Source: Crossaster papposus
Lineage: Eukaryota > Echinodermata > Asteroidea > Velatida > Solasteridae
DNA length: 64,000 nucleotides
Direction: 5' to 3'
Assembly: GCA_037893245.1 (NCBI GenBank)
Contig: JBAIAA010000117.1
Location: forward strand, 186,001-250,000
Every line of letters starts with the position of its first letter. Positions within the stretch are counted from its first letter, which is position 1. The notes under the pieces are model-generated. The model ran no database searches. It had not been told where the DNA came from and worked only from the letters and a program-made list of their open reading frames with translations. Position numbers and translations under genes: made by a program. Positions 1 to 64,000 of the stretch are shown one piece after another.

Positions 1-482
1 CGGGTTTTTTCACCGTCAGAACACAAAATAGACTTCCAAAGCTCCCAAATGGTCTATAGAGCTCATTTAGCCTAACAAACACTTTTCAGGTTTTGTTCAC
101 CATCAGAACACGAAATGGACTTCCAACGCTCCCAAATGGTCTATAGCGCTCAATGAGCCTAACAAACACTTTTTGGTTTTTTTCACCGTCAGAACACAAA
201 ATAGACTTCCAACGCTCCCAAATGGTCTATAGAGCTCATTTAGCCTAACAAACACTTTTCGGTTTTTTTCACCGCCAGAACACCAAATGGACATCCAACG
301 CTCCCAAATGTTGTATAGTGCTCAATGAGCCTAACAAACACTTTTCGGGTTTTTTCACCGTCAGAACACAAAATAGACTTCCAACGCTCCCAAATGGTCT
401 ATAGAGCTCATTTAGCCTAACAAACACTTTTCGGGTTTTGTTCACAATCAGAACACGAAATGGACTTCCAATACTCCCAAAT
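1..482 (+). repeat. Partial HOR copy at the window start
   Basis: This stretch matches 2832-3313 almost base for base (offset 2831) and also the region near 10.2 kb. Shared private marks are CTTTTCAGG (near 90 and 2920) and CACAATCAG (near 445 and 3275). The match ends inside the monomer at 416-502. Confidence 0.85.
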
Positions 483-3400
483 GGTCTATAGCGCTCAATA
501 AGCCTAACAAACACTTTTCGAGTTTTTCCACCTTCAGAACACAAAATAGACTTCCAACGCTCCCAAATGGTCTATAGGCCTCAATGAGCCTAACAAACAC
601 TTTTCGGGTTTTTTCACCGTCAGAAAACAAAATAGACTTCCAACGCTCCCAAATGGTCTATAGAGCTCATTTAGCCTAACAAACACTTTTCGGTTTTTTT
701 CACCGCCAGAACACCAAATGGACATCCAACGCTCCCAAATGTTGTATAGTGCTCAATGAGCCTAACAAACACTTTTCGGATTTTTTCATCGTCAGAACAC
801 AAAATAGACTTCCAACGCTCCCAAATGGTCTATAGAGCTCATTTAGACTAACAAACACTTTTCGGTTTTTTTCACCGCCAGAACACCAAATGGACATCCA
901 ACGCTCCCAAATGTTGTATAGTGCTCAATGAGCCTAACAAACACTTTTCGGGTTTTTTCATCGTCAGAACACAAAATAGACTTCCAACGCTCCCAAATGG
1001 TCTATAGAGCTCATTTAGACTCACAAACACTTTTCGGTTTTTTTCACCGCCAGAACACCAAATGGACATCCAACGCTCCCAAATGTTGTATAGTGCTCAA
1101 TGAGCCTAACAAACACTTTTCGGGTTTTGTTCACCATCAGAACACGAAATGGACTTCCAATACTCCCAAATGGTCGATAGCGCTCAATAAGCGTAACAAA
1201 CACTTTTCGGTTTTTCTCACCGTCAGAACACCAAATGGACATCCAACGCTCCCAAATGTTCTATAGTGCTCAATGAGCCTAACAAACACTTTTCGGTTTT
1301 TTTCACCATCAGAACACGAAATGGACTTCCAACGCTCCCAAATGGTCTATAGCGCTCAATGAGCCTAACAAACACTTTTCGTTTTTTTTCACCATCAGCT
1401 ATAGGCCTCAATGAGCCTAACAAACACTTTTCGTGTTTTTTCACCGTCAGAACACAAAATAGACTTCCAACGCTCCCAAATGGTCTATAGAGCTCATTTA
1501 GCCTAACAAACACTTTTCGGTTTTTTTCACCGCCAGAACACCAAATGGACATCCAACGCTCCCAAATGTTGTATAGTGCTCAATGAGCCTAACAAACACT
1601 TTTCGGGTTTTTTCACCGTCAGAACACAAAATAGACTTCCAACGCTCCCAAATGGTCTATAGAGCTCATTTAGCCTAACAAACACTTTTCGGGTTTTGTT
1701 CACCATCAGAACACGAAATGGACTTCCAATACTCCCAAATGGTCGATAGCGCTCAATAAGCGTAACAAACACTTTTCGGTTTTTCTCACCGTCAGAACAC
1801 CAAATGGACATCCAACGCTCCCAAATGTTCTATAGTGCTCAATGAGCCTAACAAACACTTTTCGGGTTTTGTTCACCATCAGCTATAGGCCTCAATGAGC
1901 CTAACAAACACTTTTCGGGTTTTTTCACCGTCAGAACACAAAATTGACTTCCAACACTCCCAAATGGTCTATAGGCCTCAATGAGCCTAACAAACACTTT
2001 TCGGGTTTTCTTCACCGTCAAAACACGAAATGGACTTTCAACACTCCCAAATGGTCTATAGCGCTCAATAAGCCTAACAAACACTTTTCGAGTTTTTCCA
2101 CCTTCAGAACACAAAATAGACTTCCAACGCTCCCAAATGGTCTATAGGCCTCAATGAGCCTAACAAACACTTTTCGCGTTTTTTCACCGTCAGAACACAA
2201 AATAGACTTCCAACGCTCCCAAATGGTCTATAGAGCTCATTTAGCCTAACAAACACTTTTCGGGTTTTGTTCACCATCAGAACACGAAATGGACTTCCAA
2301 TACTCCCAAATGGTCGATAGCGCTCAATAAGCGTAACAAACACTTTTCGGTTTTTCTCACCGTCAGAACACCAAATGGACATCCAACGCTCCCAAATGTT
2401 CTATAGTGCTCAATGAGCCTAACAAACACTTTTCGGGTTTTGTTCACCATCAGCTATAGGCCTCAATGAGCCTAACAAACACTTTTCGGGTTTTTTCACC
2501 GTCAGAACACAAAATTGACTTCCAACACTCCCAAATGGTCTATAGGCCTCAATGAGCCTAACAAACACTTTTCGGGTTTTCTTCACAGTCAAAACACGAA
2601 ATGGACTTTCAACACTCCCAAATGGTCTATAGCGCTCAATAAGCCTAACAAACACTTTTCGAGTTTTTCCACCTTCAGAACACAAAATAGACTTCCAACG
2701 CTCCCAAATGGTCTATAGAGCTCATTTAGCCTAACAAACACTTTTCGGTTTTTTTCACCGCCAGAACACCAAATGGACATCCAACGCTCCCAAATGTTGT
2801 ATAGTGCTCAATGAGCCTAACAAACACTTTTCGGGTTTTTTCACCGTCAGAACACAAAATAGACTTCCAAAGCTCCCAAATGGTCTATAGAGCTCATTTA
2901 GCCTAACAAACACTTTTCAGGTTTTGTTCACCATCAGAACACGAAATGGACTTCCAACGCTCCCAAATGGTCTATAGCGCTCAATGAGCCTAACAAACAC
3001 TTTTTGGTTTTTTTCACCGTCAGAACACAAAATAGACTTCCAACGCTCCCAAATGGTCTATAGAGCTCATTTAGCCTAACAAACACTTTTCGGTTTTTTT
3101 CACCGCCAGAACACCAAATGGACATCCAACGCTCCCAAATGTTGTATAGTGCTCAATGAGCCTAACAAACACTTTTCGGGTTTTTTCACCGTCAGAACAC
3201 AAAATAGACTTCCAACGCTCCCAAATGGTCTATAGAGCTCATTTAGCCTAACAAACACTTTTCGGGTTTTGTTCACAATCAGAACACGAAATGGACTTCC
3301 AATACTCCCAAATGGTCGATAGCGCTCAATAAGCGTAACAAACACTTTTCGGTTTTTCTCACCGTCAGAACACCAAATGGACTTCCAACGCTCCCAAATG

Positions 3401-3960
3401 GTCTATAGCGCTCATTTAGCCTAACAAACACTTTTCGGGTTTTTTTCACCGTCAGAACACCAAATGTACTTCCAACACTCCCAAACGGTCTATAGGCCTC
3501 AATGAGCCTAACAAACACTTTTCGGTTTTTTTTCACCATCAGAACACGAAATGGACTTCCAATACTCCCAAATGGTCTATAGAGCTCATTGAGCCTAACA
3601 AACACTTTTCGGTTTTTTTCACCATCAGAACACGAAATGGACTTCCAATACTCCCAAATGGTCGATAGCGCTCAATAAGCGTAACAAACACTTTTCGGTT
3701 TTTCTCACCGTCAGAACACCAAATGGACATCCAACGCTCCCAAATGTTCTATAATGCTCAATGAGCCTAACAAACACTTTTCGGGTTTTGTTCACCATCA
3801 GCTATAGGCCTCAATGAGCCTAACAAACACTTTTCGGGTTTTTTCACCCTCAGAACACAAAATTGACTTCCAACACTCCCAAATGGTCTATAGGCCTCAA
3901 TGAGCCTAACAAACACTTTTCGGGTTTTCTTCACCGTCAAAACACGAAATGGACTTTCAA
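483..3960 (+). repeat. 3.5 kb block, first copy (partner near 8.0-11.3 kb)
   Basis: From about 483 to 3960 the unit order and private variants match 7997-11302. The offset is 7514 bp at first and 7342 bp after one A-B dimer. The 172-bp difference is an extra A-B pair in this copy near 0.7-1.0 kb, where both B units have CATCGTCAG and ATTTAGACT. The match stops at 3960 inside the hybrid unit at 3905-3991. Confidence 0.85.
1589..2715 (+). repeat. 571-bp tandem duplication (7 subunits)
   Basis: The order C-D-E-F-G-H-B recurs with a step of 571 bp; one E-F-G-H-B-C-D round is 53+86+87+86+86+87+86. E units start at 1847 and 2418. The second round ends in an H/B hybrid (2644-2729). The same duplication lies at the 7342-bp offset (E units near 9189 and 9760), so it predates the larger duplication. 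Confidence 0.85.
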
Positions 3961-4449
3961 CGCTCCCAAATGTTGTATAGTGCTCAATGAGCCTAACAAA
4001 CACTTTTCGGTTTTTTTTCACCGTCAGAACACAAAATAGACTTCCAACGCTCCCAAATGGTCTATAGAGCTCATTTAGCCTAACAAACACTTTTCGGGTT
4101 TTGTTCACCATCAGAACACGAAATGGACTTCCAACGCTCCCAAATGGTCTATAGCGCTCAATGAGCCTAACAAACACTTTTCGGTTTTTTTTCACCGTCA
4201 GAACACCAAATGGACTTCCAACACTCCCAAACGGTCTATAGGCCTCAATGAGCCTAACAAACACTTTTCAAGTTTTTTCACCGTCAGAACACAAAATAGA
4301 CTTCCAACGCTCCCAAATGGTCTATAGAGCTCATTTAGCCTAACAAACCCTTTTCGGTTTTTTTTCACCATCAGAACACGAAATGGACTTCCAATACTCC
4401 CAAATGGTCTATAGAGCTCATTGAGCCTAACAAACACTTTTCGGTTTTT
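3961..4449 (+). repeat. Mosaic stretch joining two blocks
   Basis: After the hybrid unit at 3905-3991 come a B with eight T (3992-4078), a J (4079-4165), then M, N and O units. From 4166 on the sequence matches 58597 onward (offset 54431), so 4166 starts a block shared with the far end of the window. Confidence 0.75.
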
Positions 4450-7400
4450 TTCACCATCAGAACACGAAATGGACTTCCAATACTCCCAAATGGTCGATAG
4501 CGCTCAATAAGCGTAACAAACACTTTTCGGTTTTTCTCACCGTCAGAACACCAAATGGACATCAAACGCTCCCAAATGTTCTATAATGCTCATTGAGCCT
4601 AACAAACACTTTTCGGGTTTTGTTCACCATCAGCTATAGGCCTCAATGAGCCTAACAAACACTTTTCGGGTTTTTTCACCCTCAGAACACAAAATTGACT
4701 TCCAACACTCCCAAATGGTCTATAGGCCTCAATGAGCCTAACAAACACTTTTCGGGTTTTCTTCACCGTCAAAACACGAAATGGACTTTCAACACTCCCA
4801 AATGGTCTATAGCGCTCAATAAGCCTAACAAACACTTTTCGGGTTTTTCCACCTTCAGAACACAAAATAGACTTCCAACGCTCACAAATGGTCTATAGGC
4901 CTCAATGAGCCTAACAAACACTTTTCGGGTTTTTTCACCGTCAGAACACAAAATAGACTTCCAACGCTCCCAAATGGTCTATAGAGCTCATTTAGCCTAA
5001 CAAACACTTTTCGGTTTTTTTCACCGCCAGAACACCAAATGGACATCCAACGCTCCCAAATGTTGTATAGTGCTCAATGAGCCTAACAAACACTTTTCGG
5101 GTTTTTTCACCGTCAGAACACATAATAGACTTCCAACGCTCCTAAATGGTCTATAGAGCTCATTTAGCCTAACAAACACTTTTCGGGTTTTGTTCACCAT
5201 CAGAACACGAAATGGACTTCCAACGCTCCCAAATGGTAGCGCTCAATGAGCCTAACAAACACTTTTCGGTTTTTTTCACCATCAGCTATAGGCCTCAATG
5301 AGCCTAACAAACACTTTTCGGGTTTTTTCACCGTCAGAACACAAAATAGACTTCCAACGCTCCCAAATGGTCTATAGAGCTCATTTAGCCTAACAAACAC
5401 TTTTCGGTTTTTTTCACCGCCAGATCACCAAATGGACATCCAACGCTCCCAAATGTTGTATAGTGCTCAATGAGCCTAACAAACACTTTTCGGGTTTTTT
5501 CACCGTCAGAACACAAAATAGACTTCCAACGCTCCCAAATGGTCTATAGAGCTCATTTAGCCTAACAAACACTTTTCGGGTTTTGTTCACCATCAGAACA
5601 CGAAATGGACTTCCAACGCTCCCAAATGGTCTATAGCGCTCAATGAGCCTAACAAACACTTTTCGGTTTTTTTCACCATCAGCTATAGGCCTCAATGAGC
5701 CTAACAAACACTTTTCGGGTTTTTTCACCGTCGGAACACAAAATAGACTTCCAACGCTCCTAAATGGTCTATAGAGCTCATTTAGCCTAACAAACACTTT
5801 TCGGGTTTTGTTCACCATCAGAACACGAAATGGACTTTCAACACTCCCAAATGGTCTATAGCGCTTAATAAGCCTAACAAACACTTTTCGGGTTTTTTCA
5901 CCGTCAGAACACAAATTAGACTTCCAACGCTCCCAAATGGTCTATAGCGCTCATTTAGCCTAACAAACACTTTTCGGTTTTTTTTCACAGTCAGAACACC
6001 AAATGGACTTCCAACACTCCCAAACGGTCTATAGGCCTCAATGAGCCTAACAAACACTTTTCAAGTTTTTTCACCGTCAGAACACAAAATAGACTTCCAA
6101 CGCTCCCAAATGGTCTATAGAGCTCATTTAGCCTAACAAACCCTTTTCGGGTTTTTTTCACCATCAGAACACGAAATGGACTTCCAATACTCCCAAATGG
6201 TCTATAGAGCTCATTGAGCCTAACAAACACTTTTCGGTTTTTTTCACCATCAGAACACGAAGTGGACTTCCAATACTCCCAAATGGTCGATAGCGCTCAA
6301 TAAGCGTAACAAACACTTTTCGGTTTTTCTCACCGTCAGAACACCAAATGGACATCCAACGCTCCCAAATGTTCTATAATGCTCAATGAGCCTAACAAAC
6401 ACTTTTCGGGTTTTGTTCACCATCAGCTATAGGCCTCAATGAGCCTAACAAACACTTTTCGGGTTTTTTCACCCTCAGAACACAAAATTGACTTCCAACA
6501 CTCCCAAATGGTCTATAGGCCTCAATGAGCCTAACAAACACTTTTCGGGTTTTCTTCACCGTCAAAACACGAAATGGACTTTCAACACTCCCAAATGGCC
6601 TATAGCGCTCAATAAGCCTAACAAACACTTTTCGGGTTTTTCCACCTTCAGAACACAAAATAGACTTCCAACGCTCACAAATGGTCTATAGGCCTCAATG
6701 AGCCTAACAAACACTTTTCGGGTTTTTTCACCGTCAGAACACAAAATAGACTTCCAACGCTCCCAAATGGTCTATAGAGCTCATTTAGCCTAACAAACAC
6801 TTTTCGGTTTTTTTTCACCGCCAGAACACCAAATGGACATCCAACGCTCCCAAATGTTGTATAGTGCTCAATGAGCCTAACAAACACTTTTCGGGTTTTT
6901 TCACCGTCAGAACACAAAATAGACTTCCAACGCTCCTAAATGGTCTATAGAGCTCATTTAGCCTAACAAACACTTTTCGGGTTTTGTTCACCATCAGAAC
7001 ACGAAATGGACATCCAACGCTCCCAAATGTTGTATAGTGCTCAATGAGCCTAACAAACACTTTTCGGGTTTTGTTCACCATCAGAACACGAAATGGACTT
7101 CCAATACTCCCAAATGGTCGATAGCGCTCAATAAGCGTAACAAACACTTTTCGGTTTTTCTCACCGTCAGAACACCAAATGGACATCCAACGCTCCCAAA
7201 TGTTCTATAGTGCTCAATGAGCCTAACAAACACTTTTCGGTTTTTTTCACCATCAGAACACGAAATGGACTTCCAACGCTCCCAAATGGTCTATAGCGCT
7301 CAATGAGCCTAACAAACACTTTTCGGTTTTTTTCACCATCAGCTATAGGCCTCAATGAGCCTAACAAACACTTTTCGGGTTTTTTCACCGTCAGAACACA

Positions 7401-8905
7401 AAATAGACTTCCAACGCTCCCAAATGGTCTATAGAGCTCATTTAGCCTAACAAACACTTTTCGGTTTTTTTCACCGCCAGAACACCAAATGGACATCCAA
7501 CGCTCCCAAATGTTGTATAGTGCTCAATGAGCCTAACAAACACTTTTCGGGTTTTTTCACCGTCAGAACACAAAATAGACTTCCAACGCTCCCAAATGGT
7601 CTATAGAGCTCATTTAGCCTAACAAACACTTTTCGGGTTTTGTTCACCATCAGAACACGAAATGGACTTCCAATACTCCCAAATGGTCGATAGCGCTCAA
7701 TAAGCGTAACAAACACTTTTCGGTTTTTCTCACCGTCAGAACACCAAATGGACATCCAACGCTCCCAAATGTTCTATAGTGCTCAATGAGCCTAACAAAC
7801 ACTTTTCGGGTTTTGTTCACCATCAGCTATAGGCCTCAATGAGCCTAACAAACACTTTTCGGGTTTTTTCACCGTCAGAACACAAAATTGACTTCCAACA
7901 CTCCCAAATGGTCTATAGGCCTCAATGAGCCTAACAAACACTTTTCGGGTTTTCTTCACCGTCAAAACACAAAATGGACTTTCAACACTCCCAAATGGTC
8001 TATAGCGCTCAATAAGCCTAACAAACACTTTTCGAGTTTTTCCACCTTCAGAACACAAAATAGACTTCCAACGCTCCCAAATGGTCTATAGGCCTCAATG
8101 AGCCTAACAAACACTTTTCGGGTTTTTTCACCGTCAGAAAACAAAATAGACTTCCAACGCTCCCAAATGGTCTATAGAGCTCATTTAGCCTAACAAACAC
8201 TTTTCGGTTTTTTTCACCGCCAGAACACCAAATGGACATCCAACGCTCCCAAATGTTGTATAGTGCTCAATGAGCCTAACAAACACTTTTCGGGTTTTTT
8301 CATCGTCAGAACACAAAATAGACTTCCAACGCTCCCAAATGGTCTATAGAGCTCATTTAGACTAACAAACACTTTTCGGTTTTTTTCACCGCCAGAACAC
8401 CAAATGGACATCCAACGCTCCCAAATGTTGTATAGTGCTCAATGAGCCTAACAAACACTTTTCGGGTTTTGTTCACCATCAGAACACGAAATGGACTTCC
8501 AATACTCCCAAATGGTCGATAGCGCTCAATAAGCGTAACAAACACTTTTCGGTTTTTCTCACCGTCAGAACACCAAATGGACATCCAACGCTCCCAAATG
8601 TTCTATAGTGCTCAATGAGCCTAACAAACACTTTTCGGTTTTTTTCACCATCAGAACACGAAATGGACTTCCAACGCTCCCAAATGGTCTATAGCGCTCA
8701 ATGAGCCTAACAAACACTTTTCGGTTTTTTTCACCATCAGCTATAGGCCACAATGAGCCTAACAAACACTTTTCGGGTTTTTTCACCGTCAGAACACAAA
8801 ATAGACTTCCAACGCTCCCAAATGGTCTATAGAGCTCATTTAGCCTAACAAACACTTTTCGGTTTTTTTCACCGCCAGAACACCAAATGGACATCCAACG
8901 CTCCC
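4450..8905 (+). repeat. 4.4 kb block, first copy (partner 18.2-22.55 kb)
   Basis: The unit order matches 18158-22550 with an offset of 13732 bp up to about 6.7 kb and 13645 bp beyond. The 87-bp step is a monomer lost in the other copy at the H/B hybrid 20349-20434, plus one T. Shared private marks include ACATAATAG near 5125 and CGTCGGAAC near 5730. Confidence 0.85.
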
Positions 8906-9602
8906 AAATGTTGTATAGTGCTCAATGAGCCTAACAAACACTTTTCGGTTTTTTTCACCGTCAGAACACAAAATAGACTTCCAACGCTCCCAAATGGTCT
9001 ATAGAGCTCATTTAGCCTAACAAACACTTTTCGGGTTTTGTTCACCATCAGAACACGAAATGGACTTCCAATACTCCCAAATGGTCGATAGCGCTCAATA
9101 AGCGTAACAAACACTTTTCGGTTTTTCTCACCGTCAGAACACCAAATGGACATCCAACGCTCCCAAATGTTCTATAGTGCTCAATGAGCCTAACAAACAC
9201 TTTTCGGGTTTTGTTCACCATCAGCTATAGGCCTCAATGAGCCTAACAAACACTTTTCGGGTTTTTTCACCGTCAAAACACAAAATTGACTTCCAACACT
9301 CCCAAATGGTCTATAGGCCTCAATGAGCCTAACAAACACTTTTCGGGTTTTCTTCACCGTCAAAACACGAAATGGACTTTCAACACTCCCAAATGGTCTA
9401 TAGCGCTCAATAAGCCTAACAAACACTTTTCGAGTTTTTCCACCTTCAGAACACAAAATAGACTTCCAACGCTCCCAAATGGTCTATAGGCCTCAATGAG
9501 CCTAACAAACACTTTTCGCGTTTTTTCACCGTCAGAACACAAAATAGACTTCCAACGCTCCCAAATGGTCTATAGAGCTCATTTAGCCTAACAAACACTT
9601 TT
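7136..9602 (+). repeat. 1398-bp tandem repeat (17 subunits, second copy partial)
   Basis: A round D-J-E-B-A-B-C-D-E-F-G-H-B-A-B-A-C sums to 1398 bp. It runs 7136-8533 and starts again at 8534. The second copy departs near 9602, where B is followed by C instead of A. Private mark: the E unit near 8750 reads AGGCCACAATGAG. Confidence 0.82.
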
Positions 9603-11302
9603 CGGGTTTTGTTCACCATCAGAACACGAAATGGACTTCCAATACTCCCAAATGGTCGATAGCGCTCAATAAGCGTAACAAACACTTTTCGGTTTTTCTC
9701 ACCGTCAGAACACCAAATGGACATCCAACGCTCCCAAATGTTCTATAGTGCTCAATGAGCCTAACAAACACTTTTCGGGTTTTGTTCACCATCAGCTATA
9801 GGCCTCAATGAGCCTAACAAACACTTTTCGGGTTTTTTCACCGTCAGAACACAAAATTGACTTCCAACACTCCCAAATGGTCTATAGGCCTCAATGAGCC
9901 TAACAAACACTTTTCGGGTTTTCTTCACAGTCAAAACACGAAATGGACTTTCAACACTCCCAAATGGTCTATAGCGCTCAATAAGCCTAACAAACACTTT
10001 TCGAGTTTTTCCACCTTCAGAACACAAAATAGACTTCCAACGCTCCCAAATGGTCTATAGAGCTCATTTAGCCTAACAAACACTTTTCGGTTTTTTTCAC
10101 CGCCAGAACACCAAATGGACATCCAACGCTCCCAAATGTTGTATAGTGCTCAATGAGCCTAACAAACACTTTTCGGTTTTTTTCACCGTCAGAACACAAA
10201 ATAGACTTCCAAAGCTCCCAAATGGTCTATAGAGCTCATTTAGCCTAACAAACACTTTTCAGGTTTTGTTCACCATCAGAACACGAAATGGACTTCCAAC
10301 GCTCCCAAATGGTCTATAGCGCTCAATGAGCCTAACAAACACTTTTTGGTTTTTTTCACCGTCAGAACACAAAATAGACTTCCAACGCTCCCAAATGGTC
10401 TATAGAGCTCATTTAGCCTAACAAACACTTTTCGGTTTTTTTCACCGCCAGAACACCAAATGGACATCCAACGCTCCCAAATGTTGTATAGTGCTCAATG
10501 AGCCTAACAAACACTTTTCGGGTTTTTTCACCGTCAGAACACAAAATAGACTTCCAACGCTCCCAAATGGTCTATAGAGCTCATTTAGCCTAACAAACAC
10601 TTTTCGGGTTTTGTTCACAATCAGAACACGAAATGGACTTCCAATACTCCCAAATGGTCGATAGCGCTCAATAAGCGTAACAAACACTTTTCGGTTTTTC
10701 TCACCGTCAGAACACCAAATGGACTTCCAACGCTCCCAAATGGTCTATAGCGCTCATTTAGCCTAACAAACACTTTTCGGTTTTTTTTCACCGTCAGAAC
10801 ACCAAATGTACTTCCAACACTCCCAAACGGTCTATAGGCCTCAATGAGCCTAACAAACACTTTTCGGTTTTTTTTCACCATCAGAACACGAAATGGACTT
10901 CCAATACTCCCAAATGGTCTATAGAGCTCATTGAGCCTAACAAACACTTTTCGGTTTTTTTCACCATCAGAACACGAAATGGACTTCCAATACTCCCAAA
11001 TGGTCGATAGCGCTCAATAAGCGTAACAAACACTTTTCGGTTTTTCTCACCGTCAGAACACCAAATGGACATCCAACGCTCCCAAATGTTCTATAATGCT
11101 CAATGAGCCTAACAAACACTTTTCGGGTTTTGTTCACCATCAGCTATAGGCCTCAATGAGCCTAACAAACACTTTTCGGGTTTTTTCACCCTCAGAACAC
11201 AAAATTGACTTCCAACACTCCCAAATGGTCTATAGGCCTCAATGAGCCTAACAAACACTTTTCGGGTTTTCTTCACCGTCAAAACACGAAATGGACTTTC
11301 AA
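7997..11302 (+). repeat. 3.3 kb block, second copy (partner 0.5-4.0 kb)
   Basis: This is a collinear copy of 483-3960 minus one A-B dimer. It carries the same rare variants, such as CTTTTCAGG near 10260 and CACAATCAG near 10619. Past 11302 it continues as an ordinary G unit, whereas the partner switches to type A. Confidence 0.83.
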
Positions 11303-12075
11303 CACTCCCAAATGGTCTATAGCGCTCAATAAGCCTAACAAACACTTTTCGGGTTTTTCCACCTTCAGAACACAAAATAGACTTCCAACGCTCACAAATG
11401 GTCTATAGGCCTCAATGAGCCTAACAAACACTTTTCGGGTTTTTTCACCGTCAGAACACAAAATAGACTTCCAACGCTCCCAAATGGTCTATAGAGCTCA
11501 TTTAGCCTAACAAACACTTTTCGGTTTTTTTCACCGCCAGAACACCAAATGGACATCCAACGCTCCCAAATGTTGTATAGTGCTCAATGAGCCTAACAAA
11601 CACTTTTCGGGTTTTGTTCACCATCAGCTATAGGCCTCAATGAGCCTAACAAACACTTTTCGGGTTTTTTCACCCTCAGAACACAAAATTGACTTCCAAC
11701 ACTCCCAAATGGTCTATAGGCCTCAATGAGCCTAACAAACACTTTTCGGGTTTTCTTCACCGTCAAAACACGAAATGGACTTTCAACACTCCAAAATGGT
11801 CTATAGCGCTCAATAAGCCTAACAAACACTTTTCGGGTTTTTCCACCTTCAGAACACAAAATAGACTTCCAACGCTCACAAATGGTCTATAGGCCTCAAT
11901 GAGCCTAACAAACACTTTTCGGGTTTTTTCACCGTCAGAACACAAAATAGACTTCCAACGCTCCCAAATGGTCTATAGAGCTCATTTAGCCTAACAAACA
12001 CTTTTCGGTTTTTTTCACCGCCAGAACACCAAATGGACATCCAACGCTCCCAAATGTTGTATAGTGCTCAATGAG
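11108..12075 (+). repeat. 484-bp tandem duplication (E-F-G-H-B-A twice)
   Basis: Two rounds of E-F-G-H-B-A (53+86+87+86+86+86) lie at 11108-11591 and 11592-12075. The pair is present again at 23266-23749 and 23750-24233 (offset 12158). One private change, CACTCCAAAATGG, is in the second round here. Confidence 0.88.
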
Positions 12076-12161
12076 CCTAACAAACACTTTTCGGGTTTTT
12101 TCACCGTCAGAACACAAAATAGACTTCCAACGCTCCTAAATGGTCTATAGAGCTCATTTAG

Positions 12162-13297
12162 CCTAACAAACACTTTTCGGGTTTTGTTCACCATCAGAAC
12201 ACGAAATGGACTTCCAACGCTCCCAAATGGTAGCGCTCAATGAGCCTAAGAAACACTTTTCGGGTTTTTTCACCATCAGCTATAGGCCTCAATGAGCCTA
12301 ACAAACACTTTTCGGGTTTTTTCACCGTCAGAACACAAAATAGACTTCCAACGCTCTCAAATGGTCTATAGAGCTCATTTAGCCTAACAAACACTTTTCG
12401 GTTTTTTTCACCGCCAGAACACCAAATGGACATCCAACGCTCCCAAATGTTGTATAGTGCTCAATGAGCCTAACAAACACTTTTCGGGTTTTTTCACCGT
12501 CAGAACACAAAATAGACTTCCAACGCTCCCAAATGGTCTATAGAGCTCATTTAGCCTAACAAACACTTTTCGGGTTTTGTTCACCATCAGAACACGAAAT
12601 GGACTTCCAATACTCCCAAATGGTCGATAGCGCTCAATAAGCGTAACAAACACTTTTCGGTTTTTCTCACCGTCAGAACACCAAATGGACATCCAACGCT
12701 CCCAAATGTTCTATAGTGCTCAATGAGCCTAACAAACACTTTTCGGGTTTTGTTCACCATCAGCTATAGGCCTCAATGAGCCTAACAAACACTTTTCGGT
12801 TTTTTTCACCGTCAGAACACAAAATTGACTTCCAACACTCCCAAATGGTCTATAGGCCTCAATGAGCCTAACAAACACTTTTCGGGTTTTCTTCACCGTC
12901 AAAACACGAAATGGACTTTCAACACTCCCAAATGGTCTATAGCGCTCAATAAGCCTAACAAACACTTTTCGAGTTTTTCCACCTTCAGAACACAAAATAG
13001 ACTTCCAACGCTCACAAATGGTCTATAGGCCTCAATGAGCCTAACAAACACTTTTCGGGTTTTTTCACCGTCAGAACACAAAATAGACTTCCAACGCTCC
13101 CAAATGGTCTATAGAGCTCATTTAGCCTAACAAACACTTTTCGGTTTTTTTCACCGCCAGAACACCAAATGGACATCCAACGCTCCCAAATGTTGTATAG
13201 TGCTCAATGAGCCTAACAAACACTTTTCGGGTTTTTTCACCGTCAGAACACAAAATAGACTTCCAAAGCTCCCAAATGGTCTATAGAGCTCATTTAG
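12162..13297 (+). repeat. 1136-bp HOR (14 subunits)
   Basis: The order is I-E-B-A-B-C-D-E-F-G-H-B-A-B, and the subunit lengths add exactly to 1136. The first B carries CTCTCAAATGG and the E after I starts CCTAAGAAAC, both lineage marks. The same 14 units open the following 2171-bp copies. Confidence 0.9.
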
Positions 13298-13380
13298 CCT
13301 AACAAACACTTTTCGGGTTTTGTTCACCATCAGAACACGAAATGGACTTCCAACGCTCCCAAATGGTAGCGCTCAATGAG
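13298..13380 (+). repeat. Satellite monomer type I with 4-bp deletion (83 bp)
   Basis: It is like type J but lacks CTAT, so GGTCTATAGCGCTC becomes GGTAGCGCTC. I find 19 copies, near 5.2, 12.2, 13.4, 15.5, 19.0, 24.4, 31.7, 34.7, 37.3, 38.7, 41.4, 47.1, 48.4, 51.4, 53.1, 54.3, 56.7, 59.7 and 61.5 kb. All but two (47.1 and 56.7 kb) are followed directly by a 52-bp E unit. I therefore use I as the phase marker for the start of HOR copies. Confidence 0.93.
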
Positions 13381-13518
13381 CCTAAGAAACACTTTTCGGG
13401 TTTTTTCACCATCAGCTATAGGCCTCAATGAGCCTAACAAACACTTTTCGGGTTTTTTCACCGTCAGAACACAAAATAGACTTCCAACGCTCTCAAATGG
13501 TCTATAGAGCTCATTTAG

Positions 13519-13604
13519 CCTAACAAACACTTTTCGGTTTTTTTCACCGCCAGAACACCAAATGGACATCCAACGCTCCCAAATGTTGTATAGTGCTCAA
13601 TGAG
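13519..13604 (+). repeat. Satellite monomer type A (86 bp)
   Basis: Marks are TTTCACCGCCAGAACACC, GGACATCC instead of GGACTTCC, and AAATGTTGTATAGTGCTC with the tail CAATGAG. It nearly always follows a B unit. With the first base of the next unit, its tail forms the perfect interrupted palindrome GCTCA-A-TGAGC. Confidence 0.95.
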
Positions 13605-13690
13605 CCTAACAAACACTTTTCGGGTTTTTTCACCGTCAGAACACAAAATAGACTTCCAACGCTCCCAAATGGTCTATAGAGCTCATTTAG
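13605..13690 (+). repeat. Satellite monomer type B (reference unit, 86 bp)
   Basis: This is the most frequent unit. Its marks are GGGTTTTTTCACCGTCAG, ACACAAAATAGACTTCC, and the tail TATAGAGCTCATTTAG, which contains a SacI-type GAGCTC palindrome. Local variants act as markers: CCAAAGCTCCC (14348-14433), CGCTCTCAAATGG (13433-13518), CGCTCCTAAATGG (37157-37242) and a tail with one extra A, CATTTAAG (36984-37070). B often alternates with another type, which gives a 172-bp dimer step over much of the window, but the alternation is not strict. Confidence 0.95.
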
Positions 13691-13777
13691 CCTAACAAAC
13701 ACTTTTCGGGTTTTGTTCACCATCAGAACACGAAATGGACTTCCAATACTCCCAAATGGTCGATAGCGCTCAATAAG
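13691..13777 (+). repeat. Satellite monomer type C (87 bp)
   Basis: Marks are GGGTTTTGTTCACCATCAG, ACACGAAATGG, CCAATACTCCC and GGTCGATAGCGCTCAATAAG. The following unit starts CGTAAC rather than CCTAAC, a linked variant that makes C easy to follow. An 86-bp form with GGTTTTTTTCACCATC occurs after type O units (for example 36500-36585). Confidence 0.95.
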
Positions 13778-13863
13778 CGTAACAAACACTTTTCGGTTTT
13801 TCTCACCGTCAGAACACCAAATGGACATCCAACGCTCCCAAATGTTCTATAGTGCTCAATGAG
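13778..13863 (+). repeat. Satellite monomer type D (86 bp)
   Basis: It starts CGTAACAAAC and has GGTTTTTCTCACCGTCAG, ACACCAAATGGACATCC and AAATGTTCTATAGTGCTC. It resembles A in its second half and always seems to follow C. A sub-variant D' has TTCTATAATGCTC (36586-36671) and marks the long HOR family. Confidence 0.95.
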
Positions 13864-13916
13864 CCTAACAAACACTTTTCGGGTTTTGTTCACCATCAGC
13901 TATAGGCCTCAATGAG
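13864..13916 (+). repeat. Truncated satellite monomer type E (53 bp)
   Basis: This unit jumps from CACCATCAG straight to CTATAGGCCTCAATGAG, so 34 bp of the middle of the monomer are missing. I count roughly 70 such units in the window, always with the same junction, so the deletion happened once (or rarely) and was then amplified. They sit at fixed places in the HORs, after D and after I. The form after I is 52 bp (for example 13381-13432). Confidence 0.95.
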
Positions 13917-14002
13917 CCTAACAAACACTTTTCGGGTTTTTTCACCGTCAGAACACAAAATTGACTTCCAACACTCCCAAATGGTCTATAGGCCTCAATG
14001 AG
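13917..14002 (+). repeat. Satellite monomer type F (86 bp)
   Basis: Marks are ACACAAAATTGACTTCC, CAACACTCCC and TATAGGCCTCAATGAG with a StuI-type AGGCCT palindrome. Three leader variants exist: CACCGTCAG, CACCCTCAG (long HOR family, for example 36725-36810) and CACCATCAG (28.0-28.4 kb, 35.2 kb, 39.3 kb). F, G and H almost always occur in that order. Confidence 0.93.
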
Positions 14003-14089
14003 CCTAACAAACACTTTTCGGGTTTTCTTCACCGTCAAAACACGAAATGGACTTTCAACACTCCCAAATGGTCTATAGCGCTCAATAAG
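14003..14089 (+). repeat. Satellite monomer type G (87 bp)
   Basis: Marks are GGGTTTTCTTCACCGTC, then AAAACACG (A in place of G after GTC), GGACTTTCAACACTCCC and the tail AGCGCTCAATAAG. It is the second unit of the F-G-H block. On the plus strand an open frame of 67 codons recurs across F-G-H; it is a chance frame, not a gene. Confidence 0.93.
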
Positions 14090-14175
14090 CCTAACAAACA
14101 CTTTTCGAGTTTTTCCACCTTCAGAACACAAAATAGACTTCCAACGCTCCCAAATGGTCTATAGGCCTCAATGAG
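14090..14175 (+). repeat. Satellite monomer type H (86 bp)
   Basis: Marks are CGAGTTTTTCCACCTTCAG or CGGGTTTTTCCACCTTCAG and a TATAGGCCTCAATGAG tail. One sub-variant has CGCTCACAAATGG (36898-36983). This copy is followed by CTTAAC instead of CCTAAC, a private change. H ends the F-G-H block and is normally followed by B. Confidence 0.93.
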
Positions 14176-14433
14176 CTTAACAAACACTTTTCGGGTTTTT
14201 TCACCGTCAGAACACAAAATAGACTTCCAACGCTCCCAAATGGTCTATAGAGCTCATTTAGCCTAACAAACACTTTTCGGGTTTTTTCACCGCCAGAACA
14301 CCAAATGGACATCCAACGCTCCCAAATGTTGTATAGTGCTCAATGAGCCTAACAAACACTTTTCGGGTTTTTTCACCGTCAGAACACAAAATAGACTTCC
14401 AAAGCTCCCAAATGGTCTATAGAGCTCATTTAG

Positions 14434-14606
14434 CCTAACAAACACTTTTCGGGTTTTGTTCACCATCAGAACACGAAATGGACTTCCAACGCTCCCAAAT
14501 GGTCTATAGCGCTCAATGAGCCTAACAAACACTTTTTGGTTTTTTTCATCGTCAGAACACAAAATAGACTTCCAACGCTCCCAAATGGTCTATAGAGCTC
14601 ATTTAG
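14434..14606 (+). repeat. Satellite monomers types J and K
   Basis: J (14434-14520) has GTTTTGTTCACCATCAG, ACACGAAATGG, CAACGCTCCC and the tail AGCGCTCAATGAG. K (14521-14606) is a B relative with CACTTTTTGG in place of CACTTTTCGG and often CATCGTCAG. The pair occurs together, as at 16.6, 26.4 and 42.5 kb. From 17.7 kb on, K is sometimes replaced by CTTTTTGGG with CACCGTCAG. Confidence 0.9.
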
Positions 14607-15468
14607 CCTAACAAACACTTTTCGGTTTTTTTCACCGCCAGAACACCAAATGGACATCCAACGCTCCCAAATGTTGTATAGTGCTCAATGAGCCTAACAA
14701 ACACTTTTCGGGTTTTTTCACCGTCAGAACACAAAATAGACTTCCAACGCTCCCAAATGGTCTATAGAGCTCATTTAGCCTAACAAACACTTTTCGGGTT
14801 TTGTTCACCATCAGAACACGAAATGGACTTCCAATACTCCCAAATGGTCGATAGCGCTCAATAAGCGTAACAAACACTTTTCGGTTTTTCTCACCGTCAG
14901 AACACCAAATGGACATCCAACGCTCCCAAATGTTCTATAGTGCTCAATGAGCCTAACAAACACTTTTCGGTTTTTTTCACCGTCAGAACACAAAATTGAC
15001 TTCCAACACTCCCAAATGGTCTATAGGCCTCAATGAGCCTAACAAACACTTTTCGGGTTTTCTTCACCGTCAAAACACGAAATGGACTTTCAACACTCCC
15101 AAATGGTCTATAGCGCTCAATAAGCCTAACAAACACTTTTCGGGTTTTTCCACCTTCAGAACACAAAATAGACTTCCAACGCTCCCAAATGGTCTATAGG
15201 CCTCAATGAGCCTAACAAACACTTTTCGGGTTTTTTCACCGTCAGAACACAAAATAGACTTCCAACGCTCCCAAATGGTCTATAGAGCTCATTTAGCCTA
15301 ACAAACACTTTTCGGTTTTTTTCACCGCCAGAACACCAAATGGACATCCAACGCTCCCAAATGTTGTATAGTGCTCAATGAGCCTAACAAACACTTTTCG
15401 GGTTTTTTCACCGTCAGAACACAAAATAGACTTCCAAAGCTCCCAAATGGTCTATAGAGCTCATTTAG

Positions 15469-17639
15469 CCTAACAAACACTTTTCGGGTTTTGTTCACCA
15501 TCAGAACACGAAATGGACTTCCAACGCTCCCAAATGGTAGCGCTCAATGAGCCTAAGAAACACTTTTCGGGTTTTTTCACCATCAGCTATAGGCCTCAAT
15601 GAGCCTAACAAACACTTTTCGGGTTTTTTCACCGTCAGAACACAAAATAGACTTCCAACGCTCTCAAATGGTCTATAGAGCTCATTTAGCCTAACAAACA
15701 CTTTTCGGTTTTTTTCACCGCCAGAACACCAAATGGACATCCAACGCTCCCAAATGTTGTATAGTGCTCAATGAGCCTAACAAACACTTTTCGGGTTTTT
15801 TCACCGTCAGAACACAAAATAGACTTCCAACGCTCCCAAATGGTCTATAGAGCTCATTTAGCCTAACAAACACTTTTCGGGTTTTGTTCACCATCAGAAC
15901 ACGAAATGGACTTCCAATACTCCCAAATGGTCGATAGCGCTCAATAAGCGTAACAAACACTTTTCGGTTTTTCTCACCGTCAGAACACCAAATGGACATC
16001 CAACGCTCCCAAATGTTCTATAGTGCTCAATGAGCCTAACAAACACTTTTCGGGTTTTGTTCACCATCAGCTATAGGCCTCAATGAGCCTAACAAACACT
16101 TTTCGGGTTTTTTCACCGTCAGAACACAAAATTGACTTCCAACACTCCCAAATGGTCTATAGGCCTCAATGAGCCTAACAAACACTTTTCGGGTTTTCTT
16201 CACCGTCAAAACACGAAATGGACTTTCAACACTCCCAAATGGTCTATAGCGCTCAATAAGCCTAACAAACACTTTTCGAGTTTTTCCACCTTCAGAACAC
16301 AAAATAGACTTCCAACGCTCCCAAATGGTCTATAGGCCTCAATGAGCCTAACAAACACTTTTCGGGTTTTTTCACCGTCAGAACACAAAATAGACTTCCA
16401 ACGCTCCCAAATAGTCTATAGAGCTCATTTAGCCTAACAAACACTTTTCGGGTTTTTTCACCGCCAGAACACCAAATGGACATCCAACGCTCCCAAATGT
16501 TGTATAGTGCTCAATGAGCCTAACAAACACTTTTCGGGTTTTTTCACCGTCAGAACACAAAATAGACTTCCAAAGCTCCCAAATGGTCTATAGAGCTCAT
16601 TTAGCCTAACAAACACTTTTCGGGTTTTGTTCACCATCAGAACACGAAATGGACTTCCAACGCTCCCAAATGGTCTATAGCGCTCAATGAGCCTAACAAA
16701 CACTTTTTGGTTTTTTTCATCGTCAGAACACAAAATAGAATTCCAACGCTCCCAAATGGTCTATAGAGCTCATTTAGCCTAACAAACACTTTTCGGTTTT
16801 TTTCACCGCCAGAACACCAAATGGACATCCAACGCTCCCAAATGTTGTATAGTGCTCAATGAGCCTAACAAACACTTTTCGGGTTTTTTCACCGTCAGAA
16901 CACAAAATAGACTTCCAACGCTCCCAAATGGTCTATAGAGCTCATTTAGCCTAACAAACACTTTTCGGGTTTTGTTCACCATCAGAACACGAAATGGACT
17001 TCCAATACTCCCAAATGGTCGATAGCGCTCAATAAGCGTAACAAACACTTTTCGGTTTTTCTCACCGTCAGAACACCAAATGGACATCCAACGCTCCCAA
17101 ATGTTCTATAGTGCTCAATGAGCCTAACAAACACTTTTCGGTTTTTTTCACCGTCAGAACACAAAATTGACTTCCAACACTCCCAAATGGTCTATAGGCC
17201 TCAATGAGCCTAACAAACACTTTTCGGGTTTTCTTCACCGTCAAAACACGAAATGGACTTTCAACACTCCCAAATGGTCTATAGCGCTCAATAAGCCTAA
17301 CAAACACTTTTCGGGTTTTTCCACCTTCAGAACACAAAATAGACTTCCAACGCTCCCAAATGGTCTATAGGCCTCAATGAGCCTAACAAACACTTTTCGG
17401 GTTTTTTCACCGTCAGAACACAAAATAGACTTCCAACGCTCCCAAATGGTCTATAGAGCTCATTTAGCCTAACAAACACTTTTCGGTTTTTTTCACCGCC
17501 AGAACACCAAATGGACATCCAACGCTCCCAAATGTTGTATAGTGCTCAATGAGCCTAACAAACACTTTTCGGGTTTTTTCACCGTCAGAACACAAAATAG
17601 ACTTCCAAAGCTCCCAAATGGTCTATAGAGCTCATTTAG
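15469..17639 (+). repeat. 2171-bp HOR, copy 2 (26 subunits)
   Basis: It has the same order as 13298-15468. Differences are few single bases, for example CAAATAGTC near 16412 and ATAGAATTCC near 16736. The following unit at 17640 is J rather than I, so the tandem run ends here. Confidence 0.92.
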
Positions 17640-18157
17640 CCTAACAAACACTTTTCGGGTTTTGTTCACCATCAGAACACGAAATGGACTTCCAACGCTC
17701 CCAAATGGTCTATAGCGCTCAATGAGCCTAACAAACACTTTTTGGGTTTTTTCACCGTCAGAACACAAAATAGACTTCCAACGCTCCCAAATGGTCTATA
17801 GAGCTCATTTAGCCTAACAAACACTTTTCGGTTTTTTTCACCGCCAGAACACCAAATGGACATCCAACGCTCCCAAATGTTGTATAGTGCTCAATGAGCC
17901 TAACAAACACTTTTCGGTTTTTTTCACCGTCAGAACACAAAATAGACTTCCAACGCTCCCAAATGGTCTATAGAGCTCATTTAGCCTAACAAACACTTTT
18001 CGGGTTTTGTTCACCATCAGAACACGAAATGGACTTCCAATACTCCCAAATGGTCGATAGCGCTCAATAAGCGTAACAAACACTTTTCGGTTTTTCTCAC
18101 CGTCAGAACACGAAATGGACTTCCAACGCTCCCAAATGGTCTATAGCGCTCATTTAG
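17640..18157 (+). repeat. Six-unit bridge J-B-A-B-C-L
   Basis: The units are J 17640-17726, B 17727-17812, A 17813-17898, B 17899-17984, C 17985-18071 and an L variant 18072-18157 with CACGAAATGG in place of CACCAAATGG. The next unit is C. The M-N-O block that follows L in the long HOR is absent, which suggests a loss of about 260 bp at this join. Confidence 0.82.
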
Positions 18158-21100
18158 CCTAACAAACACTTTTCGGTTTTTTTCACCATCAGAACACGAA
18201 ATGGACTTCCAATACTCCCAAATGGTCGATAGCGCTCAATAAGCGTAACAAACACTTTTCGGTTTTTCTCACCGTCAGAACACCAAATGGACATCCAACG
18301 CTCCCAAATGTTCTATAGTGCTCAATGAGCCTAACAAACACTTTTCGGTTTTTGTTCACCATCAGCTATAGGCCTCAATGAGCCTAACAAACACTTTTCG
18401 GGTTTTTTCACCCTCAGAACACAAAATTAACTTCCAACACTCCCAAATGGTCTATAGGCCTCAATGAGCCTAACAAACACTTTTCGGGTTTTCTTCACCG
18501 TCAAAACACGAAATGGACTTTCAACACTCCCAAATGGTCTATAGCGCTCAATAAGCCTAACAAACACTTTTCGGGTTTTTCCACCTTCAGAACACAAAAT
18601 AGACTTCCAACGCTCACAAATGGTCTATAGGCCTCAATGAGCCTAACAAACACTTTTCGGGTTTTTTCACCGTCAGAACACAAAATAGACTTCCAACGCT
18701 CCCAAATGGTCTATAGAGCTCATTTAGCCTAACAAACACTTTTCGGTTTTTTTCACCGCCAGAACACCAAATGGACATCCAACGCTCCCAAATGTTGTAT
18801 AGTGCTCAATGAGCCTAACAAACACTTTTCGGGTTTTTTCACCGTCAGAACACATAATAGACTTCCAACGCTCCTAAATGGTCTATAGAGCTCATTTAGC
18901 CTAACAAACACTTTTCGGGTTTTGTTCACCATCAGAACACGAAATGGACTTCCAACGCTCCCAAATGGTAGCGCTCAATGAGCCTAACAAACACTTTTCG
19001 GGTTTTTTCACCATCAGCTATAGGCCTCAATGAGCCTAACAAACACTTTTCGGGTTTTTTCACCGTCAGAACACAAAATAGACTTCCAACGCTCCCAAAT
19101 GGTCTATAGAGCTCATTTAGCCTAACAAACACTTTTCGGTTTTTTTCACCGCCAGAACACCAAATGGACATCCAACGCTCCCAAATGTTGTATAGTGCTC
19201 AATGAGCCTAACAAACACTTTTCGGGTTTTTTCACCGTCAGAACACAAAATAGACTTCCAACGCTCCCAAATGGTCTATAGAGCTCATTTAGCCTAACAA
19301 ACACTTTTCGGGTTTTGTTCACCATCAGAACACGAAATGGACTTCCAACGCTCCCAAATGGTCTATAGCGCTCAATGAGCCTAACAAACACTTTTCGGTT
19401 TTTTTCACCATCAGCTATAGGCCTCAATGAGCCTAACAAACACTTTTCGGGTTTTTTCACCGTCGGAACACAAAATAGACTTCCAACGCTCCTAAATGGT
19501 CTATAGAGCTCATTTAGCCTAACAAACACTTTTCGGGTTTTGTTCACCATCAGAACACGAAATGGACTTTCAACACTCCCAAATGGTCTATAGCGCTTAA
19601 TAAGCCTAACAAACACTTTTCGGGTTTTTTCACCGTCAGAACACAAATTAGACTTCCAACGCTCCCAAATGGTCTATAGCGCTCATTTAGCCTAACAAAC
19701 ACTTTTCGGTTTTTTTTCACAGTCAGAACACCAAATGGACTTCCAACACTCCCAAACGGTCTATAGGCCTCAATGAGCCTAACAAACACTTTTCAAGTTT
19801 TTTCACCGTCAGAACACAAAATAGACTTCCAACGCTCCCAAATGGTCTATAGAGCTCATTTAGCCTAACAAACCCTTTTCGGGTTTTTTTCACCATCAGA
19901 ACACGAAATGGACTTCCAATACTCCCAAATGGTCTATAGAGCTCATTGAGCCTAACAAACACTTTTCGGTTTTTTTCACCATCAGAACACGAAATGGACT
20001 TCCAATACTCCCAAATGGTCGATAGCGCTCAATAAGCGTAACAAACACTTTTCGGTTTTTCTCACCGTCAGAACACCAAATGGACATCCAACGCTCCCAA
20101 ATGTTCTATAATGCTCAATGAGCCTAACAAACACTTTTCGGGTTTTGTTCACCATCAGCTATAGGCCTCAATGAGCCTAACAAACACTTTTCGGGTTTTT
20201 TCACCCTCAGAACACAAAATTGACTTCCAACACTCCCAAATGGTCTATAGGCCTCAATGAGCCTAACAAACACTTTTCGGGTTTTCTTCACCGTCAAAAC
20301 ACGAAATGGACTTTCAACACTCCCAAATGGTCTATAGCGCTCAATAAGCCTAACAAACACTTTTCGGGTTTTTCCACCTTCAGAACACAAAATAGACTTC
20401 CAACGCTCCCAAATGGTCTATAGAGCTCATTTAGCCTAACAAACACTTTTCGGTTTTTTTCACCGCCAGAACACCAAATGGACATCCAACGCTCCCAAAT
20501 GTTGTATAGTGCTCAATGAGCCTAACAAACACTTTTCGGGTTTTTTCACCGTCAGAACACAAAATAGACTTCCAACGCTCCTAAATGGTCTATAGAGCTC
20601 ATTTAGCCTAACAAACACTTTTCGGGTTTTGTTCACCATCAGAACACGAAATGGACATCCAACGCTCCCAAATGTTGTATAGTGCTCAATGAGCCTAACA
20701 AACACTTTTCGGGTTTTGTTCACCATCAGAACACGAAATGGACTTCCAATACTCCCAAATGGTCGATAGCGCTCAATAAGCGTAACAAACACTTTTCGGT
20801 TTTTCTCACCGTCAGAACACCAAATGGACATCCAACGCTCCCAAATGTTCTATAGTGCTCAATGAGCCTAACAAACACTTTTCGGTTTTTTTCACCATCA
20901 GAACACGAAATGGACTTCCAACGCTCCCAAATGGTCTATAGCGCTCAATGAGCCTAACAAACACTTTTCGGTTTTTTTCACCATCAGCTATAGGCCTCAA
21001 TGAGCCTAACAAACACTTTTCGGGTTTTTTCACCGTCAGAACACAAAATAGACTTCCAACGCTCCCAAATGGTCTATAGAGCTCATTTAGCCTAACAAAC

Positions 21101-22550
21101 ACTTTTCGGTTTTTTTCACCGCCAGAACACCAAATGGACATCCAACGCTCCCAAATGTTGTATAGTGCTCAATGAGCCTAACAAACACTTTTCGGGTTTT
21201 TTCACCGTCAGAACACAAAATAGACTTCCAACGCTCCCAAATGGTCTATAGAGCTCATTTAGCCTAACAAACACTTTTCGGGTTTTGTTCACCATCAGAA
21301 CACGAAATGGACTTCCAATACTCCCAAATGGTCGATAGCGCTCAATAAGCGTAACAAACACTTTTCGGTTTTTCTCACCGTCAGAACACCAAATGGACAT
21401 CCAACGCTCCCAAATGTTCTATAGTGCTCAATGAGCCTAACAAACACTTTTCGGGTTTTGTTCACCATCAGCTATAGGCCTCAATGAGCCTAACAAACAC
21501 TTTTCGGGTTTTTTCACCGTCAGAACACAAAATTGACTTCCAACACTCCCAAATGGTCTATAGGCCTCAATGAGCCTAACAAACACTTTTCGGGTTTTCT
21601 TCACCGTCAAAACACAAAATGGACTTTCAACACTCCCAAATGGTCTATAGCGCTCAATAAGCCTAACAAACACTTTTCGAGTTTTTCCACCTTCAGAACA
21701 CAAAATAGACTTCCAACGCTCAAAAATGGTCTATAGGCCTCAATGAGCCTAACAAACACTTTTCGGGTTTTTTCACCGTCAGAAAACAAAATAGACTTCC
21801 AACGCTCCCAAATGGTCTATAGAGCTCATTTAGCCTAACAAACACTTTTCGGTTTTTTTCACCGCCAGAACACCAAATGGACATCCAACGCTCCCAAATG
21901 TTGTATAGTGCTCAATGAGCCTAACAAACACTTTTCGGGTTTTTTCATCGTCAGAACACAAAATAGACTTCCAACGCTCCCAAATGGTCTATAGAGCTCA
22001 TTTAGACTAACAAACACTTTTCGGTTTTTTTCACCGCCAGAACACCAAATGGACATCCAACGCTCCCAAATGTTGTATAGTGCTCAATGAGCCTAACAAA
22101 CACTTTTCGGGTTTTGTTCACCATCAGAACACGAAATGGACTTCCAATACTCCCAAATGGTCGATAGCGCTCAATAAGCGTAACAAACACTTTTCGGTTT
22201 TTCTCACCGTCAGAACACCAAATGGACATCCAACGCTCCCAAATGTTCTATAGTGCTCAATGAGCCTAACAAACACTTTTCGGTTTTTTTCACCATCAGA
22301 ACACGAAATGGACTTCCAACGCTCCCAAATGGTCTATAGCGCTCAATGAGCCTAACAAACACTTTTCGGTTTTTTTCACCATCAGCTATAGGCCTCAATG
22401 AGCCTAACAAACACTTTTCGGGTTTTTTCACCGTCAGAACACAAAATAGACTTCCAACGCTCCCAAATGGTCTATAGAGCTCATTTAGCCTAACAAACAC
22501 TTTTCGGTTTTTTTCACCGCCAGAACACCAAATGGACATCCAACGCTCCC
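18158..22550 (+). repeat. 4.4 kb block, second copy (partner 4.45-8.9 kb)
   Basis: It is collinear with 4450-8905. It carries the same ACATAATAG (near 18850) and CGTCGGAAC (near 19464) marks. It lacks one monomer at 20349-20434 and ends inside the A/B hybrid unit 22489-22574, where the match moves to 10.39 kb. Confidence 0.85.
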
Positions 22551-25378
22551 AAATGGTCTATAGAGCTCATTTAGCCTAACAAACACTTTTCGGTTTTTTT
22601 CACCGCCAGAACACCAAATGGACATCCAACGCTCCCAAATGTTGTATAGTGCTCAATGAGCCTAACAAACACTTTTCGGGTTTTTTCACCGTCAGAACAC
22701 AAAATAGACTTCCAACGCTCCCAAATGGTCTATAGAGCTCATTTAGCCTAACAAACACTTTTCGGGTTTTGTTCACAATCAGAACACGAAATGGACTTCC
22801 AATACTCCCAAATGGTCGATAGCGCTCAATAAGCGTAACAAACACTTTTCGGTTTTTCTCACCGTCAGAACACCAAATGGATTTCCAACGCTCCCAAATG
22901 GTCTATAGCGCTCATTTAGCCTAACAAACACTTTTCGGTTTTTTTTCACCGTCAGAACACCAAATGTACTTCCAACACTCCCAAACGGTCTATAGGCCTC
23001 AATGAGCCTAACAAACACTTTTCGGTTTTTTTTCACCATCAGAACACGAAATGGACTTCCAATACTCCCAAATGGTCTATAGAGCTCATTGAGCCTAACA
23101 AACACTTTTCGGTTTTTTTCACCATCAGAACACGAAATGGACTTCCAATACTCCCAAATGGTCGATAGCGCTCAATAAGCGTAACAAACACTTTTCGGTT
23201 TTTCTCACCGTCAGAACACCAAATGGACATCCAACGCTCCCAAATGTTCTATAATGCTCAATGAGCCTAACAAACACTTTTCGGGTTTTGTTCACCATCA
23301 GCTCTAGGCCTCAATGAGCCTAACAAACACTTTTCGGTTTTTTTCACCCTCAGAACACAAAATTGACTTCCAACACTCCCAAATGGTCTATAGGCCTCAA
23401 TGAGCCTAACAAACACTTTTCGGGTTTTCTTCACCGTCAAAACACGAAATGGACTTTCAACACTCCCAAATGGTCTATAGCGCTCAATAAGCCTAACAAA
23501 CACTTTTCGGGTTTTTCCACCTTCAGAACACAAAATAGACTTCCAACGCTCACAAATGGTCTATAGGCCTCAATGAGCCTAACAAACACTTTTCGGGTTT
23601 TTTCACCGTCAGAACACAAAATAGACTTCCAACGCTCCCAAATGGTCTATAGAGCTCATTTAGCCTAACAAACACTTTTCGGTTTTTTTCACCGCCAGAA
23701 CACCAAATGGACATCCAACGCTCCCAAATGTTGTATAGTGCTCAATGAGCCTAACAAACACTTTTCGGGTTTTGTTCACCATCAGCTATAGGCCTCAATG
23801 AGCCTAACAAACACTTTTCGGGTTTTTTCACCCTCAGAACACAAAATTGACTTCCAACACTCCCAAATGGTCTATAGGCCTCAATGAGCCTAACAAACAC
23901 TTTTCGGGTTTTCTTCACCGTCAAAACACGAAATGGACTTTCAACACTCCCAAATGGTCTATAGCGCTCAATAAGCCTAACAAACACTTTTCGGGTTTTT
24001 CCACCTTCAGAACACAAAATAGACTTCCAACGCTCACAAATGGTCTATAGGCCTCAATGAGCCTAACAAACACTTTTCGGGTTTTTTCACCGTCAGAACA
24101 CAAAATAGACTTCCAACGCTCCCAAATGGTCTATAGAGCTCATTTAGCCTAACAAACACTTTTCGGTTTTTTTCACCGCCAGAACACCAAATGGACATCC
24201 AACGCTCCCAAATGTTGTATAGTGCTCAATGAGCCTAACAAACACTTTTCGGGTTTTTTCACCGTCAGAACACAAAATAGACTTCCAACGCTCCTAAATG
24301 GTCTATAGAGCTCATTTAGCCTAACAAACACTTTTCGGGTTTTGTTCACCATCAGAACACGAAATGGACTTCCAACGCTCCCAAATGGTAGCGCTCAATG
24401 AGCCTAAGAAACACTTTTCGGGTTTTTTCACCATCAGCTATAGGCCTCAATGAGCCTAACAAACACTTTTCGGGTTTTTTCACCGTCAGAACACAAAATA
24501 GACTTCCAACGCTCTCAAATGGTCTATAGAGCTCATTTAGCCTAACAAACACTTTTCGGTTTTTTTCACCGCCAGAACACCAAATGGACATCCAACGCTC
24601 CCAAATGTTGTATAGTGCTCAATGAGCCTAACAAACACTTTTCGGGTTTTTTCACCGTCAGAACACAAAATAGACTTCCAACGCTCCCAAATGGTCTATA
24701 GAGCTCATTTAGCCTAACAAACACTTTTCGGGTTTTGTTCACCATCAGAACACGAAATGGACTTCCAATACTCCCAAATGGTCGATAGCGCTCAATAAGC
24801 GTAACAAACACTTTTCGGTTTTTCTCACCGTCAGAACACCAAATGGACATCCAACGCTCCCAAATGTTCTATAGTGCTCAATGAGCCTAACAAACACTTT
24901 TCGGGTTTTGTTCACCATCAGCTATAGGCCTCAATGAGCCTAACAAACACTTTTCGGGTTTTTTCACCGTCAGAACACAAAATTGACTTCCAACACTCCC
25001 AAATGGTCTATAGGCCTCAATGAGCCTAACAAACACTTTTCGGGTTTTCTTCACCGTCAAAACACGAAATGGACTTTCAACACTCCCAAATGGTCTATAG
25101 CGCTCAATAAGCCTAACAAACACTTTTCGAGTTTTTCCACCTTCAGAACACAAAATAGACTTCCAACGCTCACAAATGGTCTATAGGCCTCAATGAGCCT
25201 AACAAACACTTTTCGGGTTTTTTTCACCGTCAGAACACAAAATAGACTTCCAACGCTCCCAAATGGTCTATAGAGCTCATTTAGCCTAACAAACACTTTT
25301 CGGTTTTTTTCACCGCCAGAACACCAAATGGACATCCAACGCTCCCAAATGTTGTATAGTGCTCAATGAGCCTAACAA
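22551..25378 (+). repeat. 2.8 kb block, copy of 10.39-13.22 kb
   Basis: The offset is 12158 bp. The block includes the 484-bp tandem pair (23266-24233) and the 1136-bp-type start I-E at 24320 with CCTAAGAAAC. A private change near 23304 reads CAGCTCTAGG. The match ends in a B unit near 25380. Confidence 0.85.
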
Positions 25379-27664
25379 ACACTTTTCGGTTTTTTTCACC
25401 GTCAGAACACAAAATAGACTTCCAACGCTCTCAAATGGTCTATAGAGCTCATTTAGCCTAACAAACACTTTTCGGTTTTTTTCACCGCCAGAACACCAAA
25501 TGGACATCCAACGCTCCCAAATGTTGTATAGTGCTCAATGAGCCTAACAAACACTTTTCGGGTTTTTTCACCGTCAGAACACAAAATAGACTTCCAACGC
25601 TCCCAAATGGTCTATAGAGCTCATTTAGCCTAACAAACACTTTTCGGGTTTTGTTCACCATCAGAACACGAAATGGACTTCCAATACTCCCAAATGGTCG
25701 ATAGCGCTCAATAAGCGTAACAAACACTTTTCGGTTTTTCTCACCGTCAGAACACCAAATGGACATCCAACGCTCCCAAATGTTCTATAGTGCTCAATGA
25801 GCCTAACAAACACTTTTCGGGTTTTGTTCACCATCAGCTATAGGCCTCAATGAGCCTAACAAACACTTTTCGGGTTTTTTCACCGTCAGAACACAAAATT
25901 GACTTCCAACACTCCCAAATGGTCTATAGGCCTCAATGAGCCTAACAAACACTTTTCGGGTTTTCTTCACCGTCAAAACACGAAATGGACTTTCAACACT
26001 CCCAAATGGTCTATAGCGCTCAATAAGCCTAACAAACACTTTTCGAGTTTTTCCACCTTCAGAACACAAAATAGACTTCCAACGCTCCCAAATGGTCTAT
26101 AGGCCTCAATGAGCCTAACAAACACTTTTCGGGTTTTTTCACCGTCAGAACACAAAATAGACTTCCAACGCTCCCAAATGGTCTATAGAGCTCATTTAGC
26201 CTAACAAACACTTTTCGGGTTTTTTCACCGCCAGAACACCAAATGGACATCCAACGCTCCCAAATGTTGTATAGTGCTCAATGAGCCTAACAAACACTTT
26301 TCGGGTTTTTTCACCGTCAGAACACAAAATAGACTTCCAAAGCTCCCAAATGGTCTATAGAGCTCATTTAGCCTAACAAACACTTTTCGGGTTTTGTTCA
26401 CCATCAGAACACGAAATGGACTTCCAACGCTCCCAAATGGTCTATAGCGCTCAATGAGCCTAACAAACACTTTTTGGTTTTTTTCATCGTCAGAACACAA
26501 AATAGACTTCCAACGCTCCCAAATGGTCTATAGAGCTCATTTAGCCTAACAAACACTTTTCGGTTTTTTTCACCGCCAGAACACCAAATGGACATCCAAC
26601 GCTCCCAAATGTTGTATAGTGCTCAATGAGCCTAACAAACACTTTTCGGGTTTTTTCACCGTCAGAACACAAAATAGACTTCCAACGCTCCCAAATGGTC
26701 TATAGAGCTCATTTAGCCTAACAAACACTTTTCGGGTTTTGTTCACCATCAGAACACGAAATGGACTTCCAATACTCCCAAATGGTCGATAGCGCTCAAT
26801 AAGCGTAACAAACACTTTTCGGTTTTTCTCACCGTCAGAACACCAAATGGACATCCAACGCTCCCAAATGTTCTATAGTGCTCAATGAGCCTAACAAACA
26901 CTTTTCGGTTTTTTTCACCGTCAGAACACAAAATTGACTTCCAACACTCCCAAATGGTCTATAGGCCTCAATGAGCCTAACAAACACTTTTCGGGTTTTC
27001 TTCACCGTCAAAACACGAAATGGACTTTCAACACTCCCAAATGGTCTATAGCGCTCAATAAGCCTAACAAACACTTTTCGAGTTTTTCCACCTTCAGAAC
27101 ACAAAATAGACTTCCAACGCTCCCAAATGGTCTATAGGCCTCAATGAGCCTAACAAACACTTTTCGGGTTTTTTCACCGTCAGAACACAAAATAGACTTC
27201 CAACGCTCCCAAATGGTCTATAGAGCTCATTTAGCCTAACAAACACTTTTCGGTTTTTTTCACCGCCAGAACACCAAATGGACATCCAACGCTCCCAAAT
27301 GTTGTATAGTGCTCAATGAGCCTAACAAACACTTTTCGGGTTTTTTCACCGTCAGAACACAAAATAGACTTCCAAAGCTCCCAAATGGTCTATAGAGCTC
27401 ATTTAGCCTAACAAACACTTTTCGGGTTTTGTTCACCATCAGAACACGAAATGGACTTCCAACGCTCCCAAATGGTCTATAGCGCTCAATGAGCCTAACA
27501 AACACTTTTTGGGTTTTTTCACCGTCAGAACACAAAATAGACTTCCAACGCTCCCAAATGGTCTATAGAGCTCATTTAGCCTAACAAACACTTTTCGGTT
27601 TTTTTCACCGCCAGAACACCAAATGGACATCCAACGCTCCCAAATGTTGTATAGTGCTCAATGA
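25379..27664 (+). repeat. 2.3 kb block, copy of 15.6-17.9 kb
   Basis: The offset is 9767 bp. The B with CTCTCAAATGG, the J-K pair with CATCGTCAG and the D-F join without E are all conserved. An extra A-B dimer step of 172 bp lies at 25285-25456. The match ends near 27665, where CACCATCAG of an O-like unit replaces the expected B. Confidence 0.84.
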
Positions 27665-29400
27665 GCCTAACAAACACTTTTCGGGTTTTTTCACCATCAG
27701 AACACGAAATGGACTTCCAATACTCCCAAATGGTCTATAGAGCTCATTGAGCCTAACAAACACTTTTCGGTTTTTTTCACCATCAGAACACGAAATGGAC
27801 TTCCAATACTCCCAAATGGTCGATAGCGCTCAATAAGCGTAACAAACACTTTTCGGTTTTTCTCACCGTCAGAACACCAAATGGACATCCAACGCTCCCA
27901 AATGTTCTATAATGCTCAATGAGCCTAACAAACACTTTTCGGTTTTTGTTCACCATCAGCTATAGGCCTCAATGAGCCTAACAAACACTTTTCGGGTTTT
28001 TTCACCATCAGAACACAAAATTGACTTCCAACACTCCCAAATGGTCTATAGGCCTCAATGAGCCTAACAAACACTTTTCGGGTTTTCTTCACCGTCAAAA
28101 CACGAAATGGACTTCCAATACTCCCAAATGGTCGATAGCGCTCAATAAGCGTAACAAACACTTTTCGGTTTTTCTCACCGTCAGAACACCAAATGGACAT
28201 CCAACGCTCCCAAATGTTCTATAGTGCTCAATGAGCCTAACAAACACTTTTCGGGTTTTGTTCACCATCAGCTATAGGCCTCAATGAGCCTAACAAACAC
28301 TTTTCGGGTTTTTTCACCATCAGAACACAAAATTGACTTCCAACACTCCCAAATGGTCTATAGGCCTCAATGAGCCTAACAAACACTTTTCGGGTTTTCT
28401 TCACCGTCAAAACACGAAATGGACTTTCAACACTCCCAAATGGTCTATAGCGCTCAATAAGCCTAACAAACACTTTTCGAGTTTTTCCACCTTCAGAACA
28501 CAAAATAGACTTCCAACGCTCCCAAATGGTCTATAGGCCTCAATGAGCCTAACAAACACTTTTCGGGTTTTTTCACCGTCAGAACACAAAATAGACTTCC
28601 AACGCTCCCAAATGGTCTATAGAGCTCATTTAGCCTAACAAACACTTTTCGGTTTTTTTCACCGCCAGAACACCAAATGGACATCCAACGCTCCCAAATG
28701 TTGTATAGTGCTCAATGAGCCTAACAAACACTTTTCGGGTTTTTTCACCGTCAGAACACAAAATAGACTTCCAAAGCTCCCAAATGGTCTATAGAGCTCA
28801 TTTAGCCTAACAAACACTTTTCGGGTTTTGTTCACCATCAGAACACGAAATGGACTTCCAACGCTCCCAAATGGTCTATAGCGCTCAATGAGCCTAACAA
28901 ACACTTTTTGGGTTTTTTCACCGTCAGAACACAAAATAGACTTCCAACGCTCCCAAATGGTCTATAGAGCTCATTTAGCCTAACAAACACTTTTCGGTTT
29001 TTTTCACCGCCAGAACACCAAATGGACATCCAACGCTCCCAAATGTTGTATAGTGCTCAATGAGCCTAACAAACACTTTTCGGGTTTTTTCACCATCAGA
29101 ACACGAAATGGACTTCCAATACTCCCAAATGGTCTATAGAGCTCATTGAGCCTAACAAACACTTTTCGGTTTTTTTCACCATCAGAACACGAAATGGACT
29201 TCCAATACTCCCAAATGGTCGATAGCGCTCAATAAGCGTAACAAACACTTTTCGGTTTTTCTCACCGTCAGAACACCAAATGGACATCCAACGCTCCCAA
29301 ATGTTCTATAATGCTCAATGAGCCTAACAAACACTTTTCGGTTTTTGTTCACCATCAGCTATAGGCCTCAATGAGCCTAACAAACACTTTTCGGGTTTTT
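27665..29400 (+). repeat. 1399-bp tandem repeat, partial second round
   Basis: From about 26.93 kb the order recurs 1399 bp further on, up to about 29.40 kb. Shared features are O-C-D' without M or N, then an E with CGGTTTTTGTTCACC near 27940 and 29340. The first round contains the G/C hybrid 28063-28149. Confidence 0.8.
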
Positions 29401-32400
29401 TCACCCTCAGAACACAAAATAGACTTCCAACGCTCACAAATGGTCTATAGGCCTCAATGAGCCTAACAAACACTTTTCGGGTTTTTTCACCGTCAGAACA
29501 CAAAATAGACTTCCAACGCTCCCAAATGGTCTATAGAGCTCATTTAAGCCTAACAAACACTTTTCGGTTTTTTTCACCGCCAGAACACCAAATGGACATC
29601 CAACGCTCCCAAATGTTGTATAGTGCTCAATGAGCCTAACAAACACTTTTCGGGTTTTTTCACCGTCAGAACACAAAATAGACTTCCAACGCTCCTAAAT
29701 GGTCTATAGAGCTCATTTAGCCTAACAAACACTTTTCGGGTTTTGTTCACCATCAGAACACGAAATGGACTTCCAATACTCCCAAATGGTCGATAGCGCT
29801 CAATAAGCGTAACAAACACTTTTCGGTTTTTCTCACCGTCAGAACACCAAATGGACATCCAACGCTCCCAAATGTTCTATAGTGCTCAATGAGCCTAACA
29901 AACACTTTTCGGTTTTTTTCACCGTCAGAACACAAAATTGACTTCCAACACTCCCAAATGGTCTATAGGCCTCAATGAGCCTAACAAACACTTTTCGGGT
30001 TTTCTTCACCGTCAAAACACGAAATGGACTTTCAACACTCCCAAATGGTCTATAGCGCTCAATAAGCCTAACAAACACTTTTCGGGTTTTTCCACCTTCA
30101 GAACACAAAATAGACTTCCAACGCTCCCAAATGGTCTATAGGCCTCAATGAGCCTAACAAACACTTTTCGGGTTTTTTCACCGTCAGAACACAAAATAGA
30201 CTTCCAACGCTCCCAAATGGTCTATAGAGCTCATTTAGCCTAACAAACACTTTTCGGTTTTTTTCACCGCCAGAACACCAAATGGACATCCAACGCTCCC
30301 AAATGTTGTATAGTGCTCAATGAGCCTAACAAACACTTTTCGGGTTTTTTCACCGTCAGAACACAAAATAGACTTCCAAAGCTCCCAAATGGTCTATAGA
30401 GCTCATTTAGCCTAACAAACACTTTTCGGGTTTTGTTCACCATCAGAACACGAAATGGACTTCCAATACTCCCAAATGGTCGATAGCGCTCAATAAGCGT
30501 AACAAACACTTTTCGGTTTTTCTCACCGTCAGAACACCAAATGGACTTCCAACGCTCCCAAATGGTCTATAGCGCTCATTTAGCCTAACAAACACTTTTC
30601 GGTTTTTTTTCACCGTCAGAACACCAAATGGACTTCCAACACTCCCAAACGGTCTATAGGCCTCAATGAGCCTAACAAACACTTTTCAAGTTTTTTCACC
30701 GTCAGAACACAAAATAGACTTCCAACGCTCCCAAATGGTCTATAGAGCTCATTTAGCCTAACAAACCCTTTTCGGGTTTTTTTCACCATCAGAACACGAA
30801 ATGGACTTCAAAATACTCCCAAATGGTCTATAGAGCTCATTGAGCCTAACAAACACTTTTCGGTTTTTTTCACCATCAGAACACGAAATGGACTTCCAAT
30901 ACTCCCAAATGGTCGATAGCGCTCAATAAGCGTAACAAACACTTTTCGGTTTTTCTCACCGTCAGAACACCAAATGGACATCCAACGCTCCCAAATGTTC
31001 TATAATGCTCAATGAGCCTAACAAACACTTTTCGGTTTTTGTTCACCATCAGCTATAGGCCTCAATGAGCCTAACAAACACTTTTCGGGTTTTTTCACCC
31101 TCAGAACACAAAATTGACTTCCAACACTCCCAAATGGTCTATAGGCCTCAATGAGCCTAACAAACACTTTTCGGGTTTTCTTCACCGTCAAAACACGAAA
31201 TGGACTTTCAACACTCCCAAATGGTCTATAGCGCTCAATAAGCCTAACAAACACTTTTCGGGTTTTTCCACCTTCAGAACACAAAATAGACTTCCAACGC
31301 TCACAAATGGTCTATAGGCCTCAATGAGCCTAACAAACACTTTTCGGGGTTTTTCACCGTCAGAACACAAAATAGACTTCCAACGCTCCCAAATGGTCTA
31401 TAGAGCTCATTTAAGCCTAACAAACACTTTTCGGTTTTTTTCACCGCCAGAACACCAAATGGACATCCAACGCTCCCAAATGTTGTATAGTGCTCAATGA
31501 GCCTAACAAACACTTTTCGGGTTTTTTCACCGTCAGAACACAAAATAGACTTCCAACGCTCCTAAATGGTCTATAGAGCTCATTTAGCCTAACAAACACT
31601 TTTCGGGTTTTGTTCACCATCAGAACACGAAATGGACTTCCAACGCTCCCAAATGGTAGCGCTCAATGAGCCTAACAAACAGTTTTCGGGTTTTTTCACT
31701 ATCAGCTATAGGCCTCAATGAGCCTAACAAACACTTTTCGGGTTTTTTCACCGTCAGAACACCAAATGGACATCCAACGCTCCCAAATGTTCTATAATGC
31801 TCAATGAGCCTAAAAAACACTTTTCGGTTTTTGTTCACCATCAGCTATAGGCCTCAATGAGCCTAACAAACACTTTTCGGGTTTTTTCACCCTCAGAACA
31901 CAAAATTAACTTCCAACACTCCCAAATGGTCTATAGGCCTCAATGAGCCTAACAAACACTTTTCGGGTTTTCTTCACCGTCAAAACACGAAATGGACTTT
32001 CAACACTCCCAAATGGTCTATAGCGCTCAATAAGCCTAACAAACACTTTTCGGGTTTTTCCACCTTCAGAACACAAAATAGACTTCCAACGCTCACAAAT
32101 GGTCTATAGGCCTCAATGAGCCTAACAAACACTTTTCGGTTTTTTCACCGTCAGAACACAAAATAGACTTCCAACGCTCCCAAATGGTCTATAGAGCTCA
32201 TTTAAGCCTAACAAACACTTTTCGGTTTTTTTCACCGCCAGAACACCAAATGGACATCCAACGCTCCCAAATGTTGTATAGTGCTCAATGAGCCTAACAA
32301 ACACTTTTCGGGTTTTTTCACCGTCAGAACACAAAATAGACTTCCAACGCTCCTAAATGGTCTATAGAGCTCATTTAGCCTAACAAACACTTTTCGGGTT

Positions 32401-34585
32401 TTGTTCACCATCAGAACACGAAATGGACTTCCTATACTCCCAAATGGTCGATAGCGCTCAATAAGCGTAACAAACACTTTTCGGTTTTTCTCACCGTCAG
32501 AACACCAAATGGACATCCAACGCTCCCAAATGTTCTATAGTGCTCAATGAGCCTAACAAACACTTTTCGGTTTTTTTCACCGTCAGAACACAAAATTGAC
32601 TTCCAACACTCCAAATGGTCTATAGGCCTCAATGAGCCTAACAAACACTTTTCGGGTTTTCTTCACCGTCAAAACACGAAATGGACTTTCAACACTCCCA
32701 AATGGTCTATAGCGCTCAATAAGCCTAACAAACACTTTTCGGGTTTTTCCACCTTCAGAACACAAAATAGACTTCCAACGCTCCCAAATGGTCTATAGGC
32801 CTCAATGAGCCTAACAAACACTTTTCGGTTTTTTCACCGTCAGAACACAAAATAGACTTCCAACGCTCCCAAATGGTCTATAGAGCTCATTTAGCCTAAC
32901 AAACACTTTTCGGTTTTTTTCACCGCCAGAACACCAAATGGACATCCAACGCTCCCAAATGTTGTATAGTGCTCAATGAGCCTAACAAACACTTTTCGGT
33001 TTTTTTTCACCGTCAGAACACAAAATAGACTTCCAAAGCTCCCAAATGGTCTATAGAGCTCATTTAGCCTAACAAACACTTTTCGGGTTTTGTTCACCAT
33101 CAGAACACGAAATGGACTTCCAACGCTCCCAAATGGTCTATAGCGCTCAATGAGCCTAACAAACACTTTTTGGGTTTTTTCACCGTCAGAACACAAAATA
33201 GACTTCCAACGCTCCCAAATGGTCTATAGAGCTCATTTAGCCTAACAAACACTTTTCGGTTTTTTTCACCGCCAGAACACCAAATGGACATCCAACGCTC
33301 CCAAATGTTGTATAGTGCTCAATGAGCCTAACAAACACTTTTCGGGTTTTTTCACCGTCAGAACACAAAATAGACTTCCAACGCTCCCAAATGGTCTATA
33401 GAGCTCATTTAGCCTAACAAACACTTTTCGGGTTTTGTTCACCATCAGAACACGAAATGACTTCCAATACTCCCAAATGGTCGATAGCGCTCAATAAGCG
33501 TAACAAACACTTTTCGGTTTTTCTCACCGTCAGAACACCAAATGGACTTCCAACGCTCCCAAATGGTCTATAGCGCTCATTTAGCCTAACAAACACTTTT
33601 CGGTTTTTTTTCACCGTCAGAACACCAATGGACTTCCAACACTCCCAAACGGTCTATAGGCCTCAATGAGCCTAACAAACACTTTTCAAGTTTTTTCACC
33701 GTCAGAACACAAAATAGACTTCCAACGCTCCCAAATGGTCTATAGAGCTCATTTAGCCTAACAAACCCTTTTCGGGTTTTTTTCACCATCAGAACACGAA
33801 ATGGACTTCCAATACTCCCAAATGGTCTATAGAGCTCATTGAGCCTAACAAACACTTTTCGGTTTTTTCACCATCAGAACACGAAATGGACTTCCAATAC
33901 TCCCAAATGGTCGATAGCGCTCAATAAGCGTAACAAACACTTTTCGGTTTTTCTCACCGTCAGAACACCAAATGGACATCCAACGCTCCCAAATGTTCTA
34001 TAATGCTCAATGAGCCTAACAAACACTTTTCGGTTTTTGTTCACCATCAGCTATAGGCCTCAATGAGCCTAACAAACACTTTTCGGGTTTTTTCACCCTC
34101 AGAACACAAAATTGACTTCCAACACTCCCAAATGGTCTATAGGCCTCAATGAGCCTAACAAACACTTTTCGGGTTTTCTTCACCGTCAAAACACGAAATG
34201 GACTTTCAACACTCCCAAATGGTCTATAGCGCTCAATAAGCCTAACAAACACTTTTCGGGTTTTTCCACCTTCAGAACACAAAATAGACTTCCAACGCTC
34301 ACAAATGGTCTATAGGCCTCAATGAGCCTAACAAACACTTTTCGGGTTTTTTCACCGTCAGAACACAAAATAGACTTCCAACGCTCCCAAATGGTCTATA
34401 GAGCTCATTTAAGCCTAACAAACACTTTTCGGTTTTTTTCACCGCCAGAACACCAAATGGACATCCAACGCTCCCAAATGTTGTATAGTGCTCAATGAGC
34501 CTAACAAACACTTTTCGGGTTTTTTCACCGTCAGAACACAAAATAGACTTCCAACGCTCCTAAATGGTCTATAGAGCTCATTTAG
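29401..34585 (+). repeat. Mosaic long-HOR segment rich in private indels
   Basis: The segment contains pieces of the 32-unit HOR in altered order. It holds the first copies of the CATTTAAG insertion mark (near 29545, 31411, 32203, 34410) and of the AAACAGTTTTCGG / CACTATCAG marks (near 31680). Between 30.8 and 33.9 kb there are several one-base losses or gains not seen in other copies. Only satellite is present; no unique sequence. Confidence 0.8.
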
Positions 34586-37242
34586 CCTAACAAACACTTT
34601 TCGGGTTTTGTTCACCATCAGAACACGAAATGGACTTCCAACGCTCCCAAATGGTAGCGCTCAATGAGCCTAACAAACAGTTTTCGGGTTTTTTCACTAT
34701 CAGCTATAGGCCTCAATGAGCCTAACAAACACTTTTCGGGTTTTTTCACCGTCAGAACACAAAATAGACTTCCAACGCTCTCAAATGGTCTATAGAGCTC
34801 ATTTAGCCTAACAAACACTTTTCGGTTTTTTTCACCGCCAGAACACCAAATGGACATCCAACGCTCCCAAATGTTGTATAGTGCTCAATGAGCCTAACAA
34901 ACACTTTTCGGGTTTTTTCACCGTCAGAACACAAAATAGACTTCCAACGCTCCCAAATGGTCTATAGAGCTCATTTAGCCTAACAAACACTTTTCGGGTT
35001 TTGTTCACCATCAGAACACGAAATGGACTTCCAATACTCCCAAATGGTCGATAGCGCTCAATAAGCGTAACAAACACTTTTCGGTTTTTCTCACCGTCAG
35101 AACACCAAATGGACATCCAACGCTCCCAAATGTTCTATAGTGCTCAATGAGCCTAACAAACACTTTTCGGGTTTTGTTCACCATCAGCTATAGGCCTCAA
35201 TGAGCCTAACAAACACTTTTCGGGTTTTTTCACCATCAGAACACAAAATTGACTTCCAACACTCCCAAATGGTCTATAGGCCTCAATGAGCCTAACAAAC
35301 ACTTTTCGGGTTTTCTTCACCGTCAAAACACGAAATGGACTTTCAACACTCCCAAATGGTCTATAGCGCTCAATAAGCCTAACAAACACTTTTCGAGTTT
35401 TTCCACCTTCAGAACACAAAATAGACTTCCAACGCTCCCAAATGGTCTATAGGCCTCAATGAGCCTAACAAACACTTTTCGGGTTTTTTCACCGTCAGAA
35501 CACAAAATAGACTTCCAACGCTCCCAAATGGTCTATAGAGCTCATTTAGCCTAACAAACACTTTTCGGTTTTTTTCACCGCCAGAACACCAAATGGACAT
35601 CCAACGCTCCCAAATGTTGTATAGTGCTCAATGAGCCTAACAAACACTTTTCGGGTTTTTTCACCGTCAGAACACAAAATAGACTTCCAAAGCTCCCAAA
35701 TGGTCTATAGAGCTCATTTAGCCTAACAAACACTTTTCGGGTTTTGTTCACCATCAGAACACGAAATGGACTTCCAACGCTCCCAAATGGTCTATAGCGC
35801 TCAATGAGCCTAACAAACACTTTTTGGGTTTTTTCACCGTCAGAACACAAAATAGACTTCCAACGCTCCCAAATGGTCTATAGAGCTCATTTAGCCTAAC
35901 AAACACTTTTCGGTTTTTTTCACCGCCAGAACACCAAATGGACATCCAACGCTCCCAAATGTTGTATAGTGCTCAATGAGCCTAACAAACACTTTTCGGG
36001 TTTTTTCACCGTCAGAACACAAAATAGACTTCCAACGCTCCCAAATGGTCTATAGAGCTCATTTAGCCTAACAAACACTTTTCGGGTTTTGTTCACCATC
36101 AGAACACGAAATGGACTTCCAATACTCCCAAATGGTCGATAGCGCTCAATAAGCGTAACAAACACTTTTCGGTTTTTCTCACCGTCAGAACACCAAATGG
36201 ACTTCCAACGCTCCCAAATGGTCTATAGCGCTCATTTAGCCTAACAAACACTTTTCGGTTTTTTTTCACCGTCAGAACACCAAATGGACTTCCAACACTC
36301 CCAAACGGTCTATAGGCCTCAATGAGCCTAACAAACACTTTTCAAGTTTTTTCACCGTCAGAACACAAAATAGACTTCCAACGCTCCCAAATGGTCTATA
36401 GAGCTCATTTAGCCTAACAAACCCTTTTCGGGTTTTTTTCACCATCAGAACACGAAATGGACTTCCAATACTCCCAAATGGTCTATAGAGCTCATTGAGC
36501 CTAACAAACACTTTTCGGTTTTTTTCACCATCAGAACACGAAATGGACTTCCAATACTCCCAAATGGTCGATAGCGCTCAATAAGCGTAACAAACACTTT
36601 TCGGTTTTTCTCACCGTCAGAACACCAAATGGACATCCAACGCTCCCAAATGTTCTATAATGCTCAATGAGCCTAACAAACACTTTTCGGTTTTTGTTCA
36701 CCATCAGCTATAGGCCTCAATGAGCCTAACAAACACTTTTCGGGTTTTTTCACCCTCAGAACACAAAATTGACTTCCAACACTCCCAAATGGTCTATAGG
36801 CCTCAATGAGCCTAACAAACACTTTTCGGGTTTTCTTCACCGTCAAAACACGAAATGGACTTTCAACACTCCCAAATGGTCTATAGCGCTCAATAAGCCT
36901 AACAAACACTTTTCGGGTTTTTCCACCTTCAGAACACAAAATAGACTTCCAACGCTCACAAATGGTCTATAGGCCTCAATGAGCCTAACAAACACTTTTC
37001 GGGTTTTTTCACCGTCAGAACACAAAATAGACTTCCAACGCTCCCAAATGGTCTATAGAGCTCATTTAAGCCTAACAAACACTTTTCGGTTTTTTTCACC
37101 GCCAGAACACCAAATGGACATCCAACGCTCCCAAATGTTGTATAGTGCTCAATGAGCCTAACAAACACTTTTCGGGTTTTTTCACCGTCAGAACACAAAA
37201 TAGACTTCCAACGCTCCTAAATGGTCTATAGAGCTCATTTAG
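34586..37242 (+). repeat. 2657-bp HOR, copy 1 (32 subunits)
   Basis: The order is I-E-B, then A-B-C-D-E-F-G-H-B-A-B-J-B-A-B (1260 bp), then C-L-M-N-O-C-D'-E-F-G-H-B-A-B (1176 bp). The lengths add exactly to 2657. Marks are CAAACAGTTTTCGG and CACTATCAG in the I-E join and CATTTAAG at 36984-37070. This is the longest HOR whose whole order I could read in two full copies. Confidence 0.92.
36154..36499 (+). repeat. Satellite monomers types L, M, N and O
   Basis: L (36154-36239) joins a D-like leader to GACTTCC and the tail AGCGCTCATTTAG. M (36240-36326) has eight T and CCCAAACGGTCTATAGG. N (36327-36412) has CTTTTCAAGTTTTTTC. O (36413-36499) starts CCTAACAAACCCTTTTC and ends AGAGCTCATTGAG. These four occur as a block in the long HOR family, near 6, 19.8, 30.6, 33.6, 36.2, 37.6, 40.3, 47.4, 50.5, 53.3, 58.7 and 60.5 kb, though several copies are incomplete. 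Confidence 0.9.
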
Positions 37243-38639
37243 CCTAACAAACACTTTTCGGGTTTTGTTCACCATCAGAACACGAAATGGACTTCCAACG
37301 CTCCCAAATGGTAGCGCTCAATGAGCCTAACAAACAGTTTTCGGGTTTTTTCACTATCAGCTATAGGCCTCAATGAGCCTAACAAACACTTTTCGGGTTT
37401 TTTCACCGTCAGAACACAAAATAGACTTCCAACGCTCCCAAATGGTCTATAGAGCTCATTTAGCCTAACAAACACTTTTCGGGTTTTGTTCACCATCAGA
37501 ACACGAAATGGACTTCCAATACTCCCAAATGGTCGATAGCGCTCAATAAGCGTAACAAACACTTTTCGGTTTTTCTCACCGTCAGAACACCAAATGGACT
37601 TCCAACGCTCCCAAATGGTCTATAGCGCTCATTTAGCCTAACAAACACTTTTCGGTTTTTTTTCACCGTCAGAACACCAAATGGACTTCCAACACTCCCA
37701 AACGGTCTATAGGCCTCAATGAGCCTAACAAACACTTTTCAAGTTTTTTCACCGTCAGAACACAAAATAGACTTCCAACGCTCCCAAATGGTCTATAGAG
37801 CTCATTTAGCCTAACAAACCCTTTTCGGGTTTTTTTCACCATCAGAACACGAAATGGACTTCCAATACTCCCAAATGGTCTATAGAGCTCATTGAGCCTA
37901 ACAAACACTTTTCGGTTTTTTTCACCATCAGAACACGAAATGGACTTCCAATACTCCCAAATGGTCGATAGCGCTCAATAAGCGTAACAAACACTTTTCG
38001 GTTTTTCTCACCGTCAGAACACCAAATGGACATCCAACGCTCCCAAATGTTCTATAATGCTCAATGAGCCTAACAAACACTTTTCGGTTTTTGTTCACCA
38101 TCAGCTATAGGCCTCAATGAGCCTAACAAACACTTTTCGGGTTTTTTCACCCTCAGAACACAAAATTGACTTCCAACACTCCCAAATGGTCTATAGGCCT
38201 CAATGAGCCTAACAAACACTTTTCGGGTTTTCTTCACCGTCAAAACACGAAATGGACTTTCAACACTCCCAAATGGTCTATAGCGCTCAATAAGCCTAAC
38301 AAACACTTTTCGGGTTTTTCCACCTTCAGAACACAAAATAGACTTCCAACGCTCACAAATGGTCTATAGGCCTCAATGAGCCTAACAAACACTTTTCGGG
38401 TTTTTTCACCGTCAGAACACAAAATAGACTTCCAACGCTCCCAAATGGTCTATAGAGCTCATTTAAGCCTAACAAACACTTTTCGGTTTTTTTCACCGCC
38501 AGAACACCAAATGGACATCCAACGCTCCCAAATGTTGTATAGTGCTCAATGAGCCTAACAAACACTTTTCGGGTTTTTTCACCGTCAGAACACAAAATAG
38601 ACTTCCAACGCTCCTAAATGGTCTATAGAGCTCATTTAG
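37243..38639 (+). repeat. 1397-bp deletion derivative of the 2657-bp HOR (17 subunits)
   Basis: The order is I-E-B followed directly by C-L-M-N-O-C-D'-E-F-G-H-B-A-B. Relative to the flanking 2657-bp copies it lacks exactly 15 subunits, or 1260 bp. The surviving B reads CGCTCCCAAATGG, not the CTCTCAAATGG normally found third. The exchange therefore joined the start of one B to the body of the B before C. Confidence 0.92.
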
Positions 38640-41296
38640 CCTAACAAACACTTTTCGGGTTTTGTTCACCATCAGAACACGAAATGGACTTCCAACGCTC
38701 CCAAATGGTAGCGCTCAATGAGCCTAACAAACAGTTTTCGGGTTTTTTCACTATCAGCTATAGGCCTCAATGAGCCTAACAAACACTTTTCGGGTTTTTT
38801 CACCGTCAGAACACAAAATAGACTTCCAACGCTCTCAAATGGTCTATAGAGCTCATTTAGCCTAACAAACACTTTTCGGTTTTTTTCACCGCCAGAACAC
38901 CAAATGGACATCCAACGCTCCCAAATGTTGTATAGTGCTCAATGAGCCTAACAAACACTTTTCGGGTTTTTTCACCGTCAGAACACAAAATAGACTTCCA
39001 ACGCTCCCAAATGGTCTATAGAGCTCATTTAGCCTAACAAACACTTTTCGGGTTTTGTTCACCATCAGAACACGAAATGGACTTCCAATACTCCCAAATG
39101 GTCGATAGCGCTCAATAAGCGTAACAAACACTTTTCGGTTTTTCTCACCGTCAGAACACCAAATGGACATCCAACGCTCCCAAATGTTCTATAGTGCTCA
39201 ATGAGCCTAACAAACACTTTTCGGGTTTTGTTCACCATCAGCTATAGGCCTCAATGAGCCTAACAAACACTTTTCGGGTTTTTTCACCATCAGAACACAA
39301 AATTGACTTCCAACACTCCCAAATGGTCTATAGGCCTCAATGAGCCTAACAAACACTTTTCGGGTTTTCTTCACCGTCAAAACACGAAATGGACTTTCAA
39401 CACTCCCAAATGGTCTATAGCGCTCAATAAGCCTAACAAACACTTTTCGAGTTTTTCCACCTTCAGAACACAAAATAGACTTCCAACGCTCCCAAATGGT
39501 CTATAGGCCTCAATGAGCCTAACAAACACTTTTCGGGTTTTTTCACCGTCAGAACACAAAATAGACTTCCAACGCTCCCAAATGGTCTATAGAGCTCATT
39601 TAGCCTAACAAACACTTTTCGGTTTTTTTCACCGCCAGAACACCAAATGGACATCCAACGCTCCCAAATGTTGTATAGTGCTCAATGAGCCTAACAAACA
39701 CTTTTCGGGTTTTTTCACCGTCAGAACACAAAATAGACTTCCAAAGCTCCCAAATGGTCTATAGAGCTCATTTAGCCTAACAAACACTTTTCGGGTTTTG
39801 TTCACCATCAGAACACGAAATGGACTTCCAACGCTCCCAAATGGTCTATAGCGCTCAATGAGCCTAACAAACACTTTTTGGGTTTTTTCACCGTCAGAAC
39901 ACAAAATAGACTTCCAACGCTCCCAAATGGTCTATAGAGCTCATTTAGCCTAACAAACACTTTTCGGTTTTTTTCACCGCCAGAACACCAAATGGACATC
40001 CAACGCTCCCAAATGTTGTATAGTGCTCAATGAGCCTAACAAACACTTTTCGGGTTTTTTCACCGTCAGAACACAAAATAGACTTCCAACGCTCCCAAAT
40101 GGTCTATAGAGCTCATTTAGCCTAACAAACACTTTTCGGGTTTTGTTCACCATCAGAACACGAAATGGACTTCCAATACTCCCAAATGGTCGATAGCGCT
40201 CAATAAGCGTAACAAACACTTTTCGGTTTTTCTCACCGTCAGAACACCAAATGGACTTCCAACGCTCCCAAATGGTCTATAGCGCTCATTTAGCCTAACA
40301 AACACTTTTCGGTTTTTTTTCACCGTCAGAACACCAAATGGACTTCCAACACTCCCAAACGGTCTATAGGCCTCAATGAGCCTAACAAACACTTTTCAAG
40401 TTTTTTCACCGTCAGAACACAAAATAGACTTCCAACGCTCCCAAATGGTCTATAGAGCTCATTTAGCCTAACAAACCCTTTTCGGGTTTTTTTCACCATC
40501 AGAACACGAAATGGACTTCCAATACTCCCAAATGGTCTATAGAGCTCATTGAGCCTAACAAACACTTTTCGGTTTTTTTCACCATCAGAACACGAAATGG
40601 ACTTCCAATACTCCCAAATGGTCGATAGCGCTCAATAAGCGTAACAAACACTTTTCGGTTTTTCTCACCGTCAGAACACCAAATGGACATCCAACGCTCC
40701 CAAATGTTCTATAATGCTCAATGAGCCTAACAAACACTTTTCGGTTTTTGTTCACCATCAGCTATAGGCCTCAATGAGCCTAACAAACACTTTTCGGGTT
40801 TTTTCACCCTCAGAACACAAAATTGACTTCCAACACTCCCAAATGGTCTATAGGCCTCAATGAGCCTAACAAACACTTTTCGGGTTTTCTTCACCGTCAA
40901 AACACGAAATGGACTTTCAACACTCCCAAATGGTCTATAGCGCTCAATAAGCCTAACAAACACTTTTCGGGTTTTTCCACCTTCAGAACACAAAATAGAC
41001 TTCCAACGCTCACAAATGGTCTATAGGCCTCAATGAGCCTAACAAACACTTTTCGGGTTTTTTCACCGTCAGAACACAAAATAGACTTCCAACGCTCCCA
41101 AATGGTCTATAGAGCTCATTTAAGCCTAACAAACACTTTTCGGTTTTTTTCACCGCCAGAACACCAAATGGACATCCAACGCTCCCAAATGTTGTATAGT
41201 GCTCAATGAGCCTAACAAACACTTTTCGGGTTTTTTCACCGTCAGAACACAAAATAGACTTCCAACGCTCCTAAATGGTCTATAGAGCTCATTTAG
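38640..41296 (+). repeat. 2657-bp HOR, copy 2 (32 subunits)
   Basis: It has the same order as 34586-37242 at an offset of 4054 bp, with near identity by eye. The CATTTAAG insertion lies near 41121. Confidence 0.92.
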
Positions 41297-43036
41297 CCTA
41301 ACAAACACTTTTCGGGTTTTGTTCACCATCAGAACACGAAATGGACTTCCAACGCTCCCAAATGGTAGCGCTCAATGAGCCTAACAAACAGTTTTCGGGT
41401 TTTTTCACTATCAGCTATAGGCCTCAATGAGCCTAACAAACACTTTTCGGGTTTTTTCACCGTCAGAACACAAAATAGACTTCCAACGCTCTCAAATGGT
41501 CTATAGAGCTCATTTAGCCTAACAAACACTTTTCGGTTTTTTTCACCGCCAGAACACCAAATGGACATCCAACGCTCCCAAATGTTGTATAGTGCTCAAT
41601 GAGCCTAACAAACACTTTTCGGGTTTTTTCACCGTCAGAACACAAAATAGACTTCCAACGCTCCCAAATGGTCTATAGAGCTCATTTAGCCTAACAAACA
41701 CTTTTCGGGTTTTGTTCACCATCAGAACACGAAATGGACTTCCAATACTCCCAAATGGTCGATAGCGCTCAATAAGCGTAACAAACACTTTTCGGTTTTT
41801 CTCACCGTCAGAACACCAAATGGACATCCAACGCTCCCAAATGTTCTATAGTGCTCAATGAGCCTAACAAACACTTTTCGGGTTTTGTTCACCATCAGCT
41901 ATAGGCCTCAATGAGCCTAACAAACACTTTTCGGGTTTTTTCACCGTCAGAACACAAAATTGACTTCCAACACTCCCAAATGGTCTATAGGCCTCAATGA
42001 GCCTAACAAACACTTTTCGGGTTTTCTTCACCGTCAAAACACGAAATGGACTTTCAACACTCCCAAATGGTCTATAGCGCTCAATAAGCCTAACAAACAC
42101 TTTTCGAGTTTTTCCACCTTCAGAACACAAAATAGACTTCCAACGCTCCCAAATGGTCTATAGGCCTCAATGAGCCTAACAAACACTTTTCGGGTTTTTT
42201 CACCGTCAGAACACAAAATAGACTTCCAACGCTCCCAAATGGTCTATAGAGCTCATTTAGCCTAACAAACACTTTTCGGTTTTTTTCACCGCCAGAACAC
42301 CAAATGGACATCCAACGCTCCCAAATGTTGTATAGTGCTCAATGAGCCTAACAAACACTTTTCGGGTTTTTTCACCGTCAGAACACAAAATAGACTTCCA
42401 AAGCTCCCAAATGGTCTATAGAGCTCATTTAGCCTAACAAACACTTTTCGGGTTTTGTTCACCATCAGAACACGAAATGGACTTCCAACGCTCCCAAATG
42501 GTCTATAGCGCTCAATGAGCCTAACAAACACTTTTTGGTTTTTTTCATCGTCAGAACACAAAATAGACTTCCAACGCTCCCAAATGGTCTATAGAGCTCA
42601 TTTAGCCTAACAAACACTTTTCGGTTTTTTTCACCGCCAGAACACCAAATGGACATCCAACGCTCCCAAATGTTGTATAGTGCTCAATGAGCCTAACAAA
42701 CACTTTTCGGGTTTTTTCACCGTCAGAACACAAAATAGACTTCCAACGCTCCCAAATGGTCTATAGAGCTCATTTAGCCTAACAAACACTTTTCGGGTTT
42801 TGTTCACCATCAGAACACGAAATGGACTTCCAATACTCCCAAATGGTCGATAGCGCTCAATAAGCGTAACAAACACTTTTCGGTTTTTCTCACCGTCAGA
42901 ACACCAAATGGACATCCAACGCTCCCAAATGTTCTATAGTGCTCAATGAGCCTAACAAACACTTTTCGGTTTTTTTCACCGTCAGAACACAAAATTGACT
43001 TCCAACACTCCCAAATGGTCTATAGGCCTCAATGAG
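41297..43036 (+). repeat. Start of a third HOR copy with the D-F variant
   Basis: It opens I-E-B-A-B-C-D-E-F-G-H-B-A-B like the copies before it, but continues J-K-A-B-C-D-F as in the 2171-bp HOR. It is thus a mix of the two HOR families. It ends at the G/B hybrid 43037-43123. It is repeated at 51341 onward (offset 10044). Confidence 0.86.
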
Positions 43037-44073
43037 CCTAACAAACACTTTTCGGGTTTTCTTCACCGTCAAAACACAAAATAGACTTCCAACGCTCCCA
43101 AATGGTCTATAGAGCTCATTTAGCCTAACAAACACTTTTCGGGTTTTGTTCACCGCCAGAACACCAAATGGACATCCAACGCTCCCAAATGTTGTATAGT
43201 GCTCAATGAGCCTAACAAACACTTTTCGGGTTTTTTCACCGTCAGAACACAAAATAGACTTCCAAAGCTCCCAAATGGTCTATAGAGCTCATTTAGCCTA
43301 ACAAACACTTTTCGGGTTTTGTTCACCATCAGAACACGAAATGGACTTCCAACGCTCCCAAATGGTCTATAGCGCTTAATGAGCCTAACAAACACTTTTT
43401 GGTTTTTTTCACCGTCAGAACACAAAATAGACTTCCAACGCTCCCAAATGGTCTATAGAGCTCATTTAGCCTAACAAACACTTTTTGGTTTTTCTTCACC
43501 GTCAAAACACGAAATGGACTTTCAACACTCCCAAATGGTCTATAGCGCTCAATAAGCCTAACAAACACTTTTCGGGTTTTTCCACCTTCAGAACACAAAA
43601 TAGACTTCCAACGCTCCCAAATGGTCTATAGGCCTCAATGAGCCTAACAAACACTTTTCGGGTTTTTTCACCGTCAGAACACAAAATAGACTTCCAACGC
43701 TCCCAAATGGTCTATAGAGCTCATTTAGCCTAACAAACACTTTTCGGTTTTTTTCACCGCCAGAACACCAAATGGACATCCAACGCTCTCAAATGTTGTA
43801 TAGTGCTCAATGAGCCTAACAAACACTTTTCGGGTTTTTTCACCGTCAGAACACAAAATAGACTTCCAACGCTCCCAAATGGTCTATAGAGCTCATTTAG
43901 CCTAACAAACACTTTTCGGGTTTTGTTCACCATCAGAACACGAAATGGACTTCCAATACTCCCAAATGGTCGATAGCGCTCAATAAGCGTAACAAACACT
44001 TTTCGGTTTTTCTCACCGTCAGAACACCAAATGGACATCCAACGCTCCCAAATGTTCTATAGTGCTCAATGAG
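43037..44073 (+). repeat. Shuffled segment with hybrid monomers
   Basis: A G/B hybrid (43037-43123) and a C/A hybrid (43124-43210) are followed by B, J and K-like units, then a unit near 43470 that passes from CTTTTTGG into a G-type TTTTTCTTCACC leader. The J near 43370 has AGCGCTTAATGAG. The segment recurs at 55.5 kb (offset 12403). Confidence 0.8.
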
Positions 44074-46010
44074 CCTAACAAACACTTTTCGGGTTTTGTT
44101 CACCATCAGCTATAGGCCTCAATGAGCCTAACAAACACTTTTCGGGTTTTTTCACCGTCAGAACACAAAATTGACTTCCAACACTCCCAAATGGTCTATA
44201 GGCCTCAATGAGCCTAACAAACACTTTTCGGGTTTTCTTCACCGTCAAAACACGAAATGGACTTTCAACACTCCCAAATGGTCTATAGCGCTCAATAAGC
44301 CTAACAAACACTTTTCGAGTTTTTCCACCTTCAGAACACAAAATAGACTTCCAACGCTCTCAAATGGTCTATAGGCCTCAATGAGCCTAACAAACACTTT
44401 TCGGGTTTTTTTCACCGTCAGAACACAAAATAGACTTCCAACGCTCCCAAATGGTCTATAGAGCTCATTTAGCCTAACAAACACTTTTCGGTTTTTTTCA
44501 CCGCCAGAACACCAAATGGACATCCAACGCTCCCAAATGTTGTATAGTGCTCAATGAGCCTAACAAACACTTTTCGGGTTTTTTCACCGTCAGAACACAA
44601 AATAGACTTCCAAAGCTCCCAAATGGTCTATAGAGCTCATTTAGCCTAACAAACACTTTTCGGGTTTTGTTCACCATCAGAACACGAAATGGACTTCCAA
44701 CGCTCCCAAATGGTCTATAGCGCTCAATGAGCCTAACAAACACTTTTTGGTTTTTTTCATCGTCAGAACACAAAATAGACTTCCAACGCTCCCAAATGGT
44801 CTATAGAGATCATTTAGCCTAACAAACACTTTTCGGTTTTTTTTCACCGCCAGAACACCAAATGGACATCCAACGCTCCCAAATGTTGTATAGTGCTCAA
44901 TGAGCCTAACAAACACTTTTCGGGTTTTTTCACCGTCAGAACACAAAATAGACTTCCAACGCTCCCAAATGGTCTATAGAGCTCATTTAGCCTAACAAAC
45001 ACTTTTCGGGTTTTGTTCACCATCAGAACACGAAATGGACTTCCAATACTCCCAAATGGTCGATAGCGCTCAATAAGCGTAACAAACACTTTTCGGTTTT
45101 TCTCACCGTCAGAACACCAAATGGACATCCAACGCTCCCAAATGTTCTATAGTGCTCAATGAGCCTAACAAACACTTTTCGGGTTTTGTTCACCATCAGC
45201 TATAGGCCTCAATGAGCCTAACAAACACTTTTCGGGTTTTTTCACCGTCAGAACACAAAATTGACTTCCAACACTCCCAAATGGTCTATAGGCCTCAATG
45301 AGCCTAACAAACACTTTTCGGGTTTTCTTCACCGTCAAAACACGAAATGGACTTTCAACACTCCCAAATGGTCTATAGCGCTCAATAAGCCTAACAAACA
45401 CTTTTCGAGTTTTTCCACCTTCAGAACACAAAATAGACTTCCAACGCTCCCAAATGGTCTATAGGCCTCAATGAGCCTAACAAACACTTTTCGGGTTTTT
45501 TCACCGTCAGAACACAAAATAGACTTCCAACGCTCCCAAATGGTCTATAGAGCTCATTTAGCCTAACAAACACTTTTCGGTTTTTTTCACCGCCAGAACA
45601 CCAAATGGACATCCAACGCTCCCAAATGTTGTATAGTGCTCAATGAGCCTAACAAACACTTTTCGGGTTTTTTCACCGTCAGAACACAAAATAGACTTCC
45701 AAAGCTCCCAAATGGTCTATAGAGCTCATTTAGCCTAACAAACACTTTTCGGGTTTTGTTCACCATCAGAACACGAAATGGACTTCCAACGCTCCCAAAT
45801 GGTCTATAGCGCTCAATGAGCCTAACAAACACTTTTTGGTTTTTTTCATCGTCAGAACACAAAATAGACTTCCAACGCTCCCAAATGGTCTATAGAGATC
45901 ATTTAGCCTAACAAACACTTTTCGGTTTTTTTCACCGCCAGAACACCAAATGGACATCCAACGCTCCCAAATGTTGTATAGTGCTCAATGAGCCTAACAA
46001 ACACTTTTCG
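44074..46010 (+). repeat. 1090-bp tandem repeat (13 subunits)
   Basis: The order is E-F-G-H-B-A-B-J-K-A-B-C-D at 44074-45163. It starts again at 45164 and departs near 46.0 kb. Both rounds share AGAGATCATTTAG in the K unit (near 44810 and 45895), a base change not seen elsewhere. This confirms recent tandem duplication. Confidence 0.87.
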
Positions 46011-47164
46011 GGTTTTTTCACCGTCAGAACACAAAATAGACTTCCAAAGCTCCCAAATGGTCTATAGAGCTCATTTAGCCTAACAAACACTTTTCGGGTT
46101 TTTTCACCGCCAGAACACCAAATGGACATCCAACGCTCCCAAATGGTCTATAGAGCTCATTTAGCCTAACAAACACTTTTCGGGTTTTGTTCACCATCAG
46201 AACACGAAATGGACTTCCAATACTCCCAAATGGTCGATAGCGCTCAATAAGCGTAACAAACACTTTTCGGTTTTTCTCACCGTCAGAACACCAAATGGAC
46301 ATCCAACGCTCCCAAATGTTCTATAGTGCTCAATGAGCCTAACAAACACTTTTTGGTTTTTTTCACCGTCAGAACACAAAATTGACTTCCAACACTCCCA
46401 AATGGTCTATAGGCCTCAATGAGCCTAACAAACACTTTTCGGGTTTTCTTCACCGTCAAAACACAAAATAGACTTCCAACGCTCCCAAATGGTCTATAGA
46501 GCTCATTTAGCCTAACAAACACTTTTCGGGTTTTGTTCACCGCCAGAACACCAAATGGACATCCAACGCTCCCAAATGTTGTATAGTGCTCAATGAGCCT
46601 AACAAACACTTTTCGGGTTTTTTCACCGTCAGAACACAAAATAGACTTCCAAAGCTCCCAAATGGTCTATAGAGCTCATTTAGCCTAACAAACACTTTTC
46701 GGGTTTTGTTCACCATCAGAACACGAAATGGACTTCCAACACTCCCAAATGGTCTATAGCGCTCAATAAGCCTAACAAACACTTTTCGGGTTTTTCCACC
46801 TTCAGAACACAAAATAGACTTCCAACGCTCCCAAATGGTCTATAGGCCTCAATGAGCCTAACAAACACTTTTCGGGTTTTGTTCACCATCAGAACACGAA
46901 ATGGACTTCCAACGCTCCCAAATGGTCTATAGCGCTCAATGAGCCTAACAAACACTTTTCGGTTTTTTTCACCATCAGCTATAGGCCTCAATGAGCCTAA
47001 CAAACACTTTTCGGGTTTTTTCACCGTCGGAACACAAAATAGACTTCCAACGCTCCTAAATGGTCTATAGAGCTCATTTAGCCTAACAAACACTTTTCGG
47101 GTTTTGTTCACCATCAGAACACGAAATGGACTTCCAACGCTCCCAAATGGTAGCGCTCAATGAG
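46011..47164 (+). repeat. Mosaic segment
   Basis: It contains the A/B hybrid 46079-46164, then C-D-F, a second copy of the G/B and C/A hybrids (about 46.45-46.6 kb, offset 3387 from 43.06 kb), J, H, E and B units, and an I unit at 47082-47164. Nothing other than satellite is present. Confidence 0.78.
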
Positions 47165-48600
47165 CCTAACAAACACTTTCCGGTTTTTCTCACCGTCAAA
47201 ACACGAAATGGACTTTCAACACTCCCAAATGGTCTATAGCGCTTAATAAGCCTAACAAACACTTTTCGGTTTTTTTCACCGTCAGAACACAAATTAGACT
47301 TCCAACGCTCCCAAATGGTCTATAGCGCTCATTTAGCCTAACAAACACTTTTCGGTTTTTTTTCACAGTCAGAACACCAAATGGACTTCCAACACTCCCA
47401 AACGGTCTATAGGCCTCAATGAGCCTAACAAACACTTTTCAAGTTTTTTCACCGTCAGAACACAAAATAGACTTCCAACGCTCCCAAATGGTCTATAGAG
47501 CTCATTTAGCCTAAAAAACCCTTTTCGGGTTTTTTTCACCATCAGAACACGAAATGGACTTCCAATACTCCCAAATGGTCTATAGAGCTCATTGAGCCTA
47601 ACAAACACTTTTCGGTTTTTTTCACCATCAGAACACGAAATGGACTTCCAATACTCCCAAATGGTCGATAGCGCTCAATAAGCGTAACAAACACTTTTCG
47701 GTTTTTCTCACCGTCAGAACACCAAATGGACATCCAACGCTCCCAAATGTTCTATAATACTCAATGAGCCTAACAAACACTTTTCGGGTTTTGTTCACCA
47801 TCAGCTATAGGCCTCAATGAGCCTAACAAACACTTTTCGGTTTTTTTCACCCTCAGAACACAAAATTGACTTCCAACACTCCCAAATGGTCTATAGGCCT
47901 CAATGAGCCTAACAAACACTTTTCGGGTTTTCTTCACCGTCAAAACACGAAATGGACTTTCAACACTCCCAAATGGTCTGTAGCGCTCAATAAGCCTAAC
48001 AAACACTTTTCGGGTTTTTCCACCTTCAGAACACAAAATAGACTTCCAACGCTCACAAATGGTCTATAGGCCTCAATGAGCCTAACAAACACTTTTCGGG
48101 TTTTTTCACCGTCAGAACACAAAATAGACTTCCAACGCTCCCAAATGGTCTATAGAGCTCATTTAGCCTAACAAACACTTTTCGGTTTTTTTCACCGCCA
48201 GAACACCAAATGGACATCCAACGCTCCCAAATGTTGTATAGTGCTCAATGAGCCTAACAAACACTTTTCGGGTTTTTTCACCGTCAGAACACAAAATAGA
48301 CTTCCAACGCTCCTAAATGGTCTATAGAGCTCATTTAGCCTAACAAACACTTTTCGGGTTTTGTTCACCATCAGAACACGAAATGGACTTCCAACGCTCC
48401 CAAATGGTAGCGCTCAATGAGCCTAACAAACACTTTTCGGTTTTTTTCACCATCAGCTATAGGCCTCAATTAGCCTAACAAACACTTTTCGGGTTTTTTC
48501 ACCGTCAGAACACAAAATAGACTTCCAACGCTCCCAAATGGTCTATAGAGCTCATTTAGCCTAACAAACACTTTTCGGTTTTTGTCACCGCCAGAACACC
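47165..48600 (+). repeat. Copy of 5.9-7.0 kb with a chimeric start
   Basis: The first unit (47165-47250) joins a D-like leader with CACTTTCCGG to the G core and the tail GCGCTTAATAAG; the same chimera follows the I unit at 56616-56698. From about 47.3 to 48.2 kb the order matches 5.9-6.8 kb (offset 41378). A private change near 47988 reads GGTCTGTAG. Confidence 0.8.
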
Positions 48601-49388
48601 AAATGGACATCCAACGCTCCCAAATGTTGTATAGTGCTCAATGAGCCTAACAAACACTTTTCGGGTTTTTTCACCGTCAGAACACAAAATAGACTTCCAA
48701 CGCTCCCAAATGGTCTATAGAGCTCATTTAGCCTAACAAACACTTTTCGGTTTTTTTCACCGCCAGAACACCAAATGGACATCCAACGCTCCCAAATGTT
48801 GTATAGTGCTCAATGAGCCTAACAAACACTTTTCGGGTTTTGTTCACCATCAGAACACGAAATGGACTTCCAATACTCCCAAATGGTCGATAGCGCTCAA
48901 TAAGCGTAACAAACACTTTTCGGTTTTTCTCACCGTCAGAACACCAAATGGACATCCAACGCTCCCAAATGTTCTATAGTGCTCAATGAGCCTAACAAAC
49001 ACTTTTCGGGTTTTGTTCACCATCAGCTATAGGCCTCAATGAGCCTAACAAACACTTTTCGGGTTTTTTCACCGTCAGAACACAAAATTGACTTCCAACA
49101 CTCCCAAATGGTCTATAGGCCTCAATGAGCCTAACAAACACTTTTCGGGTTTTCTTCACCGTCAAAACACGAAATGGACTTTCAACACTCCCAAATGGTC
49201 TATAGCGCTCAATAAGCCTAACAAACACTTTTCGAGTTTTTCCACCTTCAGAACACAAAATAGACTTCCAACGCTCCCAAATGGTCTATAGGCCTCAATG
49301 AGCCTAACAAACACTTTTCGGGTTTTTTCACCGTCAGAACACAAAATAGACTTCCAACGCTCCCAAATGGTCTATAGAGCTCATTTAG

Positions 49389-50078
49389 CCTAACAAACAC
49401 TTTTCGGTTTTTTTCACCGCCAGAACACCAAATGGACATCCAACGCTCCCAAATGTTGTATAGTGCTCAATGAGCCTAACAAACACTTTTCGGGTTTTTT
49501 CACCGTCAGAACACAAAATAGACTTCCAAAGCTCCCAAATGGTCTATAGAGCTCATTTAGCCTAACAAACACTTTTCGGGTTTTGTTCACCATCAGAACA
49601 CGAAATGGACTTCCAACGCTCCCAAATGGTCTATAGCGCTCAATGAGCCTAACAAACACTTTTTGGGTTTTTTCACCGTCAGAACACAAAATAGACTTCC
49701 AACGCTCCCAAATGGTCTATAGAGCTCATTTAGCCTAACAAACACTTTTCGGTTTTTTTCACCGCCAGAACACCAAATGGACATCCAACGCTCCCAAATG
49801 TTGTATAGTGCTCAATGAGCCTAACAAACACTTTTCGGGTTTTTTCACCGTCAGAACACAAAATAGACTTCCAAAGCTCCCAAATGGTCTATAGAGCTCA
49901 TTTAGCCTAACAAACACTTTTCGGGTTTTGTTCACCATCAGAACACGAAATGGACTTCCAACGCTCCCAAATGGTCTATAGCGCTCAATGAGCCTAACAA
50001 ACACTTTTTGGGTTTTTTCACCGTCAGAACACAAAATAGACTTCCAACGCTCCCAAATGGTCTATAGAGCTCATTTAG
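49389..50078 (+). repeat. 345-bp tandem duplication (A-B-J-B twice)
   Basis: The two rounds, 49389-49733 and 49734-50078, each equal 86+86+87+86 bp. Other copies of this neighbourhood (35.55 and 39.6 kb) have only one round, so the duplication is local. Upstream, 48601-49388 is ordinary B-A-C-D-E-F-G-H-B satellite. Confidence 0.9.
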
Positions 50079-53005
50079 CCTAACAAACACTTTTCGGTTT
50101 TTTTCACCGCCAGAACACCAAATGGACATCCAACGCTCCCAAATGTTGTATAGTGCTCAATGAGCCTAACAAACACTTTTCGGGTTTTTTCACCGTCAGA
50201 ACACAAAATAGACTTCCAACGCTCCCAAATGGTCTATAGAGCTCATTTAGCCTAACAAACACTTTTCGGGTTTTGTTCACCATCAGAACACGAAATGGAC
50301 TTCCAATACTCCCAAATGGTCGATAGCGCTCAATAAGCGTAACAAACACTTTTCGGTTTTTCTCACCGTCAGAACACCAAATGGACTTCCAACGCTCCCA
50401 AATGGTCTATAGCGCTCATTTAGCCTAACAAACACTTTTCGGTTTTTTTTCACCGTCAGAACACCAAATGGACTTCCAACACTCCCAAACGGTCTATAGG
50501 CCTCAATGAGCCTAACAAACACTTTTCAAGTTTTTTCACCGTCAGAACACAAAATAGACTTCCAACGCTCCCAAATGGTCTATAGAGCTCATTTAGCCTA
50601 ACAAACCCTTTTCGGGTTTTTTTCACCATCAGAACACGAAATGGACTTCCAATACTCCCAAATGGTCTATAGAGCTCATTGAGCCTAACAAACACTTTTC
50701 GGTTTTTTTCACCATCAGAACACGAAATGGACATCCAACGCTCCCAAATGTTCTATAATGCTCAATGAGCCTAACAAACACTTTTCGGTTTTTGTTCACC
50801 ATCAGCTATAGGCCTCAATGAGCCTAACAAACACTTTTCGGTTTTTTTCACCCTCAGAACACAAAATTGACTTCCAACACTCCCAAATGGTCTATAGGCC
50901 TCAATGAGCCTAACAAACACTTTTCGGGTTTTCTTCACCGTCAAAACACGAAATGGACTTTCAACACTCCCAAATGGTCTATAGCGCTCAATAAGCCTAA
51001 CAAACACTTTTCGGGTTTTTCCACCTTCAGAACACAAAATAGACTTCCAACGCTCACAAATGGTCTATAGGCCTCAATGAGCCTAACAAACACTTTTCGG
51101 GTTTTTTCACCGTCAGAACACAAAATAGACTTCCAACGCTCCCAAATGGTCTATAGAGCTCATTTAAGCCTAACAAACACTTTTCGGTTTTTTTCACCGC
51201 CAGAACACCAAATGGACATCCAACGCTCCCAAATGTTGTATAGTGCTCAATGAGCCTAACAAACACTTTTCGGGTTTTTTCACCGTCAGAACACAAAATA
51301 GACTTCCAACGCTCCTAAATGGTCTATAGAGCTCATTTAGCCTAACAAACACTTTTCGGGTTTTGTTCACCATCAGAACACGAAATGGACTTCCAACGCT
51401 CCCAAATGGTAGCGCTCAATGAGCCTAACAAACAGTTTTCGGGTTTTTTCACTATCAGCTATAGGCCTCAATGAGCCTAACAAACACTTTTCGGGTTTTT
51501 TCACCGTCAGAACACAAAATAGACTTCCAACGCTCTCAAATGGTCTATAGAGCTCATTTAGCCTAACAAACACTTTTCGTTTTTTTTCACCGCCAGAACA
51601 CCAAATGGACATCCAACGCTCCCAAATGTTGTATAGTGCTCAATGAGCCTAACAAACACTTTTCGGTTTTTTTCACCGTCAGAACACAAAATAGACTTCC
51701 AACGCTCCCAAATGGTCTATAGAGCTCATTTAGCCTAACAAACACTTTTCGGGTTTTGTTCACCATCAGAACACGAAATGGACTTCCAATACTCCCAAAT
51801 GGTCGATAGCGCTCAATAAGCGTAACAAACACTTTTCGGTTTTTCTCACCGTCAGAACACCAAATGGACATCCAACGCTCCCAAATGTTCTATAGTGCTC
51901 AATGAGCCTAACAAACACTTTTCGGGTTTTGTTCACCATCAGCTATAGGCCTCAATGAGCCTAACAAACACTTTTCGGGTTTTTTCACCGTCAGAACACA
52001 AAATTGACTTCCAACACTCCCAAATGGTCTATAGGCCTCAATGAGCCTAACAAACACTTTTCGGGTTTTCTTCACCGTCAAAACACGAAATGGACTTTCA
52101 ACACTCCCAAATGGTCTATAGCGCTCAATAAGCCTAACAAACACTTTTCGAGTTTTTCCACCTTCAGAACACAAAATAGACTTCCAACGCTCCCAAATGG
52201 TCTATAGGCCTCAATGAGCCTAACAAACACTTTTCGGGTTTTTTCACCGTCAGAACACAAAATAGACTTCCAACGCTCCCAAATGGTCTATAGAGCTCAT
52301 TTAGCCTAACAAACACTTTTCGGTTTTTTTCACCGCCAGAACACCAAATGGACATCCAACGCTCTCAAATGTTGTATAGTGCTCAATGAGCCTAACAAAC
52401 ACTTTTCGGGTTTTTTCACCGTCAGAACACAAAATAGACTTCCAAAGCTCCCAAATGGTCTATAGAGCTCATTTAGCCTAACAAACACTTTTCGGGTTTT
52501 GTTCACCATCAGAACACGAAATGGACTTCCAACGCTCCCAAATGGTCTATAGCGCTCAATGAGCCTAACAAACACTTTTTGGTTTTTTTCATCGTCAGAA
52601 CACAAAATAGACTTCCAACGCTCCCAAATGGTCTATAGAGCTCATTTAGCCTAACAAACACTTTTCGGTTTTTTTCACCGCCAGAACACCAAATGGACAT
52701 CCAACGCTCCCAAATGTTGTATAGTGCTCAATGAGCCTAACAAACACTTTTCGGGTTTTTTCACTGTCAGAACACAAAATAGACTTCCAACGCTCCCAAA
52801 TGGTCTATAGAGCTCATTTAGCCTAACAAACACTTTTCGGGTTTTGTTCACCATCAGAACACGAAATGGACTTCCAATACTCCCAAATGGTCGATAGCGC
52901 TCAATAAGCGTAACAAACACTTTTCGGTTTTTCTCACCGTCAGAACACCAAATGGACATCCAACGCTCCCAAATGTTCTATAGTGCTCAATGAGCCTAAC
53001 AAACA
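50079..53005 (+). repeat. 2.9 kb block, copy of 39.95-42.96 kb
   Basis: The offset is 10130 bp before and 10044 bp after the unit 50684-50769. That unit fuses the front of C to the back of D' and so lacks exactly 86 bp relative to other copies. The block includes the I-E start at 51341 and the J-K-A-B-C-D run. Confidence 0.86.
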
Positions 53006-55267
53006 CTTTTCGGGTTTTTTCACCGTCAGAACACAAAATAGACTTCCAACGCTCCTAAATGGTCTATAGAGCTCATTTAGCCTAACAAACACTTTTCGGG
53101 TTTTGTTCACCATCAGAACACGAAATGGACTTCCAACGCTCCCAAATGGTAGCGCTCAATGAGCCTAACAAACACTTTTCGGTTTTTTTCACCATCAGCT
53201 ATAGGCCTCAATGAGCCTAACAAACACTTTTCGGGTTTTTTCACCGTCAGAACACAAAATAGACTTCCAACGCTCCCAAACGGTCTATAGGCCTCAATGA
53301 GCCTAACAAACACTTTTCAAGTTTTTTCACCGTCAGAACACAAAATAGACTTCCAACGCTCCCAAATGGTCTATAGAGCTCATTTAGCCTAACAAACCCT
53401 TTTCGGGTTTTTTTCACCATCAGAACACGAAATGGACTTCCAATACTCCCAAATGGTCTATAGAGCTCATTGAGCCTAACAAACACTTTTCGGTTTTTTT
53501 CACCATCATAACACGAAATGGACTTCCAATACTCCCAAATGGTCGATAGCGCTCAATAAGCGTAACAAACACTTTTCGGTTTTTCTCACCGTCAGAACAC
53601 CAAATGGACATCCAACGCTCCCAAATGTTCTATAATGCTCAATGAGCCTAACAAACACTTTTCGGTTTTTGTTCACCATCAGCTATAGGCCTCAATGAGC
53701 CTAACAAACACTTTTCGGGTTTTTTCACCCTCAGAACACAAAATTGACTTCCAACACTCCCAAATGGTCTATAGGCCTCAATGAGCCTAACAAACACTTT
53801 TCGGGTTTTCTTCACCGTCAAAACACGAAATGGACTTTCAACACTCCCAAATGGTCTATAGCGCTCAATAAGCCTAACAAACACTTTTCGGGTTTTTCCA
53901 CCTTCAGAACACAAAATAGACTTCCAACGCTCACAAATGGTCTATAGGCCTCAATGAGCCTAACAAACACTTTTCGGGTTTTTTCACCGTCAGAACACAA
54001 AATAGACTTCCAACGCTCCCAAATGGTCTATAGAGCTCATTTAAGCCTAACAAACACTTTTCGGTTTTTTTCACCGCCAGAACACCAAATGGACATCCAA
54101 CGCTCCCAAATGTTGTATAGTGCTCAATGAGCCTAACAAACACTTTTCGGGTTTTTTCACCGTCAGAACACAAAATAGACTTCCAACGCTCCTAAATGGT
54201 CTATAGAGCTCATTTAGCCTAACAAACACTTTTCGGGTTTTGTTCACCATCAGAACACGAAATGGACTTCCAACGCTCCCAAATGGTAGCGCTCAATGAG
54301 CCTAACAAACAGTTTTCGGGTTTTTTCACTATCAGCTATAGGCCTCAATGAGCCTAACAAACACTTTTCGGGTTTTTTCACCGTCAGAACACAAAATAGA
54401 CTTCCAACGCTCTCAAATGGTCTATAGAGCTCATTTAGCCTAACAAACACTTTTCGGTTTTTTTCACCGCCAGAACACCAAATGGACATCCAACGCTCCC
54501 AAATGTTGTATAGTGCTCAATGAGCCTAACAAACACTTTTCGGGTTTTTTCACCGTCAGAACACAAAATAGACTTCCAACGCTCCCAAATGGTCTATAGA
54601 GCTCATTTAGCCTAACAAACACTTTTCGGGTTTTGTTTACCATCAGAACACGAAATGGACTTCCAATACTCCCAAATGGTCGATAGCGCTCAATAAGCGT
54701 AACAAACACTTTTCGGTTTTTCTCACCGTCAGAACACCAAATGGACATCCAACGCTCCCAAATGTTCTATAGTGCTCAATGAGCCTAACAAACACTTTTC
54801 GGGTTTTGTTCACCATCAGCTATAGGCCTCAATGAGCCTAACAAACACTTTTCGGGTTTTTTCACCGTCAGAACACAAAATTGACTTCCAACACTCCCAA
54901 ATGGTCTATAGGCCTCAATGAGCCTAACAAACACTTTTCGGGTTTTCTTCACCGTCAAAACACGAAATGGACTTTCAACACTCCCAAATGGTCTATAGCG
55001 CTCAATAAGCCTAACAAACACTTTTCGAGTTTTTCCACCTTCAGAACACAAAATAGACTTCCAACGCTCCCAAATGGTCTATAGGCCTCAATGAGCCTAA
55101 CAAACACTTTTCGGGTTTTTTCACCGTCAGAACACAAAATAGACTTCCAACGCTCCCAAATGGTCTATAGAGCTCATTTAGCCTAACAAACACTTTTCGG
55201 TTTTTTTCACCGCCAGAACACCAAATGGACATCCAACGCTCCCAAATGTTGTATAGTGCTCAATGAG
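53006..55267 (+). repeat. 2.3 kb block, copy of 50.4-52.4 kb
   Basis: The offset is 2791 bp before 53.5 kb and 2877 bp after, the 86-bp difference being the deletion at 50.7 kb. It opens with B and I-E units (no AAACAGTTTT mark) and a B/M hybrid at 53216-53301. Private changes are CACCATCATAAC near 53510 and TTTACCATC near 54638. Confidence 0.84.
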
Positions 55268-57044
55268 CCTAACAAACACTTTTCGAGTTTTCTCACCGTC
55301 AGAACACCAAATGGACATCCAACGCTCCCAAATGTTCTATAGTGCTCAATGAGCCTAACAAACACTTTTCGGTTTTTTTCACCGTCAGAACACAAAATTG
55401 ACTTCCAACACTCCCAAATGGTCTATAGGCCTCAATGAGCCTAACAAACACTTTTCGGGTTTTCTTCACCGTCAAAACACAAAATAGACTTCCAACGCTC
55501 CCAAATGGTCTATAGAGCTCATTTAGCCTAACAAACACTTTTCGGGTTTTGTTCACCGCCAGAACACCAAATGGACATCCAACGCTCCCAAATGTTGTAT
55601 AGTGCTCAATGAGCCTAACAAACACTTTTCGGGTTTTTTCACCGTCAGAACACAAAATAGACTTCCAAAGCTCCCAAATGGTCTATAGAGCTCATTTAGC
55701 CTAACAAACACTTTTCGGGTTTTGTTCACCATCAGAACACGAAATGGACTTCCAACGCTCCCAAATGGTCTATAGCGCTTAATGAGCCTAACAAACACTT
55801 TTTGGTTTTTTTCACCGTCAGAACACAAAATAGACTTCCAACGCTCCCAAATGGTCTATAGAGCTCATTTAGCCTAACAAACACTTTTCGGTTTTTTTCA
55901 CCGTCAGAACACAAAATTGACTTCCAACACTCCCAAATGGTCTATAGGCCTCAATGAGCCTAACAAACACTTTTCGGGTTTTCTTCACCGTCAAAACACG
56001 AAATGGACTTTCAACACTCCCAAATGGTCTATAGCGCTCAATAAGCCTAACAAACACTTTTCGGGTTTTTCCACCTTCAGAACACAAAATAGACTTCCAA
56101 CGCTCCCAAATGGTCTATAGGCCTCAATGAGCCTAACAAACACTTTTCGGGTTTTTTCACCGTCAGAACACAAAATAGACTTCCAACGCTCCCAAATGGT
56201 CTATAGAGCTCATTTAGCCTAACAAACACTTTTCGGTTTTTTTCACCGCCAGAACACCAAATGGACATCCAACGCTCTCAAATGTTGTATAGTGCTCAAT
56301 GAGCCTAACAAACACTTTTCGGGTTTTTTCACCGTCAGAACACAAAATAGACTTCCAACGCTCCCAAATGGTCTATAGAGCTCATTTAGCCTAACAAACA
56401 CTTTTCGGGTTTTGTTCACCATCAGAAGACGAAATGGACTTCCAACGCTCCCAAATGGTCTATAGCGCTCAATGAGCCTAACAAACACTTTTTGGTTTTT
56501 TTCACCATCAGCTATAGGCCTCAATGAGCCTAACAAACACTTTTCGGGTTTTTTTCACCGTCGGAACACAAAATAGACTTCCAACGCTCCTAAATGGTCT
56601 ATAGAGCTCATTTAGCCTAACAAACACTTTTCGGGTTTTGTTCACCATCAGAACACGAAATGGACTTCCAACGCTCCCAAATGGTAGCGCTCAATGAGCC
56701 TAACAAACACTTTCCGGTTTTTCTCACCGTCAAAACACGAAATGGACTTTCAACACTCCCAAATGGTCTATAGCGCTTAATAAGCCTAACAAACACTTTT
56801 CGGGTTTTTTCACCGTCAGAACACAAATTAGACTTCCAACGCTCCCAAATGGTCTATAGCGCTCATTTAGCCTAACAAACACTTTTCGGTTTTTTTTCAC
56901 AGTCAGAACACCAAATGGACTTCCAACACTCCCAAACGGTCTATAGGCCTCAATGAGCCTAACAAACACTTTTCGGTTTTTTTTCACCATCAGAACACAA
57001 AATAGACTTCCAACGCTCCCAAATGGTCTATAGAGCTCATTTAG
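55268..57044 (+). repeat. Mosaic block, mainly a copy of 42.9-44.0 kb
   Basis: It begins with an H/D hybrid (55268-55353). It then follows 42.9-43.5 kb at an offset of 12403, including both hybrid units, then F-G-H-B-A-B, a J with GAAGACG near 56427, an E, and I at 56616-56698. The part 56.43-56.98 kb matches 46.9-47.45 kb (offset 9534). Confidence 0.8.
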
Positions 57045-57734
57045 CCTAACAAACACTTTTCGGTTTTTTTCACCGCCAGAACACCAAATGGACATCCAAC
57101 GCTCCCAAATGTTGTATAGTGCTCAATGAGCCTAACAAACACTTTTCGGGTTTTTTCACCGTCAGAACACAAAATAGACTTCCAAAGCTCCCAAATGGTC
57201 TATAGAGCTCATTTAGCCTAACAAACACTTTTCGGGTTTTGTTCACCATCAGAACACGAAATGGACTTCCAACGCTCCCAAATGGTCTATAGCGCTCAAT
57301 GAGCCTAACAAACACTTTTTGGGTTTTTTCACCGTCAGAACACAAAATAGACTTCCAACGCTCCCAAATGGTCTATAGAGCTCATTTAGCCTAACAAACA
57401 CTTTTCGGTTTTTTTCACCGCCAGAACACCAAATGGACATCCAACGCTCCCAAATGTTGTATAGTGCTCAATGAGCCTAACAAACACTTTTCGGGTTTTT
57501 TCACCGTCAGAACACAAAATAGACTTCCAAAGCTCCCAAATGGTCTATAGAGCTCATTTAGCCTAACAAACACTTTTCGGGTTTTGTTCACCATCAGAAC
57601 ACGAAATGGACTTCCAACGCTCCCAAATGGTCTATAGCGCTCAATGAGCCTAACAAACACTTTTTGGTTTTTTTCACCGTCAGAACACAAAATAGACTTC
57701 CAACGCTCCAAAATGGTCTATAGAGCTCATTTAG
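57045..57734 (+). repeat. 345-bp tandem duplication, second locus
   Basis: A-B-J-B rounds lie at 57045-57389 and 57390-57734. The second round ends in CTTTTTGGTTTTTTTC and CTCCAAAATGG rather than CTTTTTGGG, so the two rounds have different sources or have been partly converted. Confidence 0.85.
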
Positions 57735-60700
57735 CCTAACAAACACCTTTCGGTTTTTTTCACCGCCAGAACACCAAATGGACATCCAACGCTCCCAAAT
57801 GTTGTATAGTGCTCAATGAGCCTAACAAACACTTTTCGGGTTTTTTCACCGTCAGAACACAAAATAGACTTCCAACGCTCCCAAATGGTCTATAGAGCTC
57901 ATTTAGCCTAACAAACACTTTTCGGGTTTTGTTCACCATCAGAACACGAAATGGACTTCCAATACTCCCAAATGGTCGATAGCGCTCAATAAGCGTAACA
58001 AACACTTTTCGGTTTTTCTCACCGTCAGAACACCAAATGGACATCCAACGCTCCCAAATGTTCTATAGTGCTCAATGAGCCTAACAAACACTTTTCGGTT
58101 TTTTTCACCGTCAGAACACAAAATTGACTTCCAACACTCCCAAATGGTCTATAGGCCTCAATGAGCCTAACAAACACTTTTCGGGTTTTCTTCACCGTCA
58201 AAACACGAAATGGACTTTCAACACTCCCAAATGGTCTATAGCGCTCAATAAGCCTAACAAACACTTTTCGGGTTTTTCCACCTTCAGAACACAAAATAGA
58301 CTTCCAACGCTCCCAAATGGTCTATAGGCCTCAATGAGCCTAACAAACACTTTTCGGGTTTTTTCACCGTCAGAACACAAAATAGACTTCCAACGCTCCC
58401 AAATGGTCTATAGAGCTCATTTAGCCTAACAAACACTTTTCGTTTTTTTTCACCGCCAGAACACCAAATGGACATCCAACGCTCCCAAATGTTGTATAGT
58501 GCTCAATGAGCCTAACAAACACTTTTCGGTTTTTTTCACCGTCAGAACACAAAATAGACTTCCAACGCTCCCAAATGGTCTATAGAGCTCATTTAGCCTA
58601 ACAAACACTTTTCGGTTTTTTTTCACCGTCAGAACACCAAATGGACTTCCAACACTCCCAAACGGTCTATAGGCCTCAATGAGCCTAACAAACACTTTTC
58701 AAGTTTTTTCACCGTCAGAACACAAAATAGACTTCCAACGCTCCCAAATGGTCTATAGAACTCATTTAGCCTAACAAACCCTTTTCGGTTTTTTTTCACC
58801 ATCAGAACACGAAATGGACTTCCAATACTCCCAAATGGTCTATAGAGCTCATTGAGCCTAACAAACACTTTTCGGTTTTTTTCACCATCAGAACACGAAA
58901 TGGACTTCCAATACTCCCAAATGGTCGATAGCGCTCAATAAGCGTAACAAACACTTTTCGGTTTTTCTCACCGTCAGAACACCAAATGGACATCAAACGC
59001 TCCCAAATGTTCTATAATGCTCATTGAGCCTAACAAACACTTTTCGGGTTTTGTTCACCATCAGCTATAGGCCTCAATGAGCCTAACAAACACTTTTCGG
59101 GTTTTTTCACCCTCAGAACACAAAATTGACTTCCAACACTCCCAAATGGTCTATAGGCCTCAATGAGCCTAACAAACACTTTTCGGGTTTTCTTCACCGT
59201 CAAAACACGAAATGGACTTTCAACACTCCCAAATGGTCTATAGCGCTCAATAAGCCTAACAAACACTTTTCGGGTTTTTCCACCTTCAGAACACAAAATA
59301 GACTTCCAACGCTCACAAATGGTCTATAGGCCTCAATGAGCCTAACAAACACTTTTCGGGTTTTTTCACCGTCAGAACACAAAATAGACTTCCAACGCTC
59401 CCAAATGGTCTATAGAGCTCATTTAGCCTAACAAACACTTTTCGGTTTTTTTCACCGCCAGAACACCAAATGGACATCCAACGCTCCCAAATGTTGTATA
59501 GTGCTCAATGAGCCTAACAAACACTTTTCGGGTTTTTTCACCGTCAGAACACATAATAGACTTCCAACGCTCCTAAATGGTCTATAGAGCTCATTTAGCC
59601 TAACAAACACTTTTCGGGTTTTGTTCACCATCAGAACACGAAATGGACTTCCAACGCTCCCAAATGGTAGCGCTCAATGAGCCTAACAAACACTTTTCGG
59701 TTTTTTTCACCATCAGCTATAGGCCTCAATGAGCCTAACAAACACTTTTCGGGTTTTTTCACCGTCAGAACACAAAATAGACTTCCAACGCTCCCAAATG
59801 GTCTATAGAGCTCATTTAGCCTAACAAACACTTTTCGGTTTTTTTCACCGCCAGAACACCAAATGGACATCCAACGCTCCCAAATGTTGTATAGTGCTCA
59901 ATGAGCCTAACAAACACTTTTCGGGTTTTTTCACCGTCAGAACACAAAATAGACTTCCAACGCTCCCAAATGGTCTATAGAGCTCATTTAGCCTAACAAA
60001 CACTTTTCGGGTTTTGTTCACCATCAGAACACGAAATGGACTTCCAACGCTCCCAAATGGTCTATAGCGCTCAATGAGCCTAACAAACACTTTTCGGTTT
60101 TTTTCACCATCAGCTATAGGCCTCAATGAGCCTAACAAACACTTTTCGGGTTTTTTCACCGTCGGAACACAAAATAGACTTCCAACGCTCCTAAATGGTC
60201 TATAGAGCTCATTTAGCCTAACAAACACTTTTCGGGTTTTGTTCACCATCAGAACACGACTTTCAACACTCCCAAAATGGTCTATAGCGCTTAATAAGCC
60301 TAACAAACACTTTTCGGGTTTTTTTCACCATCAGCTATAGGCCTTAATAAGCCTAACAAACACTTTTCGGGTTTTTTCACCGTCAGAACACAAATTAGAC
60401 TTCCAACGCTCCCAAATGGTCTATAGCGCTCATTTAGCCTAACAAACACTTTTCGGTTTTTTTTCACAGTCAGAACACCAAATGGACTTCCAACACTCCC
60501 AAACGGTCTATAGGCCTCAATGAGCCTAACAAACACTTTTCAAGTTTTTTCACCGTCAGAACACAAAATAGACTTCCAACGCTCCCAAATGGTCTATAGA
60601 GCTCATTTAGCCTAACAAACCCTTTTCGGGTTTTTTTCACCATCAGAACACGAAATGGACTTCCAATACTCCCAAATGGTCTATAGAGCTCATTGAGCCT

Positions 60701-62058
60701 AACAAACACTTTTCGGTTTTTTTCACCATCAGAACACGAAATGGACTTCCAATACTCCCAAATGGTCGATAGCGCTCAATAAGCGTAACAAACACTTTTC
60801 GGTTTTTCTCACCGTCAGAACACCAAATGGACATCCAACGCTCCCAAATGTTCTATAATGCTCAATGAGCCTAACAAACACTTTTCGGGTTTTGTTCACC
60901 ATCAGCTATAGGCCTCAATGAGCCTAACAAACACTTTTCGGGTTTTTTCACCCTCAGAACACAAAATTGACTTCCAACACTCCCAAATGGTCTATAGGCC
61001 TCAATGAGCCTAACAAACACTTTTCGGGTTTTCTTCACCGTCAAAACACGAAATGGACTTTCAACACTCCCAAATGGTCTATAGCGCTCAATAAGCCTAA
61101 CAAACACTTTTCGGGTTTTTCCACCTTCAGAACACAAAATAGACTTCCAACGCTCACAAATGGTCTATAGGCCTCAATGAGCCTAACAAACACTTTTCGG
61201 ATTTTTTCACCGTCAGAACACAAAATAGACTTCCAACGCTCCCAAATGGTCTATAGAGCTCATTTAGCCTAACAAACACTTTTCGGTTTTTTTCACCGCC
61301 AGAACACCAAATGGACATCCAACGCTCCCAAATGTTGTATAGTGCTCAATGAGCCTAACAAACACTTTTCGGGTTTTTTCACCGTCAGAACACAAAATAG
61401 ACTTCCAACGCTCCTAAATGGTCTATAGAGCTCATTTAGCCTAACAAACACTTTTCGGGTTTTGTTCACCATCAGAACACGAAATGGACTTCCAACGCTC
61501 CCAAATGGTAGCGCTCAATGAGCCTAACAAACACTTTTCGGTTTTTTTCACCATCAGCTATAGGCCTCAATGAGCCTAACAAACACTTTTCGGGTTTTTT
61601 CACCGTCAGAACACAAAATAGACTTCCAACGCTCCCAAATGGTCTATAGAGCTCATTTAGCCTAACAAACACTTTTCGGTTTTTTTCACCGCCAGAACAC
61701 CAAATGGAAATCCAACGCTCCCAAATGTTGTATAGTGCTCAATGAGCCTAACAAACACTTTTCGGGTTTTTTCACCGTCAGAACACAAAATAGACTTCCA
61801 ACGCTCCCAAATGGTCTATAGAGCTCATTTAGCCTAACAAACACTTTTCGGGTTTTGTTCACCATCAGAACACGAAATGGACTTCCAATACTCCCAAATG
61901 GTCGATAGCGCTCAATAAGCGTAACAAACACTTTTCGGTTTTTCTCACCGTCAGAACACCAAATGGACATCCAACGCTCCCAAATGTTCTATAGTGCTCA
62001 ATGAGCCTAACAAACACTTTTCGGGTTTTGTTCACCATCAGCTATAGGCCTCAATGAG
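57735..62058 (+). repeat. Block returning to the 4.2-7 kb sequence
   Basis: 57.8-58.5 kb follows 14.6-15.3 kb. From 58597 on it matches 4166 onward at an offset of 54431, changing to 54479 after the region 60245-60351. Private changes include a 6-bp loss near 60260, the chimeric short unit 60299-60351, and TGGAAATCC near 61707. Confidence 0.82.
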
Positions 62059-62577
62059 CCTAACAAACACTTTTCGGTTTTTTTTCACCGTCAGAACACA
62101 AAATTGACTTCCAACACTCCCAAATGGTCTATAGGCCTCAATGAGCCTAACAAACACTTTTCGGGTTTTCTTCACCGTCAAAACACGAAATGGACTTTCA
62201 ACACTCCCAAATGGTCTATAGCGCTCAATAAGCCTAACAAACACTTTTCGAGTTTTTCCACCTTCAGAACACAAAATAGACTTCCAACGCTCCCAAATGG
62301 TCTATAGGCCTCAATGAGCCTAACAAACACTTTTCGGGTTTTTTCACCCTCAGAACACAAAATTGACTTCCAACACTCCCAAATGGTCTATAGGCCTCAA
62401 TGAGCCTAACAAACACTTTTCGGGTTTTCTTCACCGTCAAAACACGAAATGGACTTTCAACACTCCCAAATGGTCTATAGCGCTCAATAAGCCTAACAAA
62501 CACTTTTCGGGTTTTTCCACCTTCAGAACACAAAATAGACTTCCAACGCTCACAAATGGTCTATAGGCCTCAATGAG
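62059..62577 (+). repeat. F-G-H tandem duplication (260 + 259 bp)
   Basis: The first round is F 62059-62145, G 62146-62232 and H 62233-62318; the second is F 62319-62404, G 62405-62491 and H 62492-62577. The rounds differ in lineage marks: the first has CACCGTC in F and CGAGTTTTTCC in H, the second CACCCTC, CGGGTTTTTCC and CTCACAAATGG. They come from two HOR families rather than from one local copying event. Confidence 0.88.
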
Positions 62578-64000
62578 CCTAACAAACACTTTTCGGGTTT
62601 TTTCACCGTCAGAACACAAAATAGACTTCCAACGCTCCCAAATGGTCTATAGAGCTCATTTAGCCTAACAAACACTTTTCGTTTTTTTACCGCCAGAACA
62701 CCAAATGGACATCCAACGCTCCCAAATGTTGTATAGTGCTCAATGAGCCTAACAAACACTTTTCGGGTTTTTTCACCATCAGCTATAGGCCTCAATGAGC
62801 CTAACAAACACTTTTCGGGTTTTTTCACCGTCAGAACACAAAATAGACTTCCAACGCTCTCAAATGGTCTATAGAGCTCATTTAGCCTAACAAACACTTT
62901 TCGTTTTTTTTCACCGCCAGAACACCAAATGGACATCCAACGCTCCCAAATATTGTATAGTGCTCAATGAGCCTAACAAACACTTTTCGGTTTTTTTCAC
63001 CGTCAGAACACAAAATAGACTTCCAACGCTCCCAAATGGTCTATAGAGCTCATTTAGCCTAACAAACACTTTTCGGGTTTTGTTCACCATCAGAACACGA
63101 AATGGACTTCCAATACTCCCAAATGGTCGATAGCGCTCAATAAGCGTAACAAACACTTTTCGGGTTTTTCCACCTTCAGAACACAAAATAGACTTCCAAC
63201 GCTCACAAATGGTCTATAGGCCTCAATGAGCCTAACAAACACTTTTCGGGTTTTTTCACCATCAGCTATAGGCCTCAATGAGCCTAACAAACACTTTTCG
63301 GGTTTTTTCACCGTCAGAACACAAAATAGACTTCCAACGCTCCCAAATGGTCTATAGAGCTCATTTAGCCTAACAAACACTTTTCGGTTTTTTTCACCGC
63401 CAGAACACCAAATGGACATCCAACGCTCCCAAATGTTGTATAGTGCTCAATGAGCCTAACAAACACTTTTCGGGTTTTTTCACCGTCAGAACACAAAATA
63501 GACTTCCAACGCTCCCAAATGGTCTATAGAGCTCATTTAGCCTAACAAACACTTTTCGGGTTTTGTTCACCATCAGAACACGAAATGGACTTCCAACGCT
63601 CCCAAATGGTCTATAGCGCTCAATGAGCCTAACAAACACTTTTCGGTTTTTTTCACCATCAGCTATAGGCCTCAATGAGCCTAACAAACACTTTTCGGGT
63701 TTTTTCACCGTCGGAACACAAAATAGACTTCCAACGCTCCTAAATGGTCTATAGAGCTCATTTAGCCTAACAAACACTTTTCGGGTTTTGTTCACCATCA
63801 GAACACGAAATGGACTTTCAACACTCCCAAATGGTCTATAGCGCTTAATAAGCCTAACAAACACTTTTCGGGTTTTTTCACCGTCAGAACACAAATTAGA
63901 CTTCCAACGCTCCCAAATGGTCTATAGCGCTCATTTAGCCTAACAAACACTTTTCGGTTTTTTTTCACAGTCAGAACACCAAATGGACTTCCAACACTCC
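62578..64000 (+). repeat. Terminal mosaic; copy of 5.4-6.0 kb at the end
   Basis: It holds B, A, E and I-like units in a compressed order with private losses (CGTTTTTTTACCGCC near 62681, CAAATATTG near 62948) and a C-to-H switch at 63145. From about 63.37 kb it matches 5.39-6.02 kb and 19.12-19.75 kb. The window ends inside an M unit, so the array continues. Confidence 0.8.

Follow-up and report, generated by a model that had tools for sequence, protein, structure and literature searches.

Exact copies of a 32-unit block and a probable young local duplication in a centromere-like satellite array of the sea star Crossaster papposus

A tandem satellite of the sea star Crossaster papposus contains a block of 32 monomers that occurs twice without a single base difference. 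Most of what is known about higher-order satellite arrays comes from primates, and the locus raises the question of whether this block is the unit of such an array or a local pattern within it. The stretch of DNA analyzed here (hereafter the window) spans 64,000 bp, positions 186001-250000 of contig JBAIAA010000117.1 (hereafter C117), from an assembly of 1.02 Gb comprising 1841 contigs. On the mitochondrial contig C1841, COX1 is open under codes that translate AAA as Asn, which yields the conserved beginning TNHKDIG; the echinoderm code (table 9) is one of these, and table 14 opens the gene as well. A tRNA-Pro-like sequence, identified by eye, directly precedes COX1 on the minus strand, as in the sea-star gene order, although ARAGORN called 0 tRNAs in this mitochondrial piece. 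Both features fit an echinoderm, probably a sea star. The reading that we favor, with a probability of roughly 0.72, is a very young local duplication in a long, single-orientation, centromere-like echinoderm array, generated by unequal exchange and amounting to a two-copy higher-order repeat of the cascading type.

The window consists of a single satellite:

1..64000, + strand: 86-bp satellite array; units follow one another head to tail across the entire window, all in a single orientation.

Anchoring on a conserved core (771 anchors) delimited 770 core-to-core units between positions 69 and 63936, of which 487 were 86 bp long, 184 were 87 bp, 44 were 53 bp, 30 were 52 bp, 19 were 83 bp and six had other lengths. 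These units comprise 139 distinct sequences, which average linkage at 4 edits grouped into 21 clusters, 14 of them (types A to N) with at least 10 copies. The number of monomer types depends on the cut, being 31 with at least five copies at a cut of 2 and 13 at a cut of 5; the "about 15" types of the initial annotation correspond to 14 at the cut of 4. Strings of 20–50 units recur in the window at lags of 1.1–54 kb, and its stretches outside the block use the same monomer types in different orders. Searches for RNA families returned no Rfam match across 33800-41500. A coding reading of the satellite was also rejected: the six frames of a sample taken at C117:0-10 kb contain 130 to 204 stops each, and the longest open stretch in that sample is 109 codons.

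Two copies of a 2657-bp block with the same monomer order had been annotated at 34586-37242 and 38640-41296. Both are identical base for base, with 0 mismatches over 2657 bp. Read in another phase, they are two full copies separated by a shortened one, and the exact repeat to which they belong is longer, extending over 3575 bp:

33863..37437, + strand: first arm of an exact 3575-bp direct repeat, lag 4054.
34066..36722, + strand: full 32-unit block, copy 1, with monomer order FHGABAJC, ABADEC, FHGABAIABADNMLKDEC (34586-37242 in the annotated phase).
36723..38119, + strand: shortened copy, FHGABAJC followed by ADNMLKDEC; 17 units and 1397 bp, the full block less 1260 bp.
37917..41491, + strand: second arm of this exact direct repeat (3575 bp), lag 4054.
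38120..40776, + strand: full 32-unit block, copy 2, identical to copy 1 (38640-41296 in the annotated phase).
40777..44109, + strand: next stretch, which starts like the block (FHGABAJC ABADEC FHGABAIABADE) and then diverges in order.

The three segments of the block measure 653, 484 and 1520 bp, and its 32 units (20 of 86 bp, eight of 87 bp, two of 53 bp, one of 52 bp and one of 83 bp) sum to 2657 bp, exactly as annotated. At the average-linkage cut of 4 they belong to 14 types, with type A occurring eight times, B four times, and C and D three times each. Identity between monomers of different types inside the block is 0.890 (n = 365 pairs), compared with 1.000 between the block copies. Random non-overlapping pairs of 32-unit segments (n = 300) reached a mean identity of 0.850 and a maximum of 0.920, with 0/300 at 0.99 or above, hence the two copies are far more alike than chance pairs of segments. 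The diagonals that had been predicted at 2657 and 4054 bp are both present: within 34051-41296 the score is 1.000 at lag 4054 and 0.613 at lag 2657, and at the latter lag the window has four exact runs longer than 250 bp (918, 1920, 592 and 365 bp). The longest repeated string of monomer types comprises 50 units, as compared with a mean of 5.7 and a maximum of 9 in 500 shuffles. Markov simulations of order 1, 2 and 3 (300 each) produced longest repeated strings of up to 31, 39 and 44 units, respectively. Because Markov chains alone give strings of up to 31–44 units, type order is weaker evidence than base identity. The two-copy block is real and recent, and in itself ordinary for such DNA; the whole array is more interesting than the block.

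The shortened copy lacks 15 whole units (1260 bp), with both break points located in type-A monomers. Its common prefix (715 bp) and common suffix (751 bp) with the full block add up to 1466 bp, 69 more than its length of 1397 bp, and the deletion junction is ambiguous over 69 identical bases of the two type-A monomers. Such an in-phase shortened copy is what unequal exchange in register would leave. Sister chromatids or homologues would align out of register along near-identical monomers; whole runs of units would then be duplicated, deleted and re-joined in phase by unequal exchange, or by break-induced copying, inside monomers. One event may have generated the 4054-bp repeat with its exact 3575-bp arm, and a separate event may have removed the 15 units between two type-A monomers to give the 1397-bp copy. 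The 32-mer would then be a cascading-type higher-order repeat at only two copies, and not a fixed unit of the array.

Absence of any difference over 3575 bp would also be expected if the assembly had mis-joined or duplicated this repeat; repeat arrays are the hardest regions to assemble, and C117 and a second contig, C139, both break inside the array. However, the two arms have different flanks, and the shortened copy between them is distinct, and therefore the layout needs three different copies. In addition, a stretch of 7.6 kb would fit into one ordinary long read. We regard an assembly artefact as highly improbable and retain local duplication by unequal exchange as the preferred reading.

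The composition of the monomers was also analyzed. The mixed unit lengths that the initial annotation had described as irregular are as it gave them, and they have simple causes that are visible in the sequences. Units of 87 and 86 bp differ by one base, which lies in the T-run region in seven of the eight 87-bp units of the block and is an extra terminal A in the remaining one. Type J (83 bp) is type I minus 4 bp, and type C (52/53 bp) is devoid of 34 bp. Both shortened types stand next to each other in the block:

34584..34718, + strand: type-J unit (83 bp, lacking 4 bp), then type-C unit (52 bp, lacking 34 bp), carrying local marker bases; source of a 37-mer of the C variant.

This 37-mer has 11 matches in the genome, seven of them in the window. 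Among the 13 samples of C117 that contain the satellite (see below), type C is missing from the diverged ones at 750-760 and 800-810 kb and present in the other 11, and therefore appears derived. Seven of nine rare variants (types O to U) are exact two-parent hybrids that join the front of one common type to the back of another; the same test applied to the main types gave one hybrid out of 12, in a control not matched for distance. These hybrid monomers support unequal exchange within monomers. A role of the truncated type C as a favored break point was considered and not adopted; for this, the ends of maximal repeated type strings of at least 12 units (n = 193) were compared with 60 second-order simulations. 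Ten strings (0.05) end in C, as compared with 0.012 (s.d. 0.015) in the simulations; the proportion ending in A is 0.66 versus 0.664 simulated, and that beginning with A is 0.29 versus 0.528. Strings beginning with C make up 0.26, a figure without simulated counterpart.

Full copies of the 32-mer number two among the 770 units of the window. An array-wide reading, in which this chromosome would have the 2657-bp 32-mer as its true higher-order unit and the window would show it in degraded form, draws on the identity of the two full copies, on the 16 occurrences of FHGABAJC and 17 of ABADEC in the window, and on strings of 20–43 units that recur at many lags. By contrast, the 32-mer was found in 0/13 of the other 10-kb array samples of C117; about 114 kb of the 344-kb young domain of this contig was decomposed. 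Two block markers gave 11 and 12 matches genome-wide, confined to C117:215-240 kb and C117:328-344 kb, and the 2657 spacing between markers appeared twice, in the first of these clusters only. Neighboring stretches repeat orders of their own, with local periods of 3793 bp at C117:0-10 kb, 3801 bp at 300-310 kb and weaker ones elsewhere. An array-wide period of 2657 bp was rejected on the spread of the markers and the array samples, and we consider a chromosome-wide 32-mer unit very unlikely. The 32-mer is a local pattern and not the unit of the array.

This bears on the class of repeat to which the block belongs. It had been called a higher-order repeat, and in the general sense this stands: an ordered block is repeated as a block, and its copies are more alike than either its different monomer types or random 32-unit pairs. 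No long higher-order array is built from it: it has two non-adjacent copies in the window and none in the other samples. According to the accessible part of PMC11050224, every monomer in the unit of a Willard-type higher-order repeat is of a different type, whereas in a cascading one certain types occur more than once in the canonical copy. With 32 units of 14 types, the block is not of the Willard type; it shares recurring types with cascading repeats, although it has no canonical, commonest copy. Primate alpha-satellite cascading repeats, as described in that same part of the source, likewise show recurring types and many variants with whole units missing. The example given there has 15 monomers of 9 types and 429 copies, 65% of them canonical, as compared with 32 monomers of 14 types and two copies in the window for the block. 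Alpha satellite and the 86-bp satellite are unrelated families. The claim that 32 subunits are unusually many did not hold, since alpha-satellite units with similar numbers of monomers are in print, namely a 33mer on human chromosome 21 (PMC6718397, in part) and a 58mer and a 59mer in orangutan (PMC12428378 and PMC11276891, in part). These primate units are longer in bases than the block because their monomer has 171 bp versus 86 bp. Among the matches listed from the open-access literature, no paper dealt with higher-order satellite repeats of echinoderms or sea stars.

To place the block in its wider context, C117 was analyzed in 20 samples, each of 10 kb. Thirteen of them, at 1-810 kb, contained the satellite, all on the + strand; a 63-bp tandem repeat was present in four of four samples from 850 to 1010 kb, and the satellite core was absent from the samples at 2.0, 3.0 and 4.3 Mb. 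C117 starts inside the array, whose right edge lies between 815 kb, the position of the last match of an edge marker, and 850 kb. Mean edits to the nearest window variant were 0.06–0.46 at five loci within 0-310 kb, 1.15–1.71 at six loci within 400-710 kb and 4.73–5.14 at two loci within 750-810 kb. A marker for type K gave 76 matches, 49 at C117:2407-343123 and 27 at C139:491581-834952. A second-domain marker gave 96, with 88 at C117:380320-773259, seven at C139:601419-656570 and one at C117:35264, and all ten matches of the edge marker fell in C117:721884-815286. Contig C139 (842,130 bp) terminates in the array; samples from it contained the satellite at 480 kb, 560 kb and the very end, and none at 1, 200 and 400 kb. 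Its final 400 bp are the same as C117:2640-3039, and therefore the array is probably one, split between C139 and C117, with an assembled length of probably about 1.2 Mb (362–442 kb plus 815–850 kb, minus any overlap). Together, these samples suggest that a young core lies between older shoulders. Sampling was good on the right side and thin on the left, where the mirror order on C139 comes from two marker patterns and six 400-bp samples.

Two single matches lie outside the simple order of domains, one of the K-type marker at C139:491581 and that of the second-domain marker at C117:35264.

A long homogeneous array with a younger core and a diverged edge is characteristic of centromeric satellites, and we infer from its sequence that this array may be the centromere of one chromosome. 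The CENP-B box has the motif NTTCGNNNNANNCGGGN. Strict matches to it numbered 0 on either strand of the window, and allowing at most two substitutions gave 0 on the + strand and one on the − strand; lack of the box does not exclude a centromere. Layered human centromere arrays also have a young higher-order core, a diverged edge and another satellite flanking them, as far as the accessible part of PMC9859433 describes them; the array studied here, in comparison, was assessed on its sequence, with the left edge covered by the six 400-bp pieces.

The same exchange processes might operate in an array that is non-centromeric heterochromatin or a telomere-proximal block. The satellite family occurs genome-wide, with 28,170 forward and 20,862 reverse exact matches of a 23-base core (49,032 in total) and a diverged branch inside at least one other contig, C2, on the minus strand; with the family so widespread, presence of the satellite alone is no mark of a centromere. 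Core density in the sampled C117 loci was 2.5 to 6.6 per kb, and from this and the match count the related satellite would amount very roughly to 7 to 20 Mb, suggesting that it makes up about 1–2% of the genome. Against a non-centromeric location stand the size of the array (>1 Mb), its single orientation in 13/13 C117 satellite samples, its young center and diverged edge, and a second satellite adjoining it, a layout like that described for active human arrays in the part of PMC9859433 cited above. We hold the non-centromeric alternative to be unlikely, and the centromere-like array remains the preferred reading.

A broader proposal, which we put forward tentatively and at slightly less than even odds, is that a small set of about 14 monomer types is recombined into new orders too quickly for any unit to become fixed, giving a layered, rapidly changing echinoderm centromere that has higher-order order but no canonical unit. 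If the array does serve as a centromere in this echinoderm, layering and block turnover like those of primates would also occur in a distant deuterostome. Its young events (the 3575-bp duplication, the 15-unit deletion with 69-bp identity and the hybrid monomers) would reveal how such an array changes step by step, and if the exact copies and hybrid monomers hold in reads, they would provide a record of single exchange events beyond primates and plants.

Two further markers were located in the genome. The marker for type J matched 241 places, with 100/100 among the matches listed lying on C117, and an edge marker from C139 had two of its four matches on contig C1206.

Markers of the 32-mer block, a 2657-bp ordered run of 32 satellite units, were found at 217–240 kb of contig C117, which contains the window, and again about 100 kb away, at 328–344 kb. 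Both clusters have a 2877-bp spacing in common, and this recurrence is a sign of longer-range duplication within the C117 array. Local higher-order periods of 3793 and 3801 bp, composed of the window's own monomer types, were observed at C117:1–10000 and C117:300001–310000, respectively. Features detected elsewhere in the assembly (G000) were the following:

C139:480001–480400 (piece L034) and C1206:209521–215880, edge-type monomer variant
C2:422001–432000 (L027) and C2:500001–510000 (L028), minus strand, diverged branch of the window's satellite
C117:850001–1010000, sampled (L020, L021, L022, L008), second tandem repeat, unit 63–66 bp (GGCTCCAGATGTGGCAATATTCCACC...), adjoining the array
C8, 2.87, 5.21, 4.24 and 1.59 Mb, COX1 and SSU rRNA matches

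The edge-type variant was common to C139 and C1206 only, with two matches in each. Units of the C2 branch differed from the window's monomer types by 11–14 edits across the two pieces, and in L027 the anchors (conserved satellite core) were separated by regular 175-bp gaps.

In the sampled 63–66-bp repeat, open stretches reached 521 codons in forward frames and length variants were in many cases multiples of three; the repeat may have descended from a coding one. Present-day coding was ruled out because stops are common and the reading frame drifts.

Contig C8 carries a bacterial-type COX1 (three matched stretches) and bacterial SSU rRNA matches (823 and 560 bits), and is probably, judging from these similarities, the chromosome of a bacterial companion included in the assembly.
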